A stretch of DNA of 64,000 nt from Watersipora subatra (Eukaryota > Bryozoa > Gymnolaemata > Cheilostomatida > Watersiporidae). Where the stretch lies: positions 60,032,228 to 60,096,227 of the forward strand of contig NC_088716.1 of NCBI RefSeq assembly GCF_963576615.1, given 5' to 3'. The translations under genes and the position numbers were made by a program. A model generated the notes under the pieces. It had not been told where the DNA came from, ran no database searches, and saw only the letters and a list, made by a program, of their open reading frames with translations. Positions 1 to 64,000 of this stretch are shown in pieces; the first letter of the stretch is position 1, and every line of letters begins with the position of its first letter.

Positions 1-2740
1 AACCTGCATTCACTAACCACTCATTTTCCATCAAGGGTAAGGTAAAGCATTGTAGAGATTTAATAGCCAGTCATATTTAATCACTTTGTGATAAACTGAG
101 GTCAATGTTTAGCATTCTAGGATTGCCAATATTTCTCCAATGAGTATCAGTACAGACCCAAAGCAACCTTTGTAAACAGTTGAATGCAAATTTTGGCGCA
201 GTTTGTGCTGCTTTTTTATGGTTAGAGGCATTGTAACAAAAAAAAGTGAAAACACAACACAGACTCTATAAAACATTCTAACTAACGACTGCATTCAACA
301 GTTTCAAGTTTCACCAGATCAATAACATTTAGATAATCACGTATTTCTCATCCCAGCAGCCAGGAGTACAAAATTATTCCATTATGCTGCCTTTAACTGT
401 GTCAAAGGGTTGAATAACTTCACAAACATTTATTTTAAACCGCTGGAAATTATGAAGGATGATTTGCATAGATTTCCGATTGTATCTTATCTCTTGACAA
501 ATAGTTTCACTGAATCATGGGGTATGAATGGACGAGTTGGACCAACTAAATTATTTACTCAACTGATAAAGTATAATGAAGTGTCTTTACTAAGATACAA
601 TGCTCAAGCCTTCCACAGATGAAACAGGACATCAGCAAATGAGTGCATGTATAGCAATTAACAATATCAGGCCATTGCTTTATCTTGGAGGCCGACAAGA
701 CAGATTATTCCAGGACTCAACAGCTCAGATGTTTACAGCAAGACAATCGCTGTTGAAGTGATGAATCTAACCGAGTCAATTGACGATGGCCCAGCGGTTA
801 GCTGAAAGTTTTTCCGACGTCAGTGTCAAGACAAGTGATGAAATGGCAGGTGGCTTGTATGGAACCCACGCTAGGTCAGAAGAAATACTCCTGATATGTA
901 TACAATTATGCGATGAAGAATAAAAATGAAAACTACTCTCTACAAAGTCCGCACGCAAAGAACCAAGAATACCAGAAGTCTGTGTTTTGAAATATATCTG
1001 AGTTTGAAAGAACCCAGATATATTCCAGAGTAGTTGTACTTCGGTACTCGATACTCGGGTAATTGCTAGCAAGTACTTAAACTCATACGGAACAAACTTT
1101 TAAATTCCATTCCAGTAAGGAGTATGCATATGAGAGGTGTATGAGCCTATGTTTGAGGTGTTTGGGCTCTAATTGCACGTACCAACAATTGTAGAAAGCT
1201 TCGGGGGGGGGGGGGGGGAGGGGTTTTGCAACCAACAGAAACACAAAAAATGGTGCGACTGAGTAGAGTACATTTGTTTGGCAGTAAGTAAGCGCATGTT
1301 TTATAGCATGCCATTATCGAGTGAGGACCGACACCTCACAAATAGTTCTTGGTGTTTGTAAGCTACGGCAAACAGTCACAAGTGACATTGAACCAAAGGT
1401 GTTTGGTGAGGTTTAAAAACTTCAGAACACACTCGCCCATATGTCACCCTCTAATTGATCAAGCAATTACTGTACCATGTCAATTGCATACTGTTGAAAG
1501 GGTGTGTAGACGATAACTCCAAGTTTAGGGTGAGCTCATCGAAAATCTCATACAGCGAAAATATTTTTTCACATACATTGTATATGCCCAAGAAGGATGC
1601 GCGTACAAAGGTCAAGAGTATCCATAAACAAAACCTATACCAGGCATCGACTGATTCATATTAAACTGTGTTGAGCAACCAAACAACCACACAAATCAAT
1701 TTCCTCAAATGCCCTCAAAATAGTTATTGTAAAGACTTGAATCACATGCCAATTTTCAGTACAACATTCATAAGTTGCCTTTTTGGATTGCTAAATGTGA
1801 ACTCGAATTTAGGATGGGCTATGCTAGGTCCTCCAAAAATATATTACTAATTCGCTGTTAGCACATACATATATACATCTATTCGCTGTTAGTACATGCC
1901 CACAGGGACTTAGACATGGCTTTAAACACTGCTATACAAGCTTTTAAAAAGCCTTTGCTGCCTAGTGCATCAGAAATCAAACACGAAAGTCCCTGAGGCA
2001 GCCAGGCGAGAGGAACTCAATACTAACAACTAGCTAATGCAGAAGCTCTGGCACAGTTGCACGTGAAATCAATTCCATCTCCTAAGTATGACCAAGCAAC
2101 ACCTACGTCAGCTAGCACCTGTTAACGGCTAGCAATAATGCTTGCCACTTGGAGGATATGGATATATCATAGCGGCAGCGATTGCTACAGTTGAAGGCAG
2201 CAAGTGCTAACTTTAACTCAGTATAAATAAAGTCACTATGCAAGGCTAGCCGACCATCCATTGTTACATTCTATGTTCATGACTTTCAATCCTTGGAACA
2301 TAATGTTTGACATCTAAACTACGAGAAAGATTTGAAAGTTTCCATTCTTCTGGCTACTAAAACCATAGAAATGAGAAGCTGTCAGTGGTCAGATAGTTAT
2401 ACTGAAAGGGAAGTTAAAAAGCCTATCGCCAACCGCAGGTGATCAGCCCAGGGAATTCCGCCAAGTTTATGAGGAAAACTGGACCAAGCTGCACAACTGG
2501 ATTACAGCAAACCTGCTACCCTGCATCAGTAACTGTCATTTATTAACAAACAATGAAATTTAAACACATTTCGAATTATTTGTTAATTCGGCATTCATCG
2601 ACTTCGAGAATAACTAATAACGCTTTGTGACAAAAGTGAGTGGAACTTGGCTTACGCAGACATATATTATCTCATATCAGATAGCAGTACAATCCACAAA
2701 AAGGGATGCTAATGATTTAAATTGCTAATAAATAACTGCT
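1..2740. other. No recognised gene
   Basis: Only short open frames are present on either strand (about 60-100 codons), with no motif or family I recognise and no convincing pair of splice sites. The one distinctive feature is the guanine run listed separately. This is probably intergenic or intronic sequence with decayed repeats. Confidence 0.5.
1203..1223 (+). repeat. Poly-G homopolymer tract
   Basis: Sixteen consecutive G residues, one A, then four more G. The tract could fold as a G-quadruplex on the plus strand. Length may be affected by assembly or sequencing error. Confidence 0.9.
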
Positions 2741-2741
2741 T

Positions 2742-3189
2742 AAAGATGAACTCGCACAAAATTTTAGTAAATTTTATTAGAAAGTATCGGGTATTTTTCT
2801 ATCATTTATGATTGTTGTTGATATTTGAGGTGATCCGACTGCCAGGATGTTTCAAGAGTAAAATTGATAAAACTTGACCGCAGTTAGAAGACTCAGATCG
2901 AGTGAAAGTGCTATTATGATGTCTATAGTTGCAAGGAAATCGACAGACTAGAGACGCTTGAAGCTGTAAAATGAACGCAATAGCCGATATTAACTATAGC
3001 AACTAGTGATTTCATTTCAACAAGAATGGTTCTCCGAGCATATTAACCGCTATCAAGTTTTGTCGATTTTAATCTTGAAGCATCCAGGCTGTCAGATTGC
3101 CTCAAACATAAAAAAACAATTGCAAATGGTAGAAAAATATTGATACTCTCTGATGAAACCTGCTAAGAGTTTTTGGAAATTCATCTTTG
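2742..3189. repeat. Foldback element, family C (copy 1)
   Basis: The two ends are long imperfect inverted repeats of about 130 bp. The left end reads AAGATGAACTCGCACAAAAT and the right end is its diverged reverse complement, ending ATTCATCTT. Both arms carry a conserved block around TTTGAGGTGATC and TTGATAAAACTTGA. Related copies lie near 40402-40854 and 61096-61535. There is no coding capacity, so this is a non-autonomous DNA element. The TA next to the left tip suggests TA target use, as in Tc1/mariner-like elements; the superfamily is inference. Confidence 0.8.
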
Positions 3190-5220
3190 ACCTTCAAAAT
3201 GGCCAACAAGAGCAGTAAGCAATGCTATCTTGGGCGTAGGTAATGTCATAGGTAATAACAACATTGCCCAACTTCTCCCACATAGGGCAAGTGTCAGGAC
3301 TGAAGCAAGCGAGTATTACAGCTATATACTGCTGACCAACCTCTAACACAGAGTAGCATTAACAGTAATGTACTGCTGCACTGATGTCATGGCATAACCT
3401 GAACTGACACCCATTATGAGGTTATGGAGCAGTTACAGCTCTAGTACATTGTCATCTTCAATCAAATTATTAGTTCAACAAGCCTTCCTAATGTTTAGCT
3501 TCCAGGAAAAATTAATGTTTGACATTTGCAGCCAGATCAGCTAACCTCTCTTGAATGAGTGTCTGCTATCAGCCCATCAGCACTGCCACCAGCGCAATGC
3601 ATGTCCGCTGTCAGCCGTCTGCCTTTAGAGAATTGACAACAAGTAAAGCGATCAAATTGTTAAAAAATGAGATCATCAAACAAGTGATGTGGGTAGTAGC
3701 TCCATCAATGCTTGAGCAATACTTTCAGTCTCCTCAGCTTTCATGTGATTCCCAGTCAGACAATAGAACAGGAAATGGCTGTTCCGTTGACTTCACAGCG
3801 AGTGACAGTGTTGCCATGGATGACTCTCCTCTAATATGTTTTCAGAAAACTGTAATACTGAGAGAAAAAAGCTTGAACAATCACGAATGACCTTCAAAAT
3901 TAACATCCAACAGCAAACTCCTGAAATGACCAATCCTTGATGCAGGTTACTGAATCAATTTTACAGAAGACCAATCGTTTGGGACACCCAACAGGTAGAA
4001 TTTTTGAGTGGGCTTTGTGAAGTTGGTAGCGCAAGGAAGCGCAAGCAATCAACTAGAGAACCGATTCTGCTCAGCCATAAATGAAGTAGCAGCATATATT
4101 ACAGTGTGAAAGCAATCCACTCTTTGACTTATTATGCCAGGTAACCTCCTTTCAACTCTGCCAGCCAGCTTCATTAAGGAGAAACAAAGGTCATTTCCAA
4201 CTCAATTAGAGCAAGGCTAGAGCATATTATGGTCCCATAATACTTCACAAATGGATAAGAGCAATAAACAATTTCAAATTACTGAGATCAAATTGCAATG
4301 CCTGCATATAAGAGGACTAGGACAAGTGCAGGCCTTAGTACTTAGTCTGGTCTTTATATCGATTAATTAATTAATGCATGGATAGTCCTACAAATAAGTC
4401 TGTCAGCTAGATATCCCAAATACCTGTATCTGCACGCATACTCCAGTATTCCTATGAGCTATGCTTTAGCATAAAGCTCAACATCTGGTATCGATAAGAA
4501 AACCATGCTGGTAATAAGATGCATACCAGCATCTCTCGTTGGTGATAAGGGAAACATACAAGCAGCGTCTGCATTATAGTAACTACCGTGTTCCCCTTCA
4601 GACTATGTCTAAGATGGTAACCAATAGAGCCTGGCATTCGGCCAGCACATCATAAGCTTGCTACAGACATGACAGTACTGCATCTGTCTATTGATAGAGG
4701 TTGTAGGTCAGCCTAATTTATGTACAATCTTAATAAACTAGCAACTTATATTATTGCACAAGCAAACAAAAACAAATTTTTTATGATGAATAGTTACATG
4801 TAAGAGCGCTAACTTTTCATCAGTTAGTAGGTATATACCATATGAATCAACATTGCTTATACAATACAAAGCGTTTGTGAGCATGATTGCTGCATGAGTG
4901 ATAATGAAGCGATTGCATATTGTGTAGTTTCAGTATTGCCTATTTAAATCGTTGATTATATGCTTATACACTGGTGATACATGTAAAAGAAGGCTGTGTC
5001 ACTGTCAAAAATTTATTGACAGCTCATTATATTCTCTTAATTTGGACATCCTAAATTTTTGCTGCTTAGTAGGCCAATATCGCGGTTTGCCTTCCTAGTG
5101 ATCAGCAGCGATTTAAAAATATTCATACTTATTATTACTCAACTAAATTATCAGAGACTGTTCTAATCAAATTATGTGAATAGCGAGTAAAAAGATAAAT
5201 ATGCTAGGAAGACTTCTCAC
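3190..5220. other. No recognised gene
   Basis: The stretch includes a 111-codon plus-strand open frame (3555-3890), serine- and cysteine-containing, that matches no family I know and has no clear splice or start context. I see no repeat family shared with the rest of the window. A host exon cannot be excluded. Confidence 0.45.
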
Positions 5221-5367
5221 CAAACTCCTCAATCGACCCATCCGTTAAAACACGCGACAATCTGTTATCTTCTGCATCTCCTCCCTCAATACATGTGTAT
5301 TCAAGTTCTTCATTTGTCATCAACACAGTACTTGATAAAGTTATCCGTGGGCCGACGTTTTTCCCGG
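5221..5367 (-). CDS. Candidate internal exon, unknown acidic protein
   Basis: On the minus strand a splice-acceptor-like site (TTTATAG) precedes a 147-bp open stretch that ends at a strong donor (G then GTGAGAAG). Read with two bases completing the first codon and one base left over, it is open for 48 codons and phase 1 at both ends. The peptide is acidic and protein-like, with segments TNEELEYTCIEGGDAEDN and LTDGSIEEF. Local GC is higher than the flanks. I do not recognise the protein. Without a start, neighbouring exons or a homologue this remains a prediction; chance open frames of this length occur in AT-rich DNA. Confidence 0.4.
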
Positions 5368-5867
5368 CTATAAATTACGAAAGCTGATGCTTAGTATTTT
5401 ATCTCATGGTTACGCTATTAAACATAGCTAGCTAAACAAGCAAGCTATTGAACTTTTTTAACAAAATGCATGTCTACGGTAACTAATATGCAAACTGCTA
5501 TTCCGATCCCTATTCCTTAACGACGACAACGTCAGGGCTTATAAATTGCTCCAGCGATATTCGTGTCATTATTTAGTTAACAGTAAACGATTAAATGGTT
5601 AAGTTTTAAGCAATACATTTATCAATACATCATTAAAGTTAGCAGGCATATTTTACAAAATAATATTCATAGCTGTGCGAGGGCCTTCTAATAAATATAG
5701 ATACCAAGGGATACAAAGTCTCCTAAAATTTATCCACACAGTTAAGAAATAGACAACAGAGCCAATGCAGAGAAATACATTGAAGCTAAACAAACATATA
5801 AGTGATATATAATATAAGATAGATGTTTACCGGGGTCTTTGATTATCACAGTAGATTTAATTTCTTG

Positions 5868-5988
5868 GCTCAACAATAATCCAAATACACCGTTCAGCAA
5901 TAAGAGAACTAGGTGTTGATGAGGAAAAGAAATATGATTCGTACTGGTTAGTAACATATTGTTGTAGCGCAGTGTTAACAAGATTGCT
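5868..5988. repeat. 121-bp module shared with 62870-62990
   Basis: This 121-bp block is about 93% identical (8 differences by eye) to 62870-62990, while the sequence on either side is unrelated. On the plus strand both copies share one open frame (containing VDEEKKY and YWLV), but most differences change the amino acid, so coding constraint is not indicated. It may be a captured exon or a fragment of a larger repeat. Confidence 0.7.
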
Positions 5989-6394
5989 TAATATATGCTT
6001 GCGATATTGTGGTGATATTGACAAATTCTAAAAGCAGAGAGTTAGCTTTATTATCTCAACTGCGAACGGTTACTTCAACTGTTTTGAACCGTAAAAAGAC
6101 TACCGATTCATGATGCCGTACACTCTACAATTATTAACGACGTAGGATCAGACTAACTTTTTGGACAATACCTTATTGGTCTAGAAGCAATATTGTAAAA
6201 TGTAATTGGTTGAGAGGAACAATCATGAAAACGTCGAAAATTTGACCTCTGGCCGAAGAAATCTAACGAAAGCGAAACCCATAACATAAGTTTTTAGTTA
6301 TTTTGCTCTATTGAAGAAAGTATTAAGAAGTTTTTTATTAGTAATAATTAGCGATAAATTTTAGAAAAACAATGCAATGCCTTCATTTGCACTA

Positions 6395-6595
6395 CAGTGG
6401 AACCTCGGTTCTCGACCAACGTTTCGGTTTTCGACCAAAAAATTTGTTCACGTTGGATGTCGAGCTTATACAGTATTCAGTTCTCGACCAAAGCATGCGC
6501 ATTGGAATAAAGCGCGCAGAACAGCTCCGGAAACAGCATGTAAACATTCGCTTTCATAGAAAACATGGAAACATACGTTACATAAGTGAAGCGTA
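6395..6595 (+). mobile_element. pogo/Tigger-like transposon end (fragment)
   Basis: The segment begins CAGTGGAACCTCGGTTCTCG just after a TA dinucleotide, a terminus typical of pogo/Tigger-type Tc1-mariner elements. The phrase GTTYTCGACCAA recurs three times in the first 110 bp. No matching right-hand end was found; the fragment is followed by an inserted MITE at 6607. Family assignment rests on the terminal motif only. Confidence 0.55.
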
Positions 6596-6606
6596 TGTTT
6601 ACTCAC

Positions 6607-6781
6607 ATACCTGCCAACTCTCACGCATTGGGCGTGAGACTCACGCAATCACCCCAAAGAAAAAATGAAAATGCGTGAGATTTTTGCCCCAATTTCCACA
6701 ATTTTATATATACTATCATTGATACATCAATTGCCCCAAAACCAAATCTCACGCATTGCCCCACTCTTGGGTTGGCAGGTC
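6607..6781. mobile_element. 175-bp MITE with 11-bp flanking duplication
   Basis: The ends are inverted repeats: left TACCTGCCAACTCTCACGCA, right ending GGGTTGGCAGGTC. The internal sequence is rich in CTCACGC motifs. The element is flanked on both sides by TGTTTACTCAC (6596-6606 and 6782-6792), a direct repeat best read as a target-site duplication. It has no coding capacity. A 9-11 bp duplication would fit Mutator-like elements, but the terminal sequence alone does not prove the superfamily. Confidence 0.8.
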
Positions 6782-6840
6782 TGTTTACTCACCTAAATCC
6801 ACTACCACCTTCTACTAACTTTAATCCACTTCACAAAAGG

Positions 6841-7427
6841 TGAAATGGATTTTAGTTAGCATGCTAATAGGATTTGTCTGACCCCTGACCTTGTGTTTTT
6901 AAACAGATCGCAATTCTTAACTTGTTGCTGCTTCGTAAGAGAAAGATACCACTTCTTTTGGGTCCTGACCAATGGAAATGACCCGAGAGATGCAATTGTT
7001 CTGCTGTTGCACTGTGATGAGGGTACAACCTGAAATGCTGTTGAAATCTGAGAGATTGTCAGCCTAGTTGTTTATGGGAGATTAAGCTTGCTGGTGTACT
7101 GTGTTGCTGGTACAATGCATATGTTGGTGCAATGTGTCTGCTGGTGCAAAGCAGGTGAAGTCGAGCTAATTCATGCTCGTAAAAAAATCTAGCAAAGATT
7201 TCAGCGATTATTGTACTGTGCACAAGAATAAACATATCTATACAGGCAGGGTATTTATATCTTAGAAGATGGGCCTTAATAAGTTCAACCAGGTCAAGGA
7301 GAATAGCTAGGTACAAAAGAGTTTGTAATGAAAAACAGGCCACGCCCTCACACATGAATAGATAAGGGCTACACATATAATGACAACAGAAACAAAGAAT
7401 AATTATGGATATGTATACTTTGTATCA
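6841..7427 (-). mobile_element. Solo LTR of the Gypsy G2 family
   Basis: This 587-bp stretch aligns along its length with the LTR at 28515-29165. In plus orientation both begin TGAA and end TGTATCA, so they have the canonical TG...CA ends. They share the block around CAGGTGAAGTCGA, the GTGCACAAGAATAAAC block, and the AATAATTATGGATATGTATA end. No internal Gypsy coding region follows, so it is a solo or truncated LTR. No clean 5-bp duplication is visible at its edges. Confidence 0.75.
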
Positions 7428-7673
7428 GTCCTTATAAAAAGGAAAGGACCATCTGGGATGATGCCTCCTCTACTGAAGAGATTCGCTAGGGAGACAACTC
7501 CTCCAATTGAGCTACCCTAAATTGCTTTGAAAGACGATTCTGTTTCCAAGATATGAAGTAAACGTGCCATTGCTGTTTATATTTTCTTTTTCACACGATT
7601 TCTGATGTAACTGATCTGTTGCATATTTTGCTGTTTCATTATCAATTTCTGCAATTCTTGGTATTGTATCTTG

Positions 7674-8555
7674 AAGGTTGACTTGCAACAAAATTCACAT
7701 TACAGTTATTTGGTATCAAAAGATTCACTATGTTTTACTCTTGTTGTGTTGTAGGTGCCAAATATGTGGAAATGTGATTACAAGCTCTTAAAAGCTCAAA
7801 AACGAAAAGCCGTCGTAGATTGTAATCTGTTTATTTATCTGACGTAGTCATTACAGTTTGGTTATTGTCTTGTCATGTGATGTTCTCACGTGAATTGAAA
7901 GGCCAATAAAAAGCTCAATATGGAACTTATCGTAGCACTAGTTTATGACAAACACTTCGGGTTTTACCGAAGACCTCGTATCAAATGTAAATGCTCGCTA
8001 CTTTACAGTTTTGTTTCGGCTTGATCGAATCGTCAAGTCGTAATCTGGTCATGTGACCCAATACTTCGCAAATAATATTTGCGGCACTTTTCAATTATCA
8101 CAGGTGATCAACAGGCTTGTCATGATTATCAGACAATGATATGTACTCCTTCGAGGTAAGGTTAAAAAATTAAATGAATTTTTACGGTAAGTTATAAGAT
8201 ATCAGTGCTAAAAGTGACAGCATTACAATGACGATAAAACAGATGCGTAAGAACAATAGACATGGTTTTATTGAATGCGTGAAGTATACTTGTAAAAATA
8301 TTTCGACGAATAAGGTTGCATGTAAGGTGTAAACAGAAACTATTTACCACAACTGCGTCATATTTGAGCCGTTTTGGAAAGAGAATCCAAACTACAGTGG
8401 TCTCGTGTGGCTGCGATTAACTGTTTGTTTTTTAGCTTGTAAGAGCTTATAATCACATTCCCACATATTTTGCACCTACAACACGACAGCGTAAGACATG
8501 GTGAATCTTTTGATACCAAATAACTGTAATGTGAATTTTGTTGCAAGTCAACCTT
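7674..8555. mobile_element. Foldback element, family A (copy 1)
   Basis: This 882-bp non-coding element has inverted ends of about 130 bp. The left end starts AAGGTTGACTTGCAACAAAA and the right end finishes TTGCAAGTCAACCTT. Copies 2 (19372-22913) and 3 (61538-62277, inverted interior) share its whole structure. Copy 3 sits in a site for which an empty version exists, giving TA (or TTAA) as the duplicated target. This copy keeps the single TTATAAGA site into which a hAT element jumped in copy 2. Confidence 0.85.
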
Positions 8556-8562
8556 TAACCTT

Positions 8563-8784
8563 TATAGTATTATTATCTGGTATAGCATTATTAGCTCCGA
8601 AAGTCATCATTGTTAACAGTTGCACACAGGGGTTAGGGCTGGCCAGCCAGGGTTAAGAATTGTTTTGAGGAGGCACCAAAGTTTTATTAATGCTTTGAAT
8701 CTTCACGCACGTCACTAGTCTCACCGTGTCCGAGATCTCGTGAGATGCGTTGATCATGTTTTCATGGTTACTAACAATGTTACA
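8563..8784 (-). mobile_element. Solo LTR of the Gypsy G1 family
   Basis: This 222-bp stretch aligns with the LTR at 19152-19364. On the minus strand both start TGTAACATTGTTAGTAA and share a conserved middle (TCTCACGAGATC, then AATAAA as a likely polyadenylation signal). No G1 internal sequence adjoins it. It lies 5 bp from the end of foldback copy 1 and 46 bp from a Helentron. Confidence 0.75.
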
Positions 8785-9973
8785 TTCTCCCTTTCTAAAT
8801 GATGAGCAGTCTTCAACGATTATTATTAGTCCCACGACCAAACACGAGTGAAGTGATTGTTTGAGATCTTTATGATAAATGCATATGTGCACACAACTCA
8901 CGAAAATTATTCATCAACACCGTCGCAAACCCTTGTACCGAAATCTCATTAACAAATTTAACCATTTTTCAATGGAGTCGTTTAAGTATAATAACGATAC
9001 AAAACACATATAAACCTATTTAATTATGTTACTAAGTCTTTGAAATTTGTAGACAATATCCTAAACCTCACCAATCTGATAAGATAATACATAACTAGAC
9101 AGATTAATTTGGCCTAGAATCGCTATTAAAGCCTGACAAGCTTTTTTAAATCAAAATTAAAAGCGGCCAATGAAACGCCGATAACACCGTGCAACCGAGA
9201 GTAGAACCATTAAGTCGTGCGTATTTAACAAGACAAACGTGCACATTTTACCAGTCTATGGCATTGTTCAAATGCCGAAGGTTTCTAATATCTTTCCGTT
9301 TTTAATATCTTGCAAAAATATTTAATTATAAGAATAATCATTTGATTTTATAAAATTATTATAAGATTTAATCATAAGAATAATCATTCGAATTTATTTA
9401 TCCGAAGGTTTCTGTAATAAACGTAGACCGTTTGAGGCGTAGACCGATTTACAGGTACGAAATTGTGGTACACAGTTTATTAGCCAATGTTTTTTTCCAA
9501 TTACCGAAGGTTTCATTGAATTATGTAGAACATTAGCCAAAATTCTTTACATGTTGTGTACAAATTGGGCCGAACTACAATGCCCCTTTATGACGAGAAC
9601 AATTTTCTATTTTGCTCCAGTTTGCAGAAAACCTCCAAACACGTGAATGCTGATGCTCGCTTTCTGTTACAGATCGCTATCAAAACCATTCTACATTCAA
9701 CACAACCAACTTTCAAACTGTATATTACACAGCAGCTTGCAATTTTACTTCTAATATTGCATTTCAGAGATATAATAAACATATTTCATTATTGCTATTG
9801 TTAAATTACATAAAGTACAGCTGTAGGTTAGGCCTACAGCTTTAATTAATAATTATTTTAATGTTGTAAAACATAGGTTTGAGAGAGTAGTAGATTAGGT
9901 GTGATTTTTATACAACCTTTTGTTTTGCATAGTTGACTTTTTGAATTTAATTTCAAAACGACTTGACAACTAC

Positions 9974-10490
9974 CATGGACATACAACTTCCCAGAACACC
10001 GCGTCTTGGCCATCGCCGACGCAGTGGCCGTCCACGTGTCTCTCAATTATTACAGCTCAATAGAAAGGTCCTCACATGAACATCAAATGCTAATGTTCAA
10101 CGACACGCTACTCAAATTAATAACAACAACTCATCTGATTCAGAGAATTCTTTAGTAGATGTCGTAGGCGATGTAAATGACATGGACTTGGCAGCCCCTT
10201 TGTTTCCAAATGATGATCATGATTGTATGGACATCATTGACTATGAAAATAATGTACAAAACAATATTGCTCCTCCCAATGCTGCCCCCCCCCCCTTCAT
10301 CACATTCCTCATTTGTTTGTTGCTCATCTATCGTTTGTTGATCTCTCGAGTTCGAAACATTAATGACTTAGTTGTTAATAACTTCGCTAGGGAGTGCATC
10401 ACTCGATTAGCTATCAATGAGCAAATCCTACAACGTAAAAGAGAGGAGACTAGATTGCGCGACCTTCAACAGAACACTGTACTTATCTAA
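9974..10490 (+). pseudogene. Internally deleted Helitron replicase remnant
   Basis: An ATG at 9974 opens a basic N-terminal peptide (PRTPRLGHRRRSGRPRVSQL) also present at 16699 in copy 2. A separate open frame (10182-10490) starts with an acidic DMDLAAPLFP segment and ends with a helical, charged tail (ECITRLAINEQILQRKREET). The same tail is present in antisense in the copy at 54352-55788. I read this as the first and last parts of a Rep/helicase-type protein joined by a large deletion, with a frameshift between the two pieces. No Rep (HUH) or helicase motif survives, so it cannot be active. Confidence 0.5.
10284..10296 (+). repeat. Poly-C tract
   Basis: A run of C residues inside the Helentron copy, near the presumed internal deletion junction of its replicase remnant. 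Confidence 0.8.
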
Positions 10491-10974
10491 CTTATCTATA
10501 TTTGTTGAAGTTGTTAGTTGCACCTTTTTGAAGTCGTGCTCCCTCAAATTTATATTATATCATATCGAACAACTCTCATTTACACGGTACTCTGTCAATT
10601 CCTGCTGACAACTCTTTTTCAACAACCAGCAGTACCCTTTCTTTTTCCATTATCACTTTGGTCGTCGGCTGTATGACAGGGGAATTTCTAGTAAATATAA
10701 CAGCCAGTTGTTTTAGTTTGCGTCGTCCTTTATAGTTTTGTAGTTGACCTTGTTTTTAGATCTATTTTACAGTTTATAAGTATATAGCTTTTAGAAGCGA
10801 TAAATGATACATATTGCAGCTACTAGGCTTGAACCTAGTTATTTAAAGTTAGTCGCCAACAAATAATAAGATCAGCAGTTGGCGATATAGAGTATAAATA
10901 AAACCAAAGTGATAATAATAAGAGTGTAGCGCAATAGTAAGCGAGTAAGCATAAGTTTTATGAGTGGGCTTCAC

Positions 10975-11199
10975 CTACTGCATGGCAAAATTCTGGAAGC
11001 GTGAGGGTAGAGTGCCCTTTTTAGCTCCCACACTCCAGTATGGTGTTGATACAGCTACGGGCCCTAGCCTTAGCGTAACTTTTCCATCACTTTCTTGTTG
11101 ATCAACTGTCTTGAAGTTAGTGTTATTCCCTATGTTTGAATCCTCAGTAGCTGGTTCAGGTTGTGCTTCAAAGAGATTAGGTCCCAAGTTGTGAAGTTC
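10975..11199 (-). CDS. Candidate exon, unknown protein
   Basis: After an acceptor-like TTTTAG on the minus strand, 74 codons are open up to a TAG. The product is hydrophilic and protein-like (ELHNLGPNLFEAQPEP at the start, VSTPYWSVGAKKGTLPSRF near the end). A donor-like GTAGGT or GTGAAG lies at the very end, so it could be internal rather than terminal. GC content is above that of the flanks. I do not recognise the family. It may be a host exon or a piece of the adjoining BEL element's 3' region. Confidence 0.35.
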   Translation of the reverse strand, partial: ELHNLGPNLFEAQPEPATEDSNIGNNTNFKTVDQQESDGKVTLRLGPVAVSTPYWSVGAKKGTLPSRFQNFAMQ

Positions 11200-11984
11200 C
11201 TAAAACTTCACTCATAAAAAGCGACAACAAGTGTGCTGACTAGAAAAGAATAAGAGCATCTACTAGTGATGCTTTAGTGGTGCAACTTTATTACTAAATG
11301 TATCTAGCCTCAGCTTTTGCCATGAAGTCTGTAATAGACGATACTACGATAAAACTACAAACTAACCTTGATAAAATTTAATTCAATTACATGGTATATT
11401 GAGCACAATAGTAAAACATATGAAGGAATGTATGATTAAAGCCAAATAGTAACAATAATATTCAAGAAAGTGTAGAAATATGCCTATGTAGCTGACTGAC
11501 CTTTGCCTCCAATATCAGGCACATGGTTGAAATAAGCTGAATATAGAGTAATGAAATATTATTGAAACCAAAATATTGGTTATGTTGATTGCATGAAGGC
11601 AAACACTAAACTAACTAATAATGAACAAAAAACTGCTGATTTGGTTGTACGGTGTTGTGACATGGTGCTTTCCCTAAATTTTATTGGTATGTGTTACATC
11701 CGGCCATATTTCTGGACCATTTGAGAGTGGACACGCCACAAAGGTCAGAGATTGGCTTGAACACCCACTGGCAGCTATAAAAAATGCGTACAAAGGCATG
11801 ATGTACGTGGAGCCATCTCAGCCTTCACACTCCAACCTTAATTTTGGCAAAATTAACCAAGTCGAAATGTAAGAATATTGTACTACTGCTACAGTTAAGA
11901 TATTATGGCTACTAAATTACTACTATATGCTATACTAAACTATCTATATTACCATGTGCACCGCTGTTCACAACTAGTTACGCT
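11200..11984. other. Unassigned flank of the BEL/Pao relic
   Basis: This could contain the BEL 3' LTR, but I cannot define one. A plus-strand 62-codon frame (11684-11872) has protein-like composition (HATKVRDWLEHPLAAIKNAY) and raised GC but no clear splice sites. I see no other repeat of the window here. Confidence 0.35.
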
Positions 11985-13710
11985 TTGCAGGGAGGAGAAG
12001 CACCAGTTTTTGAACTGGCCTTTTCAGTACAGAAGCTGCCTACATTTGTTTCCCCTTCTTATCTAGCGTCTTATTCGTGAGACGAATCTTTACACACCTC
12101 ACTAGATTATCTTTCCCTGGGAAAGTTTCCTCGATCACCCCTGTCCGCTATTGATTCCTGGGAGCATTGTCATCGGTCAGCAAGACAATGTCACCTTTGA
12201 CTAGATTCTGGCACTTGCTTTGACATTTTCGGTGAGTGTCTAGTGTGCAAAGATAGTCTACTTTTCATTGTTCCCAAAATTTGTTTTTAAATTGTCAGTC
12301 GACAGTGGTCGACTATTGACCGTATTCCTCGCTTCGTAGAAGACTGTTCGAAGGCTGGGGGTGTCTAATCTTCCTTTGAAGGTTTGTGTCATACCATTTA
12401 GCGCAGCCTTGACAGTTTTGATGCTCCACTCCCACAGGCCTCCTGTATGACTGGCAGAGGGAGCGTTGAACTTAAATTTGATCATGTCATCTTTGCCCTT
12501 ATTTCTAGCTTTTTGGCTTATACATTCCAGCTGTTTGTCTAGTTCATTTCTGGCGCCTATAAAATTAGTAACTTGGTCACAGTATATAATAGTACTCACT
12601 GAACCTTGTATGCACATATAGCACCTCAAAGCATCCAAGAAGGCGTCATTAGACTTTTGTTCATGAAACTCAATGTGGATACCCTTAGAATACATACAAA
12701 CGAAACTAAGACTCTACCGTTTCACTTCTGTCCTCCTGTCTTTCACTGTGTAGGGCTCAAAGCAGTCGATTCTAACATGAGTATATGGGTATTTAAGCTC
12801 TGTCTTTTTTTGGGCAGGTCAGCCATCTGCTGGTCTGCGAGTTTTTCCCCAAGTCTCTTACATACCATGCATTTATATATGGCGTCCTTGACTAGCTTAT
12901 TTTCTAGAACGACCTCATAACCAGCTCCTCTTATAGCTCCGAGGGTTGTTGTTCTCCTTTGATGATATAACTTTTGATGGTAATGCCTCACTAGAAGCTT
13001 GGCTATGTGGGTGCTCTTGGGTATTATGAGTGGTTGTCTTTCTTGAAGACTTAGGGCAGTCGAGTTTTTTACCCTTCCACCAATACGCAGTAGTTAGTCG
13101 GGGTCTAAATATGAATTCAGTTTAGCAATGCTACTCTGTTTCCAGGTAGTTCCTTTGTTGATGTGTTTGATGTTTTGCTCGTAGGCCTCAATTTGCGCCA
13201 GTTTGACAATGACTTTCTCGGGGGTTTTTAGGTCATCCACAAAGAGTATAGGCTTCTTCCAACATTTATTAGATGTCATTTTTTACAGTTTGCTATGGCC
13301 TGAACGAGGCTTTTCCAGGAGCTGAACTTGCTGAAGATTTTTTCTCTAACTTTCATTTTCTTAGGCTGGGATTGCAGGTCCGTTTTGACATGCTTTAGTT
13401 CAGGGTCTTTGTCTGTAGCTTGTTGATAATCTGTTTGATTTCCAGATAGGGGTGTAATGTCCGGAGTTTGCAGAAACTCAGGACCTTCCCACCACATAGA
13501 TTGCTGAAGATCTTTCACGCGGGTTGCTCGAGAAACTATGTCAGCAGGGTAAATTGACCCTGCGATGGAAAACCATTGATTGGGGTAAAACAAACTGCGT
13601 ATCTCTTTTACTCGGTTGGCTACAAACATGTGGTAGCGTGCATCGCTATTATTTATTCCTTCCTAGTGTGATTTGGAAGTCTGACCAGAAGAACTGTCCT
13701 AAAAAGTTAT
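11985..13710 (-). pseudogene. BEL/Pao LTR retrotransposon pol fragment
   Basis: Read on the minus strand from 13710 to 11985, the pieces follow BEL/Pao pol order. First comes the RNase H end (FFWSDFQITLG), then ARYHMFVANRVKEI and NPADIVSR-like text with MWWEGPEFL. Next is an HHCC-type zinc-binding segment (CMVCKRLGEKLADQQMADLP). Then the integrase core: CDQVTNFIGARNELDKQL, FKFNAPSASHTGGLWE and NSRPLS. Last is the C-terminal domain with GDIVLL and FPGKDNLVR. Frames change several times and stops interrupt it. Protease and most of the reverse transcriptase are missing because the Gypsy G1 fragment abuts at about 13700. Confidence 0.85.
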
Positions 13711-14500
13711 TTCCAGCACTTGTTCTCCAAACTCTAATGGTGGAAGCTCTTTGGCTGTTTTATCATAGTTCAGTTTGGTTTGTTGCTGATAGTTGTTTAT
13801 CTGTGTAGTGGGATGTACCACTGCAGCTGGTGTCAGTGGTTCACTGGTAATAGGCAAACTGCTCCTGATACTTCGGTTAAACAGCCTTTCAGATGGACTG
13901 TATGCACATCCTGTAACTGGTGCTTGCCGGTAAGCCGGAAGGGATCGATAGATATCTTCATAAGTTTTCCCACTCTTTTCTATCAAATTTTTGATTGTTT
14001 GTACATAGCGCTCTGCCATGCCATTAAAATTTGAGTAATGAATACTAGAGGTAGCTATGGCAAGTTCCCATTCATCAGCAAACTTCCTCATACACACACT
14101 GTTGAATGGCATATTGCCCGCCATGATATTTAAGAGCATTCCATGCACTGAGAATATAAACTTTAGTGCTAATATGACATCACCAGCTGCTTTGTTGCGA
14201 ATCTGTCTGAGCTCCAGAAAATGTGAGTAGGAATCAACAACTACTAGATAGCTGTTGGATCTGAAGTCCATGGTATCCATAGCTAACTTGGTCTAAGGGA
14301 GACTCGCAATTTTATGTGGTAAATTAGGCTCCTTTTGCTGTTGATCTGCAAATCTTGCACATGGGCTGCAACTAAACACAGTTAGCTGAATATCATTATT
14401 GAGTCCGGGCCAATTCACCATATTACGTGCTCTTTCTCTGCACTTTTAATTTCTTAGGTGGCCACTGTGTCGCTTTAGCATTTTTTGCGCTCTGTCTCAG
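13699..14500 (-). pseudogene. Gypsy G1 integrase
   Basis: The 193-codon open part holds the integrase core: the first catalytic Asp in LVVVDSYSHFLE, a degenerate second site (IMAGNMPF, where SDNG-type text is usual, so the second Asp is lost), and the Glu in GMAERYVQTIKNLI. The C-terminal part carries YDKTAKELPPLEFGEQV. The HHCC zinc-binding part lies upstream (14281-14500) in broken frames. It joins pre-integrated cDNA to the genome in active relatives; this copy cannot. Confidence 0.85.
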
Positions 14501-14719
14501 GTGTTAGCAGTCTCTCTTCCAAATAAATGAAGCCATTACATTCATACAAATTCGCTCTAACTTGCCAGTAGGGCTGTATAATTGAGGGAGCTTGGCTCTC
14601 GCAGCTCCAATTCCACCCTTCGTGTATGGTGGATAGCAGCACTTTCATTACAGGGTCAGCAGTCTATGCTTGGTTCAGCTGAGATCTCCGGTCATTAGTA
14701 ACCTCCAAACCGTGAATCA

Positions 14720-15554
14720 TCACAGCCTGCTCATCTTCAAAGTATTATGCTGATTAAGTTTATCTTTGAGGAAAGCTCTGGATAGAGTATCAGCCAAGTG
14801 TAAGTGTTTGTCAAGTACATGCTTTACATCATCCACTTGATAACGCTGCAACCAGATTAAAAGTCTTTGAAGTTTAAGGGATGCTTGATGAATAAATTTC
14901 TTTAGTACAGAGATCAGCAGGCTATGGTCTGTCTGTACTTTTATAGGGTGACCATCAACACAATGGTTGAACCGTTCACAGCCAAACACAATAGCTAGGA
15001 GTTCTTTGTCAATCTGTCGGTAGTTTACCTCTGCAGCAGTAAATGAGCGTGAAGCATTGGCAATCGGATGACCATTTTTTAGCAGCGCAGCCCCTAAACC
15101 ATATTGAGGCATCGACCTGTAGTTGTGCTTCATCTTCCACATCAAAATACTGTAAAACAGGCTCACTGGTAAGAAGCTTCTTGATTTGTTGTAGCGCTGC
15201 TGTGTGTTCATGTTCCCAGGACCAAACAATATCTTTTTTGAGAAGAGGCCTTAATGGCTGTGTGAGGCTAAACATGTTAGGCATGTATAGTGATAAGAAA
15301 TTTAAAGTGCCAAAAAGCCTCTGTGTTTTAGTTTTATCTGTTGGAGAGGGCATCTATTCAATAGCCCTATAATTTTGCTTGGATTTGGGCGAAGCCTTCA
15401 CTAGACAAAATATGTCCTAAATACACTACTTCAGATTTCTTCAACTGTATTTTGTTTTTATACAACTTGACATTAACCCCTTTAGCTCTCTTCAGTAGAC
15501 GTCTTAGATTTTCATCGTGTTCTTCTTGAGTACATCCAGCCATGACAGTATCAT
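14720..15554 (-). pseudogene. Gypsy G1 reverse transcriptase (3' half) and RNase H
   Basis: The first piece (15554-15367) has the DDTVMAG of the polymerase active site at the Helentron junction, then GCTQEEHDENLRRLL and VVYLGHILSSEGF. The next has the connection and RNase H: KTKTQRLFGTLNFLSLYMPN, FTAAEVNYRQIDKELLAIVF, and DGHPIKVQTDHSLL. It ends with HLADTLSRAF. At least two frameshifts separate the pieces. Confidence 0.85.
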
Positions 15555-17430
15555 CCCACGACCAAACACGAGCGAAGCGATTGTTTGAGATCTTTATGAT
15601 AAATGCATATGTGCACATAACTCACAAAAATTATTAATCAACACCATCGCAAACCCTTGTACCAAAATCTTATCAAAAAATTTAACCATTTTTCAATGGA
15701 GTCGTTTAAGTATAATAACGATACAAAACACATATAAACCTACTTAAATATGTTACCAAGTCTTTGAAATTAGTAGACAATATCCGAAACCTTACCCGTC
15801 TGATTGGATAATACATAACTAGATAGATTAATTTGGCCTAAAATCACTAATTAATCCTGACGAGCTTTTGTTAATCAAAATGAAGACCGGCCAATGAAAC
15901 GCCGATAAAGCCGTGCGACCGAGAGTAGAACCATTAAGTCATTTGTATTTCATGAGAAAAAGGTACACATTTCACCAGTCTATGGCATTGTCCAATTGCC
16001 GAAGGTTTGTAATATTTTTCCGTTTTTAATATCTTGCAAAAATATTTAATTATAAGAATAATTATTTGATTTTATAAAATTATTATAAGATTTAATTATA
16101 AGAATAATTATTCAAATTTATTTATCCGAAGGTTTCTGTAATAAGCGTAGACCGTTTGAGGCATAGACCGATTTACAGGTACGAAATTGTGGTACACAGT
16201 TTATCAGCCTGTTTTTTTGTCAAATTACCGAAGGTTTCATTAAATTATTTAGAACGTTAGCCAAAATTCTTTACATCTTATGTACAAGCTAGGGCCGAAC
16301 TGCAACGCCCCTTCATGACGAGAAAATTTTTTTATTTTGCTCCAGTTTGCAGAAAACTTCTAGATGCGTGAATGCTGATACTGCTTTCTGTTACAGATCG
16401 CTATCAAAACCATTATACATTCAACACAACCAACTTTCAAGCTGTGTATATTAGACAGCAGCTTGCCATTTGACTTCTAATATTGCATTTCAGAGATATA
16501 ATAAACATATTTTCTTATTGCTGTTGTTAAATTACATACAGTACAGTAGGTTAGGCCTGCAGCTTTAATTATTATCTATTTTATTGTTGTAAAACATAGG
16601 TTTGAGATAGTCATAGATTAGGTGGGATTTTTATACAGCTTTTTGTTTTGCATAATTGACTTTTTGAATTTAATTTCAAATTAACTTGAGAACTACCATG
16701 AACATACAACTTTCCAGAACACCACGTCGTGGCCGTTGCCAATGCAGTGGCCGTCCACGTGTCTCTCAATTATTACAGCTCAATAGGAGGATAAATAGAA
16801 GGTCCTCACAGCAACCATCAACATCAAATGCTAATGTTCAACAACACTCTACTCAAATTAATAACAACAACTCATCTGATTCAGAGAATTCTTTAGTAAA
16901 TGTTGTAGGCGATGTAAATGACATGGATTTGGCAGCCCATTTGTTTTCAGATGATGATCATGATTTTATGGACATCATTGATCATGAAAATAATGTACAA
17001 ACAATATTGTTCCTCCCAATACTGCCCACCTTCATCACATTCCTCATTTTCAATCTTTAGATTGTCCTGATTTTGAAGAACTGCATAACAACTTTCTAGG
17101 CAGACTGGACAACAACATATCACAGATCACATGTACTGGATGTAATGAGAAACATTTCATTACATACAATGCTCAAATACAATAATGTCATACGTGCCAA
17201 CAAGTTAGACCTGACACTGTTAATAAATTCAGTGCAGCCAACAATATGGAAGCAGGTACATTTTTTGAATTTTTATCTTCTCTTACACTTATAGAACAGT
17301 TACCCATTGCTCAGGTTAATCCTACGATGTCAATATTCCGTCATCCGCGTGTTTTTCAACAATCAGCAGTACCCTTTCTTTTTTCCATTATCACTTTGGT
17401 CGTTGGTTGTATGACAGGGAAATTTCTAGT
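15555..17430 (+). mobile_element. Helentron-like Helitron, family B (copy 2), inside Gypsy G1
   Basis: The left end is CCCACGACCAAACACGAGCG, with the stem CCAAACA...TGTTTGA close to it. The right end is TTTGGTCGTTGG followed by a TGTATGACA hairpin and AAATTTCTAGT. It splits the G1 reverse transcriptase between codons for the LFGLHSSAEVF segment (right of it) and the DDTVMAG segment (left of it), so it is younger than G1. Interior sequence is close to copy 1 and retains more of the replicase N-terminal region. Confidence 0.8.
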
Positions 17431-17446
17431 CAAAATATATAGCTAG
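16686..17446 (+). pseudogene. Helitron replicase N-terminal remnant
   Basis: A basic N-terminus (PRRGRCQCSGRPRVSQL) leads to an Asn/Ser-rich linker and an acidic DDDHDFMDIIDHE stretch. After a frameshift comes DCPDFEELHNNFLGRLDNN, a zinc-binding-like CTGCNEKHFITYNAQ with CHTCQQ after a stop, then EFLSSLTLIEQLPIAQVNP. The last block resembles the conserved region found at the N-terminus of many Helitron Rep-helicase proteins (the type annotated DUF6570). Everything downstream (Rep, helicase) is deleted. Family is from memory of the motif, so moderate confidence. Confidence 0.6.
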
Positions 17447-18121
17447 GTTTAAATCCCAAAAATAGCTGCTCCTCCCTCTTCTTAAAAACCTCAGCAGATG
17501 AATGCAATCCAAAGAGCAGCTTTTGAAAATAATGGCGTCCAAACGTGGTGTTAAAAGTTATCAGCATACTGCTTTGCTAACTCAAGGTTATGTACCAGTA
17601 ACCGTGTTTCATGTCTAAGATAGTGAAGTGTTTCATACCACTGAACTTAAAAGCAATGTCATTCAGAGTGGGTATGTAGTGGCGCTCACTAAGTATAGCT
17701 TTGTTGAGATCTTTAAGGTCTAAGCTTATTCTGGTACTTGTCAAGCAGCATGTACAACTGGTGTGACCGTCTTGCCTACTTGTATATTAGGCTCATTGTT
17801 TAGACAGTCAATTCCTTCAAAAACCTCGGGAAATTCTTCCAAAATACTTGGCAAGCTATCCACACATTTTACTAGATCAAGACCCACACAGGCCTGCAAT
17901 CCAAGAATATGTGTGTAGTTTTCATCCGCAACCTCAAATGTTAGAGCTTGCTTATGTCCACCTATAATCATCGTAATCTCAGTTTGGCCAACATTGGGAA
18001 TCACTGTTTTGCCATAACCCAGTAAGGTTGTTGAGTGCTGAACTTGCCAGCCTAGCTGTTCCACTACCGATTTTTCAATGAAATTGGCTTCAGCACCCAT
18101 GTCTAATTTACAATTGACCAT
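17446..18121 (-). pseudogene. Gypsy G1 protease and reverse transcriptase (5' half)
   Basis: The 126-codon frame (17741-18121) is a retropepsin region: LDMGAEANFIEKSVVEQLGW occupies the place of the usual D-T/S-G-A motif, with Met in the middle position, and ILGLQACVGL is the flap-distal ILG block. Downstream, in broken frames, are reverse transcriptase blocks RISLDLKDLNKAI and HFTILDMKHGYW (with the first catalytic Asp), then LFGLHSSAEVF just before the Helentron. Confidence 0.8.
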
Positions 18122-18160
18122 TGTTTCAGATCTACTGTTGTTTAGTTGAAGTGGTTTGCT

Positions 18161-19030
18161 TCATGACTTTCCATTTGTTAGAGAATCCACAGCTCTAATG
18201 TGTAAGGTGTTCATTCTATCAGTAGGTGGGCTATCATCTGTCTCAAACACTTTCGCACTCTTTAACATACATTTCTTCGCAAAGTGGTTTCGCCCTCCAC
18301 AATTCTTGCGCTGCTGGCCATAAGCTGAACACTTGCCATTGACATGTTGGTATCCACAATGTCTACAGTTGTATCTAAAATTTTCATTCGATTTAGCCAC
18401 AGATTCATTTGATTTAGTTTCTACTTTATCTACTGAGATAGCTACCTTGTCTCCATCAGATAATTTGCTTAGTTGTAACTGTGTTACTCCTGCAGCCCTA
18501 ATGTCTCCTACAGCTCGAGCAAGCATCATATCCGGGTCTCTCAACATTTTTTCTTTGAGCTTATCAGAGAATAAACCAGAAACTAGTTTGCAAAGCAGCA
18601 TTCTTTCCTGCAAATTACTAAACTCGCATTTTGCTGCTTGCATTTTCAAGCGTTGAACAAAAGAGTCTACATTTTCACCCATACCCTGTGACAGATTCCA
18701 TAAAGTACACAATTCATATAGAATGTTACGCCTAGGATTACAGTAATTTTCAAACTGCAATAACATCAGCAAGTGTGTTTTCATTGTGACCATCTTCATA
18801 TTCAAATTGTGACTAAATTTCGTAAGCCTTCTCATCATCAGTATGCAAAAGTATAACTACCTGCCTGACCGATATAGCTGCATCACCATCGGGAAAGTTC
18901 TGTGGGTCAACAACAGTGCTTGCGCTGAATTGAAACTGGCGCACCACTTTCTCCAGTTTCCAGCCACAATTCCCTCAAAGAATAACTCCTCTGGAAGTTT
19001 CAAACCCCCATGTAAACTCAATCAGCTCTA
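18161..19030 (-). pseudogene. Gypsy G1 gag (capsid and zinc knuckle)
   Basis: The first piece (about 19030-18850) has capsid-start text ELFFEGIVAGNWRKW. After a stop, a 225-codon frame holds the capsid (FENYCNPRRNILYEL, SFVQRLKMQAAKCEF, LVSGLFSDKLKEKML) and a nucleocapsid with cysteines CRHCGYQHVNGKCSAYGQ and CGGRNHFAKKC. The second knuckle has lost its first spacing. It packages element RNA in active relatives. Confidence 0.8.
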
Positions 19031-19139
19031 GATATTGACACAACACTAAGCTAGACTAACGGCCAGCTCTAGGTATCAGAAGAAGATCCAATTCTAAATG
19101 ACTATCAGCAACTTCAGTTTTCCGAACTGTCCGTGTTTA

Positions 19140-19151
19140 CCACTGCTACCA
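19140..19151 (-). promoter_or_regulatory. Primer-binding site of Gypsy G1
   Basis: TGGTAGCAGTGG directly follows the LTR on the minus strand, the position expected for the tRNA primer-binding site. The same pattern (TGGTNGCAG) follows the LTRs of G2 and G3. The matching host tRNA cannot be named from here. Confidence 0.55.
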
Positions 19152-19364
19152 TATAGTATTATTACCTAGTATAGTGTTTTTAGTTTCGAAATTCACTATT
19201 GTTAATACTTGCACACAGGCTAGCTGGCCAGGATTAGGAATTGTTATAAGGGAAACAGAAGATTTATTAATATTTTGAATCTTCACACATGTCGCTAGTC
19301 TCACCGTGTCCGTGATCTCGTGGCATGCGTGGATCATGTTTTCATGATTACTAACAATGTTACA
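19152..19364 (-). mobile_element. 5' LTR of Gypsy G1
   Basis: 213 bp, starting TGTAACATTG on the minus strand and ending at the primer-binding site. It aligns with the solo LTR at 8563-8784. A TTAATAAATC phrase gives a polyadenylation-type AATAAA. Confidence 0.75.
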
Positions 19365-19913
19365 ATCTTTAAAGGTTCACTTGCAACAACATTCACATTA
19401 CAGTTATTTGGTATCAAAAGATTTGCCATGTTTTACTCTCCTATGTTATAGGCACAAAATATGTGGCAATGTGATTACAAGCTTTTAAAAGCTAAAAAAA
19501 ACAGTTAATCGCTGCCATCACGAAACCGCAGTAGATTGAAATCAGTTTATTTCTCTGACGTAGTCATTAAATTTGTTTTTTGTTGTCACGTGATGTTCTC
19601 CCTTAAATTGAAAGGCCAATAAAAGGCTCAATATAAAACTTCTCGTAGCACCAGCTTATGACAAACACTTTGGGCTTTACCGAAGACCCGGTATCAAATA
19701 TCGATGCTTGCTAATTTACAGTTTTGTTTCGGCTTGGTTTAATCGTCTAGTTGTAATCTGATCATGCGACCCATACTTCGCAAATAATTTCTGCAGCATT
19801 TTTTTTTATTGTCACAGGTGACTAACAGTCTCATCATGTTTATCAGACAATGATATGGACTTCTTCGAGCTAAGGTTAAAAAATTAAACGGATTTTCATG
19901 GTAGGTTATAAGA

Positions 19914-22549
19914 CAGGGGTGTCCAAACTTTTTTCACTGAGGGCCACATACATAAAATATAGGAGGGGCTGGGCCACTTACTAGAAATTAGGTATATAGC
20001 CTTAAATTTAGTGTATTTACCTACATATGCATGCTTATTAACACACGGGTACTGTTGAATAGATTTTTTACTCACCTAAAGTGGGAACGGCATTGCACTC
20101 AGTGGGAGCAGTGATGCTGCGCTTTGGACCAAAGGATGGCTGGCAGGTCTGCAGTAAACTTAGTGGTTGCGATGCGGAGGACATCATGGAGATGGCTGTC
20201 GGTCATTTTGGTTCTCATTCTGCTTTTGTTAAGTGTTAACAGAGAAAATGTTTGCTCACATATGTATGTTGAGCCAAATAGACTGATCATTCTTTTCGCG
20301 TGGCGTCTCATCATAGGAAACTTTTCCTTTTCCAAGCTCGGGTAGAACTCGGGGAGGGAAAGCTGCTGATGTTGATTCTTCAGAACATCATCACACTGGA
20401 TTTTGATGAGTTCTAATTGCAGATTTTCTTCCACTTTTTTGGCATCCACCAAGAAAGGAGTCACAATTAGCTTGATTTATTTATCACTGACAGAAAAATC
20501 CTGGAAGTGCTGTCTGAATTCTGTTTCGAGACATGCAATCTCAGACACATATTTCCCTTTTTTAGCAGAAAGGTTGGCCTGTGGATACGCAGTTCTGATT
20601 TCGGACAGTGTGGGGAAGTGCACAACGTTGAAGTTGCGCAGTTGTGTCTTAAAGAGATTGAGCTTCACACAAAATGCTTTCATGTGCGCATAAAGTTGTG
20701 GTACAAGCTGATCTTTCCCTTGTAGGCTCTTGTTCAGGGTGGTTAAATGATCAGTAAGATCAACTAAAAATGCTAGGTCTGCCAACCATAGAGGGTCACT
20801 CAGCTCATGAAGAGGTCGATCCTTCTCTTTTAAAAACTGGTCAATTTCTGACCTCAGGGAGTAAAAACGTTTCAGCACGGCACCGCGGCTTAGCCAGCGC
20901 ACATCCGAGTGGTAGAGTAGATCTCCATATTCAGCATTCACATCAGAAAGAAAAGCCTGAAATTCTCTGTAGTACAGCCCTCTTGCTTGGATTATGTTGA
21001 CAGTTTTCACAACTGTGTTCATTACATCTCCAAGATTGACTGTCTTGGCACAAAGGGCTTCTTGGTGAACAATACAGTGCATTTTAACAGCCTCACCTTC
21101 AGTCTCTTTCACCTTAGCGCACACCATAGACGCCATTCCTTTATGTGCACCTGCCATAGCTGGAGCCCCGTCTGTTGTAACTCCACACAGCTTGTCCCAT
21201 TTAAGTCCCATTTTGTCAATTGAGTCTGATACAGCTTCAAAAATATCCATACCCGTTGTTGTGCCTTTTAGACTCTTAAGATCGAGCAGCTCCTCTGTAA
21301 CTCCAAAGTTCTCGTCCACTCCCCCGCAAAAAAGTTAGCAGCTGTACGGTGTCTGTGGCATCAGTGCTTTCATCGCATGCGATGGAGTAAAAATCAAAAG
21401 CACAAGCTTTATCAGACAGTTGCAGTTTAACGTTGGCTGACAAGTCTTCAATGCGTTGCGCAACTGTATTTCTAGACATGCTGACGTTGTTGAAGTCCTG
21501 CACTTTCTTCGGGCACATTATTTCGGCGACTTTACCGAGGCAGTGTTTTATGAGGTCTCCATCTGAAAAAGGCTTGCCGTGTCTTGCGATGAGTTGGGCG
21601 ACATCATAGCTGGCTATTGTAGCCTTTTCCTGGACTTTTTGAGCATGCAAAAATACTGTTGCTGACCCTGCAGTTTAGCTATCCATTTGCTTTACTTTCT
21701 GCTCTCGCTCAGCACCAGTGTAGGACGCATAGGCCTGATGTTTGGTCTCATAATGACGTCGTACATTATACTCTTTCATAATTGCCACAGTTTCAGTGCA
21801 GATCAAACAGACACACTTCCCCTTGAATTCTTTGAAGAAATACTCACTCTCCCACCGTGTCTGAAACTTTCTGCACTCACTTTCTACCTTTCGCTTCTTT
21901 GGTTCTGCCATGTTTAGTAACGGGTAAATTTTTTCTGTGATTGGCCTTTTTGGCGGTAGATGCGAAAAGCCGAACGCGCCGAATGACCGAACGCACTGAA
22001 TGACTGAACAAACCGAATATTTTTTGGTAATATTTTTACTAATTATAGATTATATGTATTTTTGCCTGCAAATAGAGGCACAAATAATATTATATTTTAT
22101 ATTAATATTAATTCAATAAAGATTAGCTAACTGTCATAGATTTATATCGATATCCGGTTGAGTTTTATTATTAGCGACTCGGTTTATGTTCAGATCTACG
22201 TTCTATATAGTATGCAATATATTGGCCGTTATTCACGAACGTAATAAAATATTATATCGATAGATATAATATTACAAATCTTATAAATACAATAAATCTT
22301 ACAAATATTATAAATCGATTAGATATAATAAATATAGATATCACAACTATTATTTTAGTATTAACTTGCCTTTTTGGTGGAGCAACTGCCTTGATCAACA
22401 GTAACTCCCCCTGGTGTTAAAACTTAGAAGTGCAGGCAAAATTTGAAGTGCGGACCATATTCCATTCTGTTTATAAAATTTCTTGCGGGCCATTTAAAAA
22501 TGGACTGCGGGCCGCAGTTGGCCCGCGGGCCGTAGTTTGGACACCCCTG
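19914..22549 (-). mobile_element. hAT transposon with 8-bp target duplication
   Basis: The element spans 2636 bp. Its ends are inverted: CAGGGGTGTCCAAACTTTTT at the left and AGTTTGGACACCCCTG at the right, each followed inward by GGGCCACA/GGCCCGC-type text. The 8-bp TTATAAGA lies on both sides (19906-19913 and 22550-22557). The intact foldback copy 1 has TTATAAGA once at the corresponding point, confirming the duplication. It encodes a broken transposase on the minus strand. The right non-coding part contains AT-rich sequence and a CCGAATGACCGAACGC phrase. Confidence 0.95.
20099..21911 (-). pseudogene. hAT transposase (ZBED/GTF2IRD2-like), broken
   Basis: The N-terminus (21911-21678) starts MAEPKKRKVE and contains a BED-type zinc finger (CVCLICTE with HYETKH). 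The catalytic region follows: Asp in ACDESTDATD, TTDGAPAMAGAHKG, the C..H pair in MHCIVHQEALC, and DVRWLSRGAVLKRF. The C-terminal hAT dimerisation segment has CEQTFSLLTLNKSRMRTKM. Breaks: an in-frame TAA at 21675-21677, a 1-bp frameshift near 21320-21340 in a C-rich/A-rich stretch, and an in-frame TAA at 20477-20479. Otherwise it is nearly full length (about 600 codons). The closest relatives I recall are vertebrate and invertebrate ZBED5/GTF2IRD2-like transposases. Confidence 0.9.
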
Positions 22550-22913
22550 TTATAAGATATCAGTGCTCAAAATGACAGCATTACAATGATCATGAAATAG
22601 ATGCGTAATAACAATAGACATGGTTTTATTGAATGTGTGTAGTATATTTGTAAAAATATTTCGACAAATGAGGTTGCGTGAAAGTGTAAACAGAAGCTAT
22701 CTTGCACAACTACGTCCCATTTGAGCCGTTTTAGAAAGAGATTCTAATCTACGGCAGTTTCGTGATGGCGGCGATTAGCTGTTCGTTTTTTAGCTTTTAA
22801 GAGCTTGTAATCACATTTTTACATAGTTTGCACCTACAACACAGCGGAGTAAGACATAGTGAATCTTTTGATATCAAATAACTGTAACGTGAATTTTGTT
22901 GCAAGTCAGCCTT

Positions 22914-23640
22914 TAAGGGTGGAAATTGGTCCTGCTTTTCTTTTTGAACCGTTTGGTCAACATCCATACTTGATCTCCTTTCACAATTTTTGGTTCCGTT
23001 TTGGGATCAGCTTTCCTGGTGTCACACTGCTGGTTACGAACAAATCTATGACCATTAGCCATCCTTTCGGAGGGTTTTGCTGTGTACTCGCTCTTCGAAT
23101 GTTTCTGATGTCTTGGCCTAATAATGAGATCATCTGGTAAGTTCAGTTCTCGCCCAAACATCATAACGTTGGCAGTTTCTTTGGTGAGTGAGTGCGGTGT
23201 AGCTCGTAATGATCGCAATATCTAAGGTAGTATCAGATCCCAATCGGTTTCACTTCTTGATAGCAACAGTGATCTGAGAGCATCCCCTAGGTCACGGTTG
23301 CCATGCTCCATCGTTTTATTGTCTTGTGGGTGATGGCTAGTGGTGTGGCTTTTGCTGACTTTCTACATGTTACACAGCTCATGCATGAGTTTCGATTCAA
23401 ACTGAGTTTCCATGTCACTGTGAATTCTATCAGGCAGCCCGAAATAAGCAAAAATCTTCTGATCTAATATGTCTGCGACTGTCTCAGCGCCCCACCGTCT
23501 CACTCTCTTAGTCCCATTCAATATGGTAATGGCATCTCGCCATCTGGTGAAGTGGATGAATAGAATCAAGATCATTTTATTTTCCTTTTGAGTTGTGGTA
23601 AGAAGTCCCACAAGGCTGATAGACACGACTTGCTAAGGCC
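22914..23640 (-). pseudogene. Gypsy G2 integrase
   Basis: The core (23626-23363) has HFTRWRDAITIL, ETVADILDQKIFAYFGLPDR and IHSDMETQFES, the last carrying the second catalytic Asp. Between it and the C-terminal piece lie out-of-frame remnants with the expected HGNRDLGDALRSLL-type text. The C-terminal piece (23218-22914) reads TPHSLTKETANVMMFGREL, NLPDDLI and GDQVWMLTKRFKK, the tail found in many Gypsy integrases. Confidence 0.85.
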
Positions 23641-23895
23641 TGCCAGCAAGTAATCTGTGCTGGTCCTGACTAGAAGGGTGTCGGCCGTTCTTTGATGCCT
23701 AACAGATTTTGCTTGCTATCACCATCCTACTGACATGCCTGGCTAGTACCATGCTAGTCATAACCGTTTGTAAGTTTTGTTTATTTCGGCATGTTGAATG
23801 TGCGCTTCTTGCGCGGTGAGGGCCCTCATGCTTGCTGGGCAAATGATTACCCAATCTGCTTGCTTGTTATGGGTTATTCTAATTTTCAAGATGAT

Positions 23896-25420
23896 CTACA
23901 CGACATAGTGCAACTGCTCCGTTAGATTTTTAAGTTTTTGGTTGAGGTCTCTATCCATTTCTTGACCTGACTCTAAGGATGCAATGATACGAGTCGTGCT
24001 GCTGCCAGCTTGCCGCTGTAAGGTAGATATCTTTTGGCTTACTATGTCTGTCAATTTAATTTGACTGGTAAGAGTTTCTTCTGTTGCACCCGGAGTCTCA
24101 CTATCTGTATGGAGTATGGTGTCGCAGCCCCGTTCTTGTAGTCTGGCCCTAGCAGTCCCTCCATCTATATTCTCAATATGTTTGCACTGTTTACATTCCA
24201 TATAATTTTGGCTGAACCCGTCAGTATTGCCATGTTTGTTGCTGGCCCAGTGTTGGAGCTTGAATCTGAATTCCGACGGTATTTTCAATCACCGAGTCTC
24301 TTGGTAAGCTGGCTCTTTTCTCTGGTATAATCACTGTAGTGAAGCATGGTCAGTACACAATATGAAGTGCTTCCCGTACAATTATGGTCTGAAATGCTTC
24401 ACCGTGAGGCGTGAGCACCAATCCGAAGAGTTCTATTCTTGTGCTGCACGAGTTCCTCTCGCTACTTGAGAGGGTCTTGAAGTAATAAGGGTTTGGTCTC
24501 TCTTTTTCTTGTTGAACGTGCAAGAGCAGGGCTCCAACTTCATCCAGGTTAGCATCTTTATCCAGTATATATTGCTTAGCTGGGTCTGAGTAGGCTAATA
24601 CCGCTGCTTCGAGTTAAAATTCCATCAGCTTTTGAAAGGTGTTCTGCTCCATTTTACCCCATTCAAATTGAGCCCCTCTTGCTGTCAGGCAATTTAGCGG
24701 TTGGGCTACCACGGCGTAATCAGGGTAAAAACGATGATAATAACCCAGAAATCCAGGAAATGTGCGCAGTTCTGTCTGGCAAGTGGGAGTTGCCCACTCT
24801 TTTACAACCTTGATTTTGTCTGGGTCTGTTTTGACCCCTGGTGGCTAACCATATGTTTTAGGTGCTTGTTTTCTCTTTGCAGCAACTTGCATTTGCTGGG
24901 CTTGAGCTTCAAGTTAGCTTATTTGAGCCTTTCTAGTACAGTGGCCAATTTATCTAGGTGAGTGTCAAAGTCCTTTGCGAAGATTACGACGTCGTCAAGG
25001 TATAGTAGTAGCCAATTCCTTGTAAGACCGTGTTGAAATTTTTCCATCAGTCATTCGAATGTAGACGGCGCTAACTTGAGTTCAAATAGCAAGTGTTTTG
25101 TTTTCAATAGTCTGCTTATTGTTGCAAGGGCTGCCTTGTCATTAGCATCTTTGCTCATCTTGATCTGACAGTGCTCGAATATAAGGTACAATATAAAGAA
25201 GTAGATGCTACCTGACAGTGAATCCAGGTTGTCATATATGCGTGGTAATGAATACGCATCTCTCCTGGTAACTGCAATGAGTTTCTTGTAATCGGATACA
25301 TAGCCTCCAAGAGTTGTCTTTTTTTTCACTAGTTCTTATCGGTTTGTTCTAATCAGGCGGGTTCGTGCAACGCAGCCTGGTTCTACCAGGCTGCGTTGCA
25401 CCAATCCCTGTACTTGCCGT
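23896..25420 (-). pseudogene. Gypsy G2 reverse transcriptase and RNase H
   Basis: Minus-strand pieces in order: KKKTTLGGYVSDYKKLIAVT, then RRDAYSLPRIYDNLDSLSGS, a polymerase active site YLDDVVIFAKDF near 24990 in a different frame, RNase H text including a TDHASL block near 24350, and HWASNKHGNTDGFSQNYMEC with CKQC, which usually ends RNase H and starts the spacer before integrase. The spacer (24170-23896) is helical and charged. Several stops are present. Confidence 0.75.
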
Positions 25421-26350
25421 TCAATCTCTTGATCTTTTTCTATCCCTAGTTGTCAAGGCGCCTGTTTGTAAGGCTGAGTTCCTTGCAGAAATGGGATTCC
25501 GTGTGTGACTAGCTCAGTCACCTCAAAGTCATCTTCTCCTGTGCTAAACAAAGCTGCATACTTTGTAATCAGCTGTGTAAGCTTATTGAGTTGTTCTGCA
25601 TTTGTGCAGTTTTTGAATGCTTGTTTCAGCAGTGGTTGCATGTGTTTAGGAATATGTGGCTCACTGCCAATGGAGTGTTGAATTTGGTGGACTTCCGTGG
25701 TTGGGCAGAGGTTTGGTGTAATGTTAGTGATACTCTGTTGCTCCTCTAGACTTGTGAATAGCCCGACGCTTGTGCCTGGTCAGATGTCGATGGGCGTTGA
25801 GTGTGGGCTGGTACACCGTACTAGCGTTTTGTTGATTGTTTCCTGAAAATTTTACTAGTGTAGAGACAATTCTCAATCTGAGATCCTTGTCACTAAAGTG
25901 CTCCACGAGTTCAACTTGTGTGGCTGTTTCAGTGATGAGACGGCATTCAAGTTGGCATTCAGAGTTAGCTAGAGTACTTGTGAGCCGTGTCACTTGTATC
26001 TTTGAGCAAACTGGTTCATCGCGCTTTGTTGTACCAGTGAGGAGATATTCTTCCAGCTTGATCATGCCTTTCTCTATAAAAATCTGTCATTGGAAATCTT
26101 TGAGAAATTTTGTACTAATTATGGCGTTTTCTGCAATGTTTGCAACTCGGAAAGAAACTTGTGCCGGTGCGCTGCGTATTCGACATTGTAGAGTGATTGT
26201 TTCATAGAGCAGGAGGCTGCTGCTATTCGCCATTGAAGCTGTGGTTCCTTCTGCATCGAGTCTGTCCTTTAATCTGAAGGGTAAGCGGTCAAAAGCTCAT
26301 TTCATTAAGATGTTGTCACTGGCTCTGGTATCGAGTAGATAGTGGATAGA
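25421..26350 (-). pseudogene. Gypsy G2 protease and protease-RT linker
   Basis: The linker frame (25641-25453) has LITKYAALFSTGEDDFEVTE and THGIPFLQGTQPYKQAP, the segment that commonly precedes Gypsy reverse transcriptase. The upstream frame (26065-25724) is consistent with the region after protease. A degenerate protease motif (LLDTRASDN-like, near 26330-26300) sits just downstream of the MITE junction. Confidence 0.65.
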
Positions 26351-26465
26351 TTTTCTACTTTTGATCTGGCCAGGTACATATAGACAACGTCTATGGGCTA
26401 AGCTTTTGGCTTCTGGGCTCGGTATAGGTATGTCCTTTTTGCAGGATAGATTAAATTGGAATCAT

Positions 26466-27487
26466 TAGAGTTGCCTTGATTTTGGCATCAGAATCAGTAT
26501 CGGTGCCGATATGGGTGTTAGGTATCTGAATTGGTATCGGCCGATCTTTTCTTAAAAAACCTGAAACTTCATATACTTTTTACAGATCAACTATTTAGCA
26601 AAAAATGGTATTTCAGTCTGCTACACTAATAAAACTCATCAGCTGCAAGTTCCTTACCTAATGAAATCCGGGCCTTCCACACAATTTATTTCATGTCTAT
26701 TGCCTGATCAATATCAACACAGCTGAGGAACATTGTTGCTTTAGTCAGAACGTAATCACAAAGTGTGGTATTTCCGCAATTACAGCGATAGGATTTATTG
26801 CAGCTAATCACGAACAAGATAACAAAATGGGAAACAAGAATGCAGTGTAATATTTCTATGTACTAGCATTAAGAAAGTAATTTAAGCAGTCAATGCATAA
26901 ATTTATATATCACTTTCTTGATCCTGACGATACAATGTATCATTTGTATCGTACAAAATACGGTAACCCCAATAACTTATCGGTATTTAGCCTGTCCTCC
27001 ATCATCTGTGGCAAGTGAGTTTCTCTTCAGTACAACTGGCTACATTTATAGTGATAGAAGAAAAAGATTCTTACTGAGAAAATTGAATCACTAATAGTAA
27101 TTAAAAACCACATTGAGTTGCTCTAAACTTGTACAGGTACAGCAGTTTGTTCAGCAATAAAAGAGAGACTTTTTTATCACAGAGAGAGCTGTACCACTAA
27201 CAGTAATTACCTTTATTAATTACAAATTGCATGTACAAGAAACACGGACTGTTCTGTTACTGCTCGCACAGTATGTCAGTATGTGAATATATTTGTTTTT
27301 AATAAATACAAAACAAATAATTACATTAATATTTATATTTTCTTTGCATTATATTTGTATTTGCATAATAAAATGAACAATTATTTATGCAACACAAAAT
27401 ATCTGAATCGGACTATTTTTCAATAAGAATCGGTATATCGGATCGGTATCTGAATCGGCTATTGAATTTAGAATTGGAGCATCTCTA
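26466..27487. mobile_element. 1.0-kb hAT-type MITE inside Gypsy G2
   Basis: The ends are inverted: TAGAGTTGCCTTGATT at the left, and the right end, reverse-complemented, TAGAGATGCTCCAATT. Both continue into repeated GATACCGAT/ATCGGTATC-type text. The flanking 8-mers are GGAATCAT and GTTGTCAT (5 of 8 matching), a possibly eroded hAT-size duplication. The interior is AT-rich and non-coding. It interrupts G2 between gag and protease and so is younger than G2. Confidence 0.7.
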
Positions 27488-27489
27488 GT

Positions 27490-28510
27490 TGTCATGCCTC
27501 ATGTTGAGTAGGTCTGGTTCCGGTGGTCGTCGCTAGTCCATGCCGAGTAGAACCAGTTACTGGGCCGGACAGATGGCGTTTTCCGACAGCTGCTTGTTGG
27601 TCTACGCTAATGTTGCCCTTAGTTTTTGGCAGCTTTTTTCCAATGTCTGGTCTTACCACAGTAGAAGCATGTTCTGATCGTGTGAGTGGCTTCTTTGGTA
27701 GGTTTGTTAGTTTGTGTTATCAAGTCACCTCGATTGGTAATAGGAGTCTCCAAGCTTTTTAGGATCATGTCTAGTTTGTCCGGTGAAGTCGTTTAGACTT
27801 GTTTGAACAATGGCTCTGGATCAACTACTGTGTTCACCCCAGTTGCAGAAATTCATTTGCTACCTGTACGACATCTGTTATAGTGTGGTGATTCATAGTA
27901 AGTAGGTGTTCCTGTAGGCTTGTATGGTTTAGTCATTTCTGGAACTTCCACTGCGGTCTGAGTTCAGTAAGTTTCATCCATTTTGGGGTATGCGATATTG
28001 ACTAGTCTATTGATTTCAGTTTCGGAGTCATGCAGGTTCCGCTTAGGAGTGCACCTGACTTGATCTAGACAGTTTCTGGCTTGAGGGGGGCTGTCATGCC
28101 ATACCACCCCTGCAAGCTGCTATAGATCTCTGATGGTGTCTCCCTCTCCCAGATTCGGTTGTTGGTCCCTCTAAACAAGCTCGAAGATGGGATGTGCTTT
28201 CTTTGTCACTCCAAAGGTTAGCTTTTGCTACATCATTAAATTGAAAAATGAATAGCTCTACATCAGTGGTACCACTGAAGTAAGGGGGATTGAATTTGGG
28301 TTTTTCGGTATTCATTTCTGCTAGTCTGGATAATAGCTTCTCTATTTGGCTAAGGTCATTTTCCTTCTGCATTTTTGGGGTGCAGAACCTGGGTGATTCG
28401 GCTTGCTGCTTTCTCTCCTCAATCTCTTCATTCAATCATTGTAGTTTGTTTGGCGTATGTGCCGTCATCCTTCTTTTTCTACCTTCTCATCTTGGATCTC
28501 ACAGCTGCAA
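27490..28510 (-). pseudogene. Gypsy G2 gag
   Basis: The 113-codon frame (28435-28094) has KPKFNPPYFSGTTDVELFIF and QFNDVAKANLWSDKESTSHL followed by RACLEGPTTES, a capsid N-terminal region like that of other Gypsy elements. Downstream remnants in other frames include RCTPKRNLHDSETEINRLVN-type text and a PHTKMDETY-like block. The reading frame is lost at about 28130. Confidence 0.75.
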
Positions 28511-28513
28511 CCA
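28498..28513 (-). promoter_or_regulatory. Primer-binding site of Gypsy G2
   Basis: TGGTTGCAGCTGTGAG lies one base after the LTR end on the minus strand, the same spacing as TGGTGGCAG in Gypsy G3. Confidence 0.55.
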
Positions 28514-28514
28514 G

Positions 28515-29165
28515 TGAAGTGGATTTAGGTTAGTAGGCTGAGAGGGAGGTTTTCTGATCCTTGACCTTCTGTTTTAAGGGCTCGTAACACCTAACTTGTT
28601 GCTGCTTTTGGTAAGGGAAAATATCACTTTCTTTGGGTTCTGACAAACGGAAATGACCAGAGAGATACAACTATCCTCCTTGTTCACTGTTATCCTAGTA
28701 CAACCTAAAATGCTGGTGCAATCTGAGAGATTGTCAGCCTAGTTGCTTTTTGGAGATGATGCTTGCTGGTGCACTGTGTTGCTGGTGCAGTCTGAGAGAT
28801 TAACAGCCTAACTGTTAATTTAAGATGAAGCTTGCTGGTGGACTTGTGCTTGCTGGTGCAATGTGTGTGCTGATGCAATGCAGGTGAAGTCGACTTAGTT
28901 GATGCTTGTAAAAATATCTAGTGAAGGTTGCAGTGTGTCTTGTATTGTGCACAAGAATAAACCTATCTATTAATACAGGTAAGATATTTATATTTTAGAG
29001 GGTGGCCTTAGCAAGTTCCACCAGATTAAAGAGAGTTGCTAAGGACATGAAAGTTTGTAATAAAAAAGGCTCCACCCTCAACACATGATTAGATAATGGC
29101 TAAACATATAATGACAACAGAAACAAAAAATAATTATGGATATGTATATTTGATTATTTGTATCA
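28515..29165 (-). mobile_element. 5' LTR of Gypsy G2
   Basis: 651 bp with TG...CA ends; on the minus strand it starts TGATACAAAT and ends CCACTTCA. It aligns with the solo LTR at 6841-7427. It contains short tandem phrases of TGCTTGCTGGTGCA (four degenerate copies between about 28750 and 28870). Confidence 0.75.
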
Positions 29166-32100
29166 CTGCACATCAAAGTGACATGTAGTTACTGCCCATT
29201 TTTGGTCAAACCTTTTCACATCGTTTGTCGTTTCAACAGACGTTTGTAGTTATGGCAGTTGAATAGATGGTGGTTTACATATTCATCGCACATCGCATGT
29301 GAGGTTTAGTTTGTAAAGGTATTTATACTAACTAGTGTGTCCTGCTAAAATACCCCTCAATAAGACTGTCTCTTCTATCTAGTTGAAGAGGGTAAAAATT
29401 GTTTACATGGCTTATCAATAACATGCATGACTATGTAGAGTATAACAATAAAATGAACTGGACTGAAATCGTTATGTGATTATAACCTTGCAGATGAACC
29501 TCTTGCTTATCTTGATATAGTGTAGAAGAGGCATGTAGTTATTGCCCATTTCTGGTCAGACCCTTACACATCATTTGTCGCATCAGCAAAAGTTTGTAGT
29601 TATGGCAGTTAAATAAATAGTGGTGAACATATCACCATCTCAGCATCTCGGACTGTATGTAAGGTTGTCATGGGGGAATGTGGATAAATTATGTTATGCA
29701 TAACTAATCTGAATCCACACACAACATCAGTGTTGAGTTTGCTTTGTGATTTTGTTCTATTTTGTCTATGTTCAGTTTGTGTACTTTTGCTTAGGTTGTA
29801 AAAACTAATTTGATTATTACTGGTTCAGGTACAAGTGAAGGTGGTGAGCTATTGTAAACAATACTGATATTTACCAGTAACAGGTACTTCTCTATTTTAA
29901 AAACCCAGCAATTAAAATACACAACTAACAAAAATCTGAACAATAATATTAATGACAAAAGGTTAAAATAGCCTATAAAAGCCACACCCTTACTTGAAAG
30001 GTTGTCCATGTTTGCTTGCTCAGTCCGTACGGCTGCGAGTTTCAACAGTCAAACGCGAGTCACAGCAGTCCTTATATATGGAGTTTAGATAGGGAAGTAG
30101 AAGAAAATCAGCTGGTGATAGAGAAGGAGGCTCCATAGGTAGGGAAATTTATAAGCTTCAGAGGCAGAGGGGAGAGAGAGGGAGACTCCAGAGACAGAGG
30201 AATGCACATCAGCAGGCAGAGGGAGCCTCAGCAGGCAAAGGGAGCCTCAGCAGGTCCTTGAGAAAAAAATGGAGATTTCACTTTTAGCCCGTGAGAAGGT
30301 GTTTAGACGCTCAGGTTCTGTTCTTTATGTTGTAAAAGGTGAGCAATTGAGTGAACTTGTCTTAAGTACTTCATGAGAGTTTAATGATTGTTAATGATGA
30401 CTAACTCCAATTGTCTTGGTCGTGTCTGGTACTGGTCTGACTTCTTTTAATGGTTTTCTGGCTTGTCAATTGATGTCCTTGCCTCAAGGGTTACTTCCAC
30501 AGGAGGTTTCTCAGCTGCCTGTACATGAATATATGATGACAGTCTTTGTTGTTGGTCCTCTAATGTATTAGGTGTCATGTTCATTGTAATATTGCATATG
30601 TCTCCGGTGTTTAGTTGCTTCTCCATTGTGCTATCTGCTTTTGCCAATATTTTTATATGACAATGTTTAGTTTGCTTTAGTTTTTTTGGTTAGTTTTAGT
30701 TAGGTTTAGTTATTTCTGCTAATTATTATGTTTTGCTAAAATATCCCTAAGTCAGGCTGTGTTTCCTGTCTAGCTGAAGAAGGTAAAGATTTTTTTAAAT
30801 GGCCTATATTCATAGATTCCAATCTAAAGAACTCCACTAGGTAGAACATTTAACAAAAAGTTATTTCAAGAAATCTATAGTCTGCAAACAACTCAAAGCC
30901 GATTCATCTCATAAACGGACGAAACGTCAAAAATGCTCGGCAGGAACTATTGGTCTCTATGGCCAGTAGTACATGTGGAGGTTAAGGCATCCGCTTATGA
31001 TCGAACAGTAATCCACCTATTGTTATGGCAGTTGTTTCATATCATCAAGCATGCCCCTGGTGTAAATAGCAAATAGTAATAGTGACAAGACACTCCTTTG
31101 TGGAAGGCCCAAATGATAGGGTTTCGGGCCTAATGGGAGTGAATTAATCTTTACTTGGATTTTTCTGTTTTAGAGAAAATTTAAAATTAATCTGAAAAAG
31201 CTGCGATGGTTTTTTATTCAAATAAGCGTTTTACTAAAACCGAGGCTCATAACTCACAAATTTGCTAATACAGTGTAGCAGTGTAACAGTGTACAGTGTG
31301 TCATAATGTTTTTATGTACTTATTGCAGTTTTTTCATCCCGAAGCAAGAGCTGGACAAGATCCGTTATTTCAATCCGAGTCACTAGCACTCAGAGTTTGC
31401 TCATTCATCAACTAATGGCAGCCTTTTTGAATTTTAACAACTGGCCAGGCAAAGGATTTGTAACTAATCGTTGCCACATTCTCACATCGTGACACCCTTT
31501 GTCACATTCATTTATTATTAATGAAAGTCTGACAGTTTAGACCGGAATTTTACTAGAACCTTCCATGCTAATTTACCAAGATAAAGTTTCATATTAAACT
31601 ACCAGCTGTGCCGTAATTGGCATAAACAAGCCAAAGCTGTTTTAATTTTGGAGCTAGAGTTTAAACATTTTGCTATAACAGCCTTCACAGTTGGATGTTA
31701 TACATGTAGCTTTTAAGTAGTATCATTTCCATTTTGCTGAGATCAGAATGAAAATTCGCAGGGCAAAATGATGTTGCGAACAGGGCAATATTATAAAGTG
31801 ATCGATGCTATCACGCACACCATGCTCTATTGGTTTTAGTAGAGAACAGTGAATTGAATTCAGCCCTTCTATTGAGCCCAGCGGATTGTTCTATAGAAAC
31901 TGTTGGCTTTGGCAGAAAACAATGAGTTCGTTTCAGCCACTTAGTAATTAATGCAACAGGTTGTATTATAAGGTTCGTTAGGCTCGGTGCCTTTTGTTGG
32001 CTTACAAATTGGACAGCGGGAGAGCAAAACAGTATGCTCAGGAGTGAGAGTTATCTTTTCTTTCCCTCTTGTTACCATGTTAACAGAAATGTTTGCAGAA

Positions 32101-33083
32101 GTTGCTACAGTTCTTTGATAAAACTTAAAGACGTGTAATTTCTGATGCATATCCCAAGTTGTTCATAGATTAATCCAATCCATCACTCTCAAAGAAAATT
32201 TATTCTTGTTTTTACAACTGTTGCATAGTTACATGTTTGTTCAAGCTATAGCATCTACAAAAATCCATGAATTAAATGTCTTTTGAAGCACTTCAAATTT
32301 TAGTGTTATGTACATTTGCTAATATACATGTATGTACAATATTTTATTAGCCTTGTTTCTAAAATCTGTTAATTTGTATCTTTAGTTAAGATTTACTTTC
32401 TCTTACAATTTTTGATACAATATTTTTATCGCTTTGATTGATCTGCTGTCAAATCTTTAGCGCAATATAATTTATAATTATTTTCAAATAGTTACAAAAA
32501 CCAATTGCTTGTCAAACATAAAAATAACCTGCGTGTATTATGTATTAGAAGCTGCACAACTCCTAATTTGGACTAGAAAACAGCCGAACGATGATGAAGA
32601 TAAGCGTATATAACATACCATGACGTAAATAACATATTGTAAGGTAAACTAGAACACATAAAAACATTCAATTGCATTGCTATCTTTAAGAACTGTCATT
32701 TTCAGATAAACAGACCAGAAGCACTTGTATATCTGTGTTGTTTAAACTGAGCAGTAATACATTCTGAGGGCACAACAACAGTTACTCTGAAGTATTTTGT
32801 AAATAAAGGCGTGTGAACAAAACATGCTAACCACTAAAGACTCCTTATTTTAATTTGATGGAGTTTTGATGTGATGTTTTCATGTGAGTTGAACCATTTT
32901 ATAAAACATGTACGTCTCATGTGAGTTGAATTGTTAAACTTTGAATCAGTAAATGATTAATAGTTAGAGAATATCTGCCAGTCATTTGTGAGACTCAACC
33001 TTGTACTGTAGCCATTGAACCATTGGGCTGTGAATTACTCGACTAAAAGCTAAAATGTTTAATGCAATGTATCAAGGAATATT
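29166..33083. other. No recognised gene; local duplicated segments
   Basis: A block of about 130 bp at 29179-29307 recurs at 29529-29665 (shared GTAGTTATGGCAGTT and TTTGTCG phrases). A second block of about 75 bp at 29338-29415 recurs at 30731-30806 (GCTAAAATAYCCCT, GAAGARGGTAAA). A purine-rich stretch at 30170-30255 contains tandem CAGCAGGCARAGGGAGCCT units. The few open frames (29791-30045, 30447-30647, 31941-32150, minus) show no family I recognise. Confidence 0.55.
30200..30256 (+). repeat. Short tandem repeat, 19-bp unit
   Basis: About two and a half copies of CAGCAGGCARAGGGAGCCT in a GA-rich tract. Confidence 0.7.
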
Positions 33084-34348
33084 CCGACGACCAAACATGA
33101 GCGAAGCGATTGTTTGGGAGCTTTATGATACATGCATATGTGCACACAACTCCCGAAAAGATTATCCGTCATCGGCCGTCACCAAATCCTTGTACCGAAA
33201 TCCAATCAAAAAATTTAACCATTTTCGTGTAGAGTCGTTAAGTATAATAATGATACAAAACGCATATAAAAATATTTGAATGTTACCAAGTCTTTGAAAG
33301 GTTGACGCAATATCCTATAACTAACCCATCTGATCAGATTATACATAAATAGACAGATTAATTTAGCCTAAAATTACCATAAAAACTTAACAAGGCTTTT
33401 AAAATCAAAATTAAGACCGGCGAATGAAACGCTGATAAGGCCGTGCGACAGAGAGTAGAACCATTAAGTCGTGCGCATTTCACGAAAAAAACATGCACAT
33501 TTCACCAGTCTATGGCATTGTCTAATTGCTGAAGGCTTCTGTAATTAACGTAGAAGTACTGAAAAGTAATCATTTCTTTTTTGCCGATTCAACCTGACTC
33601 TGACATTTTGGACACTTATAATGAGTACTTTGGTATTCCAACTGATGTCCAAAGCAGAGAAATGATTCTTATAAGATTATTACAATATTTAATTGTAAGA
33701 ATATTTATTCGATTTTATACGATAATTATAAGATTTAGTTATAAGAATAATCATTCGAATTTACAAGATCAAAGTATATAGTGACCGATGGTGTGCAATA
33801 TGTTACTGTTATTGTTTTTCTAAATATTTTGTTGATGATACTGTGGCTTTGCCCAATATTTGGCAATATCTGGTTTTTAATATCTGCACAATTAAGTAAT
33901 AGGCCTACATTTTCTTATAGATATACATCTATTTCTATGACAACTAGCTAAAATCTGTTTAGACGTTTATAATTCAGCATAATCTTTTAGATATATATAC
34001 AGAAATCTAGATAAATATCACAACTTCTTGATATTGGTTGCTATGACCAATGATATACAGCCCCCAGCCTGTGTATATTACACAGCAGCTTGCCATTTTA
34101 CTTCTAATACTGCATTTCTTCTATTGCAGGGAAAAGATATAAAAATATAATCTTTTCTTTTCATTATTGCTGTTTGTTGTACATAATAACACCCAGTACA
34201 TTACAGCTACCATTGCAGCTACCATTGCTGTTCTCCTATTGCGCTGCAGTGCCATTTGACTGCTAATATTTCATTTCTCAACAGGCAGTACCTTTTATTT
34301 TTTCATTATCACTTTGGTCGTGGGCTGTATGGCAGGGGAGTTTCTAGT
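33084..34348 (+). mobile_element. Helentron-like Helitron, family B (copy 3)
   Basis: The left end CCGACGACCAAACATGAGCG and right end TTTGGTCGTGGGCTGTATGGCAG then GGGAGTTTCTAGT match copies 1 and 2. The subterminal stem CCAAACA/TGTTTGG is intact here. The interior keeps only part of the family sequence and no replicase remnant. It contains a unique insert of about 110 bp at 33556-33666. Confidence 0.8.
33570..33666 (+). other. Possible captured gene fragment inside Helentron copy 3
   Basis: This stretch, absent from Helentron copies 1 and 2 at the same point, is open on the plus strand and reads PIQPDSDILDTYNEYFGIP followed by TDVQSREMI, a composition unlike the AT-rich surroundings. A pyrimidine tract (TTTCTTTTTTGCC) precedes it. 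Helitrons are known to pick up gene fragments; this is inference from one copy. Confidence 0.35.
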
Positions 34349-35411
34349 AGTTGAAATATCCATAAGAAAAAGAACTTTTCTTTTAAACGTAAACATGCTA
34401 TTTATTGATACAAATTTATGCAACTTCTTAATGAATTGAAGAAACAGATTTCATTTTCCATTATGTAAAACTTTGGCAAGTGTGTCTAGTTTTACTGAGT
34501 GCTTAATATTGATACCTTACAGAGCTGCCTTCTGGCAAGTAGAATTTTCTGTAGTGCTAGGTAATGAATGTTGTAGTTTATTTACACTGTGTAGACTCAT
34601 GAAAACCAAAGAAGTGTAGTAAATTCTTTTAGGGTCATGGCTGATAATATAACTTGTTTTGGCTAAGCCATTTTCTACTTGAGTCAAACTAGAAGTTACC
34701 CTTTATTGAATATTCACATTTCAGTGCTTTGAAGCAGTTTGTGCTTCTAGTATTTGTATGAGTAAAGTTCTTCTACCTCAACAAATTAAAAACAATTTGC
34801 CATAATGATATGTTAAAGCAAAACCAGTTGCCCGGATCAAAACTCTTGTCAGTATAATGCTGTTTATTGTTAGAACTATTTGCTTTTTACAAAACAGTGT
34901 TAAAATTTGCTTAAGACGATAAAATTGTACTATCTTAGGCTAGTTTATATGGTTAGCATAATTATATTATAAACATTTAACAAATGCCATACTATTCAAT
35001 GTTTTGTCTCAAAGTGTACGCAGTAGCGGAATAAGAGGTCAGTTGGGTAATAAGAACTTTAGGGTAATAATTTTATTTTTTCTTATATTACTAGTCGAAT
35101 GTCCAGCATTGCACGGTTATTAGAAACAGCATATAAACATTGGCAGGTAATGTAGTCGCTATTGGTTGATTTGAGTAAGTTAGTATACATATGGCTAAAC
35201 TTACTAATAAGAGCCGTGAGAGCAAGCTTCATTGATGTTGCGCGTAACACAGAGTCGCCCTGCGTACTCTAACCCTGATAATGACTATCTGCCCAATAAA
35301 TCTATTATATCCCATGTAGCTTAATAGGTTGGCTTGTCACCTTGTCAACTGGAGGTTCTGAAATCTTCTGGGATATGGATTGTTCATTGCTAGATTTAAA
35401 TTGCTATACCT

Positions 35412-35463
<52 letters not shown>

Positions 35464-36072
35464 GGACATACGGTATACAAAAAACAAACACTGAGGTTTA
35501 TATCTATATAGATGTAACTATGCAGTTGTTTGCGTATAAGTAAGCAAAAAAATAAAATGATATTTGGACCGCATTTAAATAAGAAATTCAATAATCCAAG
35601 TTTATACAATAATTATAAACTATAGCTAAATCTATCCTACGGAACACTAGAGCCTTTTTGAGAAAATGACTATTACTTCTGCTAGTTTCACTACAATTTA
35701 GATAACTTCTAATCCATATATGATGACGTTAATGCTTAGGTAATTTTACTGTGTTTAGTTGCAAGTATATTCGCACATCTAACTCCTTCCCACAGAAATG
35801 AAAAAGTTGATGAACTGTTCTCCTGTGACCTCCATATTAAAAACATTGCATTCAACAGATTTGATGTATCCCAGTGTATATATAGATACATTAAGAAATA
35901 ATGTACCAACTCAAGACAATAACACCATCTTTTTTTGTCTCAACGTGTACACAAATAGTTCCAACCTTTTTGAAATTTGTATGATCTGCTGTTAATTAAA
36001 AAATGCTGTTAAAGTCATCTGGGCACACAAATGTTGCAGAAGACACTCAACCAATGTGGTTTTCGGTTAGCG
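34349..36072. other. No recognised gene
   Basis: AT-rich sequence with short frames only. It contains the (TA)n microsatellite listed separately. Confidence 0.5.
35416..35460. repeat. (TA)n microsatellite
   Basis: About 22 TA units, flanked on both sides by the phrase TACCTGGACATA. Confidence 0.9.
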
Positions 36073-36480
36073 CTAACTAGCCGTTGCTGAAATTACTTCC
36101 AACTCAACATGATCACCTCCAAAGTCTGCAGAAGCTATGAAATTCTTTTTAAAAACTGTTGTCAGGGGCACACTGGTGGGCTGTAGCTGCCTGTTTTGCA
36201 CTATCAAAAGTGCTGTTTTTATGCATAAATGGGCACTTGAGCTAGCATCGATTAATATTGGAATTAGGAAGTTCAACTGATGTTCGGCTACCGGTTAAAT
36301 TTGTGTATTAGTTATAAAACTTGGGTTTAAGCTCATGACTAGATGTTTTTTGATTCAGCTTCCACTTATAACATAGTCTAAAATTACTGCCTTGCCTGCA
36401 ACTACTGCTACTCATGCACCAAATGCAGGAGAAATTTATTTCCAGCATTCTTTGTTGTTTCCTAATCTTAACCTTTACAA
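36073..36480 (-). pseudogene. Degenerate Gypsy nucleocapsid-protease fragment
   Basis: The minus-strand frame at 36276-36073 reads LIPILIDASSSAHLCIKTAL and later QLQPTSVPLTTVFKKNF, resembling the LIDTGSS...FI retropepsin region with Thr replaced by Ala and Gly by Ser. Just upstream (about 36440-36370) is a cysteine-rich CIWCMSSSSCRQGSNFRLC, like a degraded zinc knuckle. The order (knuckle then protease) fits a Gypsy element. No other domain is present. Confidence 0.4.
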
Positions 36481-36591
36481 TAGGCCGAATTGCAAAAAAA
36501 TACATTTTTGTATTCATGTGGTTATGTTTCTTAATGTTTCTCTATTTGTTTATATGATATCACATAGCATATCAAAGAAGAAATACTAAAG

Positions 36592-36810
36592 TGTTGGTTA
36601 CATAATAGTTTTTTATGTATGTGTCCGGACTTTTTGTTGTCTGCCTTTTTCCTTTGTCTTTGTGCGCTTTGTCTAGTTGCACTTTTGGACCTTACATTTT
36701 GTGTGATTTTTTTTCAATTGTTGCATAAATGATATATCGCTTTTTTGCCAGCTACAGCCAAGTTGGTTCAGTTTGAGTAATAAACCAGGCATTTCCAGCT
36801 AGCAACTTCA
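36592..36810 (+). mobile_element. Probable 5' LTR of a Copia element
   Basis: The stretch from TGTTGGTTACAT to AGCAACTTCA has TG...CA ends and is followed directly by a Copia-type primer-binding site and a gag remnant. It has an AATAAA at about 36780. No second copy exists in the window, so the left boundary is a guess. Confidence 0.4.
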
Positions 36811-36813
36811 GCA

Positions 36814-36827
36814 GGTTATGAGCCTAG
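36814..36827 (+). promoter_or_regulatory. Copia-type internal-tRNA primer-binding site
   Basis: GGTTATGAGCCTAG resembles the GGTTATGGGCCCAG site of Drosophila copia, which pairs with the middle of initiator Met tRNA rather than its 3' end. The position, between the LTR end and gag, supports the reading. Confidence 0.5.
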
Positions 36828-36867
36828 CTGCACTTTTATTGCGTTTAAAAAACTAAACTGCCTAAAT

Positions 36868-37740
36868 CATGGATAATAATAGCTGGAAAATCGAGAAATT
36901 GAAGGCTGGCAATTATTCTGAATGGAAATTTAAACTAAAACATCTTCTCGTCCCAAAGGAACTATTTGAGTATGTAGGCTGATCAACAATGCTAGCAGAT
37001 GACGCAAATGCTGCTGCTAAAGTTGAATACCGTAAGAAGGCAAACGCGGCTTTTTTCACATTGTGTTATTTGTGAGCAACAGCCTGTTATATTGTATAAC
37101 TGAAACAGAAGACCCAAAAACTGTCTGGCTTAAATTGAGAACTCATTTTGAGCATGACAGGCTTGCTAGTAAACTATATCTGATGAAGAGATATTTCAGA
37201 ACTATCATGAAAGGGGCACACTTATTGAACAACATATGAAATACATGAAGAACATAATGGACAAGCTGGCAGCCATAGCTGCGCTAGTAGCTAAAGAGGA
37301 CCAGGTGGCAGCACTACTGGTCAGCCTACCCAACAGCGACTCAACCCTGGTAACTGCTCTTGACCTGCGGTCGGACACATTAGTGCTTGAAATCGTACAG
37401 CAGGCTTTGCTCAGCGAAGAGCAGAAATGAATAGAACATGACAAAACTAGCAGCAGCAAACTATCTAATACTTTGGAAGCTGCACATGCAGCACAGAAAT
37501 CGGAGAGGAAATGCTATCGCTGTGGCAAAATCGGCCATAATTTACAACACTGCAAAAAATAAGCATGCACAACGCAGTGCTCACCAAACCAATGACAGTA
37601 ATACGGAGGAGCTTGCATTCGCTACTCTCGATAAGATATCGACAACTCCTGACAAATGGTTGATCAGCTATGGTAGTTTCTCGACTCATGTTGTTATAAG
37701 TAAAACTCACAAGTTATGTTAGCAGAAATTACCAAATATG
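36868..37740 (+). pseudogene. Copia gag-protease fragment
   Basis: An ATG at 36868 opens MDNNSWKIEKLKAGNYSEWK, the start of a Copia gag (UBN2-type). A TGA follows at about 36979, and a further frame (37236-37430) carries KLAAIAALVAKEDQVAALLV and LPNSDSTLVTAL. A zinc knuckle CYRCGKIGHNLQHCKK lies near 37510-37557, then a degraded protease start (DKWLISYGSFSTHV where DSGAS.H is usual). The rest of pol is absent. It is broken by stops and frame changes. Confidence 0.75.
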
Positions 37741-38141
37741 TCACTCTGTTACTTCAAACTCATCAGATAGTTTATGAGTTGGTAATATATTCTATTTTGC
37801 GAGAATATAAGGAGGGTAATAACTGAACACTGCACAGTGATTATAGTGAGCTAATATAAGTCCTGTAGTCAGGTATCTGTACAAGCAAAGTAAAAAAGGC
37901 ATTCGCAAAGTTTAGTAAACTAAGAAGTATTAAATTTACCATAGACATTTAAATATTGCTGATGAGCCACCATGATGAACAGACTTTATGAACAATCTTC
38001 AAAGGATGATAACCTTAAAACTCTTGTACAAGTAGGGATTTAGTTAGGAATAAAACTATACAAGTACAGAATCAGCTAGGAGTAAAAGTGTACTTTTGCG
38101 TAATCAGCCAGATTGGTATAAGTGTACAAGCACACAATTCG
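37741..38141. other. Presumed 3' UTR/downstream flank of the Ig receptor gene
   Basis: No coding features. On the minus strand this follows the receptor stop codon (38142-38144). I see no AATAAA within the first 400 bp on that strand, so the transcript end is not placed. Confidence 0.4.
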
Positions 38142-38314
38142 TTAGGAGAGAAAGTGCACTTTTGCATCATCAGCTACAGGGGTCAAATGGTTATCACCTC
38201 CCCTTTTACTTTCACCTTCTCCACGACACTTTAGGACGACCAGGACAACTATGATGAGTATGATTACAATGGGAATGATAACTGCTATAGCTATCACCCA
38301 TGGTTTAGTCTTTC
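38142..38314 (-). CDS. Ig receptor, last exon: transmembrane helix and short tail
   Basis: After the acceptor TTGTTGTAG the exon encodes KTKPW, then a 23-residue hydrophobic helix (WVIAIAVIIPIVI through VVLVVL), a KCR stop-transfer and a tail of about 29 residues ending DDAKVHFLS, stop TAA at 38142-38144. It opens in phase 1, matching the donor of the 39728-39916 exon (Gly codon rebuilt across the intron). The tail has no ITIM, ITAM or kinase motif; it would act as a plain anchor or signal through partners. A partial copy lies at 58393-58481. The gene as a whole is a type I membrane protein with two Ig domains. Confidence 0.8.
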
Positions 38315-39207
38315 CTACAACAATAGACAACAGATAACACTTCAATTCATCACATTCACATCATCTCAGTTATGGATTTGAAGGATTCTGCTTTTTAAAA
38401 ACATGTCAAATCACTTCATGCTGTAGTTGAATTGTACTAGCTCTATGAGAAAGTACAGAAACCGTACATTAGGTCCTTAATGAGCTGATTATAGGATGGC
38501 AAACGGTGTAAAAATATAACTTTTAATGTCATTGTAACAAGGATTAGCGAAAAGGGATGCTCAATGGTAGATGCGAACCAATCAGCAAGAAGAGCAGCGC
38601 CGGAAAAGCTCACTAGCAAAAAGTAGAAACAGATTGAACTTCATAAAGCCTGAATTTTATGACCGTGTGAAACACAGTCTAGACTATTTTTCAACTTTCG
38701 TATGGTATACATAAATACTTCCGACATAGCATGTGAATTCTGCCTATGCTAAACATACTCATTTCTTAGGCTGCAAGTTTACTCTTCCGACTCTAATTGT
38801 ATAACACTTCTATGCCAAATATACATCAATAATATCTTCCTGTTCAACACAGATACGATTTAATGCTTAAGTAACATATTTTAACCGCTCAACCTTTTTC
38901 TTCCTCATGCTGCATGTACACCTTTCAAGCTACAATAATTCCTGCTCCCCGTGTATACTAGCATTTAGCATCATCTCAAGTGTACAACAAGCAGCCTGTC
39001 TATAGTGTATATGTTTCAAGTAAGGCATATACATGTATATATAGTATAAAAGTCATGAGTATGCAGGGACTTGAATACACCTAGACTCAATGTACGCTGC
39101 TTAACATGTCATACTGCAACAGCGAGGAGTAAGCATGAACTGTATTATTTATAACATGAGTAGACTAGGAAATTACCATTAATGAACATTGCTTGACCTA
39201 CAAAATA

Positions 39208-39667
39208 TGAACAAGAGAGATAGTCCAGTTGGTACAACTAGAAGACACCCTGTACTAATAGTAACAAGGGTGAGAGATAGTCCAGTTGGTACAACTAATA
39301 GACACCATGTACTAATAGTAACAAGGGTGAGAGATAGTCCAGTTAGTACAACTAGTAGACACCATGTACTAATAGTAACAAAGGTGAGAGATAGTCTAGT
39401 TGGTCTCAACTAGTAGACATCATGTACTAATAGTAACAAGGGTGAGAGATAGTCCAGTTGGTACAACTAGAAGACACCATGTACTAACAGTAACAAGGGT
39501 GAGAGATAGTCCAGTTGATACAACTAGTAGACACCATGTACTAATAGTAACAAGGGTGAGAGAGAGTTCAGTTAGTACAACTAGTAGATACCATGTACTA
39601 ATAGTAACAAGGGTGAGAGATAGTCCAGTTAGTACAACTAGTAGAAACCATGTACTAATAGTCATTA
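39208..39667. repeat. 57-bp minisatellite, 8 units
   Basis: The unit begins AGAGATAGTCCAGTTGGTAC and includes ACCATGTACTAATAGTAACA. Because 57 is a multiple of three, it is open on both strands (19-residue periodic peptides), which is an artefact of period length. It lies in the last intron of the Ig receptor, 55 bp from the donor of the 39728-39916 exon. The duplicate locus has 19 units (59375-60460). Confidence 0.9.
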
Positions 39668-39727
39668 GGAACACAATAAGCTTCACTTATTGTTCACACA
39701 AAACTACATGCTCTCACTGACACCAAC

Positions 39728-39916
39728 CATTTTTCAGCTTCTCTTTTGTTGACTGCAGCATGTAAAGGCCTGTCGTTGTCTCTACTGGAGGCGTGAACTC
39801 GTACAGAATAATCCTTGTCTGAGAGATGGCCTCCTCATCTCCCAAACTCCTAAACACTCTACATTCGAGGATGGAGTCATTTTGAAAAACAGCTACAAAT
39901 AGAGGTGGTGTACTTT
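39728..39916 (-). CDS. Ig receptor exon: second half of Ig domain 2
   Basis: The exon runs from acceptor CCCTTAG to donor GTTGGT, 189 bp, phase 1 at both ends. It encodes STPPLFVAVFQNDSILECRV, then FRSLGDEEAISQTRIILYE and a juxtamembrane stretch ending STKEKLKN. The Cys of LECRV is 70 residues after the Cys of exon 41769-42008 once spliced, the distance expected for an Ig disulfide, so it is the F-strand Cys. NDS is a potential N-glycosylation site. A copy with a 12-bp deletion and a 1-bp insertion lies at 60524-60701. Confidence 0.8.
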
Positions 39917-40203
39917 CTAAGGGTCATTCTATACTGTAAACAAAGTGTGCATCGGTCAAGGTTCTTACACTAAATAAGTAGCTCACAGACTCATGAGGTA
40001 AACTTGTGTCCTTTAACTATCCTCGCTCACTATCTTAAAGCTAATACCATAAAGTTTTTTGAGAGATTTGTACCTTTCGTAGACCAGAAGACAAACACAC
40101 TCTAGCTCCACCCTAGCAATAAGCAATAAAAACAATTATTTGTATTATCAAGCCAATATTTTAGTAAAAACGTTCACAAAAGTAGTTTTATGGTTATTCA
40201 TAA

Positions 40204-40238
40204 ATCAGGGCATTAATTTTGATTATTAATGCCCTGAT
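40204..40238. repeat. Perfect 14-bp hairpin
   Basis: ATCAGGGCATTAAT and its exact reverse complement are separated by 7 nt. The duplicate at about 60988-61022 keeps the left arm but has mismatches in the right arm. Confidence 0.85.
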
Positions 40239-40401
40239 CAAAGGTACTCCCCATCAAACTCTACTATAAAACTGCAATCCAGAAGATGCAATACAGCCAA
40301 ACTCTTATTCTCCAAATGCTATCCAATAAACGTCAAAGCTCACTTTTCTCTTTAATTAATTTCACTTTATTGGAGCTTTAACACTCATTCGTCTTAATGA
40401 C

Positions 40402-40854
40402 CTTGATGACCTTAAACAAAATTTGTGTAGATTTCATCAGAATTATAATATTTTTCTAGCATTTACGATTGTTTTGTTGTTTTGGATGTTCTGAATGCCT
40501 AAGTGTTTCAAAATTAAAATTGATAAAACTTATTCGTGACTAAAATGCTCAGAATATAAATATGTGCAAAATGACATCATTAGTTGTTATCATTGAGATA
40601 CTTGATATGGGCTACTGGGTTCAAGTTGAATCGTTACATGTTTCTATTCTGTCAATTTCTCTGTAACTATAGACAACATAATTACATTTTTGCTTGCTCT
40701 GAGTGTTTTAATGCCGATTAATATTTATCGATTTTAATTTTGAAACAATCTGGCAGCATCACCTCAAACATCAAAAACAATCACAAATGAGAGAAAAATA
40801 CCGATCCGATGCTTTCTGAGAAAATTTGCTAAAATTTGTGTGCAAGTTTATCTT
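40402..40854. repeat. Foldback element, family C (copy 2)
   Basis: Inverted ends of about 120 bp; the right end finishes GCAAGTTTATCTT and is followed by TAAGC, which is the empty version of the site where foldback A copy 3 inserted at the duplicate locus. Confidence 0.8.
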
Positions 40855-41768
40855 TAAGCAAAGTCTATTTTACAGCTCAAATACTTGATTTTATTTTACA
40901 CTGTTGATAGTATTATTTAAAAAAGTTCTTTTCGGTATTATTGGGTGTTGCATTTTAGTAAGCAATTGGACTAATTCAGAAAGGTTATAAGTCACTCTAT
41001 CTATAGATGTTTATGGCATCCTTCACAATGCATGTTAATCAAAGCTTAGTAGTTTCACAGCTTACATAATTACTTCAAACTGTTTCTGGTTAGACTTAGC
41101 ACTGGTGTTTATAGAATATAGCTTCTTGCTATAAATAAAGAGTGACAGTTTTGTTGCTGCTCAAGTTGTTGTGATAAAAACCTTTAAAAACAGAATGAAA
41201 AAGGGAGAACCCAGCTGCACGGCGTCTCAAATTTTAGCAAATTAAACAAACGAGAAGTGGCATGATGTGGACTGATCACCTACAGCTTGCTTTCTGTCAC
41301 AATAAAATAGAGTTATTACCTTTGTCACTAGTTATTATTATTAACACTTTAGTGACTAGAAATATAGTCTTTTAATTATGTTTATGAATTAAAAGTGACA
41401 AACGGGAGCTGGCAAAGCTACCCTGTAACCTGAAGCTCAACGGGAAGGATCATGTTTTTTGTCACATAAGGCAGGCCACTTACAGCTCACTTATTCTGAC
41501 ATGCATGTATATCCGCAACAGAATGTAAAATATTTCATAAGCCTTGAGAAGTCTGAAGATGAATTACCCATCTCCAATACCAACATTTTACAGTTTTTTA
41601 TAGGATTTACCAAAAATAATCATTCCTTGTATTTTGTAAAATAGTCGTTCAAACCTAGCTAGTTGGGCTAATCATTGCAGCCAGGCGGAGTCAATGAACA
41701 TGGGCTATTTGTAAAAATACTAGAAAGGGAAAATAAGTAGGCGAATGTACCAGAGCCATCTGTCCTAC

Positions 41769-42008
41769 CTGTCATATTGTTGACGACAAAGCTGGCCTTA
41801 TGTGAATTGACATCGGTACTGAGGACATCAACCTCATATTCAGTAACTCCGGGTGTGTTTCCATCAAGAACAACTGATTGAAGCCTAAACTCTATTCGTT
41901 CTGGGAAAGGATATGACAGAGCCTCACAAGTGAACTTCACTCTCATCTCTTCTATGCCAAAAACAAACTTACTGCGTTTGTTGTTTATCAGAGTGGCTTG
42001 TGGGAGGC
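41769..42008 (-). CDS. Ig receptor exon: first half of Ig domain 2
   Basis: 240 bp from acceptor GATTGTAG to donor GTAGGA, phase 1 at both ends. It encodes LPQATLINNKRSKFVFGIEE, then MRVKFTCEALSYPFPERIEF with the B-strand Cys, and ends DVNSHKASFVVNNMT. The usual Trp about 12-15 residues after the Cys is replaced (IEFRL), so the domain lacks the core Trp. NMT is a glycosylation sequon. A splice to 39728-39916 restores a Glu codon. Confidence 0.8.
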
Positions 42009-42110
42009 CTACAATCGAAGATTGTTTGTGATGATAAGTACAGTATGTACATATATATCTATATCAACATATATAGATATACATATACACACATATATAT
42101 ATATATATAA

Positions 42111-42564
42111 ATAAAATTTATTCATGTAAAACCTTAGATAAAAAGCAACTTCATTACTATTAGTTTCATGTCTGTTACGCAGACAATCATCAGATAAAAT
42201 TGTTTTGGTCCAACTGAGTTATATATAAGAAAGGTGTAAATACTATAACGACTGATAGCTATGTAATTGCATTTCGTAGTGTGTATTTAGCAGAATGTCG
42301 GCATGTGGAAGCTAGCTCATTACGCTTGTTGAGTGAGCTCATTTCTGGCTTTGTGAGGATGATATACTTTTCTGATATGCACAGGTTACAACGCTTAGTG
42401 GCTGGGTCGTATGGCCTTGCGTGTTGAATGATTTTCCATTTAATCGTATACGGTGTGTTCAGGCCTTTTAGCTGCCAGATGTAGTTACTAAGCTTTGTGG
42501 CAGATTGCTTGTCCTGGTGCCTGAAAGATGATATGTGGCCGCTGAATCGTGTCTTAAAGGAATT
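42111..42564 (-). repeat. Inverted 3'-end copy (pseudo-LTR) of the Penelope-like element
   Basis: This is the reverse complement of 43714-44172, including the coding sequence of the GIY-YIG C-terminal part and the 3' UTR. Confidence 0.9.
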
Positions 42565-42654
42565 TTCAAAGGAAATTATTATTATTAAAGGAATAAAGGG
42601 TAGAAATTGACTACGTCAATTTATAGAACAAAGATAGAGCTACCTTTATAGAGT

Positions 42655-44024
42655 TTGACGTAGTCAATTTCTACCCCTCTATCTCAGCCGAACTCCTCCA
42701 ATCAGCATTAAAATTTGCATCGAACTATAATAACATTACACCTGAGGACACAGACATCATCATGCACACCAAACAATCAGTGTTATTCAACGGAAATACA
42801 ACGTGAGGCAAAAAGGGAGAAAACTCCCATTTTGACGTGACAATGGGGAGTTACGACGGAGCAGAAACATGCGAATTAATTGGTTCATTCTTACTACACG
42901 AGATCAGTAAAAAGCACAGCATCAACCTAGGACTGTATAGAGATGACGGTTTAGCAGTAACAAGATCTACACCCCACCAAGCCGAAAAACTAAAAAAAGA
43001 CCTCTGCCTTATATTCAAGAAGCACGGACTAAACATCACAGCCGAAACCAACAAAAAAGTGACACACTTCCTAGACGTCACATTCGACCTAACAACTGGG
43101 AAATACTCACCGTACAACAAACCCAATAACATCTCGTCATACATCCACACTCAATCCAACCACCCACCCTGCATTATAAAGCAGCTACCTCAAGCAATCA
43201 ACCACCGACTATCAGCAATCTCATTCGATGCTAGTGAGTTCAACCGAGCAGCACCACCGTACCAGCAGGCATTGGCAACAAGCGGATATACACACCAGCT
43301 GAAATTCACACCCCATGAAACCACTACACCAACTAAACAACACAGGCGACGAAGAAAAATCACATGGTTCAACCCACCATATAGCAGAAACGTGGCAAAT
43401 AACATCGGTCAGACATTCATCAAAATATTAAATAAATCTTTTCCGAGCAATCACCCTCTAAGAAAGTTATTTAATAGAAACAACACAAAGATTGGCTACA
43501 GCTGCATGCCTAATATCAAACAAACCATCAACAATCACAATAAGAAGCTTTTGAGCAACACCTCGACGCACCCAGCAAACAACAAAACATGCAACTGTCG
43601 AGCACCAAATGAATGCCCTCTTGAAGGAAACTGTCTTAGCAAGTCGCTCATTTACCAAGCTGTAGTCACCGCAGACGACGGTAGCAAACCTACAGAAAGT
43701 TATATTGGCCTCACAGAAAATTCCTTTAAGACACGATTCAGCGGCCACATATCATCTTTCAGGCACCAGGACAAGCAATCTGCCACAAAGCTTAGTAACT
43801 ACATCTGGCAGCTAAAAGGCCTGAACACACCGTATACGATTAAATGGAAAATCATTCAACACGCAAGGCCATACGACCCAGCCACCAAGCGTTGTAACCT
43901 GTGCATATCAGAAAAGTATATCATCCTTACAAAGCCAGAAATGAGCTCACTCAACAAGCGTAATGAGCTAGCTTCCACATGCCGACATTCTGCTAAATAC
44001 ACACTACGAAATGCAATTACATAG
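42655..44024 (+). pseudogene. Penelope-type reverse transcriptase with GIY-YIG endonuclease
   Basis: The frame begins in RT at FDVVNFYPSISAELL (first catalytic Asp), meets a TGA at 42804-42806 at a Trp position, then is open for 395 codons from 42837. Residue numbers below count from that Met. GSYDGAETCEL and the active site YRDD (34-37) complete the palm, then a thumb/linker. Next is a zinc-binding CNC...C...C cluster (252-266) and a GIY-YIG endonuclease with SYIGLTENSFKTRFSGH (288-304, catalytic Arg 300 and His 304). The N-terminal RT half is missing. In active relatives the protein copies element RNA and nicks the target. Confidence 0.9.
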
Positions 44025-44313
44025 CTATCAGTCGTTATAGTATTTACACCTTTCTTATATATAACTCAGTTGGACCAAAACAATTTTATCTGATGATTGT
44101 CTGCGTAACAGACATGAAACTAATAGTAATGAAGTTGTTTTTTATCTAAGGTTTTACATGAATAAATTTTATATTTAAGCTCTGATCACTATTTGAGCAC
44201 TATTTGGCAGCTTTAACACACTACTTTGGAATATATATATATATGTATGCATATATATATATATATATATACATGTAGATATATGTGTACAGGATACATG
44301 GATACAGGGCGGA

Positions 44314-44369
44314 TAGCGCAGTTGGCAAGGTGTCGGGACAGTGATCATTAGGTACTAGGTTCAAACCCC
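44314..44369 (+). promoter_or_regulatory. tRNA-like pol III A and B boxes at the head of LINE copy 1
   Basis: TAGCGCAGTTGG (A box) and GGTTCAAACCCC (B box) fit the consensus exactly and are 44 bp apart start to start, as in tRNA-derived SINEs. Confidence 0.75.
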
Positions 44370-44433
44370 AACAACTGCCCCCTTCTGGCAATCCTTAGAC
44401 AAGACCCTTGCTTGTATAACATCTACAACCTCT

Positions 44434-45782
44434 ATGATGAGTGCAATAACCAAAGCCATGCCGGCTCGGACGTCGCCCGATCAAACAAGATCAGGAAAAT
44501 GGGCTACTGGTTCAATACGGATGAAATGGACTCGGACTGATATCACCGACCTCATGCAGTGCTACTTTATGAGTGAGCCTCAAAGGTGGGGCTATATGGA
44601 AAGGATGCGTCAACTGTGGATAAACATGTGCCCTGAATTGCCACTAACCGCTAAGCAACTTGTAGCTCAGAGGAGTAACATATTCAAGCGGCACCTCATA
44701 TCAGAACTTGAGGTAGATGAAATTAGGGAACAGTTTACCCAAGTAACCTCAACCAACGAGGAGTGCATATCATCACACACTGTCACACATATACGATCTT
44801 GTGTTAACTCACAAGTTGAAGAAGACCTTGACCCAAGGTTGAAGGAGCTTGCGGAAAATATCATCAACAAGATGCCAGCTGCTAATGATTATGGATGCAG
44901 GGTACCACTACGGAGAGTTAGCAAGACTATACCCAAGGAGCTGTTAGAAGACATTAACTTGGCACTGGAGTCGATCTCAACTAAACCGATCAGTGAGACT
45001 AATACCTTAATCTACAGTATGGCAACCGTCGTTTTGGAGGAGATGGGTATTAATCCACTGTCAACAAAACTTCAAGCCATTCCATCTTGGCAGATGAGGC
45101 TACAAATTAAGATCAAGGATTTGCACAAGAAAGTTAGTAGGTTCAGTGAAAGATCTAACCACTGTTTGGAGCGTCCAAAAAGGGAAGCCACAATAGAAGC
45201 TCTAGAATCTGCCAAACAGCATCTAGTAGCACTCTCGGCACGACTGAAGCGGTACACCAAAAAGCGGGATAACAAGAGAATGAACAAACTGTTCATCAAT
45301 AATCCATCTAAAGTGTATTCTCAGTTCAAAGGTGAACTGGGGAGGTCAATGTCAGATCCTCCCTGATCCAGCACCTTAAAGTTCTGGAAGGAAATCTGGG
45401 AGAAAGAGACAACTCATAACACCACTGCAAATTGGCTGAAGAGGCTTAAAGAAAGTAACCAACACATTGTGGCTCAGCAAGGACTCACCATCAGCGAAGT
45501 GGACATCAAGTGCAGAGTGCAGCGTATGAAGAACTGGGCAGCACCTGGCCATGACATGATTCAAGCCTTCTGGTTGAAAAAATTGACATCACTTTACACT
45601 AGAATGGCTAAGCAGATGGAATGCCTAATAGAAGAAGGCGACCATCCGGAATGGCTGACCAAAGGACGAACTGTACCTCTGATAAAAGATCCAAAGCAGG
45701 AGCCGATTCCCAAAAACTATCGACCAATACCGTGCTTGCCCACCACCTGGAAACTGCTTTCAGGAATAGTTGCAGACAAACC
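44434..45782 (+). pseudogene. LINE ORF, N-terminal part (copy 1)
   Basis: A 310-codon frame encodes the N-terminal region: WTRTDITDLMQCYFMSEPQR, LTAKQLVAQRSNIFKRHLIS, a middle of unknown fold, and a basic helical end with MNKLFINNPSKVYSQFKGEL. It ends at a TGA (45364-45366; copy 2 has CGA there). The same frame then continues through TISEVDIKCRVQRMKNWAAP and the RT start YRPIPCLPTTWKLLSGI. Copy 1 preserves a segment near 44930-44985 that is deleted in copy 2. Confidence 0.85.
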
Positions 45783-45789
45783 AGAAGAG

Positions 45790-46163
45790 GATGGCATCTC
45801 GCTCAGTCAGCTCACTACGAAAACCTCTGTCTTCACATCTCTCAAGCGGATAGTTAGACAGATTATTCCGTAGAAGGAAAGCCGTGTTCCGTCAGCCAAT
45901 AGTCGGTGGCTGTCACTATCCTTGAGCCAGTCCTGCACGGTTCCTGGCAATCGATCAAATACCTGTTTATTGATCAGATTGGTGGTGCATCCGGTGTCTA
46001 GTAGGAACTGGATGGGCCGCCCCTCCACTTTTCCTGAGAGGAAATAGCTGGTGGAGGGCGGTCGGCTGAGGGCTTGCGCCCTAGTGGTGTCTTCCAGGAC
46101 ATTCTTCGTGAGACCTGGAAGGCTTTCTTTCCGTGATGGGGCGAGGTCAGTACCTCGGGCCAT
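45790..46163 (-). pseudogene. Gypsy G3 protease
   Basis: The frame contains SYFLSGKVEGRPIQFLLDTG with the D-T-G active site, then CTTNLINKQVFDRLPG and RLLADGTRLSFYGII. The usual continuation appears in another frame as ERDAIL just before the junction at 45786. Active relatives use it to mature Gag and Pol. Confidence 0.85.
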
Positions 46164-46518
46164 CCCATGCCCGGAGCAATTTTGCTGTTCTCGTGATTGC
46201 CTCCCTTAAGGCGGAGAAGGGGGTCAGCCCTATCGCTTTTAATGCAGGCTACCGCCTGTCCGGTCCAGTGGAGATGTTTCTCAGTGTCTGGGATGGAGGA
46301 AATTTGGGAGTCACCCTCCGGCGCTTCGGGTTACGTCCCTGCCATTCGCATGAAGAGGCGTAGGCAATATCCAGGACAGAGGGCTGTCCAGAATAATCTC
46401 ATCCAAAGACTGGTAATAATTCCGTGTCACCACAGGTCCTTCCTGTACACGAATTCTCCTTGGCCTAGTCCTTGCTGGTTGAGAACAGCCATCAGCCGTC
46501 GTATAGTCCCGCGAAATC

Positions 46519-47224
46519 CTAGTATATTTCCGTGTTTGCTTGGTCTTGGCACAGCCAGTAGTCGGAGCTACTGCTGTGGCCGTCCTTCATTTTTCGAAGC
46601 CAGTCTGGTGTGGCGAGGGCAATTCTTTGGTACATGCCCCGGTTGGCCACATCTCCCTGGATTTGGAGATAGTCATTTCCGGCTTGTACAGCGTCCGCCA
46701 GCGTGGGCGTAGGTATGGCCAGCAGATGTCTCTGCCGGGCAGGGTCCCTCAGCAAGCTGCAGAAAGTCTCCATAGCCATGCTATTTCGGTGGCGATTCGG
46801 CAGGTCCCCGTACGCAATGCGCACCAGCCTTTCCACCCACCTCCATAGCATGCTCCTGCAGCGTCGTCCCTTCCTCTCGCCGAAGGGCGTTGAGCTGGCT
46901 CAGCGCCTGCCTAGCGGATAGTCCGAGCCTTGCCCAGAAGGCATTGAAAATGACCTCCTGGTCCTCGGCTCGCCCACAGTTCTCAGCCTGGTTGGCCAAC
47001 GCTTCCCGGAGGTGCAATAAAGTTGCCCCTTCCGTCTACTGGTTGGCGTCGGCTACTTCTGTGAAGCGAGCAATAAAGTATTCCACATCTCCTTTCTCAG
47101 TATACTGGAGAGTCCTGAAGCGCGGCGCCCGTTCCTGAGCTCTCGGCATCAGCAACACCCGCTCTAGTGGCACGACTAGTCGGTCGGGTCCCGGGTCAGC
47201 GCTCCTGGCTCTCCTGTTAACCAT
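46519..47224 (-). pseudogene. Gypsy G3 gag
   Basis: Three overlapping minus-strand frames form one capsid-type region. The first starts MVNRRARSADPGPDRLVVPL and includes LQYTEKGDVEYFIARFTEVA. The next has FNAFWARLGLSARQALSQLN. The third has RIAYGDLPNRHRNSMAMETF, DPARQRHLLAIPTPTLADAV and DYWLCQDQ, possibly a damaged zinc knuckle. At least two frameshifts are needed to pass from one to the next. Confidence 0.75.
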
Positions 47225-47259
47225 GTCTGGCTCCTAGTAGGTTTCTGCTCCTCTCCCAT

Positions 47260-47610
47260 AGCAGTGCCTCTGCTGTGTCCGCGGCTGATGGTTTCTTTCT
47301 GGGTTTCTTCCCGTAAAAAGTTCTTCCAGTAGAACTACACCGCTTCTTTAAGCAAGTCCCGCCGGATCCCTTAGTAGGTTCCTGCTCCTGAAGCAGTGCA
47401 TCTACCGGATCCGATTGGCAGGCTTTTCGCAGCTTTTCCTGGGTTTCTTCTGGTCGAAAGTTCTTTCAGTAGGAGCTTGCTGCCTTCTCAGATAAGTCCT
47501 TTTAGTAGGTTTCTGCTCCCGGAGCAGTGCATCTATTAATCCTGTAGGGCTTTCCACAGCTTTCTCTGGGTTTCTCCCAGTAGGAAGTTCTTCCAGTAAG
47601 AATGGTTTTG
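47260..47610 (-). repeat. Degenerate tandem repeats in the Gypsy G3 leader
   Basis: Three imperfect units of about 100-130 bp, each with GGGTTTCTTCYNG, AGTTCTTYCAGTAG and a CTGCTCC...GCAGTGC block, lie between the primer-binding site and gag. Confidence 0.7.
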
Positions 47611-47689
47611 CCATTTTTCAAGCAGCCCTAGTTTATCCAGAGTCCAATGATCCAATGCAAGTTCTGTGGTAGAGTTCTTGGGATTCTAC

Positions 47690-47709
47690 CAATCCCACTG
47701 CTGCCACCA
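47690..47709 (-). promoter_or_regulatory. Primer-binding site of Gypsy G3
   Basis: TGGTGGCAGCAGTGGGATTG lies one base after the LTR end (TTTTACA) on the minus strand. Confidence 0.65.
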
Positions 47710-47710
47710 G

Positions 47711-48197
47711 TGTAAAAGTTTTTGCAACCTTTACTTTCCTCCACTAGTACAAGACTCGTGCATGAGTACAATATACATATATTTCTGCTTAGTTCATGAA
47801 GGTGTACAAGAAAGAATCAAGTAACAGGCAATAAACAGGCCCAGAACAGCTCTGCTCTCTACTGCAAAGGTTCGTGCTTATATAGCTGCTAAACTTCACC
47901 CTTGTTCTGCTTGGTTAGACCTGGCATGGCTTGGCCCAGTTTGGTACCGAGTCGGTACGGCTCTGGCTTGGCTGTAGCTTGACTCAACTTGGCTGTACAT
48001 CGGCTTGGCTTGGCTAAATGTATGGGGGCGCCATCAACCACACTATATTGCAGCATATGTACAGAGGCCCTCATGTAACTAAACTACAGCATATGTACAG
48101 AGGCCCTCAGGTGCTACGAACTACTTACATATAGCCAAGAAGTAGTTAACAAGAGCCACTGTGCCATTTATTAAACTACATATTTTCTGCCACAACA
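47711..48197 (-). mobile_element. 5' LTR of Gypsy G3
   Basis: 487 bp, TGTTGTGGCAG to ACTTTTACA on the minus strand. It contains a TATATAA box (47878-47884) about where U3 would end. It also has two tandem copies of a 35-bp phrase (ACTACAGCATATGTACAGAG, about 48060-48115) and several GGCTTGGCT repeats (47925-48015). Confidence 0.8.
47878..47884 (-). promoter_or_regulatory. TATA box in the Gypsy G3 LTR
   Basis: TATATAA on the minus strand, in an otherwise GC-richer LTR, followed by GCACGAACC as a possible start region. Confidence 0.6.
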
Positions 48198-48353
48198 GAT
48201 TCAATTGTGTTAAGGAAGACACAGCTAGTCTTTAGAATTTATTTACACTCACCGCCCTGACATTTGGTACCTTGCAGCATGAATTAAATGTAGCCCAAAA
48301 TTGGCCCAAAGCCCTTGTCTTGGCAACTAAAAGGTATAATAATTTTTACTTAC

Positions 48354-48559
48354 TATTGACTGTGAACCTCTCACTCAAGAAGGATTTGGGGTACCCCCTT
48401 ACAGTAGCCTGACAACGGTACTCTCCACCATGCTTGACCGGGTTGAAGTCTTTAATAGTTAGAGTATAGTTGGCTCCAGTATGTGCCAGGCTAGATATTA
48501 CTGTGTCACTAGTTAACAAGGGTCTCCACACTCCCCTCGTCTGCCTCCCGAGGAATTGC
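48354..48559 (-). CDS. Ig receptor exon: second half of Ig domain 1
   Basis: 206 bp from acceptor CCTTTCTTAG to a consensus donor GTAAGT. It opens in phase 2, completing the Trp codon begun in exon 49505-49628, and ends in phase 1. It encodes QFLGRQTRGVWRPLLTSD, then TGANYTLTIKDFNPVKHGGE with YRCQA, the F-strand Y-x-C motif, and RFTVN as the G strand. The two domain-1 Cys are 67 residues apart. NYT is a glycosylation sequon. Confidence 0.85.
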
Positions 48560-49504
48560 CTAAGAAAGGCATAAGATTTAGACATCTGCTAAGTAAAGTG
48601 AACCTCATTTTCTATACTTTGCTAAATGTGAGAGAACAGAACAATATAATCTTCCTCCTGAAAGTGCAGGGTGGTAACTCATAATATTTGCCTGAGCAGG
48701 CCCACTTTTTTATTCCAATGTGTGTTCAATCCTTTACAAAACAAGTATGATGTTTACTTAGCTTACTGCAAGCAGAGGCTGCGATGTTTTTAAAAACATT
48801 GATGCACAAGCAATGGCTCTATGATCTTGGCTAGAAGTGTCAGAGTCCAGTGGCAAGGAAACTTTGTCTACTTGAGACATGTCCAGTTACAAAGAGTGGT
48901 TTAAGGTTGGATGTCATTCCTGTCACCACCAGTAACCAGATGTCATTGTTGTCACCACCATTTTTAAGAGTTGAATCCGCACCAGATGTTTGCAAGTCAG
49001 GCATTCTACCCTCATTAGGTCACAATGCTTGGGGCACAAACAAGGTTCACAATTCCACCTAGCAAGGTGCCCAGACAATTAGCTACAGTATACTTCTGAT
49101 TCGCCATTTGTTCGCAGATGGATAGGAACATTACTATGCAACCTTAACATATAGATATTCTCATTGATCACACATATAAGATCTTTCTAAAGAGTAAAAT
49201 CTTTAGTGTTATGCTAATGTGTTGTCAAGGGTAACTGCTGACTTTGAAAGATTAGTTTGTTCAAATTTATCAAATTGTGTTTGTTCAGTTTCATAAACAA
49301 AACCTGGCATAAATGTTAGTGTTACAAAAAATTCATTTTTACTCTGACACAAAGTTAGGGCATGATTAAAAAAATGTCACTGAATGCATAACTGCTCAAA
49401 ACTAAAAAATTAAAAAAATGGATTATAACTACTGCTTAAAGAAAAATCAGAAAAAGGATGACAATTCCCAAACAATAGCAATTTAAAGAACACGCTAGGC
49501 ATAC
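48560..49504 (-). other. Intron of the Ig receptor
   Basis: A phase 2 intron splitting Ig domain 1, from donor GTATGC (at 49504) to acceptor at 48560. AT-rich, with no repeat family recognised. A 70-codon plus-strand frame (48850-49062) is not supported by anything else. Confidence 0.7.
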
Positions 49505-49628
49505 CAATCAACGCTGAAGATGTTTATGTAAGAGATGTCACTGGGTGTCATATCTACTGAGCAATAAAATTGCTGCTCAGTTCCATAGGCATTTCTGTCG
49601 AGATCTTTGTCCGCTGATACATTCAGCA
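49505..49628 (-). CDS. Ig receptor exon: first half of Ig domain 1
   Basis: 124 bp from acceptor GTGTTTTAG to donor GTATGC, phase 1 at the start and phase 2 at the end. It encodes LNVSADKDLDRNAYGTEQQ, then FYCSVDMTPSDISYINIFSV with DW, giving the B-strand Cys and the core Trp 19 residues later (V-set-like spacing). The Trp codon is completed by the next exon. NVS is a glycosylation sequon. The upstream exon with the signal peptide was not found in the 0.2 kb before the LINE or beyond it. Confidence 0.8.
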
Positions 49629-49854
49629 CTAAAACACAGGAGGGCATAATTCAACTACACTAGCATGTTCTCACAGCCAAAATGAACTTTAATGTTATCC
49701 TGCTTATCAGATTGCCACTGCATGTAATGAGCATGTAATTACTCATTTACAACTACCCCGACAGGAATGCACAGAGTGAGGATGGAATTTGTAGTGCTTC
49801 TCTCTGTCTAACAAGCTCAAAAGTTCAAAAATTAATCAGCTGCAGTTAATGGCT

Positions 49855-49985
49855 CCAAATACAAACAATTAGAAAATTGAGACGAGTGCCAGAGTTTTCA
49901 TAGGTAAAGTAGTCCTAACATTTATTATCATTTGGTGTTTGTGAGATGTAACAATATTTGTATATGTACATAGTGTATATATATA
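49855..49985. repeat. Left arm of a long inverted repeat around LINE copy 2
   Basis: This arm (CCAAATACAAAC... to the TA tract) is the diverged reverse complement of 53425-53547 over about 125 bp, with shared AGTTTTCATAGGTAAAGTAG and GTCCTAACATTTATTATCAT. The LINE sits between the arms in a (TA)n centre. Confidence 0.85.
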
Positions 49986-50008
49986 TATAAATATATATAC
50001 AGGACAGA

Positions 50009-50064
50009 TAGCGCAGTTGGTAAGGTATCGGGACCGTGATCATTAGGTCCTCGGTTCAAACCCC
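50009..50064 (+). promoter_or_regulatory. tRNA-like pol III A and B boxes at the head of LINE copy 2
   Basis: A box TAGCGCAGTTGG (50009-50020) and B box GGTTCAAACCCC (50053-50064), same spacing as in copy 1. The sequence between can be drawn as a tRNA-like fold but has no intact acceptor stem. Confidence 0.75.
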
Positions 50065-51081
50065 AACAACTGCACTTTTCTGGTGGTCCTTAGACAAGGT
50101 CCTTGCTTGTATAATGTCTACAACCTCTATGATTAGTGCAATAACCAAAGCCATTCCGGCTCGGGCGTCGCCCGGTCAAACAAGGTTCGCGCTGCCTGTA
50201 GCTGAACCAGGACAAGGCAGTGAAAAATGGGCTACTGGTTCAAAACGGATGAAATGGACTCGGACTGATAACACGGACCTCATGCAGTGCTACTTTATGA
50301 GTGAACCTCAAAAGTGGGGCTACATGGGAAGGATGCGTCAACTGTGGATAAACATGCGCCCTGAATCGCCACTAACCGCTAAGCAACTTGTAGCTCAGAG
50401 GAGTAACATAATCAAGCGGTACCTCATATCGGAACTTGAGGTACATGAAATTAAGGAACAGTTCACCCAAGTAACCTCAACCAACGAGGAGTGCATATCA
50501 ACACACACTGTCACGCATACACAATCATGTGTTGACTCACGAGTTGAAGAAGACCTGCACTTGGACCTTGACCCAAGGTTGAGAGAGCTTGCGGAAAATA
50601 TCATCAACAAGATGTCAGCTGCTAATGATTATGGAAGCAGGGTACCACTACAAAGAGTTAGCAAGGCCAGTCTGTCTGTCAATCAGTGAGACTAATGCCT
50701 TAATCTACAGTACAGCAACCGTCATCTTGGAGGAGATGGATATTAAGCCACTGCCAACAAGGCTTCAAGCCATTCCACTCTGGCAGCTGAGGCTACAAAA
50801 TAAGATCAAGGACTTGAGCAAGAAAGTTATTAGGCTCAGTGAGAGATCTAACCACAGTTTTGGAGCGCCCAAAAAGGAAAGCCGCAATAGAAGCTCTAGA
50901 ATCTGCCAAACAGCAGCTAGTAGCACTCTCGGCACGACTGAAGTGGTACACCAAAGAGCGGGATAACAAGAGAATGAACAAACTGTTCATCAATAATCCA
51001 TCTAGAATGTATTCCCAGTTCAAAGGTGAACTGCAAAGGCCAATGTCTGAACCTCCCCGATCTAGCACTTCAAAGTTCTAG
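50036..51081 (+). pseudogene. LINE ORF, N-terminal part (copy 2), broken
   Basis: The first frame (50036-50689) matches copy 1 from KWATGSKRMKWTRTDNTDLM to RVPLQRVSK, then is disrupted by a deletion relative to copy 1. The remainder continues in two other frames (LIYSTATVILEEMDIKPLP, then RMNKLFINNPSRMYSQFKGE), ending at a TAG (51079-51081) where copy 1 has TGG. It lacks a recognised domain; in related LINEs this region carries zinc fingers, which I do not see here. Confidence 0.8.
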
Positions 51082-53349
51082 AAGGACATCTGGGAGAAAA
51101 AGACTACTCATAACACCACTGTAAATTGGCTGAAGAGGCTTAAAGAGAGCCATCAACACACTGTGGCTCAGCAAGGACTCACCATCAGCAAAGAGGACAT
51201 CAAGTGCAGAGTGCAGCGTATGAAGAACTGGGCAGCACCTGGCCATGACATGATTCAAGCCTTCTGGTTAAAGAAATTGACATCACTTCACACTAGAATG
51301 GCTAAGCGGATGGAATGCCTAATAGAACAAGGTGACCATTCAGAATGGCTGACCAAAGGACGAACTGTACTTCTGATAAAAGATCCAAAGCAGAAGCCGA
51401 TTCCCAAAAACTATCGACCAATAACGTGCTTGCCCACCACCTGGAAACTGCTTTCAGGAATAGTTGCAGACAAACTGGGAGAGCACATGAGTCACTATAT
51501 GACCAGTGCTCAGAAAGGAATTTGGCGCAACACCCGAGGAGCAAAACATCAGTTACTGGTAGATCGGACGGTCTGTCAAGACAGCAGGAGAAGGCAAACC
51601 AATCTTGCCATGGCTTGGATTGACTACAAAAAGGCCTATGACTCAATTCTCCAGAGTTGGATACTTGAGTGCCTCAGTATGTACAATGTTCACCCTGCTC
51701 TTGTGGCATTCATCAAAATGTCAATGACCAAATGGAAGACGGAACTGGAGGCTAATGGCAAAAAGCTGGCGAGTGTAAAAATTAAGCGAGGCATCTATCA
51801 AGGTGACTTCTTATCACCGCTGCTCTTCTGCATATGCCTAAACCATCTAAACAATATGCTGGAGGACACTCAATATGGGTACCAGTTTAAGAGTGGCACC
51901 AAGATCAACCACCTCTTCTACATGGATGACATCAAGCTGTACGCTAACAAAGAAAGGTACATTGATTCGCTAATACACCTCACTCAGGTATACAGCAAGG
52001 ACATCGGAATGACCTTCGGTATTGAAAAATGTGGAAGGATAATTCTTAAGAAAGGCCATTCTATGCTCACAGATGGCCTGAGAATGCCAAATGGTACCAT
52101 CAAAGATATAGAAGAAGGGTACAAGTACTTGGGGATTATGCAAAGCAACATCAACCACGAAGCCGAGGTACGTCACAAAGCCATTACCGAATACAAGAAA
52201 CACCTTCCGCAGGTCTTACGGAGCCAGCTCAATGCCAAGAACCAAGTCATGGCAATAAATACCTACGCACTGCCAGTAATAAGATATCCATCAGGCATAA
52301 TAAAGTGGACTGAGGAAGCCATCAAAGGAACAGATATAGCAACTTGTAAACTGCTGACCATGCATGGAGCACTCCACCCAAAATCTGATACTACTAGATT
52401 GTATCTTGATAGGAAAGATGGCGGTAGAGGACTCAAAAGTGTACAGCAGACAGTAAAAGAGGAGGAGCAAAGCATCAAAGCATATGCAACCTCCATGGCC
52501 ATTTCAGATAAGTTGCTAGCTAAATTTCAATCGGCTGCTCTTACAACGGACCTACGCCCTGATGATGAGGAAATTGACTGGCACACGAAACCTCTTCATG
52601 GTGCTTACCACCAACAAATATCTAAGGTTGGTGATCTTCACCAGACATATATGTGGCTGAACAAAGGAAACCTAACGGCCAATACAGAGTCGCTAATCAT
52701 GGCAGCCCAGGAGCAAGTGCTCCCAACAAGGCAACTCCAAACGAATATCTATCACACTAGAGATGATCCTAGATGCAGACTGTGCAAAGATGCACCTGAG
52801 ACCATCCAACACATCATCAGTGGATGCAAGCAGCTAGCAGGAAACGCATACACTGAGCGGCATAATCATGTCGCAGGAGTTGTGTATAGAAGTCTATGTG
52901 ATGAGTATGGCCTTAATAAACCACAACACTGGTGGGAAGCTCCTGGTAAGGTCAATGAAAATGACCGCGCTAAGATCCTCTGGGACTTCTACATCCGAAC
53001 TGACAAGCATGTTCTAGCAAACCAACCAGATATAGTGGTGGTAGACAAGGAGAACAAGAGGGCTACTATAACAGATATAGCAGTACCCAATGACTACAAT
53101 ATAGCCAGCAAGGAAAAAGAAAAGGTAGAGAAATATCTCCCTCTGGGAGAAGAGATTGAAAAATGCTGGAATGTAAGAGCAACTGTAATCCCAGTAGTCA
53201 TTGGGGCACTGGGCGCAATAACACTGGCGCGTAAAATTTGGTTTGCACAAATACCAACAACAATCAACTCAGGTGAGCTGCAAAAAAGTGCGCTACTGGG
53301 AACAGCTAAGATCTTGAGGCGAGTGCTCAAACCCCCAGGTCTCTGGTAG
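51082..53349 (+). CDS. LINE reverse transcriptase with restriction-like endonuclease
   Basis: The frame is open from 51082; the first Met is at 51163, giving 728 residues. RT motifs: YRPITCLPTTWKLLSGI (about 84-100), motif A MAWIDYKKAYD (150-160), motif B GIYQGDFLSPLLF (210-222), and active site YMDD (253-256). KYLGI (321-325) follows. A zinc-binding CRLC...H...C (Cys 538, Cys 541, His 550, Cys 555) precedes the endonuclease, whose QPDIVVVD (621-628) and TITDIAVP (635-642) give the PD-D residues. The C-terminus GTAKILRRVLKPPGLW is typical of the family. It primes cDNA synthesis at a nick in DNA. The N-terminal part is broken, so autonomy is doubtful. Confidence 0.9.
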   Translation, partial: KDIWEKKTTHNTTVNWLKRLKESHQHTVAQQGLTISKEDIKCRVQRMKNWAAPGHDMIQAFWLKKLTSLHTRMAKRMECLIEQGDHSEWLTKGRTVLLIKDPKQKPIPKNYRPITCLPTTWKLLSGIVADKLGEHMSHYMTSAQKGIWRNTRGAKHQLLVDRTVCQDSRRRQTNLAMAWIDYKKAYDSILQSWILECLSMYNVHPALVAFIKMSMTKWKTELEANGKKLASVKIKRGIYQGDFLSPLLFCICLNHLNNMLEDTQYGYQFKSGTKINHLFYMDDIKLYANKERYIDSLIHLTQVYSKDIGMTFGIEKCGRIILKKGHSMLTDGLRMPNGTIKDIEEGYKYLGIMQSNINHEAEVRHKAITEYKKHLPQVLRSQLNAKNQVMAINTYALPVIRYPSGIIKWTEEAIKGTDIATCKLLTMHGALHPKSDTTRLYLDRKDGGRGLKSVQQTVKEEEQSIKAYATSMAISDKLLAKFQSAALTTDLRPDDEEIDWHTKPLHGAYHQQISKVGDLHQTYMWLNKGNLTANTESLIMAAQEQVLPTRQLQTNIYHTRDDPRCRLCKDAPETIQHIISGCKQLAGNAYTERHNHVAGVVYRSLCDEYGLNKPQHWWEAPGKVNENDRAKILWDFYIRTDKHVLANQPDIVVVDKENKRATITDIAVPNDYNIASKEKEKVEKYLPLGEEIEKCWNVRATVIPVVIGALGAITLARKIWFAQIPTTINSGELQKSALLGTAKILRRVLKPPGLW

Positions 53350-53374
53350 GAGACCCGAGTTAGAGCAGAATTTA

Positions 53375-53400
53375 CCACCCATACGGGGTATCCGGGGTGG
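53375..53400 (+). other. 3' UTR hairpin of the LINE
   Basis: CCACCC and GGGGTGG can pair around a short loop, 25 bp after the stop codon and just before the (TA)n tract. Such structures can be recognised by the RT at the element's 3' end; that role is inference. Confidence 0.5.
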
Positions 53401-53424
53401 GGAAACAATTTTTATATATATATA

Positions 53425-53547
53425 TATATATATACTATATATAAATACTGTTACATCTCATAAACACCAAATGATAATAAATGTTAGGACTACTTTACCT
53501 ATGAAAACTCTAGCACTCGTCTCAACTTTCTAAATGTTTGTATTTGG
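53425..53547. repeat. Right arm of the inverted repeat around LINE copy 2
   Basis: Reverse complement of 49855-49985. It includes GTTACATCTCATAAACACCA and ends TGTTTGTATTTGG. Confidence 0.85.
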
Positions 53548-54351
53548 AAAATTGTATATATATATATACTACTGAACGTCTGTCATTGCTTGGGTAATAA
53601 AAAAGTGTTTGTACAGACAAAATATTTTTATTTAACGTATAATAACAGCTACAATTCTAACTTTTAAACTTCATATTATAAGAAAATTGTTCAGTATAGC
53701 TCTAATAAATTTAGAGATAAAATAAAAAACTGGAAAGGTTTGCAAATTTTTTCAAGAAACCAACATTTAAATTTCATATCATGAGAAAATGTTTTGTACA
53801 GTTGAAATAAATTAAAAGAAAACTATAATAACTATAAAGCTGTTTAAATATGAATGCAAAATAATTAACAATTAATGGTTAAATAAAGTTTGTTTTGCTA
53901 CGATTACCATAAAAAATTAATTCGTATACAACTATCGTAAAACCTCTATTTGAACGCCACCTCCAATCGACCGCCACCTTGAGAGAAGGGTTGAAAAATA
54001 GACCGGCACTCTCCAATTGAACGCCACCTCCATTTTACCCACACTTTTATACTATTTGATCTTTATGAGCCCATAATATTAGCTGATCAGTAGAAAAGTG
54101 TCTAAAAAATCGTATTATTAATGAATTGTTATTATCAAATTAACAAATCAATAACAACTAATTCTCTCGTCCAATTTCAAAGCTTTTTGTTTGTTTTCGT
54201 TAAAACTTTGAACGCAAAACTCTAGAAATAATCAATAACGGTCTCAGGCTAGTAGTAGTTCTCTATTTAACGCAATCTTTGTATCTTCGCAATATAAGTA
54301 TGATTCGTTTATGTCACTTGTTCATAAATATATATTTGTATCATTTGATAG

Positions 54352-55788
54352 ACTAGAAATTCCCCTGTCATACAGCCCACGACCAAAGTGATAATGAAAA
54401 AAAGAAAGGGTACTGCTGGTTGTTGAAAAAGTAGTTGTCAGCAGGAATTGACAGAGTATAGTGTAAATGAGAGTTGTTCGAGATGATATAAAATAAATTT
54501 GAGGGAGCACGACTCCAAAAAGGTGCAACGAACAATTTATTTTTGAGGTAAATTTGGGTTGAAACCAGGTATATGAGTAATTGTTGATATTACAGTTGTA
54601 TTTGGTACTGTAATATAAATAGATATATAAAGGTGAGAAAGTTATATTTTAGAAGTGTAAGTATAGAAAAATGTTAGGAATGTTGTGAATGGAAAGTATA
54701 TAGGGAATGTAAAGTTGTACATAAAGTAATAGAAATGGAATAATGGTATATGATATATAATAATGTTGTAAATAAATTTATGTAGGCCCTATATAATTAT
54801 ATGTAAAGTATTTTGTATACGAACTAATAACAAAGGAAATATATAATAATAGAAATATAGAAAAGGAAACATAAAGTGTTTCGAAAAAGGTCATATAGAA
54901 AATAATAAAAGTAGTTTTGTTAGATAAGTGCAGTGTTCTGTTAAAGGTCGCGCAGTCTAGTCTCCTCTTTTTTACGTTGTAGGATTTGGTCATTGATAGC
55001 TAATCGGGTGATGCGCTCCTTTGGGAAGTCGTTAACAACTAAGTCATTAATGTTTCAAACTCGAGAAGGAAGAGTATAGCTCATATTGGAAAAAGTTTGT
55101 TTCCTGTTATTACAGTAAAATATTGAGAGTTGGTTTGTGAGTTGATGAATTACTAGTAACTTTAAGATCTTGAAATTGGATTTTACTGAAGGTGTGCAAA
55201 TTTTTCAGTTTCCCTAATAATAGGGAAAAGTATAGTTCAGTAAAATCTAATCTCAAAATCTTAAAGTTACTATTCTCAATATTTTACCCTCGTAACAGGA
55301 AACAAACTTTTTCCAATATGAACTATTATATACTCTTCCGAGAGAGAGCAACAAACGATATTCCAGCGGTAATTTCGGCCATAGACTGGTGAAATGCGCA
55401 CGGCTTTATGGTTCTACTATCTGTCGCACGGCTTTATGGGCGTATTGTTAGCCGGTCTTAATTTTGATTAAAAAGGCTTGTCAGGTTTTAATGACAATTT
55501 TACGCCAAATTAATCTGTTTAGTTATGTATTATCCGATCAGATGGGTAAGTTTTAGGATATTGTCTACACTTTTCAAAGACTTGGTAACATATTTAAATA
55601 GGTTTACATGTGTTTTGTATCATTATTACACTTAAACGACTCTACACAAGAAAGGTTAAATTTTTGGATGGGATTTCGGTACAAGGGTTTGGGTACGGCC
55701 GTTGATGAATAATTTTCGGGAATTGTGTGCACATATGCATTTATCATAAAGCTCCCAAACACTCGTTTTGCTTGTGTTTGGTCGTGGG
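54352..55788 (-). mobile_element. Helentron-like Helitron, family B (copy 4)
   Basis: Reverse orientation: the right side ends TGTTTGGTCGTGGG, the left side starts ACTAGAAATTCCCCTGTCAT then ACAGCCCACGACCAAA, preserving the asymmetric inverted repeat and hairpin. Near 54950-55050 it retains antisense replicase C-terminal sequence homologous to 10340-10480. It holds a 120-bp-armed hairpin not present in copies 1-3. Confidence 0.8.
55068..55339. repeat. Long hairpin inside Helentron copy 4
   Basis: Left arm 55068-55190 and right arm 55236-55339 are inverted copies (GGAAGAGTATAG with TATACTCTTCC; AAAAAGTTTGTTTCCTGTTA with its complement; TTTTACTGAA with TTCAGTAAAA). The 45-bp loop itself contains a small hairpin (TTTCCCTAATAATAGGGAAA). 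Confidence 0.85.
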
Positions 55789-57284
55789 ATTATTATTGTA
55801 TAATTTATAAATATGCAGATTTATAGCATGTTATTTAATAGCATCCTTGCGGCTATCTCAACACTGCTTACGATGGATCGATGCTCATAATTCCACTTCT
55901 ACTGCACATAGAAAGCTAGTTTTGGCTGCAAACTGTAGCAAACATATAAAAGAGTGCAATGAGTTTTTATTCAATAATGTTAAGTCTAGATATAAAATAA
56001 AAACATGTCTTCAAATTTAGAATGCAATATAAATTGAAAATGCCAGTAAATTGCAAAGAAGAACACAAGCATATCATCGCAGCTCAATTGCAAGCAACGG
56101 ATATCAGCTGGTAGAGATATTTCCCGGTTTCTCGATGCACATTTTTTAAGAGATCTTTGGCAAGTTAGAGGTAAGTTAACAGATTTATTGCATCCAAAAG
56201 GTTTAATATCGCTCCACCAAAAATGGAGCAAAACATAGGTGACATTCGCTTCGCCCGTAATAGGGCTAAATTCATCTTCCGAAAATTTTGACGAGCCATT
56301 TGACAAATAGACCGCCAGCCTCTATTTAAACGCTGCCTCCAATTGACCACCACTATAACAGAAAGGTTGACAAATAGAGCGCCATGGCGTTCAATTGGTT
56401 TTATTATTTCGTTATTTGGTTTACGGTATATGATTTTAATACTAGTTTTAGTGTTATTATTGAAAGGCAAAAATGTCATATAGAGTGGTATAGAAACCCA
56501 TAGTAATTATTTAATGCAATGACCCCTGATAAAAATCATCAAAATTTTATATATGTACGTATATACAAACCCCAAACCCAAATTATTTAACTTTTAATAT
56601 ATTAAAAATTAGTAACAAAGTAATACATGTTAACCTTAGTAACCATAGTTTCCTACAGTAACTTTAGTGTATTCAGAAGATATGATTTGCAAGAATTCGT
56701 AACATTATAAAGTACTACATATACCGGAGAGTTCTTACCTTCGAGACAGACGTATAACGTAAATGTTAAATTTAGCATCAATGAATTTAGCTTATTAAAC
56801 ACATACTTGAAGCTAAGTTTTATTATGTATTTTAATAAATTTCGACTTTCTCATTGACTGAAATTTTATCATTTATCTGTTTGTCGGTTTCATTTTTGCT
56901 ATAACTTACAATGAAAAATACTAAACTGAGATAGCGAGCATCATATCTTTTTCAGTAGTTGTGGGAGGGATTTTGGAAGCGTATCGGCACTATAGTTATT
57001 TCCTCGTAATCAGTACATCGACTGCCAAATGTTAATTTAGAGAGAAATTTTTCTTGATATCATATGGCGAAATAAGTCAAAAAGGTTTTGCCCTAGTATG
57101 GCGAGGATGACAAACCTCGTGTTCCATATAGTAAGGCAAAAAACCTTATAAGAGGGGCATCGTAACCCGAGGACGCACTGAATAAATTAATAATAAAAAA
57201 TGCACATTTGGCATGTGCAATCGTGAAAAGATACACAATATATGATGAGCTTTGGATGTGATAAAAATAGCTTAGTTTTGTGGT

Positions 57285-57395
57285 TACATGCGCTGGTTAG
57301 TAGACTTGTGGTTACGTGCGCTGGTTAGTAGACTTGTGGTTACGTGCGCTGGTTAGTAGACTTGTGGTTACGTGCGCTAGTTAGTAGACTTGTGA
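57285..57395 (+). repeat. 28-bp tandem repeat, 4 units
   Basis: GTGGTTACGTGCGCTGGTTA plus GTAGACTT, repeated four times with few changes, at the place where family D carries its tRNA-like A box. It appears to be an amplification of that region. Confidence 0.85.
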
Positions 57396-57512
57396 TTTGA
57401 ATGTTGGGAGTCCAAATCCAGTATGAAGATGATTTTTCATTGCTATAATTTTCTTGCTATTGCTGGACAGACGAATCACAGACAAACACAAATTTTTACA
57501 GATATATACATA

Positions 57513-58284
57513 ATACCTTACAGGATGATATTAGACAATGAATTAAAAAATTCGCGAGCTGGCAGGTAGACAATTTCGCGAATGGTTAAAATATTAATCA
57601 GAATAATCAGGGTTGTTGCCTCTTTGTTTAAAAACAATGGGGAGAATAACTACTACATAAAATTAAGAACTAGCCGCCAGGTGTAGTCAGTAAACATAGT
57701 TGAGTTCCAAATTTTTTGTAACCAACGATGAGGGTTAAAATTGTACCCATTGCCAATGTATTCATTTCTATACAAAATTATTAAAAGTTGCCACACTTGT
57801 CGTCATTGAAATTGTCTGCAAAAGCGGCTCTTTCAGTTTTCCACTGGGAAATTTCCTCCAACAATTTTTAATACTGAAGTTGATGAACTTGACAATGATG
57901 ATTTTGATTCAGACATTATTGTATGTACACATGTATATGTTTTGATTTTTGGATACGCTTACATATAGAATAGAAGTCAAATAGAAAGTTAAATGTGTGC
58001 TATAAACATGTGAAGGCTTTGTAATGGATTAATCTATTTGCGTATGTGTTCCTTCGCAAATAAAATAGTCCATGAAAATACAGGAAAAGACAACTTTCGT
58101 GAAATATAACTCCGTGAACATTACTGTGCTGTAGGATATACATATAATATAAATATTATATATATATATCCTATATAATCCAATATATGTAGGTTATATA
58201 TATAATATAAATGTTGTATATATACCTTACATGTCAAATAAACCCTAGTAAACTGTCTCACTATTGATTGGGTATTACGATAAT
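57513..58284. other. Unassigned stretch with one candidate exon
   Basis: No repeat of the window is recognised apart from AT-rich tracts at 58140-58230. See 57837-57920 for a possible exon. Confidence 0.4.
57837..57920 (+). CDS. Candidate 28-codon exon, acidic
   Basis: A good acceptor (GGCTCTTTCAG) and a donor (GTATGT) bracket 84 bp that are open in the frame FSTGKFPPTIFNTEVDELDN followed by DDFDSDII. The acidic end resembles the N-terminal acidic tracts of some DNA transposases, but there is too little to identify. It could be chance. Confidence 0.25.
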
Positions 58285-58398
58285 CCCACGACCAAACAAG
58301 AGCGAAGCGATTGATTGGGAGATTTATGATAAAGGCACATGTGCACACAACTCCCGAAAAATTATCCGTTAACAGCCGTCACCAAACCCTTGTTACGA
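58285..58398 (+). mobile_element. Helentron 5' end, family B (copy 5), truncated
   Basis: CCCACGACCAAACAAGAGCG and about 110 bp of family B sequence are present, ending abruptly at CCTTGTTACGAAG where the duplicated Ig receptor locus begins. Confidence 0.8.
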
Positions 58399-58481
58399 AG
58401 TTACGAGCAGGACAACTATGATGAGTATGATTACAATGGGAATGATAACTGCTATAGCTATCACCCATGGTTTAGTCTTTC
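58393..58481 (-). CDS. Duplicated Ig receptor membrane exon, ending in Helentron sequence
   Basis: Same acceptor (TTGTTGTAG) and phase as 38142-38314. It encodes KTKPW and the hydrophobic helix through IVVL, identical to copy 1, but at the duplication breakpoint (58405-58410) it continues into other sequence: LVTS then TAA (58393-58395). The cytoplasmic tail of copy 1 is therefore replaced by a few residues. If expressed, the product would be a tail-less membrane form. Confidence 0.6.
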
Positions 58482-59374
58482 CTACAACAATAGACAACAG
58501 ATAACACTTCAATTCATCACATTCACATCATCTCAGTTATGGATTTGAAGGATTCTGCTTTTTAAAAACATGCTAAATCACTTCATGCTGTAGTTGAATT
58601 GTACTAGCTCTATGAGAAAGTACAGAAACCGTACATTAGGTCCTTAATGAGCTGATTATAGGATGGCAAACAGTGTAAAAATATAACTTTTAATGTCATT
58701 GTAACAAGGATTAACGAAAAGAGATGCTCAATGGTAGATGCGAACCAATCAGCAAGAAGAGCAGCACCGGAAATGCTCATAAGCAAAAAGTAGAAGCAGA
58801 TTGAACTGCATAAAGCCTGAATTTTATGACCATGTAAAACACAGTCTACACTATTTTTCCACTCTCGAATGGTATATATAAATACTTCTAACATAGCATG
58901 TGAATTCTGCCTACACTAAACATACTCATTTCTTAGACTGCAAGTTTACCCTTCCGACACTAATTGTACAACATTTCTATACCAAATATACATCAATCAT
59001 ATCTTCCTGCTCAACACAGATACGATTTAATGCTTAAGTCACATATTTTAACCGCTCAACCTTTGCCTTCCTCATGCTGCAAGTACACATTTCAAACTAC
59101 AATATTTCCTGCTCCTCGTGTATACTAGCATTTAGCATCATCTCATGTGCCTGACAAGCAGCCTGTCTGTAGTGTATATGTTTCAAGTAAGGCATATACA
59201 TGTATATATAGTATAAAAGTCATGAGTATGCAGGAACTTGAATACACCTAAACTCACTGTACACTGCTTAACATGTCATACTGCAACAGCGAGGAGTAAG
59301 CATGAACTGTATTATTTATAAGATGAGTAGACTAGGAAATTACCATTAATGAACATTGCTTGACCTACAAAATA

Positions 59375-60460
59375 TGAACAAGAGAGATAGTCCAGTCGGT
59401 ACAACTAGAAGACACCCTGTACTAATAGTAACAAGAGTGAGAGATAGGCCAGTCGGTACAACTAGAAGACACCCTGTACTAATAGTAACAAGGGTGAGAG
59501 ATAGTCTAGTTGGTACAACTAGTAGACACCATGTACTAATAGTAACAAGGGTGAGAGATAGTCCAGTTAGTACAACTCGTAGACACCATGTACTAATAGT
59601 AACAAAGGTGAGAGATAGTCTAGTTGGTACAACCAGTAGACACCATGTACTAATAGTAACAAGGGTGAGAGATAGTCCAGTTGGTCTCAACTAGTAGACA
59701 TCATGTACTAATAGTAACAAGGGTGAGAGATAGTCCAGTTGGTACAACTAGAAGACACCCTGTACTAATAGTAACAAGGGTGAGAGATAGTCTAGTTGGT
59801 ACAACTAGTAGACACCATGTACTAATAGTAACAAGGGTGAGAGATAGTCCAGTTAGTACAACTAGTAGACACCATGTATTAATAGTAACAAAGGTGAGAG
59901 ATAGTCTAGTTGGTACAACCAGTAGACACCATGTACTAATAGTAACAAGGGTGAGAGATAGTCCAGTTAGTACAACCAGTAGACACCATGTACTAATAGT
60001 AACAAGGGTGAGAGATAGTCCAGTTGGTAAAACTAGAAGACACCATGTACTAACAGTAACAAGGTTGAGAGATAGTCCAGTTGATACAACTAGTAGACAC
60101 CATGTACTAATAGTAACAAGGGTGAGAGATAGTCCAGTTAGTACAACTAGTAGATACCATGTACTAATAGTAACAAGGGTGAGAGATATTTCAGTTGGTC
60201 TTAACTAGTAGACATCATGTACTAATAGTAACAAGGGTGAGAGATAGTCCAGTTGGTAGAAGTAGTAGACACCATGTACTAATAGTAACAAGGTTGAGAG
60301 ACATTCCAGTTGGTCTTAACTAGTAGAAACCATGTACTAATAGTAACAAGGGTGAGAAATAGTCCAGTTGGCACAACTACTAGACACTATGTACTAATAA
60401 TAACAAGTGTTGAAGATATTCCAGTTGATACAACTAGTAGAAACCATGTACTAATAGTCA
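59375..60460. repeat. 57-bp minisatellite, 19 units
   Basis: Same unit as 39208-39667, expanded. Variant units (GGTACAACTAGAAGACACCC, GTACAACCAGTAGACACC) recur in a higher-order pattern between 59390 and 60000. Two units carry GGTCTCAACTAGTAGACATC, which changes the period and breaks the periodic open frames. Confidence 0.9.
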
Positions 60461-60523
60461 TTAGGAACGCAATAAGCTTCACTTATTGTTCACACAAAAC
60501 TACATGCTCTCACTGACACCAAC

Positions 60524-60701
60524 CATTTTTCAGCTTCTCTTTTGTTGACTGCAGCATTGTTGACTCAACTGGAGGCATGTCCTCTATCAAAATAATCCTT
60601 GTCTGAGAGATGGCCTCCTTCCTTCCTAAGCTTCTAAACACTCGACATTCGAAGATGGAGTCATTTTTAAAAACAGCTACAAATAGAAGTGGGTGTACAT
60701 T
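60524..60701 (-). pseudogene. Duplicated Ig receptor exon (second half of Ig domain 2)
   Basis: Acceptor (GCATAG) and donor (GTTGGT) are kept, and the text FVAVFKNDSIFECRVFRSLG and ISQTRIIL is preserved. Relative to 39728-39916 there is an in-frame 12-bp deletion (VETTTGLYM shortened to VESTM) and a 1-bp insertion close to the acceptor. The insertion shifts the start to phase 0, so it would not join a phase 1 upstream exon in frame. It is probably decaying, unless the upstream exon of this copy compensates. Confidence 0.65.
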
Positions 60702-61095
60702 CTATGCGTCATTCTATAATGTGAACCAACTGTGCGTCGGACAAGGTTCTTACACAAAATAAATAGCTCACAGACTCATGAGGTCAACTTATGTCCCTTA
60801 ACTACCACCACTCACTGTCTTGAATTTGATACCATGGAGTTCTACAAGAGTTTTTGACCTTTCATATGCCAGAAGTCAAACAGACCCTAGCTCCAACCTC
60901 AAACAATAAAAAACGGTTATTTTGTTTTTTCGAGCTAAGATTTTAGCAAAAGTGTTCACAAAAGTAGTTTTATAAATGATTAATAAATCAGGGCATTAAT
61001 TATTGGCTATTCATACCCTGATCAAAGGTACTCCTCATCAAGCTCTACTATCAAACTCCAATCTAGAGGTAATTCAGCCAAAGTCTTATCCTCGT
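60702..61095. other. Duplicated intron sequence
   Basis: Matches 39917-40401, including the degenerate version of the 14-bp hairpin near 60988-61022. No gene. Confidence 0.8.
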
Positions 61096-61535
61096 CTTCA
61101 TGAACTTACATAAAATTTGAGTAGATTTCAGCAGTTTTGATATTTTTCCATCATTTATGATTGTTTTGATATTTGAGGTGTTTTGAATGCCAGGATGTTT
61201 CAAGATTCAAATCGATAAAACTTGATAGTGACTTGCTCAGAATACAAGGATGAGCAAAATAACATCACTAGTTGTTATCATGGCAATAGTTGATATGGGC
61301 TACTGGGTTCAAATTGAATCGTTACGGTGTTTCTATTCTGTCGGTCTCTTTGCAATTACAGACATAATCACACTTTCCCTTGCTTTGAGTGTTTTAATAC
61401 CGATTGACTTTTATCGATTTTAATCTTAAAACAACCTGGCAGTCACATCTCAAACATCAAAAACAATCACAAACAAGAAAAAAACACTGTTGCTTTCTAA
61501 GAAAATTTGCTAAAAATTTTGTACAAGTTCATTTT
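61096..61535. repeat. Foldback element, family C (copy 3)
   Basis: The duplicated counterpart of 40402-40854. Its right tip (AAGTTCATTTT) is now followed by TA and foldback A copy 3. Confidence 0.8.
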
Positions 61536-61537
61536 TA

Positions 61538-62277
61538 AAGGTTGATTTGCAACAAAATATACATTACAGTAATTTAGTATCAAAAGTTTCACCATGTCTT
61601 ACTCTGTTGTGTTGTAGGTGCAAAATATGTGAAAATGTGATTACAAGCTCTTAAAAGCTCAAGAACGAACAGTTAATCGCAGCCATCACAAACACGCCGC
61701 ATGTTTGAATCCCTTTCCAAAACGGCTCAAATGGGATGTAGTTGAACAAGATGCGCTTCTATTCACCCTTTCATGCAACCTCATTCATCGAATTATTTTT
61801 ACAAAAAATTAGTTTAATTTTTTAACCTTAGCTCGAAGGAGTGCATATCATCTTCTGATAAGCATTAAGAGCCTGTTAGTCACTTGAAATAGTCGAAAAA
61901 TGCTGCAGAATGTTTTCGCGTTATTTGGCAGGAAGTATGGGTCACCTGATCAGATTATGACTAGATGATTAGACCATGCTGAAACGAAACTGTAAAGTAG
62001 CAAGCATCTATATTTGATAAGGGCTTTCCGGTAAAGTGTTCGTCATAAACTAGTGCTACGAGGCGTTTTATATTAGGTGTCAAAACAATAACCAAGTCGG
62101 GTTGAATATGTCATCAAAATAAAGGATTCCAGCCTACGGCCTTTTTTTTTAACTGTTCGTTTTTGAGCTTTTAAGAGATTGTATTCACATTGTAACATTA
62201 CGCCACAGCAGAGTAAGTCATGGTGAACTTTGTGATACCAAATAACTGTAATGTAAATTTTGTTGCAAGCCAATCTT
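61538..62277. mobile_element. Foldback element, family A (copy 3)
   Basis: 740 bp, inverted ends AAGGTTGATTTGCAACAA and TTGCAAGCCAATCTT; interior in reverse orientation to copy 1 (GTCATAAACTAGTGCTACGA). It is inserted in the tip of foldback C copy 3; copy 2 of C (40854-40858) shows the empty TTTAAGC site, so TA (or TTAA) was duplicated. Confidence 0.9.
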
Positions 62278-62767
62278 TAAGCATAGTCTATTTTCACAGC
62301 TCAAATGATGGCATTTTATTTGTACTGTTGATAGTATTATTTAAAAAAGTTCTTTCCATTATTATTGGGTGTTGCATTTTACTAAGCAAATAGCTGTACT
62401 ACCCGGCGTTGCTCAAGTAATAAAATAGTCTTTGGGCAGAAAATTTATTTGTATTTAACATATAACAATATTTTCTATTCTAACTTTCAAACTTGATATC
62501 ATGAGAAAAGTGTTTTGTGTAATTGAAATAAATTAAGAGAGAAAAGAAAAACAACTGTAATGGTTTTCAAGCTTTGTCAAACAACTGTAACTTTAAAACT
62601 TCATAACTTAAAATAAGTGCTTCGTTGAAATATAATAAAAGAAAAAAATAAAAATGTAAAAGTGTTTAAATGTAAATATGAAACCATTAATAAGTAATGG
62701 CTAAATATAATGTTTTGCTACGATTAAAATGAGAACTTATTTGTTATACAATTATATGATTTTAGTT

Positions 62768-62813
62768 CGTTTCAGTGTTGGCATGCAAAAATTGGCATGC
62801 CAACACTGAAACG
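62768..62813. repeat. Perfect 19-bp hairpin with GGCATGC motifs
   Basis: CGTTTCAGTGTTGGCATGC (62768-62786) and its exact reverse complement (62795-62813) are 8 bp apart. Further GCATGC copies lie at about 62818, 62855 and 62999. Confidence 0.9.
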
Positions 62814-62869
62814 TGTTGGCATGCCAATTTCTTCGATATTTTTACGATATTTTTGCATGCCAGTAATAA

Positions 62870-62990
62870 GCTCAACAATAATCCAAATACACCATTCAGC
62901 AGTAAGAGAACTAAGTGTTGATGAGGAAAAGAAATATCATTCGTATTGGTTAGTAGCATATTGCTGTAGCACAGTGTTAACAAGATTGCT
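62870..62990. repeat. 121-bp module shared with 5868-5988
   Basis: See 5868-5988. Here it sits between GGCATGC-rich edges within repeat D copy a. Confidence 0.7.
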
Positions 62991-63684
62991 CAAATATTGG
63001 CATGCAGAACTATCGTAGGCTATAGACGTACATACAGTGGTATAGAAACCCATAATAATTATCTAATGCAATCACCTCCTGTTAAAAATCACCAAAATCA
63101 TCATCATCATTAAAAATAGTAACAAAACAATATGTTAACCTTTACATGTTACAATGACTTTAGTACATTTTGTGGTTATGATCTGCAAGATAATATAACA
63201 TTACAATGTACTATGTGCAGAGTTCCAAAATTCAAGACAGACATTTAACATAAACGCTGAATGTAACTTAAATGATTTTAGCTTACTAAACAATACTTGA
63301 CAGAGGTTTTGATATATATGTATTTTAGTAAACTTCAAAGTTTGAACTAAAATTTTATCGTTTATCTGTTTTTGAATCGGCTTTTACCATAACGGATAAT
63401 GCTGAACTCGCCATGGTTAGCAACGTATATCTCTTAATAACGCATATAATCAGTACACTAAGTGCTAAATTTTAATTCCGAGCGAAATTATTGTTGATAT
63501 CTGCTGACAGAAAAAATTTGCCCTAACAAAAACTATTGAAGAAGCATCGTAATTCCTAGAGTTAGGCAAAAAATATTTCATAACAGGGGCATCGTAACAC
63601 ATAGGCACAATGCTCAAATAATACGTCATTTACTGTGTGCATATGCTATACGGTATATGATGTCTTTGAACAATACGCCTTGTA

Positions 63685-63747
63685 TAGCTCAGTAGTAGTG
63701 GATGTGGATTTGCAACTTACGGATGCAATCTATCTGAGTTCAAATTT
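63685..63747 (+). repeat. tRNA-like (SINE-type) segment of repeat D
   Basis: TAGCTCAGTAGTAG (A box) and GAGTTCAAATTT (B box, imperfect) lie 51 bp apart, upstream of the GCTGGACA tail. It is not a functional tRNA: no acceptor stem or CCA-proximal pairing is visible. Confidence 0.55.
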
Positions 63748-64000
63748 ATCAGATTGCGGAATTTTAATTCCAAGATTTTAATAGCTATAGCTGGACATAC
63801 ACAGACACGCAAACTTAAAAAAATATATATAGATATTAAAATAATTCGGACTAATTTAGAAAGGTTTTAAATCGCATTATGATTAATGTTTATGGCATGT
63901 TTTACAATGTATGTTTATCAAAGCTTATTAGTTTCACAGCTTATATAATTACTTCAAACTGTTTCTGGTTAGCCTTAGCGCAGGCATTTATAGAATATAG

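Follow-up and report, generated by a model that had tools for sequence, protein, structure and literature searches.

Five Ig-type exons of Watersipora subatra probably belong to an incomplete copy of a tandemly duplicated three-Ig receptor gene

Receptors with several immunoglobulin (Ig) domains include Kirrel, which has five, and nephrin, which has more. In a colonial animal, Hydractinia, the Alr genes encode clustered, tandemly copied Ig-type surface receptors. The polymorphism of Alr1 and Alr2 is among the subjects treated in PMC8129030. Bryozoans are counted among the animals with self/non-self recognition in passages of two reviews, and no bryozoan receptor gene for such recognition is named in the open-licence literature searched. 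An earlier note had reported an undescribed two-domain Ig receptor in the bryozoan Watersipora subatra, a species for which public RNA-seq and an annotation exist. The word "undescribed" stands in so far as the same literature names no such bryozoan gene.

The window (the whole stretch of DNA analysed, 64,000 nucleotides of contig NC_088716.1, positions 60,032,228 to 60,096,227) contains at 38142..49628 five minus-strand exons. A check of splice sites and frames found GT/AG edges, open frames, agreeing phases and one stop. This set is referred to as copy B and is made up as follows.

49505..49628, minus strand: exon E1, encoding the first half of Ig domain 1, entered in phase 1 and left in phase 2, which splits a Trp codon
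48354..48559, minus strand: exon E2, encoding the remaining half of Ig domain 1, entered in phase 2 and left in phase 1
41769..42008, minus strand: exon E3, encoding the first half of Ig domain 2, with both ends in phase 1
39728..39892, minus strand: exon E4 with its start corrected, encoding the remaining half of Ig domain 2 plus the stalk, with both ends in phase 1
38142..38314, minus strand: exon E5, membrane helix, short tail and stop

In the spliced product, removal of intron 1 restores the Trp codon, the sequons NVS, NYT, NMT and NDS are present and a long hydrophobic helix is recognised, all as first described. Domain 1 carries the core Trp (W41) and the G-x-Y-x-C corner, here GEYRC.

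The exons do not stand alone. E1 has matches in three places in the genome (3/3 matches at E<=1), and each of E1 to E5 is present three times, in the same order, within a 164-kb region. The two further copies, A directly downstream and C upstream of B, share 77-96% identity with B where they align; the counterparts of B's E1 reach 95% amino acid identity in copy A and 93% in copy C, and E1 is also found in a distant relative, D. Copy A yields an open 8-exon model of 576 aa with a leader, three Ig domains, a membrane helix and a Tyr-/Pro-rich tail, while copy C yields an open 8-exon model of 413 aa, likewise with three Ig domains and without the tail. Phases agree at 7/7 joins in each of the two; leader and helix were called from hydrophobicity and by eye. 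In contig coordinates the joins of the copy A model are 60038058/60037594, 60037448/60023308, 60023153/60020644, 60020521/60013370, 60013165/60010349, 60010107/60007307 and 60007143/60003405; U2 and E4 of copy C join onward from 60106644 and 60092751. Copy A continues to the left of the window with exons U2 to E5, copy C has its exons from SP to E3 to the right of it, and the parts inside it are these.

5831..5957, minus strand: copy A leader exon, a signal peptide by eye, ending in phase 1
5221..5367, minus strand: copy A exon U1, encoding the first half of Ig domain 0, with both ends in phase 1
60524..60676, minus strand: copy C exon E4
58393..58481, minus strand: copy C exon E5, in which a stop comes at once after the membrane helix, the tail being lost
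62870..62997, minus strand: fragment of the leader-exon region, 128 bases, inside copy C intron 3, an open frame without a phase-1 GT donor

The leader, U1 and U2 are present in A and C, the leader also as the one fragment listed above; sought at copy B, none of the three was found. The type I receptor layout (leader, ectodomain, helix, tail) is complete in the copy A model; C is without the tail and B without the leader. Only copy A among the three has the full tail frame. In copy B the tail is cut short, and the DNA alignment of its E5 to copy A stops near 38186. The DNA after the stop of copy C's E5 is the flank upstream of copy B, and B's upstream homology ends near the junction with that cut exon. 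Upstream DNA blocks common to A and C are spread over about 47 kb in A and 29 kb in C; the upstream block common to A, B and C showed no leader. Judged by its exon content, copy B is thus not a complete gene: a leader was not found, and U1 and U2, which encode the first Ig domain of its relatives, are missing.

Comparison between the copies also moved one exon edge. The start of exon 4 is 39892, 24 bases inside the exon first proposed, at the acceptor TTTGTAG/C, which follows a good pyrimidine tract and recurs in all three copies; the corrected edge sits at the same residue in D. The acceptor near 39917 was rejected: this position is intronic, and its use left copies A and C seemingly out of phase, A being rescued by an AAAG acceptor and C broken. 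The TTTGTAG acceptor resolves the phase conflict in all three copies. Of the eight junctions originally quoted, which are the intron ends, seven are therefore right. The Cys pairs of copy B are C22-C90 in domain 1 and C137-C200 in domain 2, with 67 and 62 residues between; the first spacing had been given correctly, and the second, put at 70, becomes 62 because exon 4 starts at 39892. A missing F-strand exon was sought in intron 3 and not found, and it became unneeded once the acceptor was corrected. The E4 donor, GTTGGT, is weak. The single-sequence searches of solved chains with A and B and the earlier Pfam searches, the one with full-length copy A included, used proteins with the old acceptor, while the corrected proteins served for the alignment of A to D, the A/D comparison, the searches of Ig_3 and of solved chains with the four ectodomains, and the NCBIfam search.

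The same exon order extends beyond the tandem copies. The distant relative D, 1.3 Mb away, has U1, U2, E1, E2, E3 and E4 in order, and its ectodomain is 28% identical to that of copy A over 309 residues (E=7e-38); no membrane exon was found within the 30 kb of sequence around D. In the alignment, the four B- and F-strand Cys of domains 1 and 2 do not vary among A, B, C and D. The core Trp and the G-x-Y-x-C corner are both missing from domain 2 in copies A to C; D has a Trp there. Nine related loci were found in the genome, all on the same contig, and a distant cluster at C9:58.59-58.82 Mb comprises 6 E3-like loci, 1/6 of which (D) was read beyond the search match.

Open frames by themselves say little here. 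When overlapping intron windows were aligned between copies, shared open frames were found in 377/1776 windows of 120 nt, 181/1505 of 165 nt, 66/1321 of 201 nt and 8/1134 of 240 nt. An open frame alone is weak evidence. The coding scan serves only as a pointer, because a segment outside the gene model (A 60030616) scored 6.2, as high as E1. An Ig-like frame in copy A intron 1 (60015430-60015290), which seemed to be a captured Ig exon, was taken as a chance occurrence; it lies inside a repeat of 1.38 kb whose ends are inverted and which is bordered by TA, had no Pfam match at E<=1, and came from a search with 7883 first-look candidates, 150 of which were scored.

The claim that the five exons agree beyond chance is borne out by their recurrence in order in two paralogues and by the pairwise dN/dS values of 0.30 (A/C), 0.32 (A/B) and 0.27 (B/C). 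Assigned to branches, synonymous and non-synonymous changes number 23/23 for A with the root (p=5e-5) and 14/10 for C (p=2e-4), counts that show constraint on these two lineages as far as substitutions can tell. On the branch of copy B they number 8/13 (p=0.08 against neutral), which does not prove constraint. Between A and C, constraint is weak on the leader (dN 0.134, dS 0.203) and on U2 (dN 0.072, dS 0.129). The anatomy of the copies, their homology, their phases and the constraint on A and C are legible in the DNA itself.

There is nearly an even chance that copy B is an unexpressed gene fragment, a recent duplicate heading for decay. No leader, U1, U2 or full tail was found for it, transposon reading frames occur in its intron 2 and upstream of it, and E4 took 7 non-synonymous changes versus 1 synonymous on a branch with the overall counts given above. 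However, all five frames and splice sites of copy B are intact, and it carries no stop or frameshift, unlike a long-dead fragment; in E1 to E3 there are 7 synonymous and 6 non-synonymous changes, the latter fewer than a neutral share of 0.772 would predict. Rather less probable, though still a serious candidate, is that C and B are one gene, the leader and domain 0 of C, or C through E4, being spliced to exons of B; this would yield three- or five-Ig-domain receptors bearing B's short tail. Copy B follows C immediately in the same orientation, the tail of C's E5 is lost, E1 to E4 form a block in phase 1/1 and B's five exons interrupt no frame. The joins C(SP-U2)+B(E1-E5), C(SP-E4)+B(E5) and C(SP-E4)+B(E1-E5) are all in frame with one stop and give 445, 441 and 686 aa, respectively. 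Because phase-1 joins are common, such in-frame joining is weak evidence, and copy C, whose helix is followed by an in-frame stop of its own, can stand alone.

It is unlikely that copy B is an independent two-domain receptor with an unrecognised leader exon. Its E1-E5 are intact, with a membrane helix and a stop, and a 40-base frame, MLNLTFTLYVCLE, at 56778-56739 joins E1 in frame through the donor AAG/GTAAGA in phase 1; in A, B and C there is also an in-frame ATG 19 bases ahead of E1's first base, which would provide only a very short lead. But the leader candidates near copy B were rejected as not conserved, the best of them (56778) being lost in copy C's homologous block, where there is neither ATG nor donor. 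No leader-like exon shared with A or C was found between B and C, and the leader fragment in copy C intron 3 is without a phase-1 donor.

We therefore hold with good confidence to the reading that the five exons are the E1-E5 part of a tandemly duplicated, single-pass, three-Ig receptor gene, of which copy B is incomplete. In its full form such a gene comprises a leader, domain 0 (U1+U2), domain 1 (E1+E2), domain 2 (E3+E4) and E5 with helix and tail, each Ig domain being split by an intron. Copy A may act as a surface adhesion or recognition receptor whose Ig domains bind a partner, and its tail, with phosphorylated tyrosines and a proline-rich stretch, could dock SH2/SH3 adaptors. Copy C, full-length and tail-less, would fit a decoy or ligand-only form. 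Copy B probably goes back to a shorter duplication without leader or domain 0 and, as modelled, would not enter the secretory pathway by itself; since exons of copy C join those of B in frame, B, if used, would most likely serve as downstream exons of C. Of what had been claimed for the five exons, the Ig-type receptor coding sequence and the membrane helix are supported. An independent two-domain receptor seems not to be what the reported set represents, given that the family has three Ig domains and that the set is without the leader, domain 0 and most of the tail. Exons joined by hand can thus be real and yet misstate the gene: the missing leader, the third domain and the wrong acceptor were revealed only by comparing copy with copy.

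For the profile search against Ig families that the earlier note had proposed, Ig_3 matched 4/4 ectodomains at E<=1 (best E 4.3e-7). Across the Ig_3 searches, those with old-acceptor proteins included, the scores shown were 26.4, 18.7, 21.0 and 21.3 bits, all under the curated cut-off of 30; Ig_3 was not listed at E<=1 for the first full-length copy A model, which had the old exon 4 acceptor. Single-sequence searches of solved chains returned no Ig-domain receptor, neither among 5 weak matches at E<=10 for copy B, which include MHC class I (E=1.2, through the helix), nor among 2 weak matches for copy A. The tail of copy A had no Pfam match above the curated cut-off and none in NCBIfam, a prokaryote library.

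A far bolder proposal, which we regard as very improbable, is that the nine Ig receptor loci clustered on chromosome 9 serve the bryozoan as a recognition complex in which full signalling (A type), tail-less (C) and partial (B) copies lie side by side and splicing of phase-1 blocks between neighbours varies the receptors that govern fusion or rejection. The clustered family with its full, tail-less and partial copies nevertheless provides concrete candidates for colony recognition, in a role that is putative.

Among known systems, Nephrin, Kirrel and SYG are likewise single-pass receptors with a multi-Ig ectodomain, the tail of copy A is Tyr-/Pro-rich, and a profile of the four ectodomains weakly matched SYG-2 (E=0.0014) and Kirrel3 (E=0.01) among solved chains. 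In contrast to Nephrin and Kirrel, the bryozoan family has three Ig domains, and an intron interrupts every one of them. Within the contig, D has the exon order of copies A and C and shares their Trp-splitting phase-2 intron, at 28% identity to A. As for Alr, the bryozoan set is also clustered, tandem and Ig-type and belongs to a colonial host, a likeness of description.

The five minus-strand exons (E1 to E5) that the earlier note described as a two-domain Ig receptor do represent a real Ig receptor family but, judged from their sequence, are only a partial member of this bryozoan family. In the 164-kb stretch made up of the window and a further 100 kb, two more copies of each exon occur with order and strand unchanged; the three tandem copies are termed A (downstream), B (the five exons) and C (upstream). 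This homology to further copies is strong evidence, at the level of sequence, that the predicted exons are real. It is also the main support for the claim that the agreement among them exceeds chance, open frames alone being weak evidence. In intron windows aligned between the copies, a shared frame free of stops and frameshifts was found in 377 of the 1776 windows at a length of 120 nt, in 181 of 1505 at 165 nt, in 66 of 1321 at 201 nt and in 8 of 1134 at 240 nt (windows overlap, and stretches more than 97 % identical were left out).

When the five stretches of copy B are joined, phases match, the frames contain no stop and GT/AG are present at the edges, as had been proposed. The junctions quoted for it are intron ends, of which seven out of eight are right but the start of exon 4 (acceptor at 39917) is wrong. 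That acceptor has a poor pyrimidine tract and its equivalent puts copies A and C out of frame. The acceptor TTTGTAG/C lies 24 bases deeper into the proposed exon, follows a good tract, occurs in A, B and C and is in phase 1 in each. Moreover, the exon 4 acceptor of these copies and that of D, a distant relative on the chromosome 9 contig (C9), fall at the same residue (AVFQNDS aligned over ELFPNGS). After correction, the copy B product has 301 aa with ectodomain cysteines at 22, 90, 137 and 200; the core Trp is indeed rebuilt (residue 41) and the four sequons (NVS, NYT, NMT and NDS) are retained.

The full form of the family is seen in copies A and C, which have upstream DNA blocks in common. 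A coding-signature scan, together with D, led to a leader exon and to a further Ig domain encoded by exons U1 and U2. The resulting models have eight exons each with every phase matching, and encode 576 aa (A) and 413 aa (C). At E<=1 the leader has three places genome-wide (A, C and one fragment) and U1 has five (A and C, plus three distant places with E between 0.017 and 0.17), while U2 matches A and C in a search of the fetched region only. Copy C terminates directly behind its helix (VVLLVTS), at the point where its E5 joins the upstream DNA of B. With the 187-residue frame of A's E5 as query, five matches were obtained: A in full, 55 residues of B, 35 of C and, at other places, two weak matches with E values of 0.14 and 0.22.

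Whether E3 of B or E3 of D is the query, one set of nine loci is retrieved. All lie on C9: A, B and C, plus six within 58.62-58.81 Mb. They account for all nine matches of the first search and for nine of the eleven of the second, the other two having E=0.17 and stops; since such searches may undercount large families, the E3 loci number at least nine. D, the one distant locus that was read (30 kb), has the family's exon order (U1, U2, E1, E2, E3, E4), the edges of its U2 not being fixed; its membrane exon was sought in these 30 kb and not found. The ectodomains of A and D are 28 % identical over 309 residues (E=7e-38). E1 of D ends TG/GTAAGT, and the phase-2 intron that splits the Trp is therefore old.

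At copy B, a search for U1, U2 and the leader found none of them, and homology of its upstream DNA to C and A stops near window 58172, before U2 of those copies. A 13-residue frame at window 56778-56739 has a good donor and could be joined to E1 in frame; it was rejected as a B leader, the homologous block in C having neither ATG nor donor. Intron 3 of C contains a leader fragment (window 62997-62870) whose open continuation has no GT donor of the required phase. The upstream flank of B (window 56480-56882) and intron 3 of C (C9:60095259-60095598) share a block, which continues into the leader fragment in C and diverges before it in B. Three joins of C exons to B exons were tried and all are in frame, so that copy B may be used as downstream exons of copy C. 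It could just as well be a fragment that is not used.

Pairwise dN/dS among the copies is 0.27 to 0.32, the A/C comparison taking in leader, U1 and U2 and E5 being counted over its first 75 bases. Values by exon vary widely, conservation being good in E1-E3 and lower in the leader, U2 and E4. Ahead of E5 the exons contain only in-frame indels, of one codon in E3 of A and of four codons in E4 of C. With the third copy deciding the branch and two three-state columns left out, synonymous/non-synonymous counts against a neutral share of 0.772 are 8/13 for B (p=0.08), 14/10 for C (p=2e-4) and 23/23 for A plus root (p=5e-5); these tests are rough because they assume independent changes and a fixed neutral share. 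On the B branch, E4 has seven non-synonymous changes and one synonymous. Near window 39800 (ILYEFTPPV) a short stretch of E4 differs sharply, reading LTND in A, LYEF in B and LIED in C, and the four-codon gap of C lies close by. The first 75 bases of E5 (window 38240-38315) show zero silent changes among the copies, and the 40 intron bases preceding it are nearly identical in all three (dS in other exons, 0.09 to 0.39), which suggests gene conversion or constraint.

Several introns carry repeats. A 57-bp minisatellite occupies intron 4, with about 8 units in B (window 39215-39662), about 19 in C (59382-60458) and matching repeats in A. Intron 2 carries a 36-bp-step tandem repeat, whose tract is long in copies A and C and short in B:
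window 48042-48112, 36-bp-step repeat, copy B
C9:60011384-60012846, 36-bp-step repeat, copy A
C9:60100019-60100574, 36-bp-step repeat, copy C
Intron 1 of A harbours L025 (C9:60015430-60015290), which belongs to a dispersed repeat of 1.38 kb present at many places in the genome. The repeat has inverted ends TACCCTAGGACACTTAT and is bordered by TA; a further nine copies show 97-98% identity to L025. One frame resembling an Ig F/G-strand half was taken as chance. An RVT_1 frame lies upstream of copy B, with a similar piece in B's intron 2; that intron also holds a frame whose end is GIY-YIG-like. Further left of copy B are a reverse-transcriptase RNase H match and a weak gag match. The transposon reading frames are:
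window 51082-53349, plus strand, transposon reading frame
window 44359-45873, plus strand, transposon reading frame
window 42807-44024, plus strand, transposon reading frame
window 12258-18856, minus strand, transposon reading frame

The genome searched comprises 783,720,542 bases in 239 contigs, with 64,042,602 bases for C9; passages of the Watersipora subatra genome note give 783.70 Mb, 240 scaffolds and 64.04 Mb for chromosome 9 (PMC12902671). A Hox probe of this genome gave eight matches at E<=1e-9. These include a Lox5 type (KLTGPN), an intron-cut pb type, a Post2 type and two Dfd types on two contigs. For three cheilostomes, a paper on bryozoan Hox genes reports that pb, Dfda, Lox5 and Post2 lie together, with Dfdb at another place (PMC10675955).

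At E<=1, Ig_3 matches every one of the four ectodomains (best E 4.3e-7), and each score listed lies below the Pfam curated cut-off; for an initial full-length model of A, Ig_3 was absent from the list. Searching solved chains with single sequences yielded weak matches only and no Ig-domain receptor; one of the seven was MHC class I (E=1.2), matched via the helix. When a profile of the four ectodomains was searched against solved chains, it matched SYG-2 with E=0.0014 and Kirrel3 with E=0.01. In the tail of copy A, tyrosines occur in settings such as YDTP and IYAS, and there is a proline run. Tyrosines of this type suit SH2 domains and proline runs suit SH3 domains; the Ig ectodomain of copy A would bind outside the cell while its tail would dock adaptors inside. 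The family was not met in the open-licence literature searched: no paper linked Watersipora, genome and immunoglobulin, titles and abstract openings on bryozoan allorecognition and immune receptors named no such gene, and a word search of the Flustra genome paper (PMC13326412) returned neither immunoglobulin nor allorecognition. Passages of two reviews place bryozoans among animals with self/non-self recognition, the genes not being named there (PMC12018476, PMC8129030). The family is ordinary in kind and a useful lead for such recognition genes.
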